Assembly: GCA_023957755.1 (NCBI GenBank)
Contig: JAMLGT010000011.1
Coordinates: forward strand, 1-64,000
Length of the DNA: 64,000 nt
Reading direction: 5' to 3'
Source of the DNA: Chitinophagaceae bacterium
GTDB lineage: Bacteria > Bacteroidota > Bacteroidia > Chitinophagales > Chitinophagaceae
Part shown: positions 1 through 64,000 of the stretch, one piece after another
Position numbering within the stretch: position 1 is the first letter of the stretch
Layout of the letters: every line of letters starts with the position of its first letter
Notes under the pieces: generated by a model
The model's database searches: none
The model's input: the letters and a program-made list of their open reading frames with translations, nothing else
What the model was told of the DNA's origin: nothing
Position numbers and translations under genes: made by a program

Positions 1-12
1 AATTTCGTACTC

Positions 13-309
13 TTGAAATATCTGAAGAGAATCATAGCGAACAAATATCTGCTAACGCTGGTGGCATTTGTGATCTGGATGTTTTTTTTCGATAGAAATG
101 ATGTGCCTACACAGATAAATCGTATTCAGGAACTGAACGACCTCGAAAATGCAGAAACTTCGATGACCAGGCAAATCAGTGACACCCGTAAAGAACTGGA
201 GAGCCTGAAGAGCAGCCCCGAAATGCTGGAAAAGTATGCGCGGGAAAAATATTTGATGAAAAAGCCTAATGAGGACCTTTTTGTCGTGGAGACTGTAAAT
301 GAAAAGTAA
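13..309 (+). CDS. FtsB/DivIC-like septum formation initiator
   Basis: Small bitopic membrane protein of about 98 residues. A short basic N-terminus is followed by one hydrophobic segment (about residues 13-26, ending FFDRND) and then a coiled coil, the layout of FtsB/DivIC proteins that bridge divisome parts in the periplasm. The tail EKYAREKYLMKKPNEDLFVV is the typical FtsB-like ending in Bacteroidota. The start used is TTG at 13; the frame stays open to the left edge of the window, so a start further upstream outside the window is possible. Family call is from sequence pattern; the exact role in division is inferred. Confidence 0.8.
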   Translation: MKYLKRIIANKYLLTLVAFVIWMFFFDRNDVPTQINRIQELNDLENAETSMTRQISDTRKELESLKSSPEMLEKYAREKYLMKKPNEDLFVVETVNEK

Positions 310-396
310 ATTTCCATTTATATACAATAATCAACCAGTTACTGCGTTTTTAATAGCGGATAACAAAAATTATTGATTATTAAAGCCATTAAAGTT

Positions 397-633
397 ATGA
401 CTGAAATTACTCAGGAAGATCTGCTCAGATATGCGTATGGAGAGACTTCCAGCCAAAAAACAGCACTTATTAAGGAGGCGCTAAAGCGTGATTTTGAATT
501 GAGGGCATCTTTTGAAAGCATCCGCGCAATGCAATGCAGACTGGATGAAGAGGTGTCGGCTCCCTCGATTAATGTGATCGAAAGAATCATGGATTATGCT
601 TCGCGCAAGCAGAAGAAAGTTGAAATACATTAG
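397..633 (+). CDS. Small conserved protein, anti-sigma-like N-terminal pattern
   Basis: A 78-residue protein starting at the ATG at 397; an in-frame TTG lies eight codons upstream but is less likely. The sequence opens with ITQEDLLRYAYGE, a pattern seen in small Bacteroidota proteins that resemble the N-terminus of anti-sigma factors, but there is no zinc-binding His/Cys set and no membrane segment, so no function can be given. It is mostly charged and helical. It ends just before a strong hairpin terminator and lies between the FtsB-like gene and endonuclease III. Confidence 0.6.
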   Translation: MTEITQEDLLRYAYGETSSQKTALIKEALKRDFELRASFESIRAMQCRLDEEVSAPSINVIERIMDYASRKQKKVEIH

Positions 634-655
634 TCGTCTGAAATGATTAATTTAG

Positions 656-686
656 AGGCTGCCCCGCTGAAGGGCAGCCTTTTTTA
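656..686 (+). terminator. Rho-independent terminator
   Basis: A perfect 9-bp stem AGGCTGCCC / GGGCAGCCT (656-664 with 672-680) with loop CGCTGAA is followed directly by a run of T. It ends the short upstream unit. The T run lies only a few bases before the ATG of nth, so nth must either be transcribed by readthrough or start from a promoter overlapping this element. Confidence 0.88.
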
Positions 687-689
687 TTA

Positions 690-1334
690 ATGACGCTCAA
701 AGAAAAATACCGATTCGTAATAGCTTATTTTTTGAAGAAGTCTCCTGAGGCCACCACCGAGCTTTTATTCGATAATCCCTATCAGTTATTGGTGGCTGTG
801 ATACTTTCTGCCCAATGTACTGACAAAAGAGTGAACCTGACCACCCCCGCATTGTTTGATGCCTATCCTGACTTTGAGTCACTGAGTACTGCCAGTCAGG
901 AGAATGTCTTTTCCCTCATTAAAAGTATTTCATATCCCAAAAGTAAGGCAAAGCATTTGGTGGGTATGGCGCAGATGGTGGTACAAGATTTTGGCGGTAA
1001 ACTCCCTATGACTGTGCAGGAATTGATGAAATTGCCGGGGGTAGGACGCAAAACTGCCAATGTGATTACCTCAGTCCTGGATAATCAACCCAATATGGCA
1101 GTAGATACCCATGTATTCAGAGTAGCAAACCGGATAGGGTTGGTAAAGGCAAAGACGCCTCTGGAGGCAGAGAAGCAGCTGGTTAAAAATATTCCAAAAG
1201 ACCTGATTCATCTGGCCCACCATTGGTTAATACTTCATGGTCGTTATATTTGCGTAGCGAGAAAGCCCAAATGTGAGGTCTGTGGGCTCAGTGAAGTGTG
1301 TAATTACTACCGCAAAAACATATTAAAATCGTAA
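690..1334 (+). CDS. nth: Endonuclease III
   Basis: Base-excision repair DNA glycosylase/AP lyase of 214 residues, the usual length. The helix-hairpin-helix motif LPGVGRKTANVI is at about residues 115-126 and holds the catalytic lysine K121; the catalytic aspartate is D139 in VDTHVFRVANR. The C-terminus has the 4Fe-4S loop C188-x6-C195-x2-C198-x5-C204. It removes oxidised pyrimidines from DNA. The ATG start lies right after the terminator at 656-686, with no room for a normal upstream promoter between them. Confidence 0.96.
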   Translation: MTLKEKYRFVIAYFLKKSPEATTELLFDNPYQLLVAVILSAQCTDKRVNLTTPALFDAYPDFESLSTASQENVFSLIKSISYPKSKAKHLVGMAQMVVQDFGGKLPMTVQELMKLPGVGRKTANVITSVLDNQPNMAVDTHVFRVANRIGLVKAKTPLEAEKQLVKNIPKDLIHLAHHWLILHGRYICVARKPKCEVCGLSEVCNYYRKNILKS

Positions 1335-1394
1335 AAAAAGCGTTTCTTTACTTTATACAAACCTGCTGATTGAAAGGAACTTAAGATACCCGTT

Positions 1395-2315
1395 ATGAAA
1401 ACAAGATTATTCGTTATCCTGTTGCTGTTATTTGCGTTTTCAGAAACAAAGGCACAATATTATTTTTTTAATGGCGACTACTACGAAAATAATTTACTGG
1501 TAGAAGTAGGAGGCTCTTTCGGTGCAATGAATGCTTTTACGGACCTGGGAGGCCGGAGGGGTATTGGTAAGAAATTCATCAAAGATTTCAATATTAAGAA
1601 CACCCGCATGCAGGGAGGCTTATTCGTAGGATTGATGTTTAAGAACTCTGTAGGGTTGAGGCTGGAAGCCACATTCGGAAAGATTACGGCTTACGACAGC
1701 ATTTTGAGGAAAGTGGCCTCAAGTACTAACGGCAGATATGAACGTAATCTGGAATTTAAAAGCCCGATTGCAGAGGTGGCATTGCTGGCAGAATTGCACC
1801 CATTTGAAATGTTTGGAAATTATGGAGAAGACAGGTATCCGCCTGAGGTATCTCCCTATCTTCTTGGTGGTGTAGGATATTTCCATTTCAACCCACAGGC
1901 AACACTGAATGGCGGCCTGGTAGATTTGCAACCCCTGCATACCGAGGGGCAGGGATTTGTAGAATATCCGAGAGCAAAGGAGTATAGCCTCAATCAAATG
2001 TGCTTCCCTATTGGAGCAGGAGCCAGATATGATATTTCCTCTGCTATTAATGTGCGGGTAGAATTAATCTACCGTATCACTTCCACGGATTATCTCGATG
2101 ATGTGAGTGGCAAGTATATTGATCCTTCTGTGTTTCCCAACTATTTATCGGGATATAAATTGAACCAGGCTTTATTACTGCACGACCGTCATATTCCGGG
2201 AGCCCATTACAGTACTGCCCACCCTGACGGGGTAAGAGGTAACCCAAAGAATAAAGATGGGTATGTGACCATGAATTTTAAGCTGGGACTTACTATTGGA
2301 AGAGACCGCAGATAA
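1395..2315 (+). CDS. Secreted outer-membrane beta-barrel protein, unknown function
   Basis: 306 residues with a clear signal peptide (MKTRLFVILLLLFAFSETKAQ). The mature part begins LLVEVGGSFGAMNAFTDLGG and has alternating hydrophobic/polar strands, many Gly and aromatic residues and a C-terminal strand VTMNFKLGLTIGR, as in small outer-membrane barrels of Bacteroidota (DUF6089-like pattern). No catalytic motif is seen. It converges with the ABC transporter gene on the other strand, the two stop codons being separated by a single base. Confidence 0.65.
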   Translation: MKTRLFVILLLLFAFSETKAQYYFFNGDYYENNLLVEVGGSFGAMNAFTDLGGRRGIGKKFIKDFNIKNTRMQGGLFVGLMFKNSVGLRLEATFGKITAYDSILRKVASSTNGRYERNLEFKSPIAEVALLAELHPFEMFGNYGEDRYPPEVSPYLLGGVGYFHFNPQATLNGGLVDLQPLHTEGQGFVEYPRAKEYSLNQMCFPIGAGARYDISSAINVRVELIYRITSTDYLDDVSGKYIDPSVFPNYLSGYKLNQALLLHDRHIPGAHYSTAHPDGVRGNPKNKDGYVTMNFKLGLTIGRDRR

Positions 2316-2316
2316 T

Positions 2317-4077
2317 TTATTCTCTGACCTCTATCTCCTGTTTTTCGAATTGTAATTTGTGGAGTTTGTAATAAGCTCCTTTCCGCGCGATGAGTTCGTC
2401 GTGTGTTCCTGATTCCATAATGCTACCCTGGTCGAGCACGATGATTCTGTTGGCCTTTCTGATAGTGGAGAGCCTGTGCGCTATCACAATAGAAGTGCGC
2501 CCCTTGATCATAGTATCAATAGCGTTTTGAATCAGGCGTTCACTCTCACTGTCGATGGATGAAGTGGCTTCGTCCAGTATTAAGATTGCCGGATCGTAAA
2601 GCAATGCTCTGATAAATGAAATAAGCTGTCGCTGGCCAAGAGACAGTGTAGCTCCCCGCTCCATCACCTTGTAATCGTATCCGCCCGGCAGTCGCATTAT
2701 GAAATCATGGACGCCGATGGCCTTTGCAGCTTCAATCACTTTATCCTTTGGGATATTATGGTTTCTGAGAGTGATATTATCAAGCACAGAGCCGCTAAAT
2801 AAAAACACATCCTGCAAAACCACGGCTATCCTGCTACGTAGGTATTCGAGATTATAATCGTATATACTTACGTCATCCATTTTGATGCTACCCCGATTGA
2901 TTGTGTAGAATCTGTTGATTAAACTGATGATAGACGTCTTGCCGCTGCCTGTATGTCCCACCAGAGCAATGGTTTCACCCGCCCTGGCTTCAAACGAAAT
3001 ATCTTTTAGCACGTATTTGTCGTGGCCGTAGGAGAACCATACATCCGTAAAGGTTATCTTACCTTTTGTTTGTGAAGGAATATAAACCGATTTGGAAGTG
3101 TCAGTCACATCCGGGTTGTCGAGTACCTGAAATACGCGCTCCCCTGCAACCATCCCCATTTGCAGGGTATTGAATTTGTCGGCAATTACGCGAAGCGGAC
3201 GAAAAAGAAGGTTGAGATACATTATAAAGGAAATAATCACACCTGCGTCTGCAGAATAGTTTCCTCCCCACCATACCAGCAGGCCAATCGATACTGCCAA
3301 TACAATTTCGACTACCGGAAAGAAAACCGAATATGCGAAAATGGCGCGAATGTTGGCACGGCGATGGCTGTTATTTATTTCTCTGAACTTGGCAAATTCT
3401 CTTTTTTCTGAAGTATAGGCCTGCACTACATGCATTCCCGAGAGATGCTCCTGGACGAAAGCATTGAGCGCAGCCACTGCGTTTCTGACTTTAATAAAGG
3501 ATTTGTTCACACTTTCCTTGAAGAAATAGGTAGCAATAATCAGAATCGGGAAAGGCGCAAGGCTGATCAGCGAGAGCCTCCAATCCACCCCAAACATAAA
3601 CAGCAGAATGGAAACGATCGAGAGCAGGTCGGCAATTATGGGAATCAGACCATCAGAGAACACATTGTTTACTGCTTCGATATCGTTGATGGTACGGGTT
3701 GTGAGTGTGCCAATAGGTGTCTTATCATATTGCCTCAGATTGAAGCTCAGCACTTTATTAAACACCTTCAAACGCAGATCGTTTACGACATACTGCCCCA
3801 GCCACGAAGTGATGAAGCCGAAATAGAATCGCAATAAGGTTTCGATTAACAACAAGCCGACCTGAATTACTGTGATCATAATCAGCCAGAAAGTGTTTTT
3901 GTCCTGGATGAAATGATTAATGGTGTATTGAATCAGGTAGGGCCTTACAGGTGAGATGATGGCCAGGATGACAGACAGAAAGATCGAAAGGAAAAACTTC
4001 TTTTTATATGGCGCAGCCAGTCGGATGATCTTCGTAAGTACCTTGAAATCCAATATTTTTTTCTTGTCGTTCATCAT
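2317..4077 (-). CDS. ABC exporter, fused permease and ATPase
   Basis: 586-residue half-transporter of the MsbA/multidrug type that would work as a homodimer in the inner membrane. Residues about 25-310 form the six-helix exporter domain. The ATPase domain has Walker A GHTGSGKT (374-381), a signature LSLGQ (about 478-482, Leu for the usual first Gly), Walker B ILILDEATS with catalytic E503, and a switch histidine in IVIAHRLST. Lipid or drug export is likely, but the substrate cannot be read from sequence. A Bacteroidota -7 element is present upstream at 4088-4095. Confidence 0.9.
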   Translation of the reverse strand: MMNDKKKILDFKVLTKIIRLAAPYKKKFFLSIFLSVILAIISPVRPYLIQYTINHFIQDKNTFWLIMITVIQVGLLLIETLLRFYFGFITSWLGQYVVNDLRLKVFNKVLSFNLRQYDKTPIGTLTTRTINDIEAVNNVFSDGLIPIIADLLSIVSILLFMFGVDWRLSLISLAPFPILIIATYFFKESVNKSFIKVRNAVAALNAFVQEHLSGMHVVQAYTSEKREFAKFREINNSHRRANIRAIFAYSVFFPVVEIVLAVSIGLLVWWGGNYSADAGVIISFIMYLNLLFRPLRVIADKFNTLQMGMVAGERVFQVLDNPDVTDTSKSVYIPSQTKGKITFTDVWFSYGHDKYVLKDISFEARAGETIALVGHTGSGKTSIISLINRFYTINRGSIKMDDVSIYDYNLEYLRSRIAVVLQDVFLFSGSVLDNITLRNHNIPKDKVIEAAKAIGVHDFIMRLPGGYDYKVMERGATLSLGQRQLISFIRALLYDPAILILDEATSSIDSESERLIQNAIDTMIKGRTSIVIAHRLSTIRKANRIIVLDQGSIMESGTHDELIARKGAYYKLHKLQFEKQEIEVRE

Positions 4078-4087
4078 CCGGTTCCTG

Positions 4088-4095
4088 CAAATTTA
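4088..4095 (-). promoter_or_regulatory. Probable -7 element (TAAATTTG) of the ABC exporter gene
   Basis: On the minus strand TAAATTTG matches the TAnnTTTG consensus of Bacteroidota vegetative promoters, about 10 bases upstream of the start codon. No convincing TTG element is found 19-21 bases upstream, so this is a half-promoter call. Confidence 0.4.
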
Positions 4096-4172
4096 GTTGA
4101 AAAGCACTGTTGGATCGGGCAGCAAGTGAGGAGCTTAAAAGACTTTAGGAATGATTTGTGCACTGCGAGGTT

Positions 4173-4463
4173 TCACACAAATTCGTCAACAAGCTGGTTC
4201 CATTCCTCCTTCAAAGAAATTTTTGGGGACTCAGAGTCTTCTCCAGCCTTCCAGTACCAGTAATCAGCATTGGCAAGGTCTCCTTCTTTGCGATGCAGGT
4301 AGGCATGGATTCGTGCCGATTTAGAGTCGCCAATTGCCTGGATTATTTCGTGTGCACGTTGCCAGTTGCCTTTTGCGTCGTACCACAATGCCTGTGCATA
4401 CAGCGAAATATGTATGGGTGGTTCATCTTCCTTCAGGGAATGCAAAAAAGAATCTTTATCCAT
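4173..4463 (-). CDS. Small conserved TPR-like protein
   Basis: 96-residue soluble protein, no signal peptide. The pattern SLYAQALWYDAKGNWQRAHE...IHAYLHRKEGDLANADYWYWKAG resembles one or two tetratricopeptide-like helix pairs and recurs in Bacteroidota as an uncharacterised conserved protein. No enzyme motif. It is divergent from purD. On the minus strand TATCTTTG (4471-4478) is a candidate -7 element just upstream of the ATG. Confidence 0.7.
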   Translation of the reverse strand: MDKDSFLHSLKEDEPPIHISLYAQALWYDAKGNWQRAHEIIQAIGDSKSARIHAYLHRKEGDLANADYWYWKAGEDSESPKISLKEEWNQLVDEFV

Positions 4464-4535
4464 AAGAATTCAAAGATACTCTTTAAGGCTAATAGGAATT
4501 TTTTAACTTGCCTGACATTTAAAAATTAACAGGTT

Positions 4536-5846
4536 TTGAAAGTTCTAATTTTAGGGTCAGGAGGGCGCGAGCACGCGATTGCATGGAAACTACTGAGAAG
4601 CAGTACGCCGGTGGAATTGTTTATAGCGCCGGGAAACGCAGGTACGGCGGCATTGGGAACTAATGTGACATTGAATCCGAATGATTTTGCTGCCGTAAAA
4701 ACATTTTGCCTTGAAGCACATATTGAGATGGTCGTAGTGGGGCCGGAGGAGCCTTTAGTACGAGGTATATATGATTATTTTAAGGAAGATGAGGCGTTGC
4801 GCCATATCATAATTACAGGACCCTCCGCTAAGGGCGCCCAACTGGAGGGGAGTAAGGCATTTGCTAAAGCGTTTATGATGCGGCATCAGATACCTACAGC
4901 CGCTTATCGTGAGTTTGATGAAAATAGCTACGAGGAGGGTGTTAGCTACCTCAGGAATCACACATTACCTATTGTGTTGAAGGCAGATGGACTTGCAGCG
5001 GGGAAGGGTGTACTTATTTGCAGTTCCACAGAAGAGGCTATTAATGAGTTCTCTTCGATGGTACGAGAATCAAAGTTTGGCGATTCCGGGAAGAAGGTGG
5101 TGGTGGAGCAGTTCCTGGATGGAATTGAGTTGAGTGTATTTGTCTGCACAGATGGTGCACATTATGTGATGCTTCCCGAAGCTAAGGATTATAAGAAGAT
5201 CGGTGTGGGAGACACAGGATTGAATACAGGAGGTATGGGAGCTGTGAGCCCGGTGCCCTTTGCCACTCCCCATTTCATGCAGAAAGTCATTGACAGAATT
5301 GTTGACCCTACCATTGCCGGACTCCGGCAGGAGAATATAGATTACAAAGGTTTTATCTTTTTCGGACTGATAAAAGTAGATGATGAACCTTATGTGATTG
5401 AATATAACTGTCGTTTAGGCGATCCGGAAACCGAAGTAATCCTGTTGAGGTTTAGGAATGATTTCGTGGAGTTACTTAAGGCAATGCACGAGGGTAGTCT
5501 CTCCGGAATCACTCCTGATATTGATAAAAATACAGCTGTGACCATCATGGCGGTGAGTGGAGGCTACCCCGGTACTTATTCTAAAGGGTACCCTATAGCT
5601 TTTAACTATCTGAATAATCCTATGGAAATTAAGCATATTGATGAAGAGGGAGGTGTGGTGGTATTCCACGCCGGCACGCGATTGGAAGGCGAGGAGGTAT
5701 TGACTAATGGAGGCAGGGTGCTGGCGGTATCTTCTTTGGCAGATGCAATTGGTGAATGTCTGGAACTGTCGATGGAAGTGATGGGGCAGATTCATTTTGA
5801 TAAGATGTATTACAGAGAGGATATAGGACATGAATTTGTGGACTGA
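4536..5846 (+). CDS. purD: Phosphoribosylamine-glycine ligase
   Basis: 436-residue GAR synthetase, the second step of de novo purine synthesis (phosphoribosylamine + glycine + ATP). The N-terminus MKVLILGSGGREHAIAWKL is the family's PRA-binding Gly-rich loop and fixes the start at a TTG codon (4536). The ATP-grasp domain follows (LPIVLKADGLAAGKGV, then DYKKIGVGDTGLNTGGMGA), with metal-binding EYNCRLGDPETE near 290. It stands alone rather than in a pur operon. Confidence 0.96.
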   Translation: MKVLILGSGGREHAIAWKLLRSSTPVELFIAPGNAGTAALGTNVTLNPNDFAAVKTFCLEAHIEMVVVGPEEPLVRGIYDYFKEDEALRHIIITGPSAKGAQLEGSKAFAKAFMMRHQIPTAAYREFDENSYEEGVSYLRNHTLPIVLKADGLAAGKGVLICSSTEEAINEFSSMVRESKFGDSGKKVVVEQFLDGIELSVFVCTDGAHYVMLPEAKDYKKIGVGDTGLNTGGMGAVSPVPFATPHFMQKVIDRIVDPTIAGLRQENIDYKGFIFFGLIKVDDEPYVIEYNCRLGDPETEVILLRFRNDFVELLKAMHEGSLSGITPDIDKNTAVTIMAVSGGYPGTYSKGYPIAFNYLNNPMEIKHIDEEGGVVVFHAGTRLEGEEVLTNGGRVLAVSSLADAIGECLELSMEVMGQIHFDKMYYREDIGHEFVD

Positions 5847-5881
5847 GGGAAATGGTTCTTTATTTTCCGGTAGTGATATCG

Positions 5882-5905
5882 ACAGCAAGATTTGAAATCT
5901 GCTGT
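5882..5905 (+). terminator. Possible weak hairpin terminator after purD
   Basis: An imperfect hairpin ACAGCAAGATT / AATCTGCTGT with a very short loop follows purD by about 35 bases. There is no long T run, so termination here is uncertain. The rest of the 220-base gap to mreB holds the mreB promoter and no other recognisable feature. Confidence 0.3.
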
Positions 5906-6002
5906 TGTTAAGAAATCCCGAAATCAGCATCACAATATCAGTTTGCCTGCTGCATAATTTCTTTGTGACCTGAAACGTTGATTAATTACTAACATTGCAT
6001 CC

Positions 6003-6033
6003 GTTGTTATTCCAATTTATTTCTACAACTTTG
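6003..6033 (+). promoter_or_regulatory. Probable mreB promoter (TTG-N19-CAACTTTG)
   Basis: GTTG at 6003-6006 and CAACTTTG at 6026-6033 are separated by 19 bases, close to the Bacteroidota consensus TTTG-N19/21-TAnnTTTG (one mismatch in the -7 box, CA for TA). It lies about 35 bases before the mreB start, so it would drive mreB and perhaps the following elongasome genes. Confidence 0.5.
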
Positions 6034-6068
6034 CAACCATTATTAATTTCAATATACCTGGAAACAAT

Positions 6069-7094
6069 ATGGGTCTTTTTAATTTTTTCACTCAGGAAAT
6101 CGCTATTGACCTCGGAACTGCTAATATCCTGATCATTCACAATGATACGGTAGTAGTAAACGAGCCTTCGATAGTGGCTCTTGACAGAAATAACCCCAAA
6201 AATATACTTGCAGTCGGAAAGAAGGCTCTGATGATGCATGAGAAAACGCATGAAAGCATCAGAACGGTGAGGCCGCTAAAAGATGGTGTGATTGCAGATT
6301 TTAACGCTGCAGAGCTGATGATTCGTGAGATGATCAAAAAAATTTATCAGCGCAAACCACTGTTCCCGCCAAGTTGGAGGATGATGATCTGTATTCCCAG
6401 TAGCATCACGGAAGTTGAGAAGAGGGCAGTTAGGGATAGTGCTGAGCAGGCCGGAGCTAAGGAGGTGTACCTTATTCATGAGCCTATGGCTGCAGCACTG
6501 GGTATTGGGATTGATGTGGAAGAGCCGGTTGGGAATATGATTATTGATATCGGTGGAGGCACTACAGGAATTACTGTGATTGCACTTGCCGGAATCGTGT
6601 GCGACCAATCTATCAGGGTAGCAGGTGATGAGTTCACAGCAGATATCATGGAAGCGTTGAGAAGATACCACAGCCTGCTGATTGGAGAGCGTACAGCCGA
6701 ACAGATTAAGATTCAGATAGGTGCTGCGATGAAAGATATAGACGATCCTCCTGAAGATATGCCCGTAAACGGAAGGGATCTGGTAACAGGAATTCCAAAG
6801 CAGATAATGGTGAGCTATCAGGAAATTGCAGAGGCATTGGATAAGTCTATTTTTAAAATTGAAGAAGGAATTCTAAAGGCATTGGAGACTACTCCTCCTG
6901 AACTTGCATCAGATATTTATCGCCGCGGGCTTTATATCACCGGAGGTGGTGCACTTTTGAGAGGGCTGGATAAGCGTCTGGCTGCCAAAATCAAGCTGCC
7001 GGTACATATTGCCGATGATCCGTTAAAGAGTGTAGTAAGAGGAACCGGGCTTGCACTGAAGCATTATGACCGGTATCCTTTCATCATGAGATAG
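6069..7094 (+). CDS. mreB: Rod shape-determining protein MreB
   Basis: 341-residue actin-like ATPase that forms membrane-bound filaments and directs lateral wall synthesis. Actin-fold phosphate motifs are clear: EIAIDLGTANIL near the N-terminus, HEPMAAALGIGID, MIIDIGGGTTGITV and YITGGGALLRGLDKRL. The length is normal. The N-terminus MGLFNFF is short and hydrophobic, like the membrane-anchoring segment of other MreBs. It heads the mreBCD-PBP2-rodA cluster; 155 bases separate it from mreC. Confidence 0.96.
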   Translation: MGLFNFFTQEIAIDLGTANILIIHNDTVVVNEPSIVALDRNNPKNILAVGKKALMMHEKTHESIRTVRPLKDGVIADFNAAELMIREMIKKIYQRKPLFPPSWRMMICIPSSITEVEKRAVRDSAEQAGAKEVYLIHEPMAAALGIGIDVEEPVGNMIIDIGGGTTGITVIALAGIVCDQSIRVAGDEFTADIMEALRRYHSLLIGERTAEQIKIQIGAAMKDIDDPPEDMPVNGRDLVTGIPKQIMVSYQEIAEALDKSIFKIEEGILKALETTPPELASDIYRRGLYITGGGALLRGLDKRLAAKIKLPVHIADDPLKSVVRGTGLALKHYDRYPFIMR

Positions 7095-7249
7095 GTGGCT
7101 CCCGCGAAAATGGAGTCTGCAAACCTGGTGGAATATCCACACATACCGTTTCTTTTGCACACTTTTAAAATATCTTTGTGCTGCATTATACTTTGGTGTA
7201 AGTTTCAGCACAGTAATAATAGATATAGCTCTAAAAGGAAGTATCCTCA

Positions 7250-8101
7250 ATGCGTAACATCATCGTTTTTATTCGGGTGTATTTCACTTTCTTCATCTTC
7301 ATCTTCTTTTTAGGCTTGTCGCTCGCACTTCTGTTCAAGTACAACAAGTATCACAATGCGGTGTATTCGGAGGCTGCCAGTGAGATCACTGGAATGCTGA
7401 GCACCCAGTACAACAATGTGGCGTATTATTTTGAACTGAAGCGGGTGAATGATTCGCTTGTCAAAGCCAATGAGGCCTTATACAATAAGTTAAGGGCAGA
7501 TTATGAAATCGCAGACACAGCGGAAAATGCGATCATTGATGCGCTCAGTGTGGATTCATTGAATGTGTTCAGAAAGTTTCTGTATAGAGAAGCCAAGGTA
7601 GTGCGCAATTCTGTAAGCCAACCTAATAATTACATCATTGTACACAGAGGGCGTAATCAGGGGGTAAAGGACGAAATGGGAGTGATTGCACCGAATGGAG
7701 GGGTAGTGGGTACCGTAGTGCAGTCCAGCAGTAATTTTTCAATGATTATGAGCTTGCTTCACAGCCAGAGTAATGTAAGTGGAAGGCTTAAAAAGGGAGG
7801 AGAGACGGGAACAGTTATTTGGGATGGGAAGCACAGGAATGTGTTGCTGTTAAAGGATATCACGAAATCGGCCAGGATAAGCCAGGGTGATTCGGTGATT
7901 ACGAGCGGCTTTTCTTACAAGTTTCCGGAGGGGTTGATGCTGGGTACGGTAATCGATATCATTAACGACAAAAGCAGCAGTACCTATACCGTAAGGATAA
8001 AGCCGGCAGTTGATTTTGAAGACCTGCAGTTTGTGTATCTGATCGAAAACTTACAGGCTGCTGAGCCGAATGAACTACAGAAAAATATTAAGAACAAATG
8101 A
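7250..8101 (+). CDS. mreC: Rod shape-determining protein MreC
   Basis: 283 residues: an N-terminal membrane helix (about 9-29), a coiled coil, and the periplasmic beta-barrel domain with the conserved pattern GRNQGVKDEMGVIAPNGGVVG and VITSGFSYKFPEGLMLGTV. MreC scaffolds PBP2 in the elongasome. Its TGA stop overlaps the ATG of mreD by four bases (ATGA), which indicates translational coupling. Confidence 0.93.
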   Translation: MRNIIVFIRVYFTFFIFIFFLGLSLALLFKYNKYHNAVYSEAASEITGMLSTQYNNVAYYFELKRVNDSLVKANEALYNKLRADYEIADTAENAIIDALSVDSLNVFRKFLYREAKVVRNSVSQPNNYIIVHRGRNQGVKDEMGVIAPNGGVVGTVVQSSSNFSMIMSLLHSQSNVSGRLKKGGETGTVIWDGKHRNVLLLKDITKSARISQGDSVITSGFSYKFPEGLMLGTVIDIINDKSSSTYTVRIKPAVDFEDLQFVYLIENLQAAEPNELQKNIKNK

Positions 8102-8631
8102 GTACGCTGGTAAGAAATATAGTTCGCTTTATCCTGTTTATCCTCGTACAGGTGTTTGTGCTTAACCAGATTCCGCCTCTGCATCATCTGGTAGTTCCTT
8201 ATTTATATTTTTTATTTATTCTATGGCTGCCTTTTAAAACAGGCAGAAGAACGCTTTTGGTATTAGGTTTCCTGCTGGGCTTTTCTCTGGATGCATTCAC
8301 CGGCACCTTTGGTTTGCATTCAGCTCCCTGTGTGGTGATTGCCTATCTGCGTCCATTCCTGATTAAGTTGTTGTTGCCAAGAGAGGAGGTAGAAGTAAAT
8401 TTCAGAGAGCCATCGGCCTGGAGCCTGGGAGTAGCTCCTTACCTGACTTATGTCACTATTTTGACATTTGTTCATCATACGATCTTATTCTTTCTCCAGG
8501 CATTGCAGACAGGAGGACTGGTCTATTTCCTGGTAAAATCACTTTTCTCTACTGCAGTTAGCTTGCTCCTCGTCCTTTTAACAGAATTATTATTTAATAG
8601 GAAGCAGGGACTCAAGGTTAACTTAGTTTAA
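8098..8631 (+). CDS. mreD: Rod shape-determining protein MreD
   Basis: 177-residue polytopic inner-membrane protein with about five hydrophobic helices and the MreD-like segments QIPPLHHLVVPYLYFLFILWLP and GFLLGFSLDAFTGTFGLHS. The family is poorly conserved, so position carries weight: it overlaps mreC by four bases and precedes PBP2 by 58 bases. Confidence 0.88.
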   Translation: MSTLVRNIVRFILFILVQVFVLNQIPPLHHLVVPYLYFLFILWLPFKTGRRTLLVLGFLLGFSLDAFTGTFGLHSAPCVVIAYLRPFLIKLLLPREEVEVNFREPSAWSLGVAPYLTYVTILTFVHHTILFFLQALQTGGLVYFLVKSLFSTAVSLLLVLLTELLFNRKQGLKVNLV

Positions 8632-8689
8632 GTGAATAATTTTGAGTTTCCTATTTACGTTGCAATTGATTAACTTTTGAGTCGTATCT

Positions 8690-10783
8690 ATGTTTAACCA
8701 ATCCAGAAAAAATATTATTATAGGGATGATTCTCGTGATAGGGGTCATCATCATAGCAAGACTGTTCAGCCTTCAGGTTTCGGACAACAAGTATTCTATT
8801 CTGGCTGATGAGCAGGGGAAGTTCAGGAAGGTTGTATATCCTGATCGGGGAATTCTGTTCGACCGGAAAGGCAGAGCTATCCTGAGAAATACGGTGATAT
8901 ACGATTTGATGATCACACCTGGTAAATTGAAAGGGATGCATCTCGATACTCTTTCTTTATGCAGAGTTTTATCGATTGATACTACCGAATTTAACAAGCG
9001 TTTGCAGGTTGCAAAGAAAACCTATCGGGCTTCTGTATTTGAAGCATCTCTTTCGGATGAGGTGGTCGCACGTGTGAATGAAAGTATGTATAAATGGGAG
9101 CCTGCTTTTTACTTGCAGGAACGTCCTGTGCGAGACTATCCGTTTGATGCAGGAGGAAATATTTTGGGATACCTGTCAGAGGTGAGCCCGGCATTTCTCG
9201 AAGCACATGAAGGAGAAGGCTATCAGCCGGGTGACTATGCCGGTGTAGCAGGGCTCGAACGTACTTACGAAAAAGTGCTCATGGGCCAGAGGGGTATTGA
9301 GTATTGGAAAAGGGATAACAGAAACCGGTTGACGGAGCCTCTGGAAAATAAACGATTCGATACACCGGCTATCTCAGGGCAGAACCTGCACCTTTCACTG
9401 GATATCAAACTCCAGGAGTTAGGTGAATATCTGATGACTAACAAGGTGGGATCTATAGTGGCAATAGATCCGAAGACAGGAGGTGTGCTGGCATTAGTAA
9501 GCAGCCCTACCTATAAGCCCAGTCTTTTGACAGGGAGCGACAGGAAGAAGCACTATACAGAATTGGTATTAGATCCGCGCTCTCCGATGTTTAATCGTGC
9601 AGTAAATGCTACGTATATGCCTGGCAGTACGTTCAAAACATTGCAGGCACTAATAGGCCTTCAGGAAGGCGTAATTACTCCCAATACTACCTTTGTATGC
9701 ACCGGCGCTTATTATGGGTGCGGCCGTCCGATGCGTTGCATAGATCCGGGAGTGTTCAAGCTGAAGGAGGCGATTACATGGTCGTGTAATACCTACTTTG
9801 CCAATGTGATGCAGCGGACAATCAATAACCCGCAGTTTGGGTCTGCAGTGGAAGGGCTTAATCAATGGGCAGCCTACATGAGAGGATTCGGACTCGGACA
9901 CAAACTGGGAATTGATATGCCATCTGAAAAGGGAGGTTTGATTCCGACCCCTGAATTTTATGACAAAATTTATGGAAAGGGAAGATGGAACTTTTGCACG
10001 TTCAGGTCCGTAAGTATTGGACAGGGTGAGGTGAATGTTACCCCGCTGCAAGTGGCCAACGAGATGGCGTATATTGCCAACAAAGGGTGGTTTATTACAC
10101 CTCACATGGTCGACTCAATTGACGGTGGCGATCAGTATGGATTACTGGATTCTTTCAAACTACGCCACTACCCGTTGAATATTTCCGATTCTGTTTTCGA
10201 AGCAGTGCATGATGGCATGCAGGGTGTAATGGAGCGTGGTACCGGTGCTGCTGCCAAAGTGCCCGGAATTGTAGTATGTGGCAAGACGGGAACCGTAGAG
10301 AACTACTATAAGGGAGTAAAACAAAAAGACCACGCTTTCTTTGCGGCATTTGCCCCAAGAGATAATCCACGAATAGCCATAGCCGTAGTATGTGAAAATG
10401 CAGGTTTCGGATCAAGTTCATCGGCACCCATAGCAAGCCTGATGATTGAGCAATACCTAAACGACAGTATAGGCAGTCCTGAAAGAAAAGCACGTTTAGA
10501 AGCTTTGGCTCACACGAACCTGATGCCCAGGCGTATCCTGGATGAAATCAGAAAGAAGGATTCTATTCAGGCTATAAAGAAAGCTGAACTGGAAAGGAAA
10601 CAGAAGGAACAGATGAAGAAGGAAAGTCAGGTAGCAGACAACGGAAACCCGAATCCCTTTGTGGTATCGGGGAATCCACGGAAGGATGGCAGGAAGGATG
10701 ATGAATCGCAAAAAATATCAATGATTTATGGTGCGCTGATTTCCTATCATGAAAATGGAAGTAGCTGGCACTCCAAAGCATAA
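8690..10783 (+). CDS. mrdA: Penicillin-binding protein 2 (elongasome transpeptidase)
   Basis: 697-residue class B PBP that cross-links peptidoglycan during elongation. One N-terminal membrane helix, the PBP dimerisation domain (DRGILFDRKGRAILRN), then the transpeptidase domain with S313-T-F-K, S365-C-N and K532-T-G-T, all in the proper order. The C-terminal 60-70 residues are charged, Lys-rich and low in complexity, an extension that varies between species. Followed by rodA, its SEDS partner, only 16 bases after the stop. Confidence 0.95.
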   Translation: MFNQSRKNIIIGMILVIGVIIIARLFSLQVSDNKYSILADEQGKFRKVVYPDRGILFDRKGRAILRNTVIYDLMITPGKLKGMHLDTLSLCRVLSIDTTEFNKRLQVAKKTYRASVFEASLSDEVVARVNESMYKWEPAFYLQERPVRDYPFDAGGNILGYLSEVSPAFLEAHEGEGYQPGDYAGVAGLERTYEKVLMGQRGIEYWKRDNRNRLTEPLENKRFDTPAISGQNLHLSLDIKLQELGEYLMTNKVGSIVAIDPKTGGVLALVSSPTYKPSLLTGSDRKKHYTELVLDPRSPMFNRAVNATYMPGSTFKTLQALIGLQEGVITPNTTFVCTGAYYGCGRPMRCIDPGVFKLKEAITWSCNTYFANVMQRTINNPQFGSAVEGLNQWAAYMRGFGLGHKLGIDMPSEKGGLIPTPEFYDKIYGKGRWNFCTFRSVSIGQGEVNVTPLQVANEMAYIANKGWFITPHMVDSIDGGDQYGLLDSFKLRHYPLNISDSVFEAVHDGMQGVMERGTGAAAKVPGIVVCGKTGTVENYYKGVKQKDHAFFAAFAPRDNPRIAIAVVCENAGFGSSSSAPIASLMIEQYLNDSIGSPERKARLEALAHTNLMPRRILDEIRKKDSIQAIKKAELERKQKEQMKKESQVADNGNPNPFVVSGNPRKDGRKDDESQKISMIYGALISYHENGSSWHSKA

Positions 10784-10799
10784 CTGTAGCTCGCACATA

Positions 10800-12155
10800 A
10801 TGAAAGAACAAATAGAACTTTCAAAGGGGATCGACTGGGTGATGGTATGGTTTTATATCATATTGGTGTCAATAGGTGTGATATGTATTTATTCGGTAGA
10901 GTATCATCAGGGTGATTCCTTTCTTAGCGGACTGGTCGAGTTAAAGAAAAACTATTCACGTCAGGTATTGTTTGTAGGAATTGCCGGGGTAATGGCAATT
11001 TTAATATTACTTACGGACAGCAAATTTTTTACTGCAACTGCCAATCTGGGTTATGCCATTGGCATCCTGCTTATTCTTGTAACTTTTGTCGCCGGAAAAG
11101 AAATCAATGGAAGCAAGTCGTGGATTCCGTTGGGATTCTTCAATTTGCAGCCGACCGAGTTGTGTAAAATATTCACAGGACTTGCACTGGCCAAGTATCT
11201 CTCGAGAAATGAGACTGATTTTGAGAAACCAAGGTCGCAGTTGCTTGCGGCGGCTATTGCGCTGTCGCCGGCAGTGCTGAGTGTGCTGCAGAACGAGACA
11301 GGGCTTGCGCTTGTCTATTTTGCTTTCCTGATTCCTATGTATAGGGAAGGCCTTCCGGGGATTTATCTGATTGTGGGCTTTTCACTGGCGGTGCTTGTGA
11401 TCTCCACTATTCTGGTTGAGAAGAATCTGCTTGCAATCATCCTCACTGCTATAGCAGCACTTTCTATTTTCTTATTAAAAAGGACAATAAAACGCAATAA
11501 AGGAATTCTCTTTCTCATAATTACCCTGTGGGTAGTGAGTGTCGGGATACAGCGATTTGCAGTTCCTTATCTGTTTACAAAAGTGTTGAAGCCTTATCAG
11601 GTGGAGCGTATTATGAGTACGTTTGGGGTCGACTATGATCCATCGGTGAGTTTGAAAGACATGACTCCCGAAGAGAAAGCAGAATATGAACTACAAAAGA
11701 AGAAAAAGAAACCGACCGAGAATTATAATGTGAAGCAATCCAAGATAGCTATTGGTTCCGGTGGTTTTTGGGGTAAAGGATTTCTTAAAGGCACACAGAC
11801 GCAGGGTGACTTTGTGCCCGAGCAGCATACAGATTTTATTTTTACCAGCGTCGGAGAGAATTTTGGATTCTGGGGAAGCAGTGGAGTAGTGATTCTTTAT
11901 ATGCTTTTTATGTTGAGAATTGTTTTTATTGCCGAGCGGCAAAGAAGTAAATTTAGCAGAGTGTATGCCTACAGTGTAGCAGCCATATTATTTTTTCATG
12001 TGGCGATAAATATCTGTATGACAGTAGGGTTGGCACCGGTAATTGGTATTACCCTGCCCCTGCTGAGCTATGGCGGATCGTCCCTGCTTACATTTACGAT
12101 TATGTTATTTATTCTGATCAGGCTGGATGCCGACAGACAAATGATATTGAGGTAA
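10800..12155 (+). CDS. rodA: Rod shape-determining protein RodA (SEDS glycosyltransferase)
   Basis: Peptidoglycan polymerase of the SEDS family, partner of PBP2, with about ten membrane helices. Conserved pieces include GSKSWIPLGFFNLQPTELCKI, QSKIAIGSGGFWGKGFLKGTQTQ, PEQHTDFIFTSVGENFGFWG and the C-terminal LPLLSYGGSSLLT. The start is taken at the ATG at 10800, giving 451 residues; an in-frame ATG at 10749 would overlap the PBP2 end and add 17 unlikely residues. A Lys/Glu-rich loop (about 285-315) lies in the large periplasmic region. Confidence 0.95.
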   Translation: MKEQIELSKGIDWVMVWFYIILVSIGVICIYSVEYHQGDSFLSGLVELKKNYSRQVLFVGIAGVMAILILLTDSKFFTATANLGYAIGILLILVTFVAGKEINGSKSWIPLGFFNLQPTELCKIFTGLALAKYLSRNETDFEKPRSQLLAAAIALSPAVLSVLQNETGLALVYFAFLIPMYREGLPGIYLIVGFSLAVLVISTILVEKNLLAIILTAIAALSIFLLKRTIKRNKGILFLIITLWVVSVGIQRFAVPYLFTKVLKPYQVERIMSTFGVDYDPSVSLKDMTPEEKAEYELQKKKKKPTENYNVKQSKIAIGSGGFWGKGFLKGTQTQGDFVPEQHTDFIFTSVGENFGFWGSSGVVILYMLFMLRIVFIAERQRSKFSRVYAYSVAAILFFHVAINICMTVGLAPVIGITLPLLSYGGSSLLTFTIMLFILIRLDADRQMILR

Positions 12156-12174
12156 TGATAGAAAAATAATTGAG

Positions 12175-12906
12175 ATGAAGATAATTCCACTTAGTGAAGG
12201 CGCATTTACGGTAGATCAGACAAAAAAGTTTATTCCATTCGATCTTGCAAAAGATGATTTGCACGAGAGAAGCAGGGGCAGCCTTCTGGTAGAGATTCAG
12301 CCTTTCGTGGTGATAACTTCCGAAGATATACTGCTGTTGGACACAGGGCTGGGGTATGCGAACGACAGTCATACGATGCAGATTCATCAGATACTTGCAT
12401 ATCACGGAATACTTCCTGAAGATATTACTAAAGTGCTGATGTCGCATTTGCATAAAGACCATAGCGGTGGTATGCTGCTTCCTGATAAAAAGACGAGCGC
12501 CTTCTCTAGGGCTACCTATTATATCAACCGGCAGGAATGGGATTTAGCTCTGAGCGAGACCTCCTCCTATCACCCTGAAGATTTTAGAAATCTAAATACT
12601 TCACAAATTCATTTTGTTGAAGGGAGTGGATATATCTCTGATACTATAGAGTATATTTTTACAGGTGCTCATTCTCCATACCATCAGGCTTTCAGGTTAA
12701 AGGAGCACGATGAAGTGATTTTTTATGGAGGAGATGTGGCACCCAGAATGATGCAGATGAAGAACCGGTATAAAGCAAAATACGATTACCAGCCTGAAGA
12801 AGCCATGCTCCTGCGCCAGCAGTGGATGGAGGATGCAAGGCAGGACCATCGTACCTTTTTGTTTTATCACGATATTAAGTACCCGTATTATCAGTTTAAG
12901 GGATGA
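12175..12906 (+). CDS. MBL-fold metallo-hydrolase
   Basis: 243-residue soluble metallo-beta-lactamase-fold protein. The metal motif SHLHKDHSGG (HxHxDH) is intact, with a later metal-ligand histidine in FTGAHSPYHQAF and an Asp in YGGDVAPR. Hydrolysis of a lactone, thioester or similar substrate is possible; the substrate is not evident. It begins 19 bases after rodA and may be cotranscribed with it, but no link to wall synthesis is evident. Confidence 0.85.
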   Translation: MKIIPLSEGAFTVDQTKKFIPFDLAKDDLHERSRGSLLVEIQPFVVITSEDILLLDTGLGYANDSHTMQIHQILAYHGILPEDITKVLMSHLHKDHSGGMLLPDKKTSAFSRATYYINRQEWDLALSETSSYHPEDFRNLNTSQIHFVEGSGYISDTIEYIFTGAHSPYHQAFRLKEHDEVIFYGGDVAPRMMQMKNRYKAKYDYQPEEAMLLRQQWMEDARQDHRTFLFYHDIKYPYYQFKG

Positions 12907-12950
12907 GGCTGGTTCTTGTACAACGCAGCTATATTTTCAGGTAACACTTT

Positions 12951-14075
12951 TTATTCTTTTTTGAAACGAGCTATCGCACTTCCGCTTTTGTTTACATACC
13001 TGACAAAATACATTCCGGCGGCAAGGGTAGCAATGTCTATTTCCTGGATAAGATTGGCAGAAACCTCTTTTTGGGTTATGATCCGCCCACCCAGGTCAAA
13101 GATTTGTAATTGAGATCTGGAATCAGGAACCCTGCCGAGGTGAAGACGTAGTTTATCTTTTGCGGGATTGTTTATGATATAGAAGTTTTTTTGTGAGATA
13201 TTTTCGATATTAACCACTATTGTAGGTGAGTATGAGAATTTGTTGTCAGAGTCCATTTGTTTAATACGGTAGAATACTTTTCCAGTGGCAGGATTCTTGT
13301 CGATGAATGTGTAAAGGGATCTTCCTATTGAGTTATGGCGAGGGCTCATGCTGCCTGCTTTCTTAAAAGAATGACCGTCGGTACTGCGCTCTATTTCAAA
13401 TAGTGCTACGTTTTTTTCCTCAGTAGTCTCCCATTTAAGTAATACACTATTATCCTTTTGTAATTGACCTGAGAAAGAAATCCATGTTAAGGGTAGGGTG
13501 CCCTCTAATGAAAATGTCCTTGCCAGAGTGAGCGAGGTGGGGTTGATAGTTCGGATATAAAGTGTATGCATAGTTCCTTTTGAAAGGCTGCTCACATCAA
13601 TTGACAGTGTATAGTTATTAAGTTCGGTGGTTGGGGAGATAAATTTAAGGGTGCCATTTCCCAACCCGGGGTCTTCATCAAAGAAATATTCGATTGCTTC
13701 AATGGGTGATTCTTGTTGGGATGACGGTATTTGAAAGTCCTGAGTTATTTTGTAGAGTTGAAAGTTGTTAGTCTGACTCCAGACGTTGTTTTTGTTTCTG
13801 GCCCTTACATATAAAGTATGCAGCCCGTTTGGAAGCGATGAAGCATCAATAGCTGTCGCGAGGTTGGCTACGACCGTGCATGGTGAAAAGTGCACAGTAA
13901 CTCCATTGCCAAATCCCGGGTCGTTATCGAATGTATATTCAATGGAAGTCACACCGAAGGGAATGGGATTGGGCGGTAATAAATAGTTATCCAGAGGTGT
14001 GGTCTGCGCCCCGGCAGAAAGCATGAGCAAGGGTACAGAGAGAAAGGCAATTACTGTTTTGAATGTACACTTCAT
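12951..14075 (-). CDS. T9SS-sorted surface protein with two internal repeats
   Basis: 374 residues from the ATG at 14075, which begins a good signal peptide (MKCTFKTVIAFLSVPLLMLSAGAQ). Two tandem domains of about 75 residues share IEYTFDNDPGFGNG and IEYFFDEDPGLGNG, each followed by a Ser/Leu-Gly-HTLYVR strand. Then comes a fibronectin-like strand region (LPLTWISFSGQLQKDNSVLLKWET) and a C-terminal type IX sorting domain (NFYIINNPAKDKLRLHL ... GMYFVRYVNKSG). It would be secreted and anchored at the cell surface. It sits 13 bases downstream of the beta-helix gene, so the two are one transcription unit. Confidence 0.8.
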   Translation of the reverse strand: MKCTFKTVIAFLSVPLLMLSAGAQTTPLDNYLLPPNPIPFGVTSIEYTFDNDPGFGNGVTVHFSPCTVVANLATAIDASSLPNGLHTLYVRARNKNNVWSQTNNFQLYKITQDFQIPSSQQESPIEAIEYFFDEDPGLGNGTLKFISPTTELNNYTLSIDVSSLSKGTMHTLYIRTINPTSLTLARTFSLEGTLPLTWISFSGQLQKDNSVLLKWETTEEKNVALFEIERSTDGHSFKKAGSMSPRHNSIGRSLYTFIDKNPATGKVFYRIKQMDSDNKFSYSPTIVVNIENISQKNFYIINNPAKDKLRLHLGRVPDSRSQLQIFDLGGRIITQKEVSANLIQEIDIATLAAGMYFVRYVNKSGSAIARFKKE

Positions 14076-14088
14076 GAGTTTACCGGCT

Positions 14089-15144
14089 TTAGTGAGAGGC
14101 AATACTTAGCGTGATATTCACAGTGGGCGTGCTTATGAGGTTGGGAATATCCGCAGAAAAAATACTGGGGATTGGTGGCATGCCGGATGGCACGTAAGGA
14201 GCGCTGCCTCCGAATGCACCGCAATCGATCATTATACTGTTTATACTGCCACCTTTCAACCCCGGCGAACCGGCTTTCAGTTTAAATCGGTTGTCCTTTG
14301 AAAATCCTTCTGAGGGGCTCTGGTCTCCATCATTCCAGTTAACAAACACTTGATCCATTTCGGTATTTTGAACGTTGTTACCTGCAGATGGAAATGCGGT
14401 ATTAGATATGATGTTGTTATAGTATTGATTGAGGGTCAGGTTGCTGGCTCCCATGCTGGGTGCCTGAATAATGTTGTTTTGAAAGAGAACATTTCTGCAA
14501 ATGAAGGATACAGAGCCTGTTTTAGTGTCAGGTAGAAAGGTGTTATTTATAGCGTAAATACTTGTGTTGTCAATATTTCCCGAAAAGTTAAAGCCTTTGC
14601 TGTAGAATATATTGTTATACACAAGGACATTATTTGCAGTTGAGGTTGATTCTCTGGAATTAATACCGTAGATAAAATTTTGCCGGATGGTATCATAGTC
14701 AGCTGTGGTATTAGGTTTGTCACCAAGGCGGAGCCAGCTTTCAATAAGGCATCTTTCAATAGTCAGGTGAGTGTCATTAAGATCGATTGTGCCGGTAATC
14801 TGGAGTCCGGAAACTTTGCTTCCTGAACTTCCCTGATCAAAACTGAGAGACTGGATTTTTGCGGGGTCTTTTAACCATTGGGTTTTTTCGTTTGCTATGT
14901 CTGTAAGGAAATAGCCTGTTCCAATTATTATTATCTTCTTATTTATAGTTGCGGAGTTATATGTAGTCTGAGAGCCTTCTAAGTAAATACTGTCGCCGGG
15001 GCTCACGAGTGGGGAGGTCACGGCCTCACTAAGTTGTTTAAAATCTGACTGGACTTCTGTATTGTTATTTACCCTCCAGATTTTAGCCTCGCTCAACAGA
15101 GATGTGAAGAGAGATAGTAAGAGTAGCAGTGTGTGTTTTTTCAT
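14089..15144 (-). CDS. Secreted right-handed parallel beta-helix protein
   Basis: 351 residues from the ATG at 15144, which starts a signal peptide (MKKHTLLLLLSLFTSLLSEA). The body is a run of short beta-strand coils with Asn ladders (GLQITGTIDLNDTHLTIERCLIES, NNVLVYNNIFYSKGFNF, SIYAINNTFL, ISRNVLFQNNIIQAP-like), as in pectate-lyase-fold proteins. No lyase catalytic Arg/Lys set could be assigned. There is no T9SS tail in this protein; the next gene of the unit carries one. Lies directly downstream of a LacI-type operator at 15234-15245. Confidence 0.7.
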   Translation of the reverse strand: MKKHTLLLLLSLFTSLLSEAKIWRVNNNTEVQSDFKQLSEAVTSPLVSPGDSIYLEGSQTTYNSATINKKIIIIGTGYFLTDIANEKTQWLKDPAKIQSLSFDQGSSGSKVSGLQITGTIDLNDTHLTIERCLIESWLRLGDKPNTTADYDTIRQNFIYGINSRESTSTANNVLVYNNIFYSKGFNFSGNIDNTSIYAINNTFLPDTKTGSVSFICRNVLFQNNIIQAPSMGASNLTLNQYYNNIISNTAFPSAGNNVQNTEMDQVFVNWNDGDQSPSEGFSKDNRFKLKAGSPGLKGGSINSIMIDCGAFGGSAPYVPSGMPPIPSIFSADIPNLISTPTVNITLSIASH

Positions 15145-15233
15145 CGCAATTTTAATTTTGAGAAGTAAGACTTCGCATGCTCTGGGCACATAAACTTACC
15201 TCAAAAAAGAGCGTTATATAAATGAAATAGAAC

Positions 15234-15245
15234 GCAAACGTTTGC
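15234..15245. promoter_or_regulatory. LacI-family operator, perfect 12-bp palindrome
   Basis: GCAAACGTTTGC is a perfect palindrome with the central CG typical of LacI/PurR-family sites; with its flanks it reads ACGCAAACGTTTGCAT, close to the PurR-type consensus. It lies about 90 bases upstream of the beta-helix gene start and 14 bases after the 3' end of the LacI-type gene. The same 12 bases occur at 16294-16305 on the other side of the regulator. Confidence 0.85.
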
Positions 15246-15258
15246 ATAATTTCCTTCT

Positions 15259-16278
15259 TCACTCCTTTTCAATGAGTTGTGTTTCTACATACACTTTAAA
15301 AAAAGCAGATGGTTCACTGGTAATTACATTCTTTTGCTGTATAAGGTCTAATAAAATTTCTGTTGATTTTTCGCCCTGTCGGTATGGAAACTGCTCTACA
15401 GAGGCGCTGGGACCATATTCCATAAATTTCAGGATAGGCATATTGGCATAGCTGACAAATTCGAGATCCTTCTTATACTTATTTGTCTTCCGTAAATGGT
15501 TGATTACATATATCGCTGTAAAATCATTAAACGTAATTATGGCAGTGGGGGGTTTCTTTTTCGCCAGGAGGGTTTCGATTGCATTTATCGTTCCCGCCTC
15601 GGATAAATCGCTCGAAACAATCAGCGATCGGTCGATCTTGAGCCTTTTCATCGTCAATGCTCTAAAGTAACCGTCCTCTCTTTCCATGCTGGCAAAAAGA
15701 GAGGGAGGGCCATTTATGAGGCCAATGGTTCTGTGTCCTTTCCTGAGGAGATAGTTCATGGCCTCGATAGTTCCGTTTCTAAGGTCACAGACTACATAGT
15801 GAATATTCTTCTGGTGGGGGATACAGTCAAAATATACTACAGGAAGGTGGTTTCTCTTTAGTGCATCCAGATGAGAATAGTTCATCGTCTTTTTGCTTAT
15901 TGAAATGAGTAATCCTTCTACCCGGTGGTGCAGCATACTTTCGACGAGTTCTTTTTCCTTTTCTTCAGTATCAAGTGATTGCCCGAAGAGTATTTTATAA
16001 TTTCTCTGCGTGGCAATGTTTTCTATGGCACTTAATGCTGTCGCGAAGAATGGTTCTGAAAGTTTGGGCACTATGACACCGATAGTTCCTGTTTTTCCAC
16101 GCTGAAATGAGATAGCGGGTGAACTGGGAATATACCCCAGTTGTTTAGCCATGCTACGTACTTTGTTTCTGGTTTTGAGTGAGATACTCGGATGGTTGTG
16201 CAGCGCTCTGGATACACTTGATACGGAGATACCTAATTTTTGGGCAATATCCTTTATGGTTACAAATTTTTCCTCCAT
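15259..16278 (-). CDS. LacI-family transcriptional regulator
   Basis: 339 residues. The N-terminal helix-turn-helix VTIKDIAQKLGISVSSVSRALHNHPSIS is unmistakable, followed by a hinge (PSSPAISFQRG, residues 51-61) and a periplasmic-binding-protein-like sugar-sensing domain (GTIGVIVPKLSEPFFATALSAIE). In the hinge, F58 replaces the usual minor-groove Leu and an Ile stands where Arg is common. The gene is flanked by two identical 12-bp operators, one only 16 bases before its own start, so it probably controls itself, the SusC/D unit and the leftward pair. Confidence 0.92.
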   Translation of the reverse strand: MEEKFVTIKDIAQKLGISVSSVSRALHNHPSISLKTRNKVRSMAKQLGYIPSSPAISFQRGKTGTIGVIVPKLSEPFFATALSAIENIATQRNYKILFGQSLDTEEKEKELVESMLHHRVEGLLISISKKTMNYSHLDALKRNHLPVVYFDCIPHQKNIHYVVCDLRNGTIEAMNYLLRKGHRTIGLINGPPSLFASMEREDGYFRALTMKRLKIDRSLIVSSDLSEAGTINAIETLLAKKKPPTAIITFNDFTAIYVINHLRKTNKYKKDLEFVSYANMPILKFMEYGPSASVEQFPYRQGEKSTEILLDLIQQKNVITSEPSAFFKVYVETQLIEKE

Positions 16279-16293
16279 TTTTTTCTAAATTAA

Positions 16294-16305
16294 GCAAACG
16301 TTTGC
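16294..16305. promoter_or_regulatory. LacI-family operator, perfect 12-bp palindrome
   Basis: A second copy of GCAAACGTTTGC, between the divergent LacI-type gene (start 16278) and SusC (start 16384). It is 16 bases upstream of the regulator's ATG and about 36 bases upstream of a -7 element for SusC (16341-16348), so it could serve autoregulation and control of the sulfatase locus. Confidence 0.85.
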
Positions 16306-16340
16306 GTTGGAAAGTAAAATAAATTGTTGAATTCAAAAAT

Positions 16341-16348
16341 TAAATTTG
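16341..16348 (+). promoter_or_regulatory. Probable -7 element (TAAATTTG) for the SusC/SusD unit
   Basis: TAAATTTG matches TAnnTTTG and lies 36 bases before the SusC start. No TTG element is found at 19-21 bases upstream; the operator palindrome sits just beyond that position. A missing -33 box with a regulator site upstream would fit a promoter that needs activation, but repression is equally possible. Confidence 0.4.
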
Positions 16349-16383
16349 AGTAGATATAGCATCATTTACCAAAGAATTAAGAC

Positions 16384-19300
16384 ATGCGTTTTTCAATGAC
16401 TAATAAAGCCAAAAAGCATAAAGACCTCAGATTGCGGTTTGTGATTACCGGCGCTTTCTTTCTGTTCCTGGGCTGTTTTTGGACAGGACACTCAGAGGCA
16501 CAGGTATCTACCCAGCAGGCTGGTCAAAAGACAGTGACTGGAAAAGGAACTGACATTACAGGCGTGCCGCTACCGGGCGTAAGTGTGAGAGTTAAGGGAG
16601 AATCTGCCGGGAGTGTCACCACTGGTGCCGGAGTATATTCTATTAAGGTGGGAGGCAGTGCCACCGTATTAGTTTATTCCCTTGTTGGATATATTACTCA
16701 GGAAAAGAAAGTAGGCGATAAAACCACATTGGATATCTCGCTTGCAGAAGAGGTGAAAACACTGGATGATGTAGTGATAATCGGGTATGGAGAGGTGCAG
16801 AGAAAAGACCTCACAGGATCGGTGACCAGTATCCAGTCAGATGAATTAATGAAAGGTAAACCACTATCGTTTCAGGAAGCCCTACAGGGGAAATTAGCCG
16901 GGGTACAGGTTTCGTCCTCTTCAGGAGAGCCGGGAGCTGCAGTGGCGATCTCGATAAGAGGAGCCAATACGATTTATGGCGGATCTTCACCTTTATATGT
17001 CATAGATGGGATTCCTTATGATCTTAACTCTAAAGAAGTAGCTGCTTCACAAATAGATGATGAATCCTATGGTATGTCTAATCCTCTTGCGACTCTGAAC
17101 CCACAAGATATTGAGTCGATAGACGTGCTGAAAGATGCCTCTGCAACTGCAATCTATGGCTCCAAAGGTGCAAATGGTGTAATCATTATTACTACTAAGG
17201 CAGGAAAGGCGGGGCAAATGAGAGTAGAGTATAATGGCGCTGTTACCTTATCTAATGCCATTAAAAAACTGAAAGTACTGGACGCCGCAGATTACATTGA
17301 GTTTAGAAGATTGGTATCTCCGAATTCTTCTCTGTTTTATTATGATAGTAACAAAGATGGACTGTATAATGAATTGGATGACCCCAAAGATCCTTACGCA
17401 TTGCCCTTTCATAACTGGCAAAATGAAATTCTTCGACAGGGGGTTTCTACCGACCAGAGTATTACCCTTTCGGGAGGGAGAGACGGTACCAGGTATAGTG
17501 GATCTGCAGGGTATGTGAATGAGAAAACAATTTTGATTGCCAATAATTTTGACAGATACAATTTCAGACTCAGAGTAGATCACTCTAAAAATAAATTTGA
17601 TATAGGGCTGGGAGCCGTAACCGGATATACGGAAACACAGGGCCCCAGCAACCTGGGGGTAATCCAAAGTCTTTCATTCGCACGACCAATAGAGTATTTT
17701 AATGAGACCGTTGACCTTGTCGACAGATATATATCTCCTATTGCAATGATCACTAAGTCTTATAGAAACAGAATATTGCTGAGGGCAAATATGACAGGAT
17801 ATATTGGTTATAAATTCAATAACAGCCTGTCATTTAGAAATACATTCGGAACCGTTTTGACCTCTTCCAAAGGAAAGGAGTTTTACAACAGTGAGACGGC
17901 CTGGGGAAGAGAGTATAAAGGGATTGGAATTCTCCAGGATATTAAATCTAACTCCATTCGCAACACCAGCCAGTTAAACTACACCAAGCGTGTCAAAAGA
18001 AATCACTTATTCAGAGGAATGGCAGGATTTGAAGTAAGCAGATATAATTATGAAAACTTCTCATTACAGAACTCTTACTTCTTAGATGAAAGTACCGGAG
18101 TGGACGATATAGGAAAAGGGTCTAAATTGAATAATCTGGGATCTTCAAGAGATATCAGCACACAGGTGTCGTACTTTGGAAGGTTCAACTATAGTTTCAG
18201 GAATTTACATCTTGTAACCGCGACATTCAGAGCAGATGGGTCTGACAAGTTCGGGCCGGAGAATCGCTTCGCTTATTTCCCTTCATTTGCTTATGCCTGG
18301 AATATTTCAAACGAGAAATTCCTAAAGGATTCCCGCAAAATCAGTGATTTGAAACTAAGGCTCACTTATGGTAAAACGGGGAACGACCGGATACCCTCTT
18401 TCAGATATCTGGCAGTTTTAGAAAATGCGTATTACAGTGGACAGTTGGGGTTGGCTCCTGCCTCTATGGCAAACCCAGATCTGAAGTGGGAGACCACTGA
18501 CCAATACAATGTGGGGTTGGATGTAGGACTTATGGACAACAGGGTATTAATTAATCTCGACTTGTACAATAAGCGTACAAGAGATATGCTGCTTCCTGCT
18601 TATGTCCCGACACGGACGGGCTATATTCAACAGTGGCAAAATCTTGGATTAATAACCAACAAAGGAATTGAGGTAGCAATTAATACCATCAACATCAGAA
18701 ATAAAGACTTCAGTTGGACGACAGGTTTTAATATAAGCTCTAACAGGAATATTGTAAATAATATTGGAAATGTGGGATTTATCAATGCAAGTATGCCCCA
18801 CACTATTAAAGATCAGGGACGTATAATGGTTGGTGGATCTATCGGAGATTTCTATGGATATGTGTTTGACGGAATTTATCAGATTGATGATTTTACCTGG
18901 CAGAATAACAGTGATCAGAGTATCCCGCATAAGGATAGGGTATATGTACTTAAGGATGGTATTGTCAGCCAGACAGGGATTAATGCTGCTCCCGGATTTT
19001 TTAAGTATAAGGATTTGAACGGTGATGGGTTTATAGACCTTGACAATGATAGGAAGATAATCGGCAGAAGTTTCCCTAAACATTTTGGTGGAATAACCAA
19101 TACGATTACCTATAAAAACTTCGATTTGAATATCTTTCTTGACTGGTCTTATGGCAATCAATTATTTAATCTCTATCGTTTCCAGTTTGAAGGTGGGCTT
19201 TATGGTTCCTGGCAAAACTTGTTGCAGGACTTCTGGGATAACCGATGGACACCTGAAAATCCTACCAACAAATACGGAGATATAGCAACCTATAACCTGG

Positions 19301-19581
19301 CATCGCAATATTCATCTACCTATTATATCGAAGATGCATCGTGGTTGCGTCTGAAGGATGTAACAATCGGCTATCAGTTTTCAGGGGAGAAGATTAAGAA
19401 ATTAGGGTTAGGTATCAGTAGTGTGAGGGCATTTTTTTCGGGTACGTACCTGGTTACCTGGACAAAATACTCGGGCTTTTATCCTGAGGTGAGTAGTAAT
19501 AATCCCCTGCTGCCGGGAGTTGACAGGGTTTCCTTTCCGCGAAGTCGCAATTTTTCCTTCGGTTTAAATGTGAAATTTTAA
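16384..19581 (+). CDS. SusC/RagA-type TonB-dependent outer-membrane transporter
   Basis: 1065 residues, a typical SusC size. After the signal region (ends around HSEAQ, residue 39) comes the CarboxypepD_reg-like domain (TVTGKGTDITGVPLPGVSVRVKG), then a plug domain with DVVIIGYGEVQRKDLTGSV, LQGKLAGVQV and IRGANTIYGGSSPLYVIDGIP, and the 22-strand barrel ending FPRSRNFSFGLNVKF. It would import glycan oligomers with energy from TonB. First gene of the rightward locus, ten bases before SusD. The ATG at 16384 is used; an ATG four codons on (MTNKAKK) is an alternative. Confidence 0.95.
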   Translation: MRFSMTNKAKKHKDLRLRFVITGAFFLFLGCFWTGHSEAQVSTQQAGQKTVTGKGTDITGVPLPGVSVRVKGESAGSVTTGAGVYSIKVGGSATVLVYSLVGYITQEKKVGDKTTLDISLAEEVKTLDDVVIIGYGEVQRKDLTGSVTSIQSDELMKGKPLSFQEALQGKLAGVQVSSSSGEPGAAVAISIRGANTIYGGSSPLYVIDGIPYDLNSKEVAASQIDDESYGMSNPLATLNPQDIESIDVLKDASATAIYGSKGANGVIIITTKAGKAGQMRVEYNGAVTLSNAIKKLKVLDAADYIEFRRLVSPNSSLFYYDSNKDGLYNELDDPKDPYALPFHNWQNEILRQGVSTDQSITLSGGRDGTRYSGSAGYVNEKTILIANNFDRYNFRLRVDHSKNKFDIGLGAVTGYTETQGPSNLGVIQSLSFARPIEYFNETVDLVDRYISPIAMITKSYRNRILLRANMTGYIGYKFNNSLSFRNTFGTVLTSSKGKEFYNSETAWGREYKGIGILQDIKSNSIRNTSQLNYTKRVKRNHLFRGMAGFEVSRYNYENFSLQNSYFLDESTGVDDIGKGSKLNNLGSSRDISTQVSYFGRFNYSFRNLHLVTATFRADGSDKFGPENRFAYFPSFAYAWNISNEKFLKDSRKISDLKLRLTYGKTGNDRIPSFRYLAVLENAYYSGQLGLAPASMANPDLKWETTDQYNVGLDVGLMDNRVLINLDLYNKRTRDMLLPAYVPTRTGYIQQWQNLGLITNKGIEVAINTINIRNKDFSWTTGFNISSNRNIVNNIGNVGFINASMPHTIKDQGRIMVGGSIGDFYGYVFDGIYQIDDFTWQNNSDQSIPHKDRVYVLKDGIVSQTGINAAPGFFKYKDLNGDGFIDLDNDRKIIGRSFPKHFGGITNTITYKNFDLNIFLDWSYGNQLFNLYRFQFEGGLYGSWQNLLQDFWDNRWTPENPTNKYGDIATYNLASQYSSTYYIEDASWLRLKDVTIGYQFSGEKIKKLGLGISSVRAFFSGTYLVTWTKYSGFYPEVSSNNPLLPGVDRVSFPRSRNFSFGLNVKF

Positions 19582-19590
19582 AAATCAGAA

Positions 19591-21222
19591 ATGATGAGAA
19601 AGTTATTTGTTTTAAGTTTTGTATTCATTTTAGCATCATGTACCAAGATGCTGGAGACCGCTCCCTATTCATTTGGAACCGTAGAGAATTTATACAAGAG
19701 TGCTCAGGATGCGGAGCTGGGTTTGACGGGATGCTACAACATTCTCAATACGGAGCAGGTGCAGTCAGTATCCGGTCAGCAGGCGGGAGCTACATTTAAT
19801 AAGTATATGCACGTAATGATGGATATGGGATTCGACGAGTTAATTCCAAATCCGGCTAATGGACTGAGGGTTGATTATGGGCCATTTGCCCTGCATACGG
19901 TTACTCAGCAACATGAAGTAATCAGAAACAACTTTTTCCTCTGGTTTGCAGGAGTAAATCGTACAAATTACTTGTTGGATGGTGTGGGCAACATCGATAT
20001 GAACGAGGCTCGCAAAAAGGAGATTCTTGGAGAAGGGCATTTCCTCAGAGGGGTTTTCTACACCTATTTGGCAATGTTGTATGGTGGTGTACCGGTATAT
20101 GATGTTCCTAACCATGACCCCAATGCTCCACGCCAGTCATTGCAGGAAGTGTATGACCTGGTTATTAGTGATTTCAAATATGCATACGAAAATCTGCCCG
20201 ACAGAGCCGGTATTTTGGGGAGAGCCAATAAGTGGTCTGCCGCATCTTACCTTGCCAAAGTATATACTTATCTGGCAAGTTGTAAGCAAAATTCAGTAGG
20301 TGCCGGGCTGAACTTCCCATTGAACTCTTTTGACTGGGTAAATGCGCAGGATATGTATGCACAGGCACTTCAGGTGACTCAGGATATAATTAGCCACAGC
20401 GGATACAAACTGTTGGATAATTACAATTACCTTTTCTATGAATCAACTGATGCATACAGGGATCAGGAATGTCCTTTTGTGGTGATGTCAAGTAGTAGTC
20501 CCACAAACGGTAATCATACATATTGGGGAGAGTTTCTTGTGCCGGCAGGAAACAGGAATACTAATGGAGGTGGAAGGGCCATCTTCAGGCCTGTTGCAGA
20601 AATGCTTTCATTATATAGTAATTCAGATTTCCGTAAAGGATGGAATCTGGTGTATCAGTTAAGAGATATTGACCCTACGGAAGTGATTGATGGAGTCACC
20701 TATAAGGTGCCCCGACTGGCAGTTACTCCCAATTCTGGATTAGTATGTAGTGGCAAGTTCAGATACATGATACCAAGCGAGAAGATGATCGATAACACCA
20801 GGTCGATTGGTTCCACACCGATAATTCGTTTTGCGGATATATTGTTGCTCAATGCTGAGGCTTTATATTATACCGGCAACGAGCCTGAAGCAAGAAATGT
20901 ACTTTATAAGATAAGAAAGAGGGCAGCTCAGAATGATGATGCGGTGGCTACTGCGTTGACCAATGCATACCATCGCGACGATTTTCTAAAAGAACTTCTG
21001 GAAGAAAGGAGTCGCGAACTTTGTTTTGAGGCCTGGAGAAGGATTGACCTGATTAGATTCGGCAAGGTGGAGGAAGCACTTAATGCCATTAATCCTAATG
21101 TGGGCGCATATAATAAAATGATAACTGAGATACGAACCAACTGGAGTCAGTACAGGATATGGTTCCCTATTCCTCAGTCAGAAATTGATTTAAGCAAGAT
21201 TGAACAAAACCCCGGTTATTAA
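19591..21222 (+). CDS. SusD/RagB-type glycan-binding lipoprotein
   Basis: 543 residues with a lipoprotein signal (FVFILASC, lipidated Cys about residue 17). SusD-fold TPR helices and the conserved C-terminal part are present (RFADILLLNAEALYYTGN, LEERSRELCFEAWRRIDLIRFGK, WFPIPQSEIDLSKIEQNPGY). It would sit on the outer leaflet as the lid of the SusC channel and bind substrate. The substrate is best inferred from the sulfatases downstream. Its stop is one base before the ATG of the first sulfatase. Confidence 0.95.
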   Translation: MMRKLFVLSFVFILASCTKMLETAPYSFGTVENLYKSAQDAELGLTGCYNILNTEQVQSVSGQQAGATFNKYMHVMMDMGFDELIPNPANGLRVDYGPFALHTVTQQHEVIRNNFFLWFAGVNRTNYLLDGVGNIDMNEARKKEILGEGHFLRGVFYTYLAMLYGGVPVYDVPNHDPNAPRQSLQEVYDLVISDFKYAYENLPDRAGILGRANKWSAASYLAKVYTYLASCKQNSVGAGLNFPLNSFDWVNAQDMYAQALQVTQDIISHSGYKLLDNYNYLFYESTDAYRDQECPFVVMSSSSPTNGNHTYWGEFLVPAGNRNTNGGGRAIFRPVAEMLSLYSNSDFRKGWNLVYQLRDIDPTEVIDGVTYKVPRLAVTPNSGLVCSGKFRYMIPSEKMIDNTRSIGSTPIIRFADILLLNAEALYYTGNEPEARNVLYKIRKRAAQNDDAVATALTNAYHRDDFLKELLEERSRELCFEAWRRIDLIRFGKVEEALNAINPNVGAYNKMITEIRTNWSQYRIWFPIPQSEIDLSKIEQNPGY

Positions 21223-21223
21223 T

Positions 21224-22702
21224 ATGGTTAGGAAGACCATATCAATATGGCTTGTTTTCATGGTGGGCGTTGCGTATTGTAATGCACAGGTGAAGGAGAG
21301 TACCCTGCCCAATATTGTATTTATTTATGCCGATGATTTGGGTTATGCTGAGGTGGGAAGTTATGGTCAGCAAAAGATCAGGACTCCCAATATTGATAAA
21401 CTCGCTGAAGACGGCATTCGCTTCACACAACAATATTCCAGTTCGCCTGTATGTGCACCTTCACGATGTATGATGCTTACGGGTAAGCATGCCGGACATG
21501 CTTACGTGAGGAGCAATTACGGAAAGGGGGGCTTTACGGATGATTCCGAACTGGGGCAGTTTCCTCTTCCGGAGAATGCGTTTACTATAGGACATCTGTT
21601 TCAGAATGCGGGATATGTGACTGGAGCTATTGGGAAATGGGGACTGGGAATGGCCAATAATTCCGGTAGCCCGCTCAAGCAGGGCTTTGATTATTTTTAT
21701 GGATATCTCGACCAAAAGCAGGCGCACAATTATTATCCGACTCATTTGTGGGAAAATGATAAGTGGGATACACTCCCGAATGTGTTTTTTGATGTGCATG
21801 AGAAGTTAGACCCTTCTAAGGCTACTGATAAAGATTTTGAACGATTTTTTGGGAAAGAGTATTCTGTTACCAAGATGGCTGAGAAAGCTGTGAGTTTTAT
21901 TGAAAGAAATAAAGACAATAAATTTTTCCTGTATATCCCCTTTACAATTCCTCATGTAGCACTACAGGCTCCGCAGGAGTTCATCGATCAATATGTGGGA
22001 GAGTTTAAAGAGAAGCCTTATTATGGGCAAAATAACTATGCACCGAGCAAGTATCCTTTATCGACCTATGCCGCTATGATTACCTATATGGATTATCAGG
22101 TAGGCGTGTTGATGGAGGAGCTTAAGAGACTGGGGTTAGAAGAAAACACCCTTGTTATTTTCTCAAGTGACAACGGTACTACATTTAACGGTGGGGTAAA
22201 TGCGGCATTTTTTAATAGTACAGGAGGGCTCAGAGGATTGAAGGCTGATGTTTTTGAAGGGGGGATCAGGGTGCCATTTATTGCGAAGTGGCCCGGGCGA
22301 ATTAAGGAAGGTACAGTGTCCGACTTGCCCATAGTACAATATGACCTGATGGCCACTTTTGCAGAGCTGACCAGGCAAAAAGTAAAAAATACAGATGGGG
22401 TATCTTTTCTGCCTGAGTTATTAGGTAATCATAGTGCCCAGAAAGGTCGCAAATTTATCTACTTTGAATTTCCAGCAAAGGGTGGTCAGGTAGCCGTACG
22501 GATGGGCGACTGGAAAGCCGTAAGGATAGGGGTGAAAAACACTTTTGAAACTCCGTGGATGCTTTTTAATCTGGCAGTGGATCGGGAAGAAAAGCAAGAT
22601 GTATCTGCTTTACATCCAGACCTTATTAAAAAAGCAGAAAAGATTTTTCGGTCGCAGCATGAGTCCCCGCAATTAAAAGAGTGGGAGATGGTTATGCCAT
22701 GA
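21224..22702 (+). CDS. Secreted sulfatase (formylglycine type)
   Basis: 492 residues from the ATG at 21224, directly after SusD; an ATG eight codons upstream overlaps SusD and is less likely. Signal peptide to about residue 21. Family S1 motifs: metal-binding IYADDLGYAEVGSYG (D37, D38), the modification site C77-A-P-S-R-C-M-M-L-T-G, TGAIGKWGLG and FSSDNGTTF. C77 must be converted to formylglycine by a maturation enzyme that is not in this window. It would remove sulfate esters from the glycan; position on the sugar is unknown. Confidence 0.92.
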   Translation: MVRKTISIWLVFMVGVAYCNAQVKESTLPNIVFIYADDLGYAEVGSYGQQKIRTPNIDKLAEDGIRFTQQYSSSPVCAPSRCMMLTGKHAGHAYVRSNYGKGGFTDDSELGQFPLPENAFTIGHLFQNAGYVTGAIGKWGLGMANNSGSPLKQGFDYFYGYLDQKQAHNYYPTHLWENDKWDTLPNVFFDVHEKLDPSKATDKDFERFFGKEYSVTKMAEKAVSFIERNKDNKFFLYIPFTIPHVALQAPQEFIDQYVGEFKEKPYYGQNNYAPSKYPLSTYAAMITYMDYQVGVLMEELKRLGLEENTLVIFSSDNGTTFNGGVNAAFFNSTGGLRGLKADVFEGGIRVPFIAKWPGRIKEGTVSDLPIVQYDLMATFAELTRQKVKNTDGVSFLPELLGNHSAQKGRKFIYFEFPAKGGQVAVRMGDWKAVRIGVKNTFETPWMLFNLAVDREEKQDVSALHPDLIKKAEKIFRSQHESPQLKEWEMVMP

Positions 22703-22727
22703 GGTAACTCACTAATAAAGTAATTAA

Positions 22728-24431
22728 ATGAAACAAATTCTTTTTTCGTTGTTCTTAATTGCAACTACAGCCCATGCGCAACAACATGGCAGTAGCTTGT
22801 CTCCTTTCAATCCGGGTATCACTCCGTACATTAACTCCATTTCGGCATATAACAGAGATAAGAATACTGTACTGAGTTCTCCCTACGTGAAGAATTTGAT
22901 GATAATGTTCAGATGGAGTGACCTGGAGCCTGCTCCGGGTGATTTTAAGTTTGATGAAACGATTGGAAGAATATTGAGAGATACTAAGGGGGTCGGGAAA
23001 GGATTTTCTTTTATGATATGGGTCGGGCCTAATTCCCCCGAATGGATTTATGATAATGGAGTGCCTCTGGTGACGGTGACGGGAGGGAATGAAAGTTTGA
23101 AGTATCCCTATTATTTTTCACCTAAATACAGAGAGTTCTTTTTCCGGTTAGTTACCGAACTGGGGAATTATATCAAAAGCCTGCCTCAGGATGAGGTAGA
23201 TAACATACTGTATTTTCAGGTATCAGAGGGAACCACAGGAGATACTTCGCCCTACCAGGGAGCCAGCGTTCCGGTTGATCCGCAGTATAAGATATTACCT
23301 GCTGACTGGATGGACTTTCGGATGGAGGTTTGGGATAAGTATAAAGAAGCATTGTGGAGAGATGGCCAGACGGTAATTCCATTTCTTTTTACTGACGATG
23401 CCAATACAGACAGGGAGCGTAACTGGCAATTGCAGAATCTCAATAGGTTTGGAGCCAAGAAAGGCCAGTTTGGCCACGGGTATAACAATAATAATATTTT
23501 TCGTCTGATTGCCCCATGGCTCAATCTGCAGAAAGATGCGAGAGATAATGACATCCTCATTTTTGCCAGAGGCGAGTGGGATAATATCTTATTGGCGCAG
23601 GGCTGGGTGCAGAAGAACCCTCCGCTGGCGTTTTATTGGTCTGCTATCTCCGCTTTATTTTTTGATATCAATTACTGGAATCCGTTGGTAGAAATCATTG
23701 GCAATGGTGAGTTATACGCTGAGGGTCTTTCGTTTTATAACTCTCACGTGGGATCTCTTGGCAACCCTTCTAAGGCTACCTATGCTTTTTGTGCAATGCA
23801 CAGGATGCTGGAAGTGCTGGATGTAAATGAATTTCCCGAAGCTACCTATGGTCAGGCCGTGAGAACGAATATTCAGAGATATAGAAACATTATTGCAGAT
23901 TTTGCAGCAAGGGGAGCTAAAATAGGTGATGAATCCACACTTCCTGCCAACAGCATTGCCAGCAGAACACGTAAGGACTATAACGATATTGGATGGAGTA
24001 TTTATGAAGGTAACTTCTATAAGTATCTGGAGCAGATAGATCCGGAAACTACCAGTGATGCATATTGGAATTTGGATCAGACCATATATGGAAGATTTGC
24101 GAGAGGGTTCAGGCAGGGAGCAAATAATAAAATGTATTTTAAGCTTGACCCTGGATTCTTCAATAGTGCCGACCCACAGAAGGTGAGCATCACTATTACG
24201 AGCAAGGATACCGGTGCCGGAAGTTGGGAGTTGCTTTACTTCGATGGGGCAGAGATGGTGAGCGCAGGTACTGTTACTAATTCAGGAACAGACAAATGGG
24301 TGAAGAATGTATTCGCGATCAGCTGTGCCGTATTCACCGGGAGTCTTGAGAGAGGGGCTGATCTGATTATCCGTCAGGTAGGATCGGAAAATACATTTTT
24401 CCATTTAGTTGATTTGAAAAGAGAAGAATGA
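22728..24431 (+). CDS. Secreted glycoside-hydrolase-like protein, family not assigned
   Basis: 567 residues with a signal peptide (MKQILFSLFLIATTAHAQ). The N-terminal two-thirds looks like a (beta/alpha)8 barrel of the clan GH-A kind: MIMFRWSDLEPAPGDFKFDE is a typical early-barrel segment. E167 in YFQVSEGTTGD and E283 in IFARGEWD lie about 115 residues apart after hydrophobic strands and are the best acid/base and nucleophile candidates. Residues about 445-567 look like a beta-sandwich. I do not recognise the family. It lies between two sulfatase genes in the SusC/D unit, so it probably acts on a sulfated or desulfated glycan. A decayed copy of its 3' end follows at 24493-24534. Confidence 0.65.
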   Translation: MKQILFSLFLIATTAHAQQHGSSLSPFNPGITPYINSISAYNRDKNTVLSSPYVKNLMIMFRWSDLEPAPGDFKFDETIGRILRDTKGVGKGFSFMIWVGPNSPEWIYDNGVPLVTVTGGNESLKYPYYFSPKYREFFFRLVTELGNYIKSLPQDEVDNILYFQVSEGTTGDTSPYQGASVPVDPQYKILPADWMDFRMEVWDKYKEALWRDGQTVIPFLFTDDANTDRERNWQLQNLNRFGAKKGQFGHGYNNNNIFRLIAPWLNLQKDARDNDILIFARGEWDNILLAQGWVQKNPPLAFYWSAISALFFDINYWNPLVEIIGNGELYAEGLSFYNSHVGSLGNPSKATYAFCAMHRMLEVLDVNEFPEATYGQAVRTNIQRYRNIIADFAARGAKIGDESTLPANSIASRTRKDYNDIGWSIYEGNFYKYLEQIDPETTSDAYWNLDQTIYGRFARGFRQGANNKMYFKLDPGFFNSADPQKVSITITSKDTGAGSWELLYFDGAEMVSAGTVTNSGTDKWVKNVFAISCAVFTGSLERGADLIIRQVGSENTFFHLVDLKREE

Positions 24432-24492
24432 TGGAGAGTGGAATATTGGGCTTAAAAAGTGAGGTTTGATATTAAAGTAAAGCGGAAGAGAT

Positions 24493-24534
24493 AATACATT
24501 TTTTCATTTGATTGAATTGAAAAGAATATCGTGA
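24493..24534 (+). pseudogene. Remnant duplicate of the 3' end of the preceding gene
   Basis: 33 of 42 bases match the last 42 bases of the gene ending at 24431, including the stop codon. In the same frame the remnant encodes NTFFHLIELKRIS-stop against NTFFHLVDLKREE-stop in the intact gene. Similarity fades upstream where the frame meets a stop at 24478. This is best read as what is left of a tandem paralogue deleted from the locus. The TGA at 24532 precedes the ATG of the second sulfatase by eight bases. Confidence 0.6.
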
Positions 24535-24542
24535 AAAGTATC

Positions 24543-26144
24543 ATGAAAGGTAGATTTACAATTTTAGTATCCGTTATAATTTGTAGCGGACTTATCTTGA
24601 ACAGCTGTAGGACTGGACATGCACAGATGCCCAATATTGTAGTCATTTGTGTGGATGACCTTGGCTATGGCGATTTATCGTGCTATGGAGATGCCGACGT
24701 GCCCACGCCTAATGTGGATAAGCTGGCAAACGAAGGCCTGCTTTTTACCGATGCGTATGCCACTGCATCAATTTGCACCCCTTCACGATATTCTTTGCTG
24801 ACAGGCAGATACCATTGGAGAAGCACAACCAGCTGGAGTGTGGGGAAAATAAAAGACGTGAGTATTGCTCCCGGGGATGCAGGCCTGATCATAGATACAA
24901 GTATGATTACTGTCCCCAAGGTGTTGAAAAAGAAAGGATATGTGTCAGGAGTTGTGGGTAAGTGGCATTTGGGCTTAGGGCCTGCAGGAGGACCTGACTG
25001 GAATGGAGAAGTGGATCTGAGTCCACTGGATATCGGATTCGACTATTCATTTATTATGCCGGCGACAGCAGACAGAGTGCCTTGTGTATTTGTAGAAAAC
25101 AGGCATGTAGTAGGACTAAACCCGGCAGATCCGATAAGAGTTAGCTACGAAAAACCTATTGGCGATACTTCACAGATTTATAATCCGGATGTGACTCCTG
25201 ATGTGATTGTTACCTATACGCCCGAGAATGAACGCAGGAAAGGAGAAGTGTTAATGCAGCCCAGTTTTGGTCATGATCAGACGATAATTAATGGAATCCC
25301 GAGAATTGGGTATATGACGGGTGGACAAAGTGCGCTCTGGAAAGATGATGAGGTGGCCAGTACATTCGCCGGCAAAGCAATTGACTTCATTGACAAAAAC
25401 AGTAAGAAGCCGTTTTTCTTATATTTTGCTACGCACGATCTGCACGTGCCGCGTGTGCCGAACAAAGCGTTTGCGGGGAAGAGTAAGATCGGAATTTATG
25501 GGGATGTCATAATGCAGATGGACTGGACTGTAGGACAAATTTTGAAAAGGTTGGATGAACTAAAACTTACAGAAAATACAATAGTGATTCTGACGAGTGA
25601 CAATGGGCCGGTAATTGATGATGGGTATAATGATGGAGCTTATGAAGGAATTAAAGCGCATAGGCCTTCGGGCAAATATAGAGAAGGGAAATACAGTGCT
25701 TATGAAGGTGGTACCAGAATTCCTTTTATAATCAGATGGCCGAAGGAGATTAAGCATGGAAAGTCTGGAGCGATGTTCAGTCAGGTGGATCTGTTAGCGA
25801 CTCTGTCAGATATAGTAGGAAATAGGAATACTGATAATTATGGAATTGACAGCAGAGCATTTAAGGAGGTACTCACAGGTAAAAAAGATAGGGGTAGGGA
25901 TTATGTGGTTATTCAGAATATGAATAAAACTCTGTCAGTAATAAAAGGTGGGTGGAAATATATTGAACCTTCTGATAAGCCAAGACTTAACCAATATACC
26001 AGACCGGTTACAGATCTTGGGAATATGGAGACTCCACAGTTATTCAATCTGTCAAACGATCCGGACGAGGAGCACAATGTCGCCAGGGAATATCCTGATA
26101 AATTGAAAGAGATGGAGCTGATTCTGGCAGATGAAAAAAAGTAA
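24543..26144 (+). CDS. Secreted sulfatase (formylglycine type), probable lipoprotein
   Basis: 533 residues from the ATG at 24543; a GTG at 24531 overlaps the upstream remnant's stop and is less likely. The N-terminus ends SGLILNSC, a plausible lipobox with lipidated C22. S1 sulfatase motifs: VICVDDLGYGDLSCYGD, modification site C78-T-P-S-R-Y-S-L-L-T-G, VVGKWHLG, ILTSDNGPV. It differs strongly from the first sulfatase and so likely removes sulfate from another position or sugar. Needs the same maturation enzyme, absent here. Confidence 0.92.
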   Translation: MKGRFTILVSVIICSGLILNSCRTGHAQMPNIVVICVDDLGYGDLSCYGDADVPTPNVDKLANEGLLFTDAYATASICTPSRYSLLTGRYHWRSTTSWSVGKIKDVSIAPGDAGLIIDTSMITVPKVLKKKGYVSGVVGKWHLGLGPAGGPDWNGEVDLSPLDIGFDYSFIMPATADRVPCVFVENRHVVGLNPADPIRVSYEKPIGDTSQIYNPDVTPDVIVTYTPENERRKGEVLMQPSFGHDQTIINGIPRIGYMTGGQSALWKDDEVASTFAGKAIDFIDKNSKKPFFLYFATHDLHVPRVPNKAFAGKSKIGIYGDVIMQMDWTVGQILKRLDELKLTENTIVILTSDNGPVIDDGYNDGAYEGIKAHRPSGKYREGKYSAYEGGTRIPFIIRWPKEIKHGKSGAMFSQVDLLATLSDIVGNRNTDNYGIDSRAFKEVLTGKKDRGRDYVVIQNMNKTLSVIKGGWKYIEPSDKPRLNQYTRPVTDLGNMETPQLFNLSNDPDEEHNVAREYPDKLKEMELILADEKK

Positions 26145-26177
26145 TAAACATAGAAACTAAATCAAAAAATAAAAATC

Positions 26178-26501
26178 ATGAAAAAACTATTGTTAGTACT
26201 TGCAATGACCTTTATGACAGGCTTTGTATTTGCTCAGAAATCACCCGCCAAACTTACCCCAATGTCGGGTATTACACTTACAAAAGATCAGCGGGCAAAA
26301 ATTAATGAGGTTAATAAGAATGTGGTTAAACAGATCGAAACCATCAAGGCAGATTCAAACTTGAGTAAGAGGGAAAAGTTTGAGAAGACCAGGGAGGCAA
26401 GAGAAGGTCAGGAGGAGTCAATCAAGAAATTGCTTACACCTGAACAGTATGCAAAGAGGCAGGAAAACATTGAGAAGATTAAGGCACAGAAAGAAAATTA
26501 G
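26178..26501 (+). CDS. Small periplasmic helical protein, Spy/LTxxQ-like
   Basis: 107 residues: signal peptide (MKKLLLVLAMTFMTGFVFAQ) and a highly charged helical body with LTKDQRAKINEVN near the start and LLTPEQYAKRQENIEKIK near the end, the twin LTxxQ-like motifs of Spy/CpxP-type periplasmic proteins. A chaperone or stress role is known for the family in general; here it is inference. It lies 33 bases after the second sulfatase, inside the glycan-use series. Confidence 0.65.
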   Translation: MKKLLLVLAMTFMTGFVFAQKSPAKLTPMSGITLTKDQRAKINEVNKNVVKQIETIKADSNLSKREKFEKTREAREGQEESIKKLLTPEQYAKRQENIEKIKAQKEN

Positions 26502-26624
26502 TGCTTTCCTGATATCAAAACATCAGGTATTAACCTGGCATTAATTTGAGATGTTCGGTGGCTGCTTTTTTTTGCCTGTGTAGTATTTGAAGCAGGTACT
26601 ATTATAATATTAAATCAAAACAAG

Positions 26625-28082
26625 ATGAAAAATAAAAGAAGAGACTTTTTGCGACTGAGCGGATTAATCGGGCTCAGTACGCTGTTAAAGCCAATAGAAG
26701 GCCTGTCAAAAGACTCAGAAATCAGGGATATGAGCTTTATGAGCTCAGGTACTGCCGGATTTAACATGTGTGGCTATAGTGCCCCTAAGATTGATAACGT
26801 GAGGGTGGGGGTTATAGGTGTAGGAAATAGAGGCCAGGCAGCAGTTTACAGGTTGAGCCAGATAGAGAATGTCACCATAAAAGTGTTGTGTGATGTACAG
26901 AGGGATAAGATAGACTTTGCATTGAAGCGTATTAAGAATTCGGGGCAGAAGCCAAAGATCCTTACAGGAAGCGAAGACTGGAAGCGCGTTTGTGAGATGA
27001 ATGACATCGACCTGATTTATATAGTTACACATTGGGCACTACACACACCTGTAGCAGAGTATGCTATGAAGAATGGTAAACATGTATGCGTGGAGGTTCC
27101 GGCTGCTACCACGGTAGATGAGGCGTGGCGATTAGTGGAAGCCTCAGAAGCTAATAAGCGTCATTGTATGATGCTTGAAAATTGTTGCTATGATTTTTTC
27201 GAGCTACTGACTTTAAACATGGCAAGACAGGGTTTCTTTGGTGAAATCTTCCATTGCGAAGGAGCATATATTCATGATTTGAAGGAAAATATTACCCGTA
27301 AGAATTTTAAGTGGCACATGTGGCGGCTCAAAGAGAATTATGAACGAAAGGGAAACCTGTATCCCACGCATGGGCTTGGGCCTGTATGTCAGGTAATGAA
27401 TATCAACAGAGGAGATAAATTTGATTATCTGGTGTCCATGTCCTCCGCCGACTTTATGCTGGGACAGTACGTGGAAGACCTTGCTAAAAAAGACGATTTT
27501 TATCAGCCTTACGTAGGAAAAGACTATAGGGGTAACATGAATACCTCAATAATTAAGACACAAAAGAAGAAAACTATCATGTTGCAACATGATGTGACTT
27601 CTTCCAGGCCCTATTCGCGCATTCATTTAATCAGCGGAACCAAGGGCACTGCGCAAAAATATCCTTTGCCTGATGGAAAAGAATCGGGCCGTATTGCCAT
27701 CGATCACACAGGATGGCTTCCTAAAGAGGAGGTTGAAAAGTTAAGAGAAAAATATAACCCGGCTATAATAAAAAGAATCGGAGAACTGGCTCGAAAGGTA
27801 GGAGGGCACGGAGGAATGGACTTTCTAATGGATTGGCGCACCATTGACTGTCTGAGGAATGGGCTGCCGCTTGATCAGGATGTGTATGATGCGGCGCTTT
27901 GGAGTTGTATCTTCCCTTTGAGTGAAGAATCAATTAAGAATCGTTCAAAGTCAATGGACATTCCGGACTTTACCAGAGGCAACTGGAAAACAAATACCCC
28001 TGTGGATGTGACACTCAGCAAAGGCGGAAATACGGGAATAAAGGACATTTCGAAGCCTCAAAAGGAAGATTTTGTTTTATAG
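26625..28082 (+). CDS. GH109-like Gfo/Idh/MocA family protein
   Basis: 485 residues. N-terminal Tat-type signal RRDFLRLSGLIGLSTL, then a Rossmann domain VRVGVIGVGNRGQAAVYRL and the segment THWALHTPVAEYAMKNGKHVCVEVPAATTVDEAW. The C-terminal signature GGHGGMDFLMDWRTIDCLRNGLPLDQDVYDAALWSC and PDFTRGNWK is that of GH109, the NAD-dependent alpha-N-acetylgalactosaminidase family. Within the locus it suggests that the glycan contains N-acetylgalactosamine, but related proteins act on other sugars. 123 bases separate it from the small helical protein. Confidence 0.85.
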   Translation: MKNKRRDFLRLSGLIGLSTLLKPIEGLSKDSEIRDMSFMSSGTAGFNMCGYSAPKIDNVRVGVIGVGNRGQAAVYRLSQIENVTIKVLCDVQRDKIDFALKRIKNSGQKPKILTGSEDWKRVCEMNDIDLIYIVTHWALHTPVAEYAMKNGKHVCVEVPAATTVDEAWRLVEASEANKRHCMMLENCCYDFFELLTLNMARQGFFGEIFHCEGAYIHDLKENITRKNFKWHMWRLKENYERKGNLYPTHGLGPVCQVMNINRGDKFDYLVSMSSADFMLGQYVEDLAKKDDFYQPYVGKDYRGNMNTSIIKTQKKKTIMLQHDVTSSRPYSRIHLISGTKGTAQKYPLPDGKESGRIAIDHTGWLPKEEVEKLREKYNPAIIKRIGELARKVGGHGGMDFLMDWRTIDCLRNGLPLDQDVYDAALWSCIFPLSEESIKNRSKSMDIPDFTRGNWKTNTPVDVTLSKGGNTGIKDISKPQKEDFVL

Positions 28083-28094
28083 CTGACAGGTGGG

Positions 28095-28180
28095 TATGAC
28101 CAACTGAATTATGAAAAGTCTCAAAGCCGGATGGCTGAAATAGTAAGGGCTTTGAAACTGCAAGCAGGCTTCCGGTCATA
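28095..28180. other. Nested inverted repeats between GH109-like and BspA-like genes
   Basis: An outer pair TATGACC (28095-28101) / GGTCATA (28174-28180) encloses an inner perfect pair TCAAAGCC (28121-28128) / GGCTTTGA (28148-28155). Together they would fold an 86-base element on either strand. There is no T run, so it is not a standard terminator; a structured leader of the BspA-like gene or a transcript-end stabiliser is possible. Confidence 0.35.
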
Positions 28181-28264
28181 GGCGGATGTATAATTATGAA
28201 ATCATTTTTAGATATTTTAAATCGTTACCCTAAATCATATTTTTTAATCTTAAAATGGCGTATT

Positions 28265-30544
28265 ATGAAAAAAAATTACCTATTACGGTTCTTGTTACTG
28301 GTGATTGCTACAATTGTATTTGGTACGGCATCGCTGGTGGCACAAACTCCTTTCATCACTGCATGGAAGACAAGTAATTCCGGTGTTACCGGAAATGACC
28401 AGATATCTATTCCGGCAACGGGCGATTACTCATACACATGGGAAGAGACCACTAATCCGGCAAATAATGGTAGTGGTACTGCCAGTGGCACGGTGACAAT
28501 TACCTTCCCGGGTAGTGGTACCTACCGGGTCAGTATTACACCTACAGGAGCTACCCCATTCAACAGAATAGAGTTTAATAATGGGGGAGATAAGCTCAAG
28601 ATACTCAGAGTGGAGCAATGGGGTAGTACTGCCTGGAGCTCAATGGGAAATGCGTTTTATGGTGCGGAGAATCTTACAGTAACCGCATCAGATATACCCA
28701 ACCTGAGTGGTGTTACAGACATGTCTCACATGTTTCATGGAGCTGTAAGTTTAAACAACGATAACTTATCCTCATGGGATGTAAGCAATGTAACTAACAT
28801 GTCCTACCTTTTTGCAGGAGCATCGTCATTTAGTAAGAATCTTGCTACATGGAACCTTAGCAATGTCACTGACGTATCGCACATGTTTCATGGCGCGTCC
28901 GCATTCAACAATAATCTTACAGGATGGGCTGCAAATCTCGGAAAGGTCACTGATATGTCGTACATGTTTGCAGATGCCACCAGTTTTAATTCTAATTTGA
29001 CGAATTGGGACTTGAAGACAGTGAAGAATATGTCGCACATGTTTGAGAATGCCACTAGTTTCAATGTAGCTATTGCCACATGGGTATTAAGGGATGTAAC
29101 CGACATGTCTTATATGTTTAGTGGAGCCACCGCCTTTAATAAACCACTTAATGCATGGGCAACAATGCTGGGGAATGTAACAGATCTGTCCTATATGTTT
29201 GCAGGTGCCACCAGTTTTAATGCATCTCTTGCGGGCTGGAATCCAGCCAGTGCCCTTAATATGGCACACATGTTTGAGAATACTACAAGTTTTAACCAGG
29301 CCTTGAATACAATGAAGGTGGGGAGTGTAAAGGATATGTCTTATATGTTTGCAGGGTCAGCTTATAATCTGATTCTGACCAACTGGGACGTGAGCAATGT
29401 GGAAGATATGTCGCACATGTTCGAAGGAGCTACGGCATTTAATAAGGGATTAAGCGGCTGGGGAACTAAGACTTCAAAGGTGAAGAACATGTCTTATATG
29501 TTTGCGGGAGCCACCTCAATGAATTCAAACCTGACAGGCTGGGATTTATCGAGTGTGACAGATATGTCGCACATGTTTGAGGGGGCTACAGCATTTAATA
29601 TTATTCTGGCATCATGGAATGTGAGCAATGTGAAGAACATGGCTTATATGTTTGCGGGTGCCACCAGCTTTAATGCTTCTTTCTTCAATGGTACTTCAGA
29701 CTGGGATGTGAGCAATGTAGTAAATATGGAGGGAATATTTGCCGGTGCTACAGCTTTTGACAAGTCTCTCGAACTGTGGAATCTTAAGAGCCTTTCAGGA
29801 TCTATCTCGATTGCAAATACCGGTATGAGCTGTGAAAATTATAGTATTACGCTTCATGCATGGGCAAATAATCCTGATCTTCCGTCGGATATTGTATTAA
29901 ATGCAAATGGATTGAGCTATAGCCCTCTTCAGACTATTGTGGATGATAGGGACAAACTTATCAATGATTTTGGTTGGACAGTTAATGGTGACGCATTGGG
30001 GGCCTGCTCAGTCGTACTTCCCGTTCGTCTTATTAGTTTTGATGTACAAACGGACAATGCAGGTGTAAAATTGATTTGGTCAAGTGCCAATGAAGAAAAT
30101 TTCAGAGGCTATGCGGTGGAAAGAAGTAAAGATGCTTCTGGCTGGAGTGAGATTAGTTTCATTAATGCAAAGAACGGAAACCAACAGAGGGCAGATTATG
30201 CTGTAGTGGACAATCAACCTTTTTCTGGAAATAATTACTATCGCCTGCGCCTGGTAGATAAGGATGGTACCTATTCTTATTCTGAGGTTAAGAAAGTTAC
30301 TTATACAGGAAGTGCTTCCATTAATCTTTATCCTAATCCGGCTAAGAGTCGTGTTTCCGTTTCCGGACTATCCGGTAAGTCGCTATTAAAATTAGTAGAT
30401 GGCAATGGCAAGGTTTTACAAACTATGAATGTGCAGGCTCCTGTGGTAAGTATCAATGTCAGCGGATTACAGAGAGGAGTTTATAGCCTGGTAATTGTAA
30501 GAGATAATGGGCAGGTGGTGACCAAGAGGATAATGAAAGAATAA
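28265..30544 (+). CDS. BspA-type repeat surface protein with T9SS tail
   Basis: 759 residues from the ATG at 28265, which starts a signal peptide (MKKNYLLRFLLLVIATIVFGTASLVAQ). After an N-terminal beta domain there are 14 repeats of about 24 residues built on V-T-D-M-S-H/Y-M-F-x-G-A-x-x-F-N (DUF285/BspA type). The His and Tyr forms alternate almost strictly. A fibronectin-like segment (LPVRLISFDVQTDNAGVKLIW) and a T9SS sorting domain (NLYPNPAKSRVSVSGL) end the protein. Such proteins mediate surface binding; a role in holding the glycan or neighbouring cells is inferred. Confidence 0.88.
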   Translation: MKKNYLLRFLLLVIATIVFGTASLVAQTPFITAWKTSNSGVTGNDQISIPATGDYSYTWEETTNPANNGSGTASGTVTITFPGSGTYRVSITPTGATPFNRIEFNNGGDKLKILRVEQWGSTAWSSMGNAFYGAENLTVTASDIPNLSGVTDMSHMFHGAVSLNNDNLSSWDVSNVTNMSYLFAGASSFSKNLATWNLSNVTDVSHMFHGASAFNNNLTGWAANLGKVTDMSYMFADATSFNSNLTNWDLKTVKNMSHMFENATSFNVAIATWVLRDVTDMSYMFSGATAFNKPLNAWATMLGNVTDLSYMFAGATSFNASLAGWNPASALNMAHMFENTTSFNQALNTMKVGSVKDMSYMFAGSAYNLILTNWDVSNVEDMSHMFEGATAFNKGLSGWGTKTSKVKNMSYMFAGATSMNSNLTGWDLSSVTDMSHMFEGATAFNIILASWNVSNVKNMAYMFAGATSFNASFFNGTSDWDVSNVVNMEGIFAGATAFDKSLELWNLKSLSGSISIANTGMSCENYSITLHAWANNPDLPSDIVLNANGLSYSPLQTIVDDRDKLINDFGWTVNGDALGACSVVLPVRLISFDVQTDNAGVKLIWSSANEENFRGYAVERSKDASGWSEISFINAKNGNQQRADYAVVDNQPFSGNNYYRLRLVDKDGTYSYSEVKKVTYTGSASINLYPNPAKSRVSVSGLSGKSLLKLVDGNGKVLQTMNVQAPVVSINVSGLQRGVYSLVIVRDNGQVVTKRIMKE

Positions 30545-30605
30545 TTTGCAGAAGGAATCTTTTTAGAATGGTGCAATTGTAGTTACTGTTCTTTCAGAAA
30601 CTTTA

Positions 30606-30640
30606 GGGGGCTGTGCCTGAAAATAAGGTACAGTCCCCTT
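30606..30640. terminator. Bidirectional terminator between convergent genes
   Basis: GGGGGCTGTGCCT and AGGTACAGTCCCC form a stem with one bulge and a short A-rich loop, followed by TT-ACTTTTAG on the plus strand. It lies between the 3' ends of the BspA-like gene and the DsbA-like gene and can serve both. Confidence 0.65.
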
Positions 30641-30668
30641 TACTTTTAGTGATTGGTTAATTATATCC

Positions 30669-31400
30669 CTACTCACAGTTCCCATCTGCATCGCACGATT
30701 CGCCCTGTGCTACGATTTTTAATCCCGGCTTTTTGCTTTTTACCCAGTCTTCATGTGCCGTCATCAGCGTATCGAGAAATACCTGTGTGGGTTGTGCACC
30801 GGATACCCCGTATTTATCATTCAGTACAAAGAAAGGAACACCGCTGATACCCAGATTTGATGCTTCCTGGATATCCTGTTTTACTTTATAAGCATACGAG
30901 TCGTCAGTGAGGGCTTTTTCAATTTCTTCTCTTGTCAATCCTGCGTCCATCGCCTCCCGGGTAAGTATATTTTTATCTCCAAGATTCTTACCTTCTGTGA
31001 AGTATCCTGCAAAGAATATTTCCACGAGTTTATTCCCTAATTCTTTTTCTTTAGCGATTTGAATAATTCTGTGTGCATCGAAGGTGTTAAATGTGATTGC
31101 TTTTTCAAAGTGAAAATCGAGTCCTGCAGCTTTTGCTGTCTGGGTAATCTGTTGTTGCATAGCCTCTATTTCAGCAACAGGCCTTCTGTACTTTTCAGAA
31201 AGACTTTTCGTAAGATCGTGCCTTTTGCTGTGGTCTTGTACGAAATGTGGGTCGAGTTGAAAACTTCTGAATTCAAGAACCACATCCTGTGCGTAGGTAA
31301 ATTGCGAAATCGCACTTTCGTAATTTCTTTTTCCAATATAGCAAAACGGGCATACAATGTCGCTCCATACCTCTACGAGTAATTTGTCTTCAGTATTCAT
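30669..31400 (-). CDS. DsbA-family oxidoreductase, FrnE-like
   Basis: 243-residue thioredoxin-fold protein with the active site C17-P-F-C20 in VWSDIVCPFCYIGKRNYE, the FrnE hallmark, plus the later GVPFFVLNDKYGVSGAQP cis-Pro segment. There is no signal peptide, so it is cytoplasmic, unlike true DsbA. FrnE-like proteins are thiol oxidoreductases or isomerases; the partner is unknown. A C-terminal CDADGNCE adds two more cysteines. On the minus strand TACCTTTG (31426-31433) is a likely -7 element. Confidence 0.88.
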   Translation of the reverse strand: MNTEDKLLVEVWSDIVCPFCYIGKRNYESAISQFTYAQDVVLEFRSFQLDPHFVQDHSKRHDLTKSLSEKYRRPVAEIEAMQQQITQTAKAAGLDFHFEKAITFNTFDAHRIIQIAKEKELGNKLVEIFFAGYFTEGKNLGDKNILTREAMDAGLTREEIEKALTDDSYAYKVKQDIQEASNLGISGVPFFVLNDKYGVSGAQPTQVFLDTLMTAHEDWVKSKKPGLKIVAQGESCDADGNCE

Positions 31401-31512
31401 GGTGTTTTATTTATGCAAAGGTAAGATGCCTTGAGGAAGCATGCAGGAAGGAGTAAGGTTAAGCGAAACCGGCTCTATAAAGAGTAGTGGCACCCTTTTG
31501 CTTTGAAAAATG

Positions 31513-31585
<73 letters not shown>

Positions 31586-31595
31586 ATTACAACCC

Positions 31596-31683
31596 GGGAA
31601 GCCATCGCTTCCCTCTACCTGAAGAGGATTGATATCGGGATATTGCTTTAATCGGGATAGAATCTTCAACGTCGGAGACGTTG
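31596..31683. other. Two perfect hairpins and a repeat in the gap before yceI
   Basis: The gene-free stretch 31586-31841 holds GGGAAGC-catc-GCTTCCC (31596-31613), a direct repeat ATCGGGATA at 31634-31642 and 31651-31659, and CAACGTC-gga-GACGTTG (31667-31683). These could belong to the tRNA-Lys leader (minus strand) or to the upstream region of the YceI gene. No gene is seen here. Confidence 0.4.
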
Positions 31684-31841
31684 TCAGGTGTTGTGCGCGC
31701 AAAATTAATATATTTTCAGACTACAAAAGCAAAGTTCCGGTTTGCGAAACTGCTATTGCCTTATCCATTCAGACTGGCTTGTTATTTGTGAATTGGAGTG
31801 TATTGTTTGAATATAAATACAAATTAAAAACAGGGAATGTT

Positions 31842-32372
31842 ATGGCAAGAGTAAAATGGCAATTTGATCCGGCACACTCCGAGATCCTTTTTAAAGTAAA
31901 GCACATGATGGTATCTAATGTGTCAGGGCAGTTCAAAAAATTTGATATCCAGCTAGATACGGAAGGGCATGATTTCACTACTGCAAAGGCGTCATTCACC
32001 GCGGATATTAATTCACTCACCACAAAAGTAGAGATGAGAGATAATCACCTTAAGAGTGATGATTTTTTTGACGCAACCAATCATCCCACTTTACAGTTTG
32101 ATAGCACACGAATTATTAAGAAGAATGATAATGAATATGATATGGAAGGAAATCTTACGATTCGGGGAATTACCAGGCCCATCACCTTTCATGTAGAGAA
32201 TATTGGTATGGTAGTAGATCCGTCAGGAAATCACAGGGCTGGTTTTGAAATAACCGGAAAAATTAATCGTTTCGATTATGGGTTGAAATATAATGCACTG
32301 ATTGAAACAGGTGGTGTAGTAGTGGGGGATGAGGTAAGGATTACTGCAAATGTGGAAGTGTATCATTCCTAA
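31842..32372 (+). CDS. YceI family lipocalin-fold protein
   Basis: 176 residues from the ATG at 31842; upstream in-frame sequence to 31629 has no family similarity. Typical YceI segments: WQFDPAHSEILFKVKHMMVSNVSGQFKKF, DNHLKSDDFFDATNHPTLQFDS, GNLTIRGITRPITFHV and INRFDYGLKYN. The family binds long isoprenoid-type lipids in a barrel; no signal peptide is seen here, so the protein is probably cytoplasmic. Stands alone between tRNA-Lys and a convergent permease. Confidence 0.92.
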   Translation: MARVKWQFDPAHSEILFKVKHMMVSNVSGQFKKFDIQLDTEGHDFTTAKASFTADINSLTTKVEMRDNHLKSDDFFDATNHPTLQFDSTRIIKKNDNEYDMEGNLTIRGITRPITFHVENIGMVVDPSGNHRAGFEITGKINRFDYGLKYNALIETGGVVVGDEVRITANVEVYHS

Positions 32373-32408
32373 ACAGTGACAGCAATTTGCAAGGAGCACT
32401 TTTACCTG

Positions 32409-33803
32409 TTATCCGTGAAAAATAATATTCCAGATAAATTTTATAAACAGGTACGTCAATACGATAGAGGTTATGTTCAAAAATAAACCTGCTCTGACCA
32501 TGTCACCTATTCGTACTTTTCCTGAACTAAAGACGATAGCGTTCGGGGGAGTGGCCACAGGTAGCATAAATGCGCAGGAACTGGATATTGCTGCACCTGC
32601 AAGCAGCGGTAGTACATCCAGATGAAGAGACGCACTCAGCGTGATCAACAAGGGTAGTATCAGGCTTGCGGTAGCCGTGTTTGAAGTGATTTCTGTCAGG
32701 AAGTTGATAGCTGCCAGAATCAGTAGTACAATAAGTGCTGTAGGCATAAAGCCTAATAAGCTGAATTGTGCGCCAAGCCATACTGTAAGATCCGTATTGG
32801 CAAATCCTTTTGCAATTGCGAGTCCTGCCCCGAATAGCACGAGTACGTCCCAGGGTAGTTTTTTGGCTTCTTTCCAGTTGATCAGATTTTCATTTTTTTC
32901 GCCTGCAGGAATAATGAACATCAGTAGTGCTCCTCCGATTGCTATTACAGTATCGTCCAGTCCGGGAATATACTTGTTCCATATAAATGATCTTGTGATC
33001 CAGAAGAATGCAGTTAGGGTAAACACAAGTGCAACTCTTTTTTCAGCCGGAGTCATTTTCCCAAGTGAAGACAACTCCAGAGCAGGAGAATGATCTGTTT
33101 TTTCTACACGGTAGCGTGTCAACCAAAGCCAGGTTAAAAATAAAAGGATTGCACTAAAGGGAAGGCCGAAGAGTAGCCAGTCCAGAAATGATATTTCGTA
33201 TCCCATAGATTCCCTGACGATGCCGGCGAGAATGATATTGGGAGGAGTGCCAATAAGCGTAGCGATACCACCAATGGAAGCGGCATACGCAATTCCAAGC
33301 ATCAGGTTCTTTGAGAACGGCTGACTGTTACCGAAGTGGTGCATTACTGAAACGCCAATGGGGAGCATCATAATAGCAGTAGCAGTATTGGATATCCACA
33401 TTGAAAGGAAAGCGGTAGCAACCATCATTCCCAAAAGCACTCTTTTCTCGCCGGTGCCTGCAACTCTGATGATGTTGTAAGCAATTCGCTTATGCAGGTT
33501 CCTGTTTTCAATAGCCAGCCCTATAATAAATCCACCGAGGAAAAGATAGATGAATGGATTGCCGTAAGCGCTCGTGGTTTGCTCGATTGTGAGCGCTCCT
33601 GAAAGTGGAAAAATCAAAATAGGGAGAATGGAAGTAACGGGTAATTCCACCGCTTCGGTGATCCACCATAATGCTACCCATGCCGTACAAGCCAGAACCG
33701 CCTTTCCTTCAGGAGAGAGCCCTTCAATGGGTATAAGCCTGATGATAATAAATAAAGCGGGGCCCGTAATTAATGCCACCCTGCGTGTTAGTTTCTGAAC
33801 CAT
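32409..33803 (-). CDS. SLC13 (DASS) family anion permease
   Basis: 464 residues with about eleven membrane helices. Family features: the paired SNT-type motifs MWISNTATAIMMLPIGVSVMH and FLTEITSNTATASLILPLLI, plus the helical hairpin regions around GGIATLIGTPPNIILAG and MLPVATPPNAIVFSSG. Members use a Na+ gradient to take up dicarboxylates, or sulfate in some branches. With sulfatases nearby sulfate handling is tempting, but sequence alone does not support that. Confidence 0.88.
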   Translation of the reverse strand: MVQKLTRRVALITGPALFIIIRLIPIEGLSPEGKAVLACTAWVALWWITEAVELPVTSILPILIFPLSGALTIEQTTSAYGNPFIYLFLGGFIIGLAIENRNLHKRIAYNIIRVAGTGEKRVLLGMMVATAFLSMWISNTATAIMMLPIGVSVMHHFGNSQPFSKNLMLGIAYAASIGGIATLIGTPPNIILAGIVRESMGYEISFLDWLLFGLPFSAILLFLTWLWLTRYRVEKTDHSPALELSSLGKMTPAEKRVALVFTLTAFFWITRSFIWNKYIPGLDDTVIAIGGALLMFIIPAGEKNENLINWKEAKKLPWDVLVLFGAGLAIAKGFANTDLTVWLGAQFSLLGFMPTALIVLLILAAINFLTEITSNTATASLILPLLITLSASLHLDVLPLLAGAAISSSCAFMLPVATPPNAIVFSSGKVRIGDMVRAGLFLNITSIVLTYLFIKFIWNIIFHG

Positions 33804-34002
33804 TTGGTAATGCTTGCACTATGGCGCATTGAAGATAATTTTTTTCTGAATTCGGATGGTGTATTTATTCCTGAAGAAGATAAATGTGTCCGGAGTTTTG
33901 TATCGCAAGAGAATATTGATACAATAGATTTGGATTCCACTTTTAGGGACACTGAATTGATCAGGAGGGCGAATTTGCTTATGTATGCTGTATAAAAAGG
34001 AG

Positions 34003-34010
34003 TATTTTTG
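34003..34010 (+). promoter_or_regulatory. Probable -7 element (TATTTTTG) of fabG
   Basis: TATTTTTG fits TAnnTTTG and lies 21 bases before the fabG ATG. No good TTG box at 19-21 bases upstream. The rest of 33804-34002 holds only short open frames without family similarity. Confidence 0.35.
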
Positions 34011-34031
34011 TGCTTTCACAAATTTCTGACT

Positions 34032-34781
34032 ATGGGTTTATTAAAATACAAAGTAGCCATTGTAACCGGTGGCAGCCGTGGAATCGGCGAAGCGATTGCG
34101 AAAAAGTTTGCAGCCAACGGAGCAGATATTGCATTCACTTATCTGAGCAGTGAGGAGAAGGCAAAAGCTGTGGAAGAAGAATTGGCAGCGATGGGTGTCA
34201 GGGCTAAAGCATATAAGAGTGATGCAGCTTCAATGGAAGACAGTGAGAAATTGATAAATGATGTGATGGCGGAGTTTGGCAGAATCGATATTTGTGTCAA
34301 TAATGCAGGAATCAGCAAGGATAATCTGCTTTTGAGGATGGGCGAAGATCAGTGGAGCCAGGTAATACAGACCAACCTTAACAGCGTGTATAATATGACC
34401 AAGCAGGTGATCAGGCCGATGATGAAAGCCAGGTCAGGCTCCATAATTAATATGAGTTCAATAATCGGGATCAGGGGGAATGCAGGGCAGAGCAGCTATG
34501 CAGCAAGTAAAGCAGGAATTATAGGATTCACAAAGTCTATAGCTGCTGAAGTGGGAAGCCGCAACATTCGTTGCAATGCAATTGCCCCGGGATTTATCGA
34601 GACAGATATGACGCAGTATCTGAAAGAAGGAGAAGGCGCACAGGGGTATTTATCAAGAATACCTTTAGGCAGATTCGGAAGCCCTGAAGAGGTAGCTAAT
34701 GTGGCTTTGTTTCTGGCATCAGAACTCAGTAGTTATATCACAGGGCAGGTGGTTTGTACCTGCGGTGGGTTAAATATGTAA
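34032..34781 (+). CDS. fabG: 3-oxoacyl-ACP reductase-type SDR
   Basis: 249 residues from the ATG at 34032. Short-chain dehydrogenase with the NADPH loop TGGSRGIGEAIA, NNAGISKDNLLLRM, the Ser of NMSSIIGIRG and Y-A-A-S-K, and the C-terminal ITGQVVCTCGGLNM. Length and sequence fit FabG of fatty acid synthesis, which reduces 3-oxoacyl-ACP, though this SDR lies outside a fab cluster. The carbonic anhydrase start follows 12 bases after its stop. Confidence 0.9.
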   Translation: MGLLKYKVAIVTGGSRGIGEAIAKKFAANGADIAFTYLSSEEKAKAVEEELAAMGVRAKAYKSDAASMEDSEKLINDVMAEFGRIDICVNNAGISKDNLLLRMGEDQWSQVIQTNLNSVYNMTKQVIRPMMKARSGSIINMSSIIGIRGNAGQSSYAASKAGIIGFTKSIAAEVGSRNIRCNAIAPGFIETDMTQYLKEGEGAQGYLSRIPLGRFGSPEEVANVALFLASELSSYITGQVVCTCGGLNM

Positions 34782-34793
34782 AAGTAAAATTAG

Positions 34794-35429
34794 TTGGATA
34801 GTTATTACAGGCTCCTAAAAAACAATGCAGAATGGGCTTCATCTCAGGTGGCAGAAGACCCTGATTACTTTCACCGGCTGGCCTCTCATCAGCATCCTGA
34901 GATTATGTGGATTGGCTGTAGCGACAGTCGTGTACCTGCCGACCGCATCACGGGTACCGAGCCGGGCGAAATATTTGTGCATCGCAACATAAGTAATATG
35001 GTATTGTCAACAGATCTGAATCTGCTGAGCGTGTTGCAATTTGCGGTGGAAATATTGCATGTAAAGCATATTATTGTCTGTGGCCACCATAATTGTGGCG
35101 GCATTAAGGCCGCAATGCAGGATGAAAGTTATGGACTCATGGATCAGTGGATATGGAATATCAAAGATGTGTACAGAATGCATAGAGCTGAGATTGAATC
35201 AAAACAGGGAGAGGAGGAGAAAAGACAATTATTTACACTTTTGAATGTCAAAGAACAGGTACTCAATCTTGCAAAGACTTCCATTATACAGAACGCCTGG
35301 AATAGCGGTAACTATCCTCACCTTCATGGGTGGGTGTATGATGTGAGAGACGGTGTCATCCATACGGTATTTGAAATGCCTGCTGGAACTGAAATAGATA
35401 ATATTTATAAACTAAACCGGAAACATTAG
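34794..35429 (+). CDS. Beta-class carbonic anhydrase
   Basis: 211 residues starting at TTG (34794), which keeps the conserved N-terminal helix YYRLLKNNAEWASSQV. Zinc site C42-S-D44-S-R46 and H98-x2-C101 in IVCGHHNCGG, giving the Cys2-His ligand set plus the Asp-Arg dyad. It converts CO2 and bicarbonate, supplying bicarbonate for carboxylases. Directly downstream of fabG in what is probably one unit; acetyl-CoA carboxylase's need for bicarbonate makes the pairing sensible. Confidence 0.94.
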   Translation: MDSYYRLLKNNAEWASSQVAEDPDYFHRLASHQHPEIMWIGCSDSRVPADRITGTEPGEIFVHRNISNMVLSTDLNLLSVLQFAVEILHVKHIIVCGHHNCGGIKAAMQDESYGLMDQWIWNIKDVYRMHRAEIESKQGEEEKRQLFTLLNVKEQVLNLAKTSIIQNAWNSGNYPHLHGWVYDVRDGVIHTVFEMPAGTEIDNIYKLNRKH

Positions 35430-35432
35430 GCG

Positions 35433-35516
35433 ATGGGAAAAGCAATAGGTGGTTTTATCAGGAGAGTCTTCAAGTTTCTTTTTGTTCGGGAAAAGGAATG
35501 TTGCAAACAGTCCTGA
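35433..35516 (+). CDS. Candidate micro-ORF, 27-residue cationic amphipathic peptide
   Basis: ATG at 35433, encoding MGKAIGGFIRRVFKFLFVRE followed by KECCKQS. The peptide has a basic amphipathic helix and ends in a Cys pair. It begins three bases after the carbonic anhydrase stop, so it would be translated from the same transcript. No homologue known to me; the short length makes chance possible. Confidence 0.25.
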   Translation: MGKAIGGFIRRVFKFLFVREKECCKQS

Positions 35517-35585
35517 AAAGAACCGCGAGTTTTAACGACAGAGGCTGAAAGTGGTATCTGCGGGGAGGTGGTAAATTCGGTAGTT

Positions 35586-35616
35586 TTTGAAATCTAAAAC
35601 GTTTCGGCTAATTTTG
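35586..35616 (+). promoter_or_regulatory. Promoter of nhaA (TTTG-N19-TAATTTTG)
   Basis: TTTG at 35586-35589 and TAATTTTG at 35609-35616 are separated by exactly 19 bases, a full match to the Bacteroidota vegetative promoter. Transcription would start near 35622, leaving a leader of about 145 bases before nhaA. Confidence 0.65.
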
Positions 35617-35660
35617 CACGCTGAGGTGGATTTGTTTATTGTTCAACCTCATCAGGGCCT

Positions 35661-35718
35661 TAATAAACAATCGAACTAATAAACGACCCACTCATTGCAG
35701 AATTAGTATCGTTTATTA
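35661..35718. repeat. TAATAAAC repeats and inverted repeat in the nhaA leader
   Basis: TAATAAAC occurs at 35661-35668 and 35677-35684. The second copy, extended to TAATAAACGA (35677-35686), pairs perfectly with TCGTTTATTA (35709-35718) across a 22-base loop. A related GTTTATT lies at 35634-35640. The element is inside the predicted leader RNA of the antiporter gene, so it may be a regulator site or an RNA switch-like hairpin. This is the only notable content of the 338-base gap besides the promoter and the micro-ORF. Confidence 0.5.
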
Positions 35719-35767
35719 TTGGTTATTTCCAGCCCCGGTGATGCTGACCTGAAGGTGAAATAATCGT

Positions 35768-36910
35768 ATGAAGATTACCCAGACATTTAAAGATTTTTTT
35801 GAGAGCGGAAAAGGAGGTATCCTCCTCGTGGTGTGTACCATCATTTCATTACTCTTAGCCAATTCGACCGTAGGGGAAGGTTATGTAAATTTCTGGCATA
35901 CCCATCTCGGCATGTTGTCGATAGAGCAGTGGGTGAACGACGCCTTAATGGCAATTTTCTTCCTGATGGTAGGATTGGAATTGAAGCGCGAATTATTCGT
36001 GGGCGAATTGTCATCTGCACGTACCGGCTTATTGCCTGTATTTGCAGCATTGGGAGGTATGGTTGTACCCGCCTTAATTTATGTGAGCTTCAACCTGGGA
36101 ACTCCTAATATACACGGATTCGGTATCCCGATGGCTACAGACATAGCCTTTGCAATCGGCATCCTTTCTCTCTTAGGTAACAGGGTTCCTTTCTCACTAA
36201 AGGTTTTCCTGACGGCAATAGCGGTCATTGATGATTTGGGGGCGATACTGGTGATAGCCTTCTTCTACACCAGCCAGCTTTCGTTAACGAATCTGGCGAT
36301 TGTGCTTGGGATATGGATTACGCTTACATTGTTTTCAAGAGCAGGTATCAGGCAATTGTGGATTTACCTCCTGCTGGGTGGCGTGATGTGGTATTTTATG
36401 TTTAAGTCGGGCGTGCATGCTACACTTGCAGGTATCCTCCTTGCCTTTGCCTTACCTTTTGAGAAAGGTGCAAAGCGCGCATTGTCATACAAGGTACAGA
36501 CATGGCTTCATGCGCCGGTGTCGTTTGTAGTGTTGCCCATATTTGCACTTGCCAATACTGCTATTGTATTTGGTGATAAGTGGGACACAGGACTTTTAAC
36601 TGCTTCAAGCCTGGGAATCATTGTAGGACTGGTAGTAGGCAAACCTATAGGAGTGTTTCTGTTTAGCTTCATATCAGTAAAGAGCAGAATCACAGTGTTA
36701 CCCGGAGAATTGAAGTGGATACAGGTAGTAGGTGCCGGGTTATTGGCAGGGATAGGTTTTACCATGTCGATATTTATTACGCTGCTGGCATTCAATGACC
36801 CGTTTTTGATTTCAGAATCCAAGATATCCATACTGATAGGGTCGCTTATATCAGGGATTATCGGCTATTCGTTCCTTAAATATATCCTCAGGCCGAAGAA
36901 GAAAAAATAA
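35768..36910 (+). CDS. nhaA: Na+/H+ antiporter NhaA
   Basis: 380 residues and about twelve membrane helices. The paired aspartates of the ion site are in AVIDDLGAILVIAFFY, with further family segments FFLMVGLELKRE, GFGIPMATDIAFAIGIL and GIGFTMSIFITLLAF. It exports sodium in exchange for protons to keep pH and salt balance. It has its own promoter and a structured leader; metH follows 23 bases after the stop. Confidence 0.95.
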   Translation: MKITQTFKDFFESGKGGILLVVCTIISLLLANSTVGEGYVNFWHTHLGMLSIEQWVNDALMAIFFLMVGLELKRELFVGELSSARTGLLPVFAALGGMVVPALIYVSFNLGTPNIHGFGIPMATDIAFAIGILSLLGNRVPFSLKVFLTAIAVIDDLGAILVIAFFYTSQLSLTNLAIVLGIWITLTLFSRAGIRQLWIYLLLGGVMWYFMFKSGVHATLAGILLAFALPFEKGAKRALSYKVQTWLHAPVSFVVLPIFALANTAIVFGDKWDTGLLTASSLGIIVGLVVGKPIGVFLFSFISVKSRITVLPGELKWIQVVGAGLLAGIGFTMSIFITLLAFNDPFLISESKISILIGSLISGIIGYSFLKYILRPKKKK

Positions 36911-36933
36911 AGCAGTTTAAAAAATAATGCAAA

Positions 36934-37953
36934 ATGAAGTCTCATCCGATAAATGATTTGTTGAAGAAGCGCATTCTGATTATTGATGGCGCTATGGGTA
37001 CACAGATACAGGGCTATAAACTTAGCGAAGAAGATTTCCGGGGAGAAGCCTTCAAAGACTCCAAAAAAGATCTTAGAGGGAATAATGACCTCCTGAGTAT
37101 TACCCGCCCGGATATTATCAAGGGGATTCACAAAGGATATCTGGATGCGGGTGCCGATATTATTGAGACGAATACCTTTAGCAGCACTTCTATCGCACAG
37201 GCGGATTATGAACTGTCGCATATTGCCTATGATCTGAATATAGCAGCAGTGCAGTGTGCGAAGGATGCAGTTGCCGAGTATATGAAGGAAAACCCTGACT
37301 CAGAACCTAAATTTATTGCAGGAGCTATAGGCCCATTGAATAAAACACTAAGTCTGTCTCCCGATGTAAATAATCCTGGTTACAGGACAGTAACTTTTGA
37401 TGAAGTGGCTGCCGCCTATTATGAGCAGATCAGCGGGCTGTCAGACGGAGGTGCAGACCTGCTTCTTATTGAAACTATTTTTGATACGCTGAATGCCAAA
37501 GCGGCTATTTATGCAATCAGGAAGTATTTCAGAGAGAGCGGCAAGGAAGAATTACCTATTATGATCAGCGGTACCATCACCGATGCCAGTGGCCGAACCC
37601 TAAGCGGCCAGACACTGGAAGCTTTTTATATCTCTGTAATGCATGCAAGGCCATTGAGTGTGGGACTCAACTGTGCACTGGGGGCAAAGGAAATGCGGCC
37701 ACACATTCAGGAATTGAGTGGCCTGGCAGCATGTTATACTTCAGCCTATCCTAATGCAGGCTTGCCGAATGCTTTTGGTGAGTATGATGAGACACCGGAT
37801 GTCACTTCACATATTATTGAGGAATGGGCTAAAGAGGGATTTTTAAATATAGTGGGAGGGTGTTGCGGTACCACTCCCGAACATATCAGGCATATCAAAG
37901 AAGCAGTAGAAAAATTTAAACCCCGGCCACTTCCCGAATTGGTTGAAGCCTGA
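36934..37953 (+). CDS. metH: Methionine synthase, homocysteine-binding module (split MetH)
   Basis: 339 residues, equal to the first domain of MetH alone. Starts with [20 protein letters not shown]. The zinc ligands for homocysteine are the Cys of GLNCALG and the Cys pair in [13 protein letters not shown]. The remaining MetH domains are in the next gene, 37 bases downstream in another frame, so the enzyme would work as two polypeptides. The two clean ends with a separate start favour a true split over a frameshift. Confidence 0.93.
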
Positions 37954-37990
37954 TATATAACTATAATAGACATACGAAATAATTGAAACA

Positions 37991-40693
37991 ATGAGTACTA
38001 TTCATCCTTTTTTACGCCTTTCCGGCCTGGAGTCATTAGTGATAAAACCAGAATCTCTGTTTGTAAACGTAGGAGAACGTACCAATGTAACGGGTTCGAA
38101 GAAATTTGACCGTCTGATCAAGGCAGAAAATTATGAAGAGGCGTTGTCGATTGCACGCCAGCAGGTAGAAGGAGGGGCGCAGGTATTGGATGTGAATATG
38201 GATGATGCATTGCTGGATGGCGAGAGGGCAATGGTGAAATTTCTGAATCTGTTACAGTCCGAGCCTGATGTAGCTAAGATCCCCATTATGATTGACTCTT
38301 CAAAATTCCACATCATTGAAGCCGGATTGAAATGCGTACAGGGGAAGTGTATTGTAAATTCTATTTCGCTCAAGGAAGGAGAGGAGAAGTTTATACAGGA
38401 GGCTTTGGTTTGTAAGGATTTTGGCGCTGCCGTAATTGTGATGGCATTTGACGAAAGCGGTCAGGCTGATAATATTCCCAGAAGGATTGAGATTTCTGAA
38501 AGAGCATATAAAATCCTTACTGAAAAGGTAGGAATGGATCCTCAGGATATCATCTTTGATCTTAATGTTTTCCCTGTCGCTACAGGAATTGAAGAGCATA
38601 ATAACAATGCAGTAGATTTTATCGAAGCTACAAAAGAGGTAAAGCGACTAATGCCTTTAACTCATGTGAGTGGCGGCGTGAGCAACCTCTCGTTTTCATT
38701 TCGTGGCAACGATACTGTGCGTGAGGCGATGCATTCTGTGTTTTTGTATCATGCCATCAAGGCAGGAATGGATATGGGGATAGTGAATGCAGGACAACTT
38801 CAGGTGTATGAGCAGATCGAACCGCAACTTAAAGAACTCGTGGAAGATGTGATTCTGAACAGGAATCCGGATGCGACAGATAAGCTGCTGGCGTTTGCAG
38901 AGACTGTGAAGTCAAAAGGTAAAGAACAGGTAAAGGATGAAGCCTGGAGAAAGGAAAGCGTGGAAAAGCGCCTTACCCATTCGCTCGTAAATGGTATCAC
39001 AGATTATATTGAAGTAGATACAGAAGAAGCACGCCTGAAATATCCCAAACCGCTCGATGTCATCGAAGGGCCGTTGATGGATGGAATGAATGTAGTGGGA
39101 GACCTTTTTGGTAGTGGTAAAATGTTTCTGCCCCAGGTGGTGAAGAGTGCCCGTGTGATGAAGAAAAGTGTGAACTATCTATTTCCATTTATCGAAGCGG
39201 AGAAAGAGAAGCTTAGAAAGGAAAATATTGAGAAAGGAATACTTACGGAAAATGAAGAGGGTGCTGCTAAAATCCTGATGGCTACCGTAAAGGGAGATGT
39301 GCATGATATCGGAAAGAATATTGTAGGCGTAGTGCTGGGCTGTAATGGTTACGAGGTAATTGATATGGGAGTGATGGTGCCGGCGGAGAAATTACTGGCA
39401 AAAGCCAAAGAGATCAATGCAGCTATGGTGGGTGTGAGTGGCTTGATTACACCATCACTTGACGAAATGGTACATGTAGCCAAAGAGATGCAGCGTAATC
39501 ATTTTGATATACCGCTTCTTATCGGGGGAGCTACCACCAGCAGACTGCATACGGCTGTAAGGATTGCACCTGAATATGATAACGGGGTGATACACGTGCT
39601 GGATGCCAGCAGGAGCGTGACGGTTGTGGGGAGCCTGCTTAATAAGGATAGTAAGGATGAATATTTGAAGGATATCCGTGATGAGTATGCGAAATTGAGA
39701 GAAGACTTTGCTAATAAACGCGCAGTAAAGCCTATGGTGACCTATGAAGAGGCAAAGAAAAATAAATACAAGGCTGATTGGGAAAACTACCACCCGGTGA
39801 AACCAAAAATGCTTGGGGTGAAGGCCTTTAAAGATTATGACCTTCGAGAAATTATTACACACCTCGATTGGCAACCATTCTTCATCGCATGGGAACTTCA
39901 TGGTAAGTTCCCTCAGATACTTTCGGATAAGGTAACCGGTGAAGCTGCAACCAAACTCTTTGAGGATGCACAGTTACTGCTTAGGAAAATTATTGAAGAA
40001 AGATGGCTTACCGCCAGCGGGGTCATTGGATTATGGGAGGCAAGTGCTATTGATGATGATTCAGTGGAGATCACTACGCAGAAAGGAGAAAAATTTAGAC
40101 TGGAGTTTCTGCGACAACAGATGAAGAAAGCCGCCGGACAACCTAACCGTTCTCTCGCCGATTTTATTAAACCCGGAGGTGATTATATGGGCGCCTTTGC
40201 CGTGTCTATTCATGGCATCGAACCCCACTTGCAGAGATTCATTGATCAAATGGATGATTATAATAAGATCATCCTGCAGGCACTGGCCGACAGGTTGGCT
40301 GAAGCATTTGCGGAGACTATGCACGAACGAGTGCGGAAAGAGTTCTGGGGTTATGCTGCAGACGAAGACTTGACCAATGAAGCGCTGATCAGAGAAATGT
40401 ATCAGGGTATTCGCCCTGCACCAGGATATCCGGCTTGCCCGGAGCACACAGAAAAGAGGAAGTTGTTCAAACTGCTCAATGCGACTGAAAATTCAGGAAC
40501 AATTTTGACTGATGCACTGGCAATGTATCCTGCTTCTTCTGTCTGTGGCTGGTATATAGCCCATCCTGACAGTACTTACTTCGGAGTAGGCAAGATCCTG
40601 AAAGATCAGGTTGAGGATTATGCAGCCAGGAAAGGTGTGTCGGTTCAGGAATCAGAAAAGTGGTTAAGGCCGCAACTGGCCTACGATGTGTAA
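37991..40693 (+). CDS. metH: Methionine synthase, folate, cobalamin and activation modules (split MetH)
   Basis: 900 residues with the rest of MetH in order: pterin-binding barrel ([27 protein letters not shown]), cobalamin cap helices, B12 domain with G-D-V-H-D-I-G about residues 435-441 (the cobalt-ligand His) and the activation domain with [15 protein letters not shown]. It moves a methyl group from 5-methyl-THF through cobalamin to homocysteine bound by the partner protein. No cobalamin riboswitch is visible upstream. The exonuclease III start follows five bases after its stop. Confidence 0.96.
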
Positions 40694-40698
40694 ATGCA

Positions 40699-41472
40699 AT
40701 GGATATACGTATAATCACATATAATGTCAATGGGATACGCGCGGCTGTCAGGAAGGGTTTTTCAGATTGGCTAATGACGGACCCTGCAGATATCATCTGC
40801 CTCCAGGAAATTAAGGCACAACCTCAGGATTTAGACAATTCAGTATTTGAGGAGGCTGGCTACAGGCCTTATTTCTTCAGTGCAGAAAAAAAAGGATATA
40901 GTGGGGTAGGAATCCTGACCAAACTGCTCCCTGACAATATGCAATTGGGGAACCGAAATGGCCAGAGCGATAAAGAGGGTAGAGTCATCCGGGCTGACTT
41001 TGGCGACCTCACTGTGGTCAATGCATACTTTCCTTCAGGAACTACAGGTGATGAAAGGCAATCCTATAAATACCAGTGGCTTGATGAGTTCATGATTTAT
41101 TTAAAGAAGCTGAGGAAGACCCGGACACAAATCATAGTGTGTGGTGATTATAATATTGCGCATAAGGAGATTGACATTCATAATCCGAAATCAAACAAGA
41201 ACTCGTCAGGATTCCTCCCCGAAGAGAGGGCATGGATGGATACACTTTATTCGAATGGTTTTGTGGATGCCTTCAGAAAGCTGAATCAGCAACCACATCA
41301 GTACACCTGGTGGCATCAATTAAGAAAGAGCACGAGACTTGAGAATAAAGGGTGGCGGATTGATTATATCAGTGTTACAGATAACCTTGCACCACACATT
41401 GCTGATGCAAGAATCCTGCCCGAAGTGCAACACAGCGACCATTGTCCGGTGTCAGTGGTTTTAAGGTTTTAA
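40699..41472 (+). CDS. xth: Exodeoxyribonuclease III
   Basis: 257 residues from the ATG at 40699; an earlier in-frame ATG overlaps metH. AP endonuclease of the EEP fold: RIITYNVNGIRAAVRKGF, DIICLQEIKAQ (metal-ligand Glu), CGDYNIAHKEIDIHNP, RIDYISVT and the C-terminal HSDHCPV catalytic segment. It cuts at abasic sites and so completes the repair step begun by enzymes such as endonuclease III at the left end of the window. Confidence 0.94.
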   Translation: MDIRIITYNVNGIRAAVRKGFSDWLMTDPADIICLQEIKAQPQDLDNSVFEEAGYRPYFFSAEKKGYSGVGILTKLLPDNMQLGNRNGQSDKEGRVIRADFGDLTVVNAYFPSGTTGDERQSYKYQWLDEFMIYLKKLRKTRTQIIVCGDYNIAHKEIDIHNPKSNKNSSGFLPEERAWMDTLYSNGFVDAFRKLNQQPHQYTWWHQLRKSTRLENKGWRIDYISVTDNLAPHIADARILPEVQHSDHCPVSVVLRF

Positions 41473-41713
41473 TACTCCGATCACTTGGCAGCGTTGGTAT
41501 GTTTCGCGAGGGTGCGTTTTTTTTTCAGGTAACTTTAGTGAAATTATAAGGTGGGTTTAGATTGTTTTCTCAATTGTTAGAAAGGTAATTGGATACAGGT
41601 TAAAGCCTTGGGAAATTATTACTACATTGAGCCCGGGGACATGGAAAATGCCTAAGGTATATTCATTGTGATAAGGAGTTATAGAGGAAAGTATTGTACT
41701 TAATTCATTTACG

Positions 41714-42016
41714 ATGTACACACTCAACATGACCTTTAAGGTGGAACATGATATCTATCCGGAGTGGAAGAAATGGATGGATGCGGAATTCATTCCTGCT
41801 TTTCTTTCTTTGGAGGATATCGCCCATACGCAGTTGCACCAGTTGATGGGGCATGATGATGAGCAGGGCACTACAATGGTTTTGCAGGTGGGGTTTCGCA
41901 CTGAAGGTGAATTGCGCCGGTATCTCGATAATTTTCAGTCAGAATTTCATCGAAAAGTTTCCGATTTATGGGGCGAAAAAGCTGTGTTTTTTCAAACAGT
42001 GATGAAGCAAATCTGA
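41714..42016 (+). CDS. DUF4286 family protein
   Basis: 100-residue soluble ferredoxin-like-fold protein, similar in pattern to the Bacteroidota DUF4286 family: MTFKVEHDIYPEWKKWMDAEFIPAFLS and TMVLQVGFRTEGELRRYLDNFQSEF. Function unknown. It is monocistronic; the 240-base gap upstream has no clear promoter or hairpin. Confidence 0.8.
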   Translation: MYTLNMTFKVEHDIYPEWKKWMDAEFIPAFLSLEDIAHTQLHQLMGHDDEQGTTMVLQVGFRTEGELRRYLDNFQSEFHRKVSDLWGEKAVFFQTVMKQI

Positions 42017-42210
42017 CAGTATTTTAAAGAGCCTTTCATAAGAAAAATCTGTTGCCGGGAAGTAGCTGCCTGCGAATCCTGGCCGAAAGTGGGTGAGCCG
42101 GGCTGCCCTAATTGGGAAAAATAAGGGTTCCTGATTAATACAATTCTCAAAATCCTTTGCCATTGGGCGTTTCAGAGGATAAAAGGTGTAAAAATAATTC
42201 TCAAAAAATA

Positions 42211-42239
42211 TTGTTTAGGTCAAAAACCTTATATATTTG
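42211..42239 (+). promoter_or_regulatory. HU gene promoter (TTG-N18-TATATTTG)
   Basis: TTG at 42211-42213 and TATATTTG at 42232-42239, 18 bases apart, one short of the consensus spacing. The start of HU is 30 bases downstream, which fits a short leader. Confidence 0.55.
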
Positions 42240-42269
42240 CTCCGTTTAAAAAATCAAACAATTTCAAAC

Positions 42270-42539
42270 ATGAACAAGTCAGAATTAATCGCAAAAATGG
42301 CTGATGACGCAGGTATTACCAAAACCCAGGCAAATGCAGCTTTGGATTCTTTTACCACAGCTGTAACTAAAACTCTGAAAGGAGGTGGTAAAGTTACTTT
42401 AGTTGGTTTCGGTACTTTCTCTGTTTCTAAGAGAGCTGCCCGTAACGGACGTAACCCACAAACCGGAGCTGTGATCAAAATCAAAGCTAAAAAAGTTGCT
42501 CGCTTTAAGCCGGGAAAAGAATTGTCATCTAAAATTTAA
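42270..42539 (+). CDS. hup: HU family DNA-binding protein
   Basis: 89 residues from the ATG at 42270. Typical HU: MNKSELIAKMADDAGITKTQANAALDSF, GGGKVTLVGFGTFSVSKRAARNGRNPQTG and KKVARFKPGKELSSKI. Binds and bends DNA as a nucleoid protein. It has a good promoter and a strong terminator and so forms a single-gene unit. Confidence 0.96.
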   Translation: MNKSELIAKMADDAGITKTQANAALDSFTTAVTKTLKGGGKVTLVGFGTFSVSKRAARNGRNPQTGAVIKIKAKKVARFKPGKELSSKI

Positions 42540-42562
42540 TTAGCTGAATTCAGTACTTCAAA

Positions 42563-42597
42563 AAGCAAGATATAATTATTTGTATCTTGCTTTTTTT
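42563..42597 (+). terminator. Rho-independent terminator after HU
   Basis: AGCAAGATATA and TGTATCTTGCT form a long stem followed by a run of seven T and more. It also precedes the small THX gene, which then needs its own start signal or some readthrough. Confidence 0.85.
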
Positions 42598-42626
42598 ATT
42601 GACGTATTTATAAAGCACTACAGACA

Positions 42627-42740
42627 ATGGGAAAAGGAGATAAAAAAAGTAAGAAAGGAAAAATATTCAAAGGCTCTTTCGGGAAGAAGCGCCCGGCCAA
42701 TGCTAAGAAAGGAAAAGCTGCCGCAGCCGATAAGAAGTAA
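42627..42740 (+). CDS. 30S ribosomal protein THX
   Basis: A 37-residue, very basic protein: MGKGDKKSKKGKIFKGSFGK then KRPANAKKGKAAAADKK. The N-terminal GKGDKK-x-KKGKI-x-x-GS-x-G is the bTHX signature. It binds the head of the small ribosomal subunit in Thermus and is present in Bacteroidota. It is short and easily missed in automated gene finding; it lies 87 bases after HU on the same strand. Confidence 0.9.
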   Translation: MGKGDKKSKKGKIFKGSFGKKRPANAKKGKAAAADKK

Positions 42741-42803
42741 CTCATTACAGCGTTTAGTGTGAGGGTGGTTGTAACCTGACTTTAGGAAGTCAGCACACTC
42801 CTG

Positions 42804-43451
42804 TCAGGGAGCCAGGCGGTTAATTGCCCAGTTGTTATCCTTCTTTGTGTATAGAATACGGTCGTGCAGTCTGCCGGGGCGCCCCTGCCAAAACTCTATA
42901 TAGAGAGGGTGCACAATGTATCCTCCCCAGAATGGAGGCCGCACAATATCACTATCTTTAAATCGTAACTCAGTTTCTTTCCTTCTTTCTTCGAGGAAGT
43001 CTCTGCCGGGGATAGTGCTGCTTTGTGGAGATACCCAGGCACCGATGCGGCTTTCAACCGGCCTCGAATGAAAATAGGTATCACTATCTGCCTCGTCAAT
43101 TTTTTCTATATTCCCCTCTATCCTCACCTGCCTTTCTAATTCCTTCCAGAAGAATAACAGCGCCACGCGTGGATTGTGTTCGATTTCAGTACCCTTGCGA
43201 CTGGTGTAGTTAGTAAAGAACACAAAGCCTTCTTTGTCTATTCCCTTGAGTAATACAATTCTGGCTGATGGCCTGCCATCGGTAGTGCAGGTGGCGAGTG
43301 TCATGGCATTTACCTCATCAATATGGGCGCCCATAGCTTCATCCCACCAGGCATGGAACTGTTCCAAAGGATTTGCTTTCACATCCTTTTCGCTGAGCGA
43401 CTTTTGTTTGTAAACCTTTCTTATATCTGAAATACTGAGATCGACTGACAT
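42804..43451 (-). CDS. pdxH: Pyridoxamine 5'-phosphate oxidase
   Basis: 215 residues, the usual length. FMN and substrate segments: NAMTLATCTTDGRPSARIVLLKGID, FFTNYTSRKGTEIEHNPRVALLFFW, RVEKI-type IEGNIEKIDEADSDTYFHSRP, RIGAWVSPQS and the C-terminal EFWQGRPGRLHDRILY. Makes pyridoxal 5'-phosphate from the pyridoxine or pyridoxamine phosphates. It has its own well-formed promoter. Confidence 0.95.
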   Translation of the reverse strand: MSVDLSISDIRKVYKQKSLSEKDVKANPLEQFHAWWDEAMGAHIDEVNAMTLATCTTDGRPSARIVLLKGIDKEGFVFFTNYTSRKGTEIEHNPRVALLFFWKELERQVRIEGNIEKIDEADSDTYFHSRPVESRIGAWVSPQSSTIPGRDFLEERRKETELRFKDSDIVRPPFWGGYIVHPLYIEFWQGRPGRLHDRILYTKKDNNWAINRLAP

Positions 43452-43468
43452 GTGATTATGGGTTTTGA

Positions 43469-43498
43469 CAAAGGTAACCCTGTGTTGTAAAATGCCAA
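43469..43498 (-). promoter_or_regulatory. pdxH promoter (TTG-N19-TACCTTTG)
   Basis: On the minus strand TTG (43496-43498) and TACCTTTG (43469-43476) are 19 bases apart, a full match to the Bacteroidota promoter, about 18 bases before the pdxH ATG. Confidence 0.6.
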
Positions 43499-43527
43499 TC
43501 TATTTAAAGGGAATGAATTGAAGACAA

Positions 43528-45183
43528 TTACTGGTTAAGGGATTTTGTCTTCTCAATCATTGATTCCAGTTCGGATATCATTTTTGATTTTTCGTTCTCA
43601 AATAAGTTTACCCTGCTTTCAAGTTCTCTCATTTTCATCAGTTGTTTTTCTACCTCGGCATTCTTCAATGCCATTTCAGTAATCTGACTTTTCAGTCCTT
43701 CGTTTTCGCTTTTAAGAGAGGTAAGTATTGACTCGTTGTAAGAGAGTTGGTTTTTAAGTTCAATTTCTTTTTTCAGTTGTATTTCCAACGCCCTTTCCTT
43801 TTCAGATGCGGCCTCCAGTTGCCTCTGCATATCACCAATATGGTTTTGCATAGCTTCTATTTCTATAAGTCTTCCGTCGTAATTGCTCTTTAATAAATTG
43901 AATTCTTCAAGTTGAGACCTTAACTGGTCTGTTTCGCCTTTGAGTGCAGCGAGTTGCCCGTCTTTTTGTTTTTCAGCCTGCAACTGATTTTGCAGGTTGT
44001 TGATATGGTTTTGCAAAGACTGAATCTCGTTGAGTTTTGCATTGTAATCACTCTTTAGCGATTCAAAATTCATCAGGCCGGTTCGCAAATGTGCTACCTG
44101 TGCCTGCATTTCAGCCAACTGACTTTCTTTTTCTTTCTCTGATTGTAATTGTGATTGAAGTCCGGTAATTTCTTCCCTTAATGATTCGATTTCGGACACT
44201 TTATTGTTCACTTCATTTTTAAGAGATTCAAATCTTAAGGCACTTGACCGGAGAATTTCAACTTCTTTTCTAAGTTGTTGAATCTGTTGGTCTTTATCCT
44301 CTTGTCCGCTCAGTTGCAGTTGAAGTGATGCGAGTTGATCCTGAAGCAGGTGTATTTCAGCAGTTTTGGTTTCCAGATTTTCCCGATAATTGTTCGTTTC
44401 TGCGGCGTCACTTCGAAGTTTTTCTAACTCTTGTGTTAGTGCATCGTGATCGCCCTGTGTTAGAGCATGCTGCTGAAGTTGTGTGTGCAACTCGTTTATT
44501 GTGTTTTGCAGCGCCTGGATTTCGGCTAAGCTGTTGTTATAATTGCTATTGAGTTCATTGAATTGTGAGACAGTATTTCTCAAGCTTTCCACCTCTTTCT
44601 GGAGTGTTTCGTATTCTACACTGATATTGATTGCTGACTTTACCTGAGTTTCAAGGTTTTCGATGTGACTCTGAAGTTCCTTGTTTTCCAGGATTTTTTG
44701 TTCATAGTCTTTTTTCAGCGATTCAATATCCTCGTTTACGGGCATTCTTCCTTTCAGCATTTCTTTAAGAGCTTCCAATTCCTGCTGCGTTGTGTCGAGT
44801 TCGTTCTCTAATTTTTCTTTCTTTTCATTTTCTTCATAATATAATTCCTTCCAGTCTTCCTCTTCTTCAGGTTTGGGTGTGGCCTCATTGAATGCAAATG
44901 CTACCGGATTTACCTTAGTCCCGGATTCTTCGAGGTTTTCCAGTTTTTGAATTAGCTTCTTTAACTGAATTTCAAAATATGCATTTTGGTCCTCGAGTGA
45001 TTTTAGTTTAGCCTTAATATTTCTAAGTGTTTCCATGTGAAAGGAGATATCAGAAGGGCTTAAATTATTAAATATCATAGATTTTTTATCCATAGGTATC
45101 AACTTGTAACTACTAATTAACACCCGCCAAATAAAAATGACACAGGCGATTAGAATCGCAAATGAAACAATCCAAATCCACAT
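43528..45183 (-). CDS. Membrane-anchored coiled-coil protein with six 55-residue repeats
   Basis: 551 residues. Residues 1-20 form a membrane helix (MWIWIVSFAILIACVIFIWR), then a helical spacer to about 150, then six tandem repeats of exactly 55 residues (153-207, 208-262, 263-317, 318-372, 373-427, 428-482). Each has the frame F-x-x-L-K-x-x-Y-N-x-x-L-x-E-I-x-x-L-Q-N-x-I and later a basic L-R. 55 is five hendecads, so the rod may be hendecad-based rather than heptad-based. No enzyme domain. A structural or polarity role is inference. The gene lies between pdxH and pyrH on the same strand. Confidence 0.75.
   Translation of the reverse strand: MWIWIVSFAILIACVIFIWRVLISSYKLIPMDKKSMIFNNLSPSDISFHMETLRNIKAKLKSLEDQNAYFEIQLKKLIQKLENLEESGTKVNPVAFAFNEATPKPEEEEDWKELYYEENEKKEKLENELDTTQQELEALKEMLKGRMPVNEDIESLKKDYEQKILENKELQSHIENLETQVKSAINISVEYETLQKEVESLRNTVSQFNELNSNYNNSLAEIQALQNTINELHTQLQQHALTQGDHDALTQELEKLRSDAAETNNYRENLETKTAEIHLLQDQLASLQLQLSGQEDKDQQIQQLRKEVEILRSSALRFESLKNEVNNKVSEIESLREEITGLQSQLQSEKEKESQLAEMQAQVAHLRTGLMNFESLKSDYNAKLNEIQSLQNHINNLQNQLQAEKQKDGQLAALKGETDQLRSQLEEFNLLKSNYDGRLIEIEAMQNHIGDMQRQLEAASEKERALEIQLKKEIELKNQLSYNESILTSLKSENEGLKSQITEMALKNAEVEKQLMKMRELESRVNLFENEKSKMISELESMIEKTKSLNQ
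43738..44727 (-). repeat. Six tandem 165-bp coding repeats
   Basis: These encode the six 55-residue units of the coiled-coil protein. Unit length is constant in protein terms while the sequences have diverged, which points to selection for phase rather than recent slippage. Confidence 0.65.
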
Positions 45184-45306
45184 ACAATTGACTTAAATAA
45201 CCATCATTGTTTCGTGGGGGGTAATAGAAACGTTACTGTGATATTCAAAGGATAAATTCTCACAAGGAGCTGGCTGGATAGAATTGGCTTTCGAAATTAA
45301 GGTAAA

Positions 45307-46020
45307 TTATCCAGTTACCAAAGTTCCTACTTTTTCTCCCGTCACCACCCTCAGCAGGGTACCCGGGGTGTCCATATTAAATACCAGAATGGGCAAATTA
45401 TTTTCTCTGCAAAGGGTAAAGGCTGTCATATCCATAATTTTGAGATTCATGGAAATACAGTCAGAGAAAGAAATTTTGTTGAATTTCTTAGCTTTTTTGT
45501 CTTTCTCAGGGTCTGCATTGTAGATTCCGTCCACCCTGGTGCCCTTCAGGATGGCATCTGCCTTTATTTCAATTGCTCTGAGCGAACCCGCAGTATCTGT
45601 AGTAAAGTAAGGATTTCCCGTACCGGCCCCAAAAATCACTACCCTGCCTTTTTCCAGGTGCCTGATTGCTTTGCGCCTGATATACGGTTCGGCTACTTGT
45701 TCCATCTTGATGGCACTTTGCAATCTAGTATAGATTCCTATCTTCTCCAGCGCACTTTGTAAGGCCATTCCATTGATAACGGTAGCGAGCATTCCCATAT
45801 AATCTCCCTGCGCGCGTTCTATGCCGGTTTCTGCCTCATTCATTCCCCTGTAGATATTGCCGCCTCCGATTACAATGGCCACCTGAACACCGAGTTCTGT
45901 AATGGATTTGATATCTTCAGCATACTGAGCAAGTACCTTGGGATCCAGTCCGAAAGAGTTTTCGCCCATCAGGGATTCACCGGAAAGTTTTAATAAAACG
46001 CGTTTGAATTTGGGAAGCAT
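45307..46020 (-). CDS. pyrH: Uridylate kinase
   Basis: 237-residue UMP kinase of the amino-acid-kinase fold. Motifs: [62 protein letters not shown] and [15 protein letters not shown]. It phosphorylates UMP to UDP. Often next to frr, which is not here. The stop lies 124 bases before the coiled-coil gene. Confidence 0.96.
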
Positions 46021-46114
46021 AGAGGAATATGTAGTTGTATAAAGTGCTGCAAGATAAGTAAATTGAAAAAAGTCAGCAAGAGAATCACACTGAATTAAAT
46101 ACTGTCGTTAGTGC

Positions 46115-47536
46115 TTACGGCATTTCAGGCAGGGTATCCTGGGCTTTTAGCGTCAATTCAGCGACGCATTCAATATGGTATGTCTGTGGGAACATATCAA
46201 CGGGTTGAAGGCGCAAGACATCATACTTTTTGCCCAGCAATTGCAGGTCGCGTGCCTGCGTGCCAATGTTACAGCTTACATAAACGATTCGGGGTGCCTG
46301 GATAGCGAGCAGTTGATTTATGAGTGATTCATGCAGCCCTGCCCGGGGAGGATCCACGATTACCAAATCGGGTTTCCCATGTGCTTCAAAGAATCGCTCA
46401 TCACATACCCGTATTACGTCTCCGCTGAAGAACCGTGCATGGCTGATGTGGTTAAGTGCTGCATTTTCTTCTGCATCTTTAATCGCATTCAGGATAGTTT
46501 CAACCCCGATTATTTGCCTGGCATTATCTGCGAGATAGAGCCCGATACTGCCGGTGCCACAGTACAGGTCATACACTGTTTCAGTGCCCTGAAGCCCTGC
46601 AAAATCTTTAACCACATCGTACAGTTTTCTGGCCTGAAAGGAGTTGGTCTGGAAGAATGACTGAGGCGAAATTTTGAATTGTAACGTCCCCAGTTGTTCG
46701 TAAATAACTCCGGGCCCATAGGCTATTTCGGGCTCAAGATCATAAAGGCTGTCGTTGAGCTTGGTATTTTCTGTAAATAACAGTGTGGTTATCCCGGGAA
46801 ATTGTGAATGCAGAAAGTCTTCAATTTGTTGTTGCCAATCCGGATGTTTTTTGCTGATGACTATATTTACCATACACTGACCGAGAGTGGAGTATCTGAT
46901 TACCATATTTCTCAGCCATCCTTCATGGATTTTTACATTGTAAAAAGGCATCTTATTCCGGATTGCAAAATCTCTGATTCCATTTCGAATACGGTCGTTT
47001 ACCGGATTCATCAGGTGGCATTCAGTGATGTTAAGTACTTTGTCGTAGAAGCCTGAAATATGGTATCCAAGGGCATCTCCTGCCTTGACTCCGGATTTGA
47101 AGTCTTCCTGAGTGAGAAATTCCCTGTCGCTAAAAGTGAATTCTAATTTGTTGCGATACTCGTAGGAGAGGTCGGAGCCTATTATGGGTAATACAGGTGC
47201 TTCAATCTTCTGTTTTCTGAATAGCCCTTCTGCCTCTGCCTGTTTATACTCGAGTTGCTTAGAATAGGGTAGCATTTGCCATTGGCATCCGCCACAGGTG
47301 CCGAAATGTTTACATAAAGGGGGGATCCGGTCAGGCGACGCTTGCTTCAACTGAACGAGTCTGCCCTCTGCCCAGTCCTTCTTGTTTTTTGTAATTTGAA
47401 TATCTGCGATATCTCCAGGTACCACACCATCAGCAAAGAGCACTTTTCCTTCGGGCCTTGCGATGGCTTTCCCAAGAGCCGCATAGCCCGTAAAGACCAC
47501 ATCTGTAATTACCGGTTTTATCTTTTTCTTTCTCAC
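46115..47536 (-). CDS. rlmD: 23S rRNA (uracil-C5)-methyltransferase RlmD
   Basis: 473 residues. N-terminal TRAM domain, then the 4Fe-4S site C-x5-C-x2-C in LCKHFGTCGGCQWQM plus a fourth Cys in ITECHLMN, then the SAM domain with DLYCGTGSIGLYLA, VDPPRAGLHES and the nucleophile Cys in YVSCNIGTQARDL. It methylates uracil in 23S rRNA (U1939 in E. coli); the related RlmC/TrmA families differ in the Fe-S region. Confidence 0.93.
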   Translation of the reverse strand: MRKKKIKPVITDVVFTGYAALGKAIARPEGKVLFADGVVPGDIADIQITKNKKDWAEGRLVQLKQASPDRIPPLCKHFGTCGGCQWQMLPYSKQLEYKQAEAEGLFRKQKIEAPVLPIIGSDLSYEYRNKLEFTFSDREFLTQEDFKSGVKAGDALGYHISGFYDKVLNITECHLMNPVNDRIRNGIRDFAIRNKMPFYNVKIHEGWLRNMVIRYSTLGQCMVNIVISKKHPDWQQQIEDFLHSQFPGITTLLFTENTKLNDSLYDLEPEIAYGPGVIYEQLGTLQFKISPQSFFQTNSFQARKLYDVVKDFAGLQGTETVYDLYCGTGSIGLYLADNARQIIGVETILNAIKDAEENAALNHISHARFFSGDVIRVCDERFFEAHGKPDLVIVDPPRAGLHESLINQLLAIQAPRIVYVSCNIGTQARDLQLLGKKYDVLRLQPVDMFPQTYHIECVAELTLKAQDTLPEMP

Positions 47537-47663
47537 GGCGCGAAGTTAGAGGGATTGTGCGAAAGGCGCATACAGCAGGAACTGTATTTTTGTTATGTTA
47601 ATCCTTTTAGATTCATTTCTTTTACTGTACCAAATAAATATTTTTGTACACATGTGTAAGGTA

Positions 47664-49097
47664 ATGAAGACTTTTAGTGCCATCCTGTTCCTCATGATTG
47701 GATACAGTGCAGAAGCCCAGAATTATAGTATAGTGTTAAGTGCGCCCCAGTTCGATACCGGCGTAGCTTACCTCACATACTATTACGGTTCGAATATGAA
47801 TATACAGGATTCAGGCACTATCAATGAGCGGGGTATGGTAGATTTTCACAGCGATAAGGAATTGCCTCCGGGAGTATATAGCATTGTTTTTCCGGGTAAG
47901 CGTTTCTATTATGATTTTCTGGTAGGGAATGAAAAACAGATTACCGTGAGCGTGCCTGATACCTTGAATCTATTTAAAGGCACTAAGGTAGATGGCTCTG
48001 TAGAGAATAAATTGTTTGACATCTATCAGCAATTCATAGCGGAGAAGGCGCCAATGCTTCAGCAGGAGAGAGAAGCTTATCAGAAATCTACGACCGCTAA
48101 AGACAGCACGTTCCATGAAAACAATTACAGACTTCTTACCAGTGAGCTGAATCAGTTTCGGGATACTTTGGTGAAAGAACATCCCGGGTCGATGGTAGCA
48201 GCCCTGTTGATGGCCATGAAGGAACCGACAGTACCGCACACTGCCCCAAAAACAAAACTGGATTCTTTAGAGAATTACCAATACTTCAAGAAGCACTATT
48301 GGGATAATATTACGTTCAGGGATGACAGGATTATTCGCACACCTTTCTTTCTTCCTAAATTAGAGCGTTATTTCAGGCAGGTAATTGACCCCAATGCCGA
48401 CTCAGTGATTAGAGAAGCAGATTATTTGTTGCTTTTGAGCCGCACTTCACCCGGCATGTACAAGTTCTTATTGAACTGGCTGACAGACGAGTATTATCAG
48501 CCTAAGTATATGGGACAAGATAAAGTATTTGTCCATTTTTTTGAAAAGTATCACTCGAAGGGGGTGAGTTCGTGGCTGAATGAAAAACAACTCAAGTCGA
48601 TAACAGACAGAGCTTATATGTTGATGGGGAACCTCATCGGTGCTCCTGCAGGACCGATGGTTATGACTGATCGAAACGGGAAGGAGACTTCTCTTTACAA
48701 TATCAAGGCGGCTTTTACCGTTGTGGTTTTTTGGGATCCTAATTGTGGTCATTGCCAGAAGGAACTGCCGAGGGTGGATAGCTTTTATCGTGCCAGATGG
48801 AAAGCGGAAGGTGTCAGAATTTTTACAGTGCTGACTGATAATGATGCGATGGACAAGTGGAAGCAGTTTATTGACGACCATAAACTTAATGACTGGACTA
48901 ATGTGTATGAAAGCAGTGCACAGAGTAAGGCGGTAGAAAAAGCCGGCAGGGCATCTTACAGACAGTTGTATAATGTGATTGAAACACCGACAGTGTTTTT
49001 GCTGGATAGTGAGAAGCGAATTATTGCCAAAAAGCTAACTTTAGAACAATTTGATGAGGTAATCAAGTCGAGATTAAAGAGTACCTCAGAGAGATAA
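47664..49097 (+). CDS. Secreted thioredoxin-like (TlpA/AhpC-type) protein
   Basis: 477 residues from the ATG at 47664, which starts a signal peptide (MKTFSAILFLMIGYSAEAQ); an ATG four codons earlier is possible. The N-terminal beta domain has the DUF4369 look, then a helical DUF5106-like region, then a thioredoxin fold with C-G-H-C in VFWDPNCGHCQKELPRVDSF and the later ETPTVFLLD cis-Pro. It is probably periplasmic and reduces disulfides. 16 bases before the parvulin gene, with which it would form an envelope protein-folding pair. Confidence 0.85.
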   Translation: MKTFSAILFLMIGYSAEAQNYSIVLSAPQFDTGVAYLTYYYGSNMNIQDSGTINERGMVDFHSDKELPPGVYSIVFPGKRFYYDFLVGNEKQITVSVPDTLNLFKGTKVDGSVENKLFDIYQQFIAEKAPMLQQEREAYQKSTTAKDSTFHENNYRLLTSELNQFRDTLVKEHPGSMVAALLMAMKEPTVPHTAPKTKLDSLENYQYFKKHYWDNITFRDDRIIRTPFFLPKLERYFRQVIDPNADSVIREADYLLLLSRTSPGMYKFLLNWLTDEYYQPKYMGQDKVFVHFFEKYHSKGVSSWLNEKQLKSITDRAYMLMGNLIGAPAGPMVMTDRNGKETSLYNIKAAFTVVVFWDPNCGHCQKELPRVDSFYRARWKAEGVRIFTVLTDNDAMDKWKQFIDDHKLNDWTNVYESSAQSKAVEKAGRASYRQLYNVIETPTVFLLDSEKRIIAKKLTLEQFDEVIKSRLKSTSER

Positions 49098-49113
49098 GAA
49101 CAACCCTCCAAAG

Positions 49114-51039
49114 ATGAAACGATTTTTTTTGCTGTTCCTTTTCGGGACGATAGCGGGAAATGTATTTTCACAAACCTTGTTTACCTACGGGCCTTATGCA
49201 GTAAGTGCAGACGAGTTTAAGTATGCTTATAGTAAGAATAAGATTGCCTCGGATACGGTAAAGAATGATCTGAAAACTTACCTGGACCTGTACACTCTTT
49301 TTAAGCTGAAGGTTCAGGATGCCAGGGATCTGCGTTTAGACACACTCCCGGCTCTTCAGGCCGACTTGCAGAATTATAAATTACAAATTGAGAAGAATTA
49401 CCTTCTGGACAATGCTCAAATGGAATTTTTGGTGAATCAGGCCTTGCAGCGGAGCCGAAAAGATGTGAGAGTAATTTCTTACAGGCTTTCGCCTGACTCA
49501 AAGAAGGACAGTAGCACAATTGTACAGGCAGCGGATCGGGTGCTGAGTACACTCCGGAATGGAGAAGTGGTGGATACAAAGGCCCTTGAGGCGGAGGGTT
49601 TGCAGTTTGCAAAAGAAGATTTAGGATTTATAACCGCATTTACACTGCCCTGGGAAATTGAAAATGTGGTGTATGATTTATCAGTGGGTTCCTATAGTGG
49701 TCCGATGAAATTTAATGGGGCATATTACATTTTTTACAAGCAGAGCGAGCGCCCGGCAGCAGGTAAGGTCAAAGTAGCTCAGATACTTTTGGCCTTTGAA
49801 CCTGGCAGAAAGAATGAGGCAAGGGTAAGGTCTCTGGCCGACTCCTTGTATCAAGCTTTGAAGAAAGGGGCAGACTTTGCAGCACTGGCTAAAACCTATA
49901 GCGACGATAGAAATTCTTATTTCAGAGGGGGCGAGTTACCTGAGTTTACAGTAGGAAAATACACGTTGGATTTTGAGAATCAGGCCTTTGCCCTAAAGCA
50001 TGACGGAGATATTTCAAAACCTTTTCTAACCGACTTTGGTTATCATATTCTAAAGAGGATATCCGCAACCCCTTTCCCAGTAAAGGACAATGAAGAGGTG
50101 TTATATCATGTAAGACAGGAGGTGCTTGCTGATGACAGGGCAGAATCTGCCAGGCAGAAATTACTTGCTTCCGCCAGGGAGAAAACAGGTTTCCATGCAT
50201 TGACAGTCAATAAGCAGGATCTCTACAAAGTGACAGATACCTCTTTATGGGTCAATAAACTGATCACCTCCGGCACGGTGAATCAGCAAACGGTACTGTT
50301 TACTTTTAATGACGGATCAGAGACGAAGGTGTCTGACTGGGATTTGTTTCTCAGAAATTCAGGTAAAGTATGGCGTGCCGATATGCACGAGTCCTATAAG
50401 CAGTTGTGGCCGGATTTTGAAAAAGCCTCTATCCTCGCCAATTACCAGAAAAGACTTGAAACCTTTGATACAAATTATGTAAGGCAACTGAAGGAGTTTG
50501 AGGAAGGGAATATGCTTTTTGAGGTGATGCAGGAGAAGGTGTGGCAGAAAGCGTCAGAGGATACTGCAGGACTTTTGAAATTGTATATGCAGCAAAAAGA
50601 TAAATACAAGTGGAAGGCGAGTGCAGATGTGGTTATTTTTTCGTGTAGTAATGAAGCTATCGCAAAAGAAGCAAAGAACGCATTGCAGAAAGAAACGTGG
50701 AAAGAGGTGGTCGATGCCCATCATGGAAATGTGATGGCGGATTCTGCCAGATATGACTATAGTGCAATACCGCTACCTGCACACGATATACGTGTAGGGA
50801 TCTCTGATATTAAAGTAAACAGATTTGATGGTACAGCTACCTTTGTCCAGGTTGTGAAGACCTATCCATCCGGCCTCCCAATGTCATTTGAAGATGCAAG
50901 AGGGGCCGTGATTGATGAATATCAAAAATTGCTGGAGAAAGAGTGGACTGATCAGCTTAAAGCAAAGTATCCTATCCGTATTAATCAGAGGGTATATGGG
51001 CTGCTGTTGAGTCAGTTTGCCGAAAAATCAGAACGCTAA
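49114..51039 (+). CDS. Periplasmic parvulin-type peptidyl-prolyl isomerase
   Basis: 641 residues with a signal peptide (MKRFFLLFLFGTIAGNVFSQ). One clear parvulin domain (about 225-330): KVKVAQILLAFEPGRKNEAR, KKGADFAALAKTYSDDRNSYFRGGELPEF and LTDFGYHILKRI. Helical SurA/PpiD-like parts surround it, and a second, weak parvulin-like region may lie near 120-210. It should help fold outer-membrane proteins. Its stop codon is one arm of a palindrome shared with the convergent metF. Confidence 0.87.
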   Translation: MKRFFLLFLFGTIAGNVFSQTLFTYGPYAVSADEFKYAYSKNKIASDTVKNDLKTYLDLYTLFKLKVQDARDLRLDTLPALQADLQNYKLQIEKNYLLDNAQMEFLVNQALQRSRKDVRVISYRLSPDSKKDSSTIVQAADRVLSTLRNGEVVDTKALEAEGLQFAKEDLGFITAFTLPWEIENVVYDLSVGSYSGPMKFNGAYYIFYKQSERPAAGKVKVAQILLAFEPGRKNEARVRSLADSLYQALKKGADFAALAKTYSDDRNSYFRGGELPEFTVGKYTLDFENQAFALKHDGDISKPFLTDFGYHILKRISATPFPVKDNEEVLYHVRQEVLADDRAESARQKLLASAREKTGFHALTVNKQDLYKVTDTSLWVNKLITSGTVNQQTVLFTFNDGSETKVSDWDLFLRNSGKVWRADMHESYKQLWPDFEKASILANYQKRLETFDTNYVRQLKEFEEGNMLFEVMQEKVWQKASEDTAGLLKLYMQQKDKYKWKASADVVIFSCSNEAIAKEAKNALQKETWKEVVDAHHGNVMADSARYDYSAIPLPAHDIRVGISDIKVNRFDGTATFVQVVKTYPSGLPMSFEDARGAVIDEYQKLLEKEWTDQLKAKYPIRINQRVYGLLLSQFAEKSER

Positions 51040-51053
51040 CCGGCTGCCGGTTA
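51037..51053. other. 17-bp palindrome holding both stop codons of convergent genes
   Basis: TAACCGG-CTG-CCGGTTA. The first TAA is the stop of the parvulin gene on the plus strand; the last TTA is the stop of metF on the minus strand. The stem forms in both transcripts. No T run follows, so it may block convergent reading rather than act as a classical terminator. Confidence 0.55.
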
Positions 51054-52004
51054 CTTAATTCGCCGAACCACATTTTCTATAACATGCTGCTTGCCGAGTG
51101 TGTAATAGTGAAGTACGGGTACGCCAAATTTCTTCAGGTCCACAGATTGCTGGTAAAGCCATTCCTCACCTACTTTTTCCACTTCGGCATCCGTTTTACA
51201 TTTCATTATCTCATTACTCAATTCGGTAGGGATGTCCACGTGGAATGTACGTGGTAACATAGAAAGCTGGCGTTTAGAAGTGAGCGGCTTCAGGCCCGGG
51301 ATAATGGGCACTGTAATGCCCAGGTCGCGGCACGACTTTACAAATGCATAATACTTACTATTGTCAAAAAACATCTGTGTAGTAATATACTCTGCTCCTG
51401 CATCCACCTTCATTTTCAGGTATCGCAGGTCAGTGTCCATATTGGGTGCTTCGAAATGTTTTTCCGGATATCCTGCTACGCCGATACAGAAACTGGTTTT
51501 ATAGCCGTCTATTATATCTTCCTCAAGATAGATTCCGTGATTGAGGTTTACTGTTTGTTTGAGCAGATCGATAGCGTGTGCATGCCCATCGGGCTCAGGG
51601 TCAAATACAGTTTCGCTTTTGGTGGCATCACCTCTCAGCACGAGTACATTATCTATACCCAGAAAATTGAGGTCTATCAGTGCGTTCTCCGTTTCCTGTT
51701 TGCTGAATCCTCCACAGATCAGGTGAGGCACGGCATCAACCTTGTAATGAGTCATTATGGCTGCACAAATTCCTACTGTCCCGGGGCGCTTCCTTACTTC
51801 TATTTTTTCAAACGAACCGTCGGCTCTCTTCTTAAAGATCTGCTCACTCCGGTGGTAAGTCACATTGATAAAGGAGGGCTGAAACTCCATTAAAGGGTTC
51901 AGTTGGTTGTAGATTGATTCTATTGTTTTCCCTTTCAGTGGAGGAAGAATTTCAAAGGAGATAAGCACATCTTTGGCTGATGCGATATGGTCGGTTACTT
52001 TCAT
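51051..52004 (-). CDS. metF: 5,10-methylenetetrahydrofolate reductase
   Basis: 317 residues of the MTHFR barrel: FEILPPLKGKTIESIYNQL, FINVTYHR, VPHLICGGFSKQETENALIDLNFLGIDNVLVLRGD, AGAEYITTQMFFDNSKYY and the later PIIPGLKPLTS. It makes 5-methyl-THF, the methyl donor for the split MetH about 11 kb away. Single-gene unit with a clean promoter and a leader of only about ten bases, so no riboswitch. Confidence 0.95.
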   Translation of the reverse strand: MKVTDHIASAKDVLISFEILPPLKGKTIESIYNQLNPLMEFQPSFINVTYHRSEQIFKKRADGSFEKIEVRKRPGTVGICAAIMTHYKVDAVPHLICGGFSKQETENALIDLNFLGIDNVLVLRGDATKSETVFDPEPDGHAHAIDLLKQTVNLNHGIYLEEDIIDGYKTSFCIGVAGYPEKHFEAPNMDTDLRYLKMKVDAGAEYITTQMFFDNSKYYAFVKSCRDLGITVPIIPGLKPLTSKRQLSMLPRTFHVDIPTELSNEIMKCKTDAEVEKVGEEWLYQQSVDLKKFGVPVLHYYTLGKQHVIENVVRRIK

Positions 52005-52021
52005 TGCTTCTAAAGTGTGGG

Positions 52022-52053
52022 CAAATTTATTGTCTTAGGAGTAGATATACAAA
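52022..52053 (-). promoter_or_regulatory. metF promoter (TTTG-N20-TAAATTTG)
   Basis: On the minus strand TTTG (52050-52053) and TAAATTTG (52022-52029) are 20 bases apart, a complete consensus match, 17 bases before the metF ATG. Confidence 0.65.
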
Positions 52054-52096
52054 GTATTAATAACCTAAGTGAATTTATAAAGGTGAAAAGTAAGGT

Positions 52097-52711
52097 TTAA
52101 TGGATAAAGATAGAGAGGATTCCTGTGGCCACCAGGGTGATGCCGGTGATAATTCCTGCATTGTGCTCCAACCGGTGCCAGTTAAGTTTCAGGAGTCCTT
52201 TGTAAGCCAGTTGCACCAGAATCAGCATTCCTGTAATTGTTATTAGGAGGTACAGGGCCGCGATGAACCATACAAGCCAGCTGCTTTGAGTTCCTGCCAT
52301 CAGAAAGTAAGCTTCTATTTCGAGGCAGGGAGAAAAGAACATGGCAACCGTAAGAGCGAGGATGATTTTGCCTTTGCTGATATTTTCAATTTTTTTCTCG
52401 TCCACATGGAAGTGGTGATGCATGTGGTGTCTGTAGATAAACACAAGCCCCATAAGGATCAGGATTGAGGGGCCTATCCAATGAGTGAAGTATTCCACAT
52501 GAGTGGCGAGGTTGCTTCCTATAAAAAATAGAACCAGCCCTATGAGCACCGTGCTGACACCATGTGCTACAGCAGAGAGGAGGGTAACCTTTCGCACTTC
52601 AGAAAGTGTCCATCCCTGTTTGCGCCCAATAGCAATAATAGGTAACCAGTGGTTGGGAATTGTGGCGTGAAGCAAGCTGAGGATTATACTACCTAAAATA
52701 ATACTGGTCAT
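52097..52711 (-). CDS. NicO/RcnA-like membrane protein, putative metal transporter
   Basis: 204 residues with about six membrane helices. Conserved-looking polar residues inside the helices: SLLHATIPNHWLP, LLSAVAHGVSTVLIG, and AMFFSPCLEIEAYFL; a cytoplasmic loop has HHMHHHFHVDEKK, a His cluster of the type seen in metal exporters. This fits NicO/RcnA-type proteins, but the similarity is by pattern only. Metal or small-ion export is inference. Confidence 0.55.
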   Translation of the reverse strand: MTSIILGSIILSLLHATIPNHWLPIIAIGRKQGWTLSEVRKVTLLSAVAHGVSTVLIGLVLFFIGSNLATHVEYFTHWIGPSILILMGLVFIYRHHMHHHFHVDEKKIENISKGKIILALTVAMFFSPCLEIEAYFLMAGTQSSWLVWFIAALYLLITITGMLILVQLAYKGLLKLNWHRLEHNAGIITGITLVATGILSIFIH

Positions 52712-52813
52712 GAATCAGATGGATGGCATCCGTAAGAAAACAGATGAAGGTGCAATTTAGTCGAATCAATTTAGAATTCTGCCTGTGCCGCTGCTTCTTT
52801 TATGGGAGCTGCA

Positions 52814-53443
52814 TTAGAGTTGCTGCCACTTTGGGAAAAATCTATCTAGTATAACCATCGTGGCTATCGTGCATACCACACCAATTGCAGAACCTGCCAC
52901 TACATCTTCGGGGAAGTGCTGGCCGAGATAGATTCTGCTATAACCGATAAGGATGGCCATCATCAGAAAGATGAATGAGTAGGATTTGTTTTTTAACAAA
53001 AAAGCCAACGATGCTGCTACAGCAAAAGCGGCGGCAGTATGGCCTGATGGAAATGAGTAAAAGTTGTGCAAAGTAATCTGGCCGAGGAAATAAGGATAGT
53101 CGATGTGCTGTTGTTGTAAGAAAAGGGACGGCCTGGGAGAAGGTGAAATAATTTTTATCAGTTGTACAATGATTCCGGATACTGCAAATGAGGCAAGGAG
53201 CAGCAGAGAATGGCGTTTAGCTTTGAGAATAAAAAGCAACACCCCCAGCGCAGCGATGAAGAGCCCGTCGCCCAGTGTGGTTATGACGCGGAAGGTATAG
53301 TCAAGGAAGGTGTTGTGAAGAGGGTTTGCAGTGATGAAGGAACTGGCCTTATCAAAATTGTACAGGTAAATCAGCCCCAGCAGGATGAAGAGGAGCCAGC
53401 CGATAATAAACTGATAGTTTTTTTGAATCAGGCGTACAATCAT
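52814..53443 (-). CDS. PAP2-family membrane phosphatase
   Basis: 209 residues, about six helices. The three-part phosphatase motif is complete: K-x6-R-P in KIISPSPRPSLF, PSGH in FPSGHTAAAFAV and S-R-x5-H-x3-D in YSRIYLGQHFPEDVV. Substrates of such enzymes are undecaprenyl-pyrophosphate, phosphatidic acid or phosphatidylglycerol phosphate; which one is not clear. TATTTTTG at 53452-53459 (minus) is a possible -7 element overlapping the region just before the ATG. Confidence 0.9.
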   Translation of the reverse strand: MIVRLIQKNYQFIIGWLLFILLGLIYLYNFDKASSFITANPLHNTFLDYTFRVITTLGDGLFIAALGVLLFILKAKRHSLLLLASFAVSGIIVQLIKIISPSPRPSLFLQQQHIDYPYFLGQITLHNFYSFPSGHTAAAFAVAASLAFLLKNKSYSFIFLMMAILIGYSRIYLGQHFPEDVVAGSAIGVVCTIATMVILDRFFPKWQQL

Positions 53444-53730
53444 GATGGTTGCAAAAATAACGGATAGGGCGGTGTATATAAAATATTAGGGCAGGAAGGC
53501 CGGTATGGCAAGGTGATTTACGGGGAAACTATTTCCCACAAAGGATATAATCAGGGTCTCTTATTTTTTTTTATTAACTGATATGATTTCTTTACAATAT
53601 TTATACAAAGTGGCCGTTATGATAATAATGTGAGTGTCCGGAGCCGCTTGATACAGCGTAAATAGAGGAGGTTGGCGGTATGTGCGTGCTGGTTGGTAAA
53701 ATCCATTTAAATCCTAAATGTCTCTGTGCT

Positions 53731-53874
53731 ATGAGAAACCCCGGAAGGAATTTTATTATCCGTTTATTCCAAAGATTATTTATCAGACTGACTGAGAATC
53801 CTGAATACCGTTATGGTGGCAGATTTACCCATTTCAGGCCGAAGGAAGAAAACAAAAATCACTTATATTTGTGA
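53731..53874 (+). CDS. Candidate small ORF, 47-residue basic protein
   Basis: ATG at 53731. The N-terminal half RNFIIRLFQRLFIRL is a cationic amphipathic helix, the rest is polar. No clear ribosome site, and no known family. Its stop overlaps the TTTGTGAAT repeat described below. May be chance. It lies in a 700-base stretch without an obvious gene. Confidence 0.25.
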   Translation: MRNPGRNFIIRLFQRLFIRLTENPEYRYGGRFTHFRPKEENKNHLYL

Positions 53875-53908
53875 ATAAATTGTGAATAGTATTTTTACGA
53901 TTCACAAA
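53868..53908. repeat. Three TTGTGAAT elements, two direct and one inverted
   Basis: TTGTGAAT at 53869-53876 and 53880-53887, one helical turn (11 bases) apart, and the inverted copy ATTCACAA at 53900-53907. The outer pair extends to a perfect TTTGTGAAT / ATTCACAAA. They lie about 20 bases upstream of a predicted -33 box at 53926, where a response regulator or similar dimer could act. Confidence 0.5.
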
Positions 53909-53925
53909 ACTGGGTGATAATACGG

Positions 53926-53956
53926 TTGATTATATATTAAATAAATAGTTACTTTA
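53926..53956 (+). promoter_or_regulatory. Possible promoter of the 44-residue small gene (TTG-N20-TTACTTTA)
   Basis: TTG at 53926-53928 and TTACTTTA at 53949-53956, 20 bases apart, with two mismatches to the TAnnTTTG box. The TTGTGAAT repeat set lies just upstream. Confidence 0.3.
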
Positions 53957-54008
53957 ACGTTCCCATTAAATCCAAAACTATCTTTTATTCTCAAAATTGA
54001 ATTGCATC

Positions 54009-54143
54009 ATGAAAACCCAAGTTTACCAAAAGCGTTCGTTGGTGAGCCGCTTCCTCTCCCAACTAGGCAAGAACATTACTGCTTTATTCAACTCTAACGA
54101 TAAGAGGGAATTCCAGCGGTTGAAAAATTTTATTGCATCCTGA
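54009..54143 (+). CDS. Candidate small protein, 44 residues
   Basis: ATG at 54009; it encodes MKTQVYQKRSLVSRFLSQLG then KNITALFNSNDKREFQRLKNFIAS. Basic and amphipathic, helical, no membrane span and no known family. A plausible promoter and repeat set precede it. The stop codon TGA (54141-54143) abuts the convergent Snf2 gene stop. The codon use and spacing make it the most credible of the small frames here. Confidence 0.4.
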   Translation: MKTQVYQKRSLVSRFLSQLGKNITALFNSNDKREFQRLKNFIAS

Positions 54144-57100
54144 TTAAGAAAACAGATATTCTACATCTTCTCTTGTAAGAGATTTTACAAATGCCTGGTC
54201 ATCAGAGATTAATTCTTTTGCAAGTGTTTTCTTTCGTTCCTGTAGTTTAAGGATCTTGTCTTCGATAGTATCCTTGCAGATCATTCTGTATGCAAAAATA
54301 TTTTTGGTCTGCCCGATACGGTGTGTTCTGTCAATTGCTTGTTGCTCCACCGCGGGGTTCCACCACGGATCCACGATATATACATAGTCTGCTGCTGTAA
54401 GGTTAAGGCCCACACCTCCTGCCTTTAAAGAGATCAGAAATACCCTGCATGATTCATTGTGCTGAAAGTTCTGAATCGCCTTTTCTCTGTCTGTAGGGCT
54501 GGTACTTCCATCAAAGTATTCATAAGTGATTCCATCTTTCTCAAGTTGATGCTTTATTAATGCAAGCATACCCAGAAACTGAGAGAATACAAGCACCTTG
54601 TGTTCACCAATATTTTCAGTAAGTTCTCTGGAGAGTTCGCTTAACTTGATAGAATGGTTAGGATATTTTTCGTCTTCATTTAAGATTGCAGGGCTGTCGC
54701 AAATCTGCCTTAGCTTCATTAAGCCCTGGAGAATAGTGAGTTGAGATCGTGCCACCCCCTGTTGTTCGATTGACCCGATAATGCGTTCCCTGTACGCATC
54801 TCTGTATGAGTCGTAGATAGCTCTTTGCTTGTCTTCCATTTCGCAGAAGAGTATGGTCTCTGTTTTCTCCGGAAGGTCTTTGGCTACCTGTTCCTTTGTT
54901 CTTCTGAGTATAAACGGGTAGAGCAGCTTTCTGAGATGTTCCTTCTGCTCTTTTTCACCAAACTTGTCAATAGGAGTTGAGAATTCGTTCCTGAAAAATT
55001 CTACTGAGCCGAGTAGTCCTGGATTCAGGAAGTTCATCTGTGCGTACAGGTCAAAGGTGTTGTTCTGGAGTGGTGTACCACTCATGCAAATCTTGTTCTT
55101 TGCCTGAAGTAAACAGGCGGCTTTGGTCACTTTTGAAAAAGGATTCTTAATTGCCTGTGACTCGTCCAGAATAGCGTAGTCGAAAGGAATCTTCAGTAGC
55201 ATTTGGATATCACTGCGAAGGGTGCCGTAGGTAGTAATGATGATTTCATGGCTTTCCAATTCTTCCACATTCCGCGAACGCAGGCTACCGTGATGAATAT
55301 GGAAGTTCATGTCTGAGGTAAATTTCTTTATCTCATTCTCCCAGTTATAGATCAGGGTGGTGGGGCACACCACAAGCGCTTTCAGTCCGTGGTTATTTTC
55401 TTTGAAGTACAATAAAGCAGAAAGTGCCTGAGCTGTTTTTCCAAGCCCCATGTCATCTGCCAGTATGCCGCCCCAGCCTACTTCCTGCAAATAGCTCAGC
55501 CAGTGAAAGCCTGAAAGTTGGTACGGACGCAATTGTAGCAGCAGCCCTGCCGGTGGTTTTACTTCCGGAATAGACTTGAAATGTCTTAATCGCTCAAATT
55601 TTTCATCGAGAGCAAAACTGATTTCTGTTTCGTCTCTTCTTTCATAGAGGTCGTCTATGATGCTCAAGTGATATTTTGACAGCCTGAGGCTTTCTTTCTT
55701 CCCTTCGCCGAGTTTGAAGAGCAGGGAGTATTTGTTGATCCATTCTTCAGGAAGTACGCCCAGTGTGCCGTCGCCCAATTGTACGAATGATTGCTTATTG
55801 GCTAAGGCTTTCTGAATTTCTGCAATGCCAATCCTCTGATTGCCGAAGGATAGTTCTACCTGGGCATCAAACCAATCGATGTGGCTCGACAGGTGTATTT
55901 TGGTAGTTGGCCTTGCTGTATTGAACCTGTAATTTTTAAGTGCATCGAACCCGTAAACCGGAATTTTCTTTTCCTTCATCACGTCGATAAAAAGAAAGAA
56001 CCAGTTGTTTTTAAGCACGTCTGCACCCTTTAGTGCCAGTGCCTTGGTCTGTGGCTGGCTTACGAAGTGGCTGTGCAGGTTGTTTAGTGACTCTACAAAC
56101 GCATCTTCACTTGCAAGATCGCGCCTGATCAGCAAGACTTTTCCTTTGTCAGCTACAACGATGGTCTCCTTTTCGTCGGGCTTTACTGTAAATCCTTTGT
56201 AGGAAAATACAGGTTGAAAAAGCAGATAGTCGCCTTTTTCAATCAGTTGTACACTGATAACCGGTTCCCCTTCCTTAATCTCCAGAATGAACTTCTTCTC
56301 AAAGTCCACTCTGTAATTTTGAGTAAGCGGAATTACTACTTTGTCGAGAATGTCAGGCCACGCAGCCTGAGGTACCCGCAACGGGGTTCTGAATTTTTCG
56401 GCAATCAGGTTTTCAACCGGATCGGCCCACTGATACAGGCTGCCGTGAAAAAGAAGCAGCATATTTGACTCCCACTCGTTATCTGCCAGCAGGAAGGTTT
56501 GTGATTCCAGTTTTACCAGGCTTTCAAAAAGAATTTCTTGTTTGTCTTCAGACACTTCAAAGGAGAGTATCGGATTTGCGTCGCTGATGCTGACCTCCTC
56601 AAGATTATCGGTGATGAAACTCTTGCCTCTTGGCAAATAGAATACAGGCAAATCGTCTGTCAACTCAAAGAGTCTTTTGAGTTTGGGCAACAGGTACTCC
56701 GCCACCAGGAGTTTGGCGTCTTCCGAAAGCTGATCATCTGCCAGGTGATTAATATCATCCCAGATTCCACTGAAGGGCGAATTGCGGTTGAGGTATTTAT
56801 TTATCTCTGCCTGTTGCAGTTTCCTGGCCAGTTGAATTATCTGATTGCCCGTTTCGGCAAGGCCCTTAATTTGTTGCATACGCGACAGTTCTACCTGTGC
56901 CGCCTTTCCGACGATGCTATGCCTTTCCCGGTCATAGTTGACGGATATTACCTCGAAAGAAATATAAGGGAATAATTTCTCGTTTGCATTCAGCACCACT
57001 GTGATGATCGAGCTTGTGTCAGCTTCCGTTTTGTCGTCTGAGTCATCCTCCTGGACAAGTGTAGTACTGGCAGCAGGTACTGGTGTATGGAGCCTTGGCA

Positions 57101-57950
57101 CTGCGACGCGCTTAAGTGAAGCGTCCAGTACTTTCAGAAATGGTTTGCCATCTCTGTAGGTAAATTCAAATTTTCCTTCCCAGTCGTCTGCCAATGAGTA
57201 TCCGTATCCTTCCAGTAATTTTTCCTTTTGTCTGTCCCAGTTCTTAATCGAATCGAAGTAGTTAGCACCAAAATTGTTGAGGAGTTGTAGGAAGAGGGCA
57301 GTTTTGTGAACGCATAACGGGTATGCGTGCTCGTCGCATGTGCAACTGGTATCGAAATACTGGCTCTCATTCTTTTTGAGGATTACCTGAAAGGAGGTGC
57401 TTTTGTCTTTCAGTTCTGCAGTTACGGTTTCATTTTCTGCATGGAGAATATTGCATTTATTGGTTCGCAGAAAGTCGACTGCGGCTTCATAGTTAGCAGG
57501 CCCGGCAAGCATTCTGATAGATTTGAGGTCTATAAACTTACTTTTCAGAATGGTATGCTTTTGTTGATAATATGCAGGCCCCGCAATACCTACCAGGTTC
57601 TTATCAATCAGATCCTGCAAGAGGAAAAGGGCGGCTGCCTCGTGCTTGCAAATTTCACCCAGGTTGTAAGCGCATGAGCAACGTACAAGCATTTGCCTTG
57701 GAGATGTATAGTTTTGGATGTTTACTCTGTAATAAGTATTGTATATATCGTCTTTGACATGAAAGAAGGCGTTGCCTACAAGATCATCGTGCGAAGAAAG
57801 TTCTGCAAATCCATTTGCAAATATTTTCTTCCCTCTGCGAATGACTTCTTCGCTTCCTGCATTATATATGAATTTTATCAGAGAGGGTAAAGCCAAGGGT
57901 TCCGGGTTTAGTTCAGTTATTTCCAACCTTTGAAAAAAGGCAATTCGCAA
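54144..57950 (-). CDS. Snf2-family ATPase with two SWIM zinc-binding motifs
   Basis: 1268 residues. Two SWIM-type motifs: C-S-C-x-YNLGEIC-K-H around residues 88-105 and C-T-C-DEHAYPLC-V-H around 203-216. The Snf2 core follows from about 800: LADDMGLGKTAQ (Walker A, about 830), ILDESQAIKN (motif II, about 930), and helicase-C segments YFDGSTSPTDREKAI and SLKAGGVGLNLTAADYVY, DRTHRIGQT. DNA-translocating ATPase of the bacterial Snf2/HepA-like group; the job in the cell is not known. The start used is a TTG at 57950, but a promoter -7 box overlaps it, so a TTG at 57926 is also plausible. Confidence 0.9.
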   Translation of the reverse strand: MRIAFFQRLEITELNPEPLALPSLIKFIYNAGSEEVIRRGKKIFANGFAELSSHDDLVGNAFFHVKDDIYNTYYRVNIQNYTSPRQMLVRCSCAYNLGEICKHEAAALFLLQDLIDKNLVGIAGPAYYQQKHTILKSKFIDLKSIRMLAGPANYEAAVDFLRTNKCNILHAENETVTAELKDKSTSFQVILKKNESQYFDTSCTCDEHAYPLCVHKTALFLQLLNNFGANYFDSIKNWDRQKEKLLEGYGYSLADDWEGKFEFTYRDGKPFLKVLDASLKRVAVPRLHTPVPAASTTLVQEDDSDDKTEADTSSIITVVLNANEKLFPYISFEVISVNYDRERHSIVGKAAQVELSRMQQIKGLAETGNQIIQLARKLQQAEINKYLNRNSPFSGIWDDINHLADDQLSEDAKLLVAEYLLPKLKRLFELTDDLPVFYLPRGKSFITDNLEEVSISDANPILSFEVSEDKQEILFESLVKLESQTFLLADNEWESNMLLLFHGSLYQWADPVENLIAEKFRTPLRVPQAAWPDILDKVVIPLTQNYRVDFEKKFILEIKEGEPVISVQLIEKGDYLLFQPVFSYKGFTVKPDEKETIVVADKGKVLLIRRDLASEDAFVESLNNLHSHFVSQPQTKALALKGADVLKNNWFFLFIDVMKEKKIPVYGFDALKNYRFNTARPTTKIHLSSHIDWFDAQVELSFGNQRIGIAEIQKALANKQSFVQLGDGTLGVLPEEWINKYSLLFKLGEGKKESLRLSKYHLSIIDDLYERRDETEISFALDEKFERLRHFKSIPEVKPPAGLLLQLRPYQLSGFHWLSYLQEVGWGGILADDMGLGKTAQALSALLYFKENNHGLKALVVCPTTLIYNWENEIKKFTSDMNFHIHHGSLRSRNVEELESHEIIITTYGTLRSDIQMLLKIPFDYAILDESQAIKNPFSKVTKAACLLQAKNKICMSGTPLQNNTFDLYAQMNFLNPGLLGSVEFFRNEFSTPIDKFGEKEQKEHLRKLLYPFILRRTKEQVAKDLPEKTETILFCEMEDKQRAIYDSYRDAYRERIIGSIEQQGVARSQLTILQGLMKLRQICDSPAILNEDEKYPNHSIKLSELSRELTENIGEHKVLVFSQFLGMLALIKHQLEKDGITYEYFDGSTSPTDREKAIQNFQHNESCRVFLISLKAGGVGLNLTAADYVYIVDPWWNPAVEQQAIDRTHRIGQTKNIFAYRMICKDTIEDKILKLQERKKTLAKELISDDQAFVKSLTREDVEYLFS

Positions 57951-57978
57951 AGGTAATGAAACTCCTTATTCTTTTCAA
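57948..57978 (-). promoter_or_regulatory. Promoter of the Snf2 gene (TTG-N20-TACCTTTG)
   Basis: On the minus strand TTG (57976-57978) and TACCTTTG (57948-57955) are 20 bases apart. The -7 box overlaps the TTG codon at 57950, so if this promoter is used the true start must lie downstream, for example the TTG at 57926. Confidence 0.5.
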
Positions 57979-58026
57979 GAGGCAAAGTATCAAAGTTGTG
58001 ATGAATCGGGCGGCCGTGAGGTGGAA

Positions 58027-58779
58027 TTACTCTGTGGAGCAGGCTTTCAGCCTGCCATTTTCGTATTTTACCAGTACGTCGGCGTTATCATGTGTCAGGC
58101 AGTATCTCAGGTCTTTTTCTGCTCCGAAGCCCATTAGCCTGTGATAGTGTGATGCGTTTTGGTACCTCATAAATCCGAATAAATCTGTTTTAGCTGTTTC
58201 GTACAGCGATGCAGCGATGTGTGACGCATCACAATTAACCGTAAAGTCGCCCTTCAGTTGTGATACTACAGCACCTGCAAAAAGGGTGTCTTCGATGTTT
58301 ATCTTGTCTTTCCATGCCGCGCAGGCAAGGATCACATTTTTTTTGCAGTTACCGAGATAGCGCACTACAGAGGAGAAGTTACAGAAGGAACCTGTGATAA
58401 TCTCATCCGCATCGGCAGCTAATGCCATGTGGAGCAGCCGGGTACCGTTGGTGGTGGTAAGTACCAGGGTCTTTCCTTCGATAAATTCGCGACTGTAGTC
58501 AAAAGGGGTATTGCCAAATTGTAACCCCTCAGCGATTTTTCCATCGCGCTCTCCGGCACTCACTGCTTCCATTTGTTTGCTCAGCCTGATGCACGCTGCT
58601 ATACTATCTACAGGGATAATCTCCTTTGCACCGTTGTGGAGTGCTGTGGCTATGGTGCTGGTTGCACGAAGTATGTCAATAATTACTACAATTGATTGTT
58701 TAAGGTCGTATAAGTGCAACAGTGATGGGGTCATCACGGTAAATAATGTGGGTTTGTCAGCAAAAGGGGCATCAGCCAT
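58027..58779 (-). CDS. comB: ComB-type 2-phosphosulfolactate phosphatase
   Basis: 250 residues with the ComB signatures VVIIDILRATSTIATALHNGAKEIIPV, LSKQMEAVSAGERDGKIAEGLQFGNTP and TLVLTTTNGTRLLH. In methanogens it removes phosphate from 2-phosphosulfolactate in coenzyme M synthesis; bacteria that carry it make sulfolactate or use it on another substrate. No ComA or ComC is near. It lies 29 bases downstream of gcvT and 76 bases upstream of the Snf2 gene, all in the same direction. The start could be up to 15 codons further in. Confidence 0.88.
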   Translation of the reverse strand: MADAPFADKPTLFTVMTPSLLHLYDLKQSIVVIIDILRATSTIATALHNGAKEIIPVDSIAACIRLSKQMEAVSAGERDGKIAEGLQFGNTPFDYSREFIEGKTLVLTTTNGTRLLHMALAADADEIITGSFCNFSSVVRYLGNCKKNVILACAAWKDKINIEDTLFAGAVVSQLKGDFTVNCDASHIAASLYETAKTDLFGFMRYQNASHYHRLMGFGAEKDLRYCLTHDNADVLVKYENGRLKACSTE

Positions 58780-58808
58780 GGCTAAAGAAAGTTTTGCGTG
58801 TGGTGCTA

Positions 58809-59897
58809 CTATTCAAAAGGCATCTTTACTACCCGGGCATTAAGAAATTTGTCACGAACCTTTATCAGCACGTCCGTGCCTATTGGTGAGTTTGGCAGAG
58901 TCACATATCCTATAGCAATAGGTTTTTGCAACGAAGGAGCTTGTGTGCCGCTCGTCACGTGTCCAATAAGATTGTGATTGGTGTCAAAGATTTCGTATCC
59001 ATGACGTGGTACTCCTCTATCGAGCAGCTCTATCCCTACCAGTTTACGCGTAATACCCGTTTCTTTTAGTTGCAGGGTTTTTTCTTTTCCCACAAAGGAA
59101 TCCTTACTGAGCTTGGTAATCCATCCCAGGCCTGCTTCAAGTGGAGAGGTGGTGTCATCAATATCGTTTCCATAAAGACAATAGCCCATTTCTAGCCGAA
59201 GCGTGTCTCTTGCGGCAAGGCCGATGGGCCTCAGCCCGGCATCTTTTCCTGCTTCAAAAATTGCATTCCATACTTTCTCCGGGTTGCCGTCATTGTCTTC
59301 AAAATATATTTCTATACCTCCGGAGCCGGTATATCCGGTTGCACTGATAATCACATCAGGCACACCTGCGAAAGTGCCAATTGCAAAGTGATAGTACTTC
59401 AGATTCAGGATATCTACATTTGTAAGTGGTTGTAATAACTTGGTAGCCTCCGGCCCCTGGATTGCCAGCAGGCAGGTTTTATCTGAGATGTTTTCAAGTG
59501 TGGCTCCGTCTGTATTATGACTGCTGATCCAGCTCCAGTCTTTTTCGATATTAGCTGCATTTACTACAACCAGATACTTTTCATTTTCGGCCAGACAGTA
59601 TATAATGAGATCATCTATAATGCCACCATTGTCATTTAGCATGCACGAGTATTGTGCCCTGCCATTTTCCAGTTTAGAAGCATCATTGGTGGTCACGCGT
59701 TGAATCAGATTAAGAGCGTGGGGGCCGCTGACGATGAATTCGCCCATGTGGCTTACATCAAAGACACCTGCATTTTTTCTTACCGTTTCATGTTCCTGAT
59801 TTATTCCGGTATAGTTGATGGGCATATTGTATCCGGCAAACGGTGCCATCTTTGCGCCAAGCGCAATGTGAAGGTGTGTAAATGGAGTATTCTTCAT
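58809..59897 (-). CDS. gcvT: Aminomethyltransferase (glycine cleavage T protein)
   Basis: 362 residues, usual length. Folate-binding fold with [75 protein letters not shown] and [19 protein letters not shown]. It transfers the aminomethyl group to THF, releasing ammonia, in the glycine cleavage system. gcvH and gcvP are not in the window. tRNA-Arg lies directly upstream. Confidence 0.96.
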
Positions 59898-59912
59898 GAT
59901 AATGTTGATTCG

Positions 59913-59984
59913 TGGCCTCGCCAGGAATCGAACCTGGATCTGGAGCTTCGGAAACTCTTATACTATCCATTGTACTACGAGGCC
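59913..59984 (-). tRNA. tRNA-Arg (CCG)
   Basis: On the minus strand a 72-base cloverleaf: acceptor GGCCTCG pairs with CGAGGCC, D arm near GTACAATGGATAGTAT, anticodon loop TTCCGAA, T arm CCAGGTTCGATTCCTGG. Anticodon CCG reads CGG arginine codons. The outermost pair of the anticodon stem (A with C) does not pair. Confidence 0.92.
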
Positions 59985-60191
59985 GCTCTTGTAAAAGGAT
60001 TGCAAAACTACTATAAATTTGTCCATATCGCCCCTGAAGCAGGAGCTTTCTGATGGCTTGCTTAAATAAATGATTCCACATCAAAAAAACAGTGAAATAA
60101 GAAAGTTAGTCAGGAAATGGTTAATGCCGCATGGGTATTGAATTGCGGGGACTTATCTGATAGCAAATTTCATTCCAGAATTTTTAATTAT

Positions 60192-60199
60192 TATCTTTG
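60192..60199 (+). promoter_or_regulatory. Probable -7 element (TATCTTTG) of rpoN
   Basis: TATCTTTG fits TAnnTTTG, 29 bases before the rpoN ATG; the -33 position reads ATTTCA, weak. Confidence 0.4.
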
Positions 60200-60227
60200 C
60201 CGATAGAGAACAAACCGGAATAAAAGC

Positions 60228-61718
60228 ATGGCACTAAGCCAGAGATTAACGCAGAAACTTACACAAAAGCTGTCACCTCAGCAGATTCAGCTCATGAAAC
60301 TGTTGCAGGTACCTACTGCCCATCTGGAAGAACGGATAAAGGAAGAAATTGAAGAAAATCCCGCATTAGACACACTGGAAGATTCGTATGACGATAATGA
60401 TAGTGACTTAAACGAGGATTACGATGAAGCAGGAGACCTGGATGGAGATGAGGATCCCGATGGAAGCGAAGATGAATATGAGAATATTGATATTTCAGAG
60501 TATGTAACGGATGGGGATGACGAAGTAGGGGATTATAAGTACAGGGATGATAATTATGGAGGAAAGGAGAATACCGTGATTCAGCAGCGCGTGGAGACTT
60601 CTTTTTTCGACATTCTTAAGCAACAACTATTAATGCTCGACCTGGATGCCCATCAAAAGAAGGTTGCGGAGCAAATTATTGGAAGCATTGAAGATGATGG
60701 GTATCTGAAGCGGCCATTGGCTTCCATTGCAGATGACCTGGCCTTCAGGCAGAATGTGGAAACCAATGAAAAGGAAGTAAAGCAGTTGCTCGAACTAATC
60801 CAGCAGTTTGACCCCCCGGGGGTGGGAGCGCGTAACCTGCAGGAGTGTCTGTTATTACAACTACAGCGCAAACAGAAAGAGGGTTATGATGTGGGGCTGG
60901 CCATAGAGATAATCAAAAAATACTTCGAGGAGTTCACTAAGAAACACTATGAAAAAATTGAGAAATCGCTGGGGATAGATAGTGAACAGCTTAGAGAGGT
61001 CATTGGTCAGATTATTAAACTCAATCCCAAACCCGGTATTCAGATTGGCGACACCAATAAGATTGAAACTTATATTATTCCTGATTTTTTTGTACAGAAT
61101 TTTAATGGCAAACTGGAGGTAATATTAAACTCCAGAAATGCGCCCGACCTTAGGATTAGTGAGGGATACAGGGATATGCTCAGGGATTATGAGAAAAGAG
61201 GTAAGAAAGATAAAAGACAGAAGGAAACAGTGCTCTTCATCAAGAGAAAGATTGACAGCGCAAAGTGGTTTATCGATGCCATTAAGCAGCGCCAGCATAC
61301 ACTGCTTTCCACAATGGAAGCCATTGTGGATTACCAGCGAGATTTTTTTCTTTCAGGAGAAGATACAGACATGAAGCCTATGATTCTGAAAGATATCGCA
61401 GAAAGCACCGGCCTTGATATTTCTACAGTTAGCCGCGTAGCATCGAGTAAATTTGTTCAGACAGAATTTGGAACCTATCGGTTGAAGTTTTTCTTTAGTG
61501 AGAGTCTGGTCACCGATTCGGGAGAAGAAGTGAGTACAAGAGAAGTGAAAAAGATACTGAGCGACCTTATTGAAGGAGAGAATAAACGAAAACCTCTGAG
61601 CGACGAAAAATTAACAACCGAATTGCAGATAAAGGGATATCAAATTGCCCGAAGAACAGTGGCTAAATATCGTGAGCAACTGGGCGTTCCGGTTGCGAGG
61701 TTAAGAAAGGAGTTATAA
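60228..61718 (+). CDS. rpoN: RNA polymerase sigma-54 factor
   Basis: 496 residues. Glutamine-rich region I (QKLSPQQIQLMKLLQVPTAHL), a very acidic region II (about 45-110), the core-binding part, the helix-turn-helix DIAESTGLDISTVSRVASSKFVQ and the RpoN box ARRTVAKYREQL near the C-terminus. It directs polymerase to -24/-12 promoters and needs enhancer-binding ATPases, none of which are in this window. The next gene starts two bases after its stop. Confidence 0.96.
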   Translation: MALSQRLTQKLTQKLSPQQIQLMKLLQVPTAHLEERIKEEIEENPALDTLEDSYDDNDSDLNEDYDEAGDLDGDEDPDGSEDEYENIDISEYVTDGDDEVGDYKYRDDNYGGKENTVIQQRVETSFFDILKQQLLMLDLDAHQKKVAEQIIGSIEDDGYLKRPLASIADDLAFRQNVETNEKEVKQLLELIQQFDPPGVGARNLQECLLLQLQRKQKEGYDVGLAIEIIKKYFEEFTKKHYEKIEKSLGIDSEQLREVIGQIIKLNPKPGIQIGDTNKIETYIIPDFFVQNFNGKLEVILNSRNAPDLRISEGYRDMLRDYEKRGKKDKRQKETVLFIKRKIDSAKWFIDAIKQRQHTLLSTMEAIVDYQRDFFLSGEDTDMKPMILKDIAESTGLDISTVSRVASSKFVQTEFGTYRLKFFFSESLVTDSGEEVSTREVKKILSDLIEGENKRKPLSDEKLTTELQIKGYQIARRTVAKYREQLGVPVARLRKEL

Positions 61719-61720
61719 AG

Positions 61721-62404
61721 GTGACAACGGTGACAACGAGTAATGAATCAAAGACGGTAGGATTAGTGGCGCAGCCCCTTGCCTTGCGAATCCCTGCAAT
61801 GGCGATAAGTATCGTTTTTCATCCTCTCTTTATACCGGTTATAGCAATTACCTATCTGGCTTACATACAGCAGGGTGTATTTACCGGCATTCCTGATAGA
61901 GATAAAGATTTGATCATTGCCAGAGTCGCAGTAAACACTGTGTTCTTTCCTCTGGTGACTGTATTGTTATTAAAAGGTGTGGGCTTTATTAAATCTGTCT
62001 TTCTACGTACCCGTAGAGAAAGGATTATTCCTTATGTGGCGACCAATATCTTTTACTTCTGGATTTTTATGGTATTCAAAAACCAGCCTTATATACCGGC
62101 GCATGCAACCTCTTTTATCCTTGGTGTTTTTTTAGCCTCTTCTGCCGGATTGGTTTTAAACAGTTTCTTTAAGATTAGTATGCATACTTTGGGTATGGGT
62201 ACTCTGACAGGATTTCTGCTTCTTTTTATACTTACCGGATTCCCGGGGAGTACTTTTATGCCGTTTATGGTATTAATTTTGGTTTCCGGATTGGTAGGTA
62301 CCTCGAGGATGATTCTTAGTGACCATACACTCTTTGATTTGGGGAGTGGTTTTCTGGTAGGGATTGTTTCTCAGGTTTTAGCGGCCTATATATTTTTCAG
62401 TTAA
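61721..62404 (+). CDS. Polytopic membrane protein, unknown function
   Basis: 227 residues starting at GTG (61721), with a second GTG three codons on. About six or seven membrane helices; segments FHPLFIPVIAITYLAY, RTRRERIIPYVATNIFYFW and RMILSDHTLFDLGSGFLVG. The last resembles part of the third motif of PAP2-type phosphatases, but the PSGH motif is replaced by unrelated sequence, so no enzyme role is claimed. Follows rpoN by two bases, so probably cotranscribed. Confidence 0.7.
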   Translation: MTTVTTSNESKTVGLVAQPLALRIPAMAISIVFHPLFIPVIAITYLAYIQQGVFTGIPDRDKDLIIARVAVNTVFFPLVTVLLLKGVGFIKSVFLRTRRERIIPYVATNIFYFWIFMVFKNQPYIPAHATSFILGVFLASSAGLVLNSFFKISMHTLGMGTLTGFLLLFILTGFPGSTFMPFMVLILVSGLVGTSRMILSDHTLFDLGSGFLVGIVSQVLAAYIFFS

Positions 62405-62434
62405 AGAATTTAACAGGCAATAAATAAATAACCC

Positions 62435-62866
62435 ATGTTTTCAAAGACTACAGAATACGCGTTGCGTGCTGCATTGTACGTGGCAAAGGAAGGAAAAGAC
62501 GGCCGAAAAATTTCAATTGATGAAATTGCAGAAGCCATCGGTTCTCCCAGGCATTTTACGGCAAAAGTATTACAGGCGCTCTCCAGGGACGGCAGGGTGA
62601 TAGATTCAGAAAGAGGCCCTGGCGGTGGATTTTTCCTGGCCAAGGGGTCAGGGCAGTTACCTGTTAGTATTCTGCTGGAAGCTATGGGGGAAATGGAGGT
62701 GCTGACCGGCTGTGTACTGGGTTTGCCTAATTGCTCAGCAGAACGCCCTTGTGCTATGCATAATAAATATGAAGGTATTAAGAAGCAATTGCTTCATCTT
62801 TTTGAGACTACTTCAGTAGAATCACTGTCGGAAGAAACGAATATTCAAACCTTTTTTAAGCATTAG
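62435..62866 (+). CDS. Rrf2-family transcriptional regulator
   Basis: 143 residues with the winged-helix start MFSKTTEYALRAALYVAKEGKDG, DEIAEAIGSPRHFTAKVLQALSRDGRVIDSERGPGGGFFLA and a Cys set C-x6-C-x5-C in LTGCVLGLPNCSAERPCAMH. The Cys set suggests Fe-S sensing as in NsrR/IscR. Neither a nitric oxide nor an Fe-S operon is in the window, so the target is open. It lies 30 bases after the membrane protein gene. Confidence 0.88.
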   Translation: MFSKTTEYALRAALYVAKEGKDGRKISIDEIAEAIGSPRHFTAKVLQALSRDGRVIDSERGPGGGFFLAKGSGQLPVSILLEAMGEMEVLTGCVLGLPNCSAERPCAMHNKYEGIKKQLLHLFETTSVESLSEETNIQTFFKH

Positions 62867-62944
62867 TTGCTTGCCTGGCCTGTTTGCGACTTGTTTGAGG
62901 ATTTAATAGTTAGACGCTTATGCGGTTCAGAAATTGCAAGAGTA

Positions 62945-64000
62945 TTATTTGCGTATAAGGTCGATTAATTTTTGTCCCCGTACCAATATTTTCAATCCAC
63001 TTCTCCTGAGTGAAATAACTGGTTTCCTGTTAAAGTTATCTTCAATATCCTTTTTATAGACGTTCAGGATATCTTTATAAGAGATGATCCCGATAAGATT
63101 CTTGTTGGATGAAACCACAGGTAGTATATCCATATTTTCCTGAGCCATCAGTTCTACAGCCAGCCTGAGTGTATCGTTTTCGTTGACAGATATCGGAGTA
63201 CGCTTGATGAGTTCACTAACCAATTTTTGTTGCTGATGGTGTTCGCTAAATAGGTTGGAAGAACTGATGATTCCCTTAAACTCCTGTTTCTTATTTACTA
63301 TCACAAAGTAATTACTCTGGTAGCTTTTTTCTTTTTCAAGCCATCCGCGCACTTGTTCGATGGTATTATTTTCTTCAATAACAATACCGTTGTTACTCAT
63401 TACCTGTTTTACTGTCAGCGTAACCAGAATATCTGCCTCATAATGGTCGGGAGTCTGAACTCCACGGCGGGTAATTTTTTCCGTCATAATGGTGTTCTTC
63501 ATCAGGAAAAATGAAATGAAGTAAGCGGCCGTACAGGCAGCAAGGAGAGGAAGCAGTGCATGCGATTCACCGGTAACTTCCAATGCAAATACTATGGAAG
63601 TAAGCAAAGCCCGTGACGCACCGGCAAATAATGCGGACATACATACCAATGCTGTCATTGATATGGTGATTTCGCTGTTAGGAAAATAGTAGAGTATGAC
63701 ACCCGCGATAAGTGAACCCGCAGCTCCCCCTATAGTGAGCAAAGGTGCTAAGGTGCCACCCGAAGTGCCACTTCCTAATGCGATAGCCCAACTGACAAAC
63801 TTCAGCAGGCACAGTGACAGCACCACATTAAGTGCCAGGTGGCCGGATAATAAATCGGTAATATTTTCATAGCCTACGCCCAGCGTGCGTGGTGCAAAAT
63901 ATCCTACTATGCCTACAACAAGGCCTCCAATAGCAGGCCACCACATCCAGTGAACAGGGAGATGCTCAAACAAATCTTCTATCCAATAGACAACCTTTGT
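62945..64000 (-). CDS. ClC-type chloride channel/transporter with CBS pair, 5' end missing
   Basis: The frame stays open to the window edge, so only the C-terminal 351 residues are seen. The ClC half has GSGTSGGTLAPLLTIGGAAG, the equivalent of the ion-filter loop, and a second GASRALLTSIVFALEVTGE. Two CBS domains follow (about residues 190-250 and 255-315), which bind adenine nucleotides and gate such channels. Anion movement in the inner membrane is expected; whether it is a channel or an H+ antiporter cannot be told from this half. Confidence 0.88.
   Translation of the reverse strand, partial: TKVVYWIEDLFEHLPVHWMWWPAIGGLVVGIVGYFAPRTLGVGYENITDLLSGHLALNVVLSLCLLKFVSWAIALGSGTSGGTLAPLLTIGGAAGSLIAGVILYYFPNSEITISMTALVCMSALFAGASRALLTSIVFALEVTGESHALLPLLAACTAAYFISFFLMKNTIMTEKITRRGVQTPDHYEADILVTLTVKQVMSNNGIVIEENNTIEQVRGWLEKEKSYQSNYFVIVNKKQEFKGIISSSNLFSEHHQQQKLVSELIKRTPISVNENDTLRLAVELMAQENMDILPVVSSNKNLIGIISYKDILNVYKKDIEDNFNRKPVISLRRSGLKILVRGQKLIDLIRK

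Follow-up and report, generated by a model that had tools for sequence, protein, structure and literature searches.

In this Chitinophagaceae genome, a LacI-type protein encoded at 15259-16278 would control two neighboring gene units from the only two full-consensus copies of its operator, each of which lies 35 nt upstream of the predicted -7 box of one unit. One unit is a pair of genes for a beta-helix-like protein and a T9SS-tailed protein, the other runs from susC to a GH109-like gene. The best explanation of the data, to which we assign a probability of roughly 0.55, is that a local, sugar-responsive regulator binds both sites, contacts RNA polymerase, most likely from one face of the DNA, and thereby activates both units, activation being the most probable outcome of the contact. 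The window, that is, the whole 64-kb stretch of DNA that was analyzed, is part of contig C3 in an assembly of 3,665,499 bases and 35 contigs.

Two operators at a single lacI gene

Operator A (GCAAACGTTTGC, 15234-15245, no strand assigned) is found just past the stop codon of lacI, on the upstream side of the beta-helix/T9SS pair, and operator B (the same 12-mer, 16294-16305, likewise without strand) lies in the divergent lacI/susC intergenic region. They are 1,060 bp apart and flank lacI. Between operator B and the start codon of lacI there are 15 nt, and the site would therefore probably also repress lacI. The sequence search found both perfect 12-mers exactly where an initial annotation, made from the DNA letters, had placed them. 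That annotation had spoken of a divergent layout, which is correct for the site at 16294, between lacI and susC, but not for the site at 15234, which has the lacI stop codon on one side and the beta-helix gene on the other, with both genes on the same strand.

These two perfect matches, both at one lacI gene, are the only ones in the whole assembly, and a reversed control pattern gave no match in the same search. The initial annotation had named frequent occurrence elsewhere in the genome as the observation that would count against it, and the 3.67 Mb hold two copies only. One-mismatch versions occur at three further places, two of them within open frames (1,848 and 1,251 nt, in the 3-kb stretches examined), and all three lack a -7 box (at most one mismatch) at 25, 26, 35 or 36 nt. 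The whole-assembly and one-mismatch searches rule out that the 12-mer is a chance or common genomic word.

The regulator (339 aa, minus strand) has an N-terminal LacI helix-turn-helix (PF00356, 51.6 bits against a cut-off of 27) and a C-terminal periplasmic-binding-protein-like sugar domain (PF00532 and PF13407, both above cut-off). With a palindromic operator of the central-CG type adjoining its own gene, it is a member of the LacI family, and the description of the sites as LacI-type palindromes beside a true LacI-family gene was right. No equivalog cut-off was reached in a comparison with NCBIfam. The one other LacI-domain gene in the assembly codes for a protein about 25% identical to the locus regulator.

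Gene content of the two units

The minus-strand unit consists of a gene for a secreted beta-helix-like protein (14089-15144; likely ATG at 15144, with the open frame running to 15189) and a gene for a secreted protein with a T9SS C-terminal sorting domain (12951-14102, PF18962). The beta-helix fold class is the putative assignment of the initial annotation; the protein matches nothing in Pfam at 0.001 or in NCBIfam at 0.01.

The plus-strand unit contains, in this order, genes for a SusC-like TonB-dependent transporter (16384-19581, PF07715 and PF13715), a SusD-like binding protein (19591-21222, PF07980 and PF14322), a sulfatase (21200-22702, PF00884; closest solved chain 7ana, 430.7 bits), a secreted protein of 567 aa without a named family (22728-24431), a second sulfatase (24531-26144, PF00884; closest solved chain 6s20, 579.9 bits) and a GH109-like NAD-dependent glycosidase (26625-28082, PF21252 and PF01408). 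A SusC/SusD pair together with glycan-active enzymes makes this a polysaccharide utilization locus (PUL).

Conservation in near relatives

The locus is present in two near relatives, the congener G004 and G006, in which it is split over two contigs; a search with the LacI protein gave three loci on these two metagenome-assembled genomes. G006 is too close to add much to the conservation argument. In G004, a 13-bp island at operator A (ACGCAAACGTTTG) is kept at 13 of 13 positions, while the lacI/beta-helix intergenic DNA as a whole has 60 of 110 aligned bases identical and four-fold-site identity has fallen to 26% (beta-helix gene), 30% (MBL), 32% (RodA) and 53% (T9SS gene). This makes selection on operator A very probable, although not all of its neighbors are saturated, as lacI, which flanks it, keeps 61% of its four-fold sites. 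The -7 box TAAGTTTA is also kept in G004 within the diverged intergenic DNA. Conservation of operator B weighs less, because its whole surroundings are conserved too.

On a larger scale, the segment that runs from lacI through the GH109 gene (15259-28082) has 61-89% four-fold-site identity to its G004 counterpart (L052, L197), with just 43% for the first sulfatase gene. Values of 26-35% were obtained for PBP2, RodA, MBL, the beta-helix gene, DsbA and the gene at 32409, and 53% for the T9SS gene. The regulator and the PUL have probably been exchanged between species as one block, and the beta-helix gene has not.

Predicted promoters and the 35-nt spacing

The predicted -7 box of the beta-helix gene (TAAGTTTA, 15191-15198, minus strand) lies 35 nt downstream of operator A and 46 nt before the ATG at 15144, and deviates from the consensus TAnnTTTG by one mismatch. 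The predicted -7 box of susC (TAAATTTG, 16341-16348, plus strand) lies 35 nt downstream of operator B. According to a passage in PMC9723704, the Bacteroidota -7 box TAnnTTTG spans -12 to -5 in Flavobacterium. On this numbering, the center of the site is near -53.5 at a spacing of 35 nt and near -43.5 at a spacing of 25 nt, which is one helical turn closer and on the same DNA face. Operator, 35 nt and TAA(A/G)TTT, a composite pattern devised after both sites had been seen, has two matches in the window and none in 100 shuffles.

As the site has equal promoter geometry at both units, the best reading is that they form one local regulon. To this extent, and with regard to the LacI palindromes, the interpretation in the initial annotation stands; it missed the 35-nt spacing, the helical phase in the family and the mechanistic consequence.

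A spacing rule across the family

A scan of 294 genomes of the family for sites with a -7 box speaks for a preferred distance between the two. Among the 150 matches listed, 34, from 18 genera, have a spacing of 25 nt, 17 have the next commonest spacing of 18 nt, eight have 26 nt and seven have 35 nt, and, with 25 and 35 set aside, the other 29 spacings have a mean of 3.8. For these matches, the 25-nt peak has a binomial p of about 3e-19 under a uniform expectation and with near-copies included, and the 35-nt peak alone, with seven among the 150, is not significant in the family scan (p = 0.21). A control palindrome with a GC center (CAAAGCTTTG) has 86 matches in the same 294 genomes, of which four are at 25 nt and one at 35 nt, with a maximum of seven per spacing, which rules out base composition as the origin of the 25-nt peak. 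In other families of the phylum, 68 matches gave no peak like that at 25 nt, with the exception of family f23, whose ten matches fall at 25 nt (three), 35 nt (three), 23 nt (three) and 20 nt (one).

A separate group of matches, in genomes of family f1, has spacings of 18-20 nt (17, 11 and 14 among the 150 listed), some of them with a recurring longer sequence. In this group, the TTTG of the site itself could be the -33 element, which suggests other regulators with CAAACGTTTG-like sites that overlap the -33 region.

Sites next to lacI homologues can be taken without regard to the box. Among 116 oriented lacI-linked flanks (near-duplicates removed, sites not selected by -7 box), a box with at most one mismatch is found at 25 nt in 19, at 35 nt in six and at 36 nt in five, with a mean of 1.6 boxes per spacing over 10-69. 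The GC-center control has no box at 25 and 35 nt and one at 36 nt at lacI loci, in 16 flanks only. When exact boxes up to 120 nt from intergenic sites (at most one mismatch) were counted in the window and in 80 stretches fetched as LacI relatives, ten were at 25 nt, four at 35 nt and nine at eight other spacings; three of the four at 35 nt are the study locus in the window, G004 and G006. Beside lacI homologues, then, the site keeps one helical phase relative to the core promoter downstream of it, with peaks at 25 and 35/36 nt. Two SusC genes, at a spacing of 33 nt (L154, L173), are exceptions.

The spacers share little sequence, with at most 0.46 bits per spacer column in 32 non-redundant sites. 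Mere common descent of one promoter is ruled out as the reason why the spacing is kept, as the spacers are unlike and the targets differ. An activated promoter would be expected to lack a -33 element, but the comparison, with few promoters, did not reveal such a lack: a TTG at 18-23 nt occurs in 7 of the 31 promoters with an operator and in 17 of the 116 without. There is a slight A/T excess upstream of the site.

LacI homologues and their target genes

The locus LacI protein was matched in 95 of the 196 genomes searched (our genome included, at most ten matches per genome scored). A SusC gene lies less than 5 kb from lacI in 23 of 79 lacI loci, which include the window and of which several stretches end before 5 kb, and it is divergently adjacent in 11 of the 79. 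Within this family there is nothing unusual about a LacI gene beside such a locus, contrary to the rarity that the initial annotation had claimed. The site (at most one mismatch) is found within 400 nt of lacI for 26 of the 53 homologues that are at least 43% identical, and three control palindromes near the same 53 are found 0, 0 and 4 times. For the less similar homologues the site is present in 5 of 25, and the controls in 0, 1 and 2 of 25.

The two spacings have different clients: the 25-nt sites mostly precede enzyme genes, the 35/36-nt sites often susC. Beside lacI homologues, the first gene at 25/26 nt in 23 cases is 14 times a kinase, twice a GH109 gene, three times lacI and four times another gene or none; the kinase was called N-acetylhexosamine-1-kinase-like, and the GH109 genes were named, from sequence reading alone. 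The three cases with lacI itself (L059, L088, L108) do not fit plain autorepression there. The 16 cases at 35/36 nt include seven SusC genes, three beta-helix genes and one sulfatase-like gene, with three of the seven SusC genes and all three beta-helix genes coming from the study locus in the window, G004 and G006. The family scan adds SusC genes at 35 nt in L148 and L166, and four loci (L058, L060, L062, L063) combine a kinase gene at 25 nt with a SusC gene at 35 or 36 nt. In 19 of 81 lacI loci, the kinase gene lies downstream of lacI and in the same orientation, no more than 800 nt away.

Near matches of the family scan, tblastn detected further GH109 and kinase genes, and other neighbors read, from their N-terminal sequence, as glucosamine-6-phosphate deaminase, GH27, GH35, sialidase and MFS transporter. 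Thirty stretches were fetched around the 34 matches at 25 nt, the other four being lacI-linked loci already in the set; eight of the 30 contain a homologue of the locus LacI and one a more distant LacI. Where all 25-nt sites are assigned to this regulator, we infer the connection, as many of them are tied to it by the site sequence only.

A quick tree places the locus LacI and its G004 ortholog on a long branch, without firm placement with the kinase-linked group. The pair is on the side of 20 other sequences, none of them kinase-linked, with support 88, and by path it is nearest to L056 and three kinase-linked sequences. Tentatively, and with odds somewhat short of even, the data may point to a LacI clade in Chitinophagaceae and their kin that consists of polymerase-contacting activators of genes for N-acetylhexosamine and sulfated-glycan use, acting from 25 or 35/36 nt and with lacI under a like site.

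Activation or repression

The spacing is exact to the base pair, the spacers change and the steps are helical turns, which suggests that the bound protein must face the polymerase in a set orientation. Activators need such an orientation and simple blockers do not. The geometry thus points to activation or contact repression rather than simple blocking. Most LacI proteins repress, and it is possible, although on balance doubtful, that this one is an ordinary repressor, which would sit upstream of both core promoters until a sugar releases it, with the spacing being the best position for blocking. The 25-nt spacing, which places the site beside the -33 region, would suit such a protein, but the 35-nt spacing puts the end of the site near -48, at a good distance from a -33 element, and exact spacing with little sequence conservation exceeds what steric blocking needs. 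Passages in the literature report that local LacI regulators commonly autoregulate (PMC4052901), and that repression by CcpA, a LacI/GalR protein, is also stronger at helical-turn steps (PMC3463425). The same source has CcpA activating from sites upstream of the promoter in a helix-face-dependent manner. This precedent and the fixed helical phase are why we give activation better odds than repression, if not high ones.

Two other arrangements would use the operators differently. That operators A and B, identical and on either side of lacI, are bridged over 1,060 bp by one assembly that silences the lacI region and both units is very improbable: the 339-aa protein ends near the end of the sugar-binding domain, with no added tail, and the loop would be long for the LacI family. 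It is a little less improbable, but still unlikely, that only one unit is regulated, with operator B serving lacI and susC and operator A being a relic or having another role. Operator A survives in G004 amid diverged surroundings and has the same spacing as operator B, and several relatives likewise have a -7 box 25 nt from a site that separates lacI from the gene after it.

Substrate and likely signal

We take the closest solved relatives of the two sulfatases, 7ana and 6s20, to belong to the sulfatase subfamilies S1_20 and S1_15, respectively; 6s20 is named N-acetylgalactosamine-6-O-sulfatase. In the relevant passage of PMC10154612, S1_20 enzymes act on 3-sulfated and S1_15 enzymes on 6-sulfated Gal/GalNAc. 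In one relative (L155), a LacI homologue and a kinase lie together with proteins related to the two sulfatases (47% and 42%). Sulfatase kinship, the presence of a GH109 gene and the link to a kinase among the relatives make an N-acetylhexosamine-containing sulfated glycan the likely substrate. The signal would then probably be GalNAc, GlcNAc or a phosphorylated form of such an N-acetylhexosamine, freed from that glycan.

One finding complicates this picture. Our genome has its own run of such genes on another contig (C32:150410-158438, L196), with GH109-like and kinase genes followed by genes that read as GH35, GH27, alpha-fucosidase and sialidase. No site with at most one mismatch is found within the 15 kb fetched there, whereas some relatives have it at genes of this kind. 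In its own genome, the sulfatase locus and the beta-helix pair seem to be all that the regulator has kept.

Comparison with known systems

The core of the locus palindrome is nearly identical to that of PurR and CytR of Enterobacteria, going by the PurR consensus. These proteins have the same domain order as the locus LacI but different target genes, and the locus protein stays below both equivalog cut-offs (PurR, NF007979, 146.7 against 501 bits; CytR, NF008269, 183 against 436 bits). CcpA of Firmicutes is the closest solved relative by sequence (1rzr), and shares the LacI fold, the central-CG palindrome and, as predictions for the locus LacI, activation from upstream of the promoter and dependence on the helix face. 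The locus LacI scores far below the CcpA equivalog cut-off (TIGR01481, 143.1 against 442.35 bits). CcpA is a global regulator that binds in a complex with HPr-Ser-P, whereas the locus LacI looks local and sugar-driven and lies at -7-type promoters of Bacteroidota.

Within the phylum, the Bacteroides hexuronate regulators KdgR, UxaR, UxmR and UxuR are also LacI-family proteins of sugar catabolism (PMC3878776, in part). The workflow described there associates polysaccharide loci with HTCS and SusR-like regulators, whereas here a LacI gene lies at a SusC/D-sulfatase locus. A lacI gene also lies inside the xylan PUL of Gramella flava, a Bacteroidota SusC/D locus, for a different sugar and, in the passage at hand, without mention of an operator or spacing (PMC5306329).

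None of the titles and abstracts listed in a literature search, with subscription journals largely outside its reach, deals with the spacing rule or the regulon in Chitinophagaceae, and both, as outlined here, appear to be new. The literature that we examined says little on LacI control of SusC/D loci in Bacteroidota. If our model is correct, it would add a further form of direct, sugar-sensing positive control of these loci to hybrid two-component and ECF/anti-sigma systems, and it would tie the sulfatase and GH109 genes of several genomes to one predicted N-acetylhexosamine signal. The spacing rule allows activation and repression to be told apart precisely and cheaply, and members of the regulon should be found more specifically by a site with its -7 box at 25 or 35/36 nt than by the palindrome alone.

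Further proteins of the locus

The 567-aa protein of the plus-strand unit is possibly a barrel-type glycosidase of the beta-galactosidase kind, judging by a predicted structure with a mean pLDDT of 74.8 whose best fold matches are weak (TM-scores of about 0.32-0.37). Its relatives occur in 13 of the 244 family genomes searched (our genome included), in several copies in some, and often sit within open frames of at least 1,000 aa. G004 has a second copy beside the first, 56% identical (L197, C28:170476-172191). The open frame after the GH109 gene (28196-30544) codes for a protein of 782 aa with five DUF285-matching stretches and a T9SS tail, which is strongly divergent between species (67% at the amino acid level).
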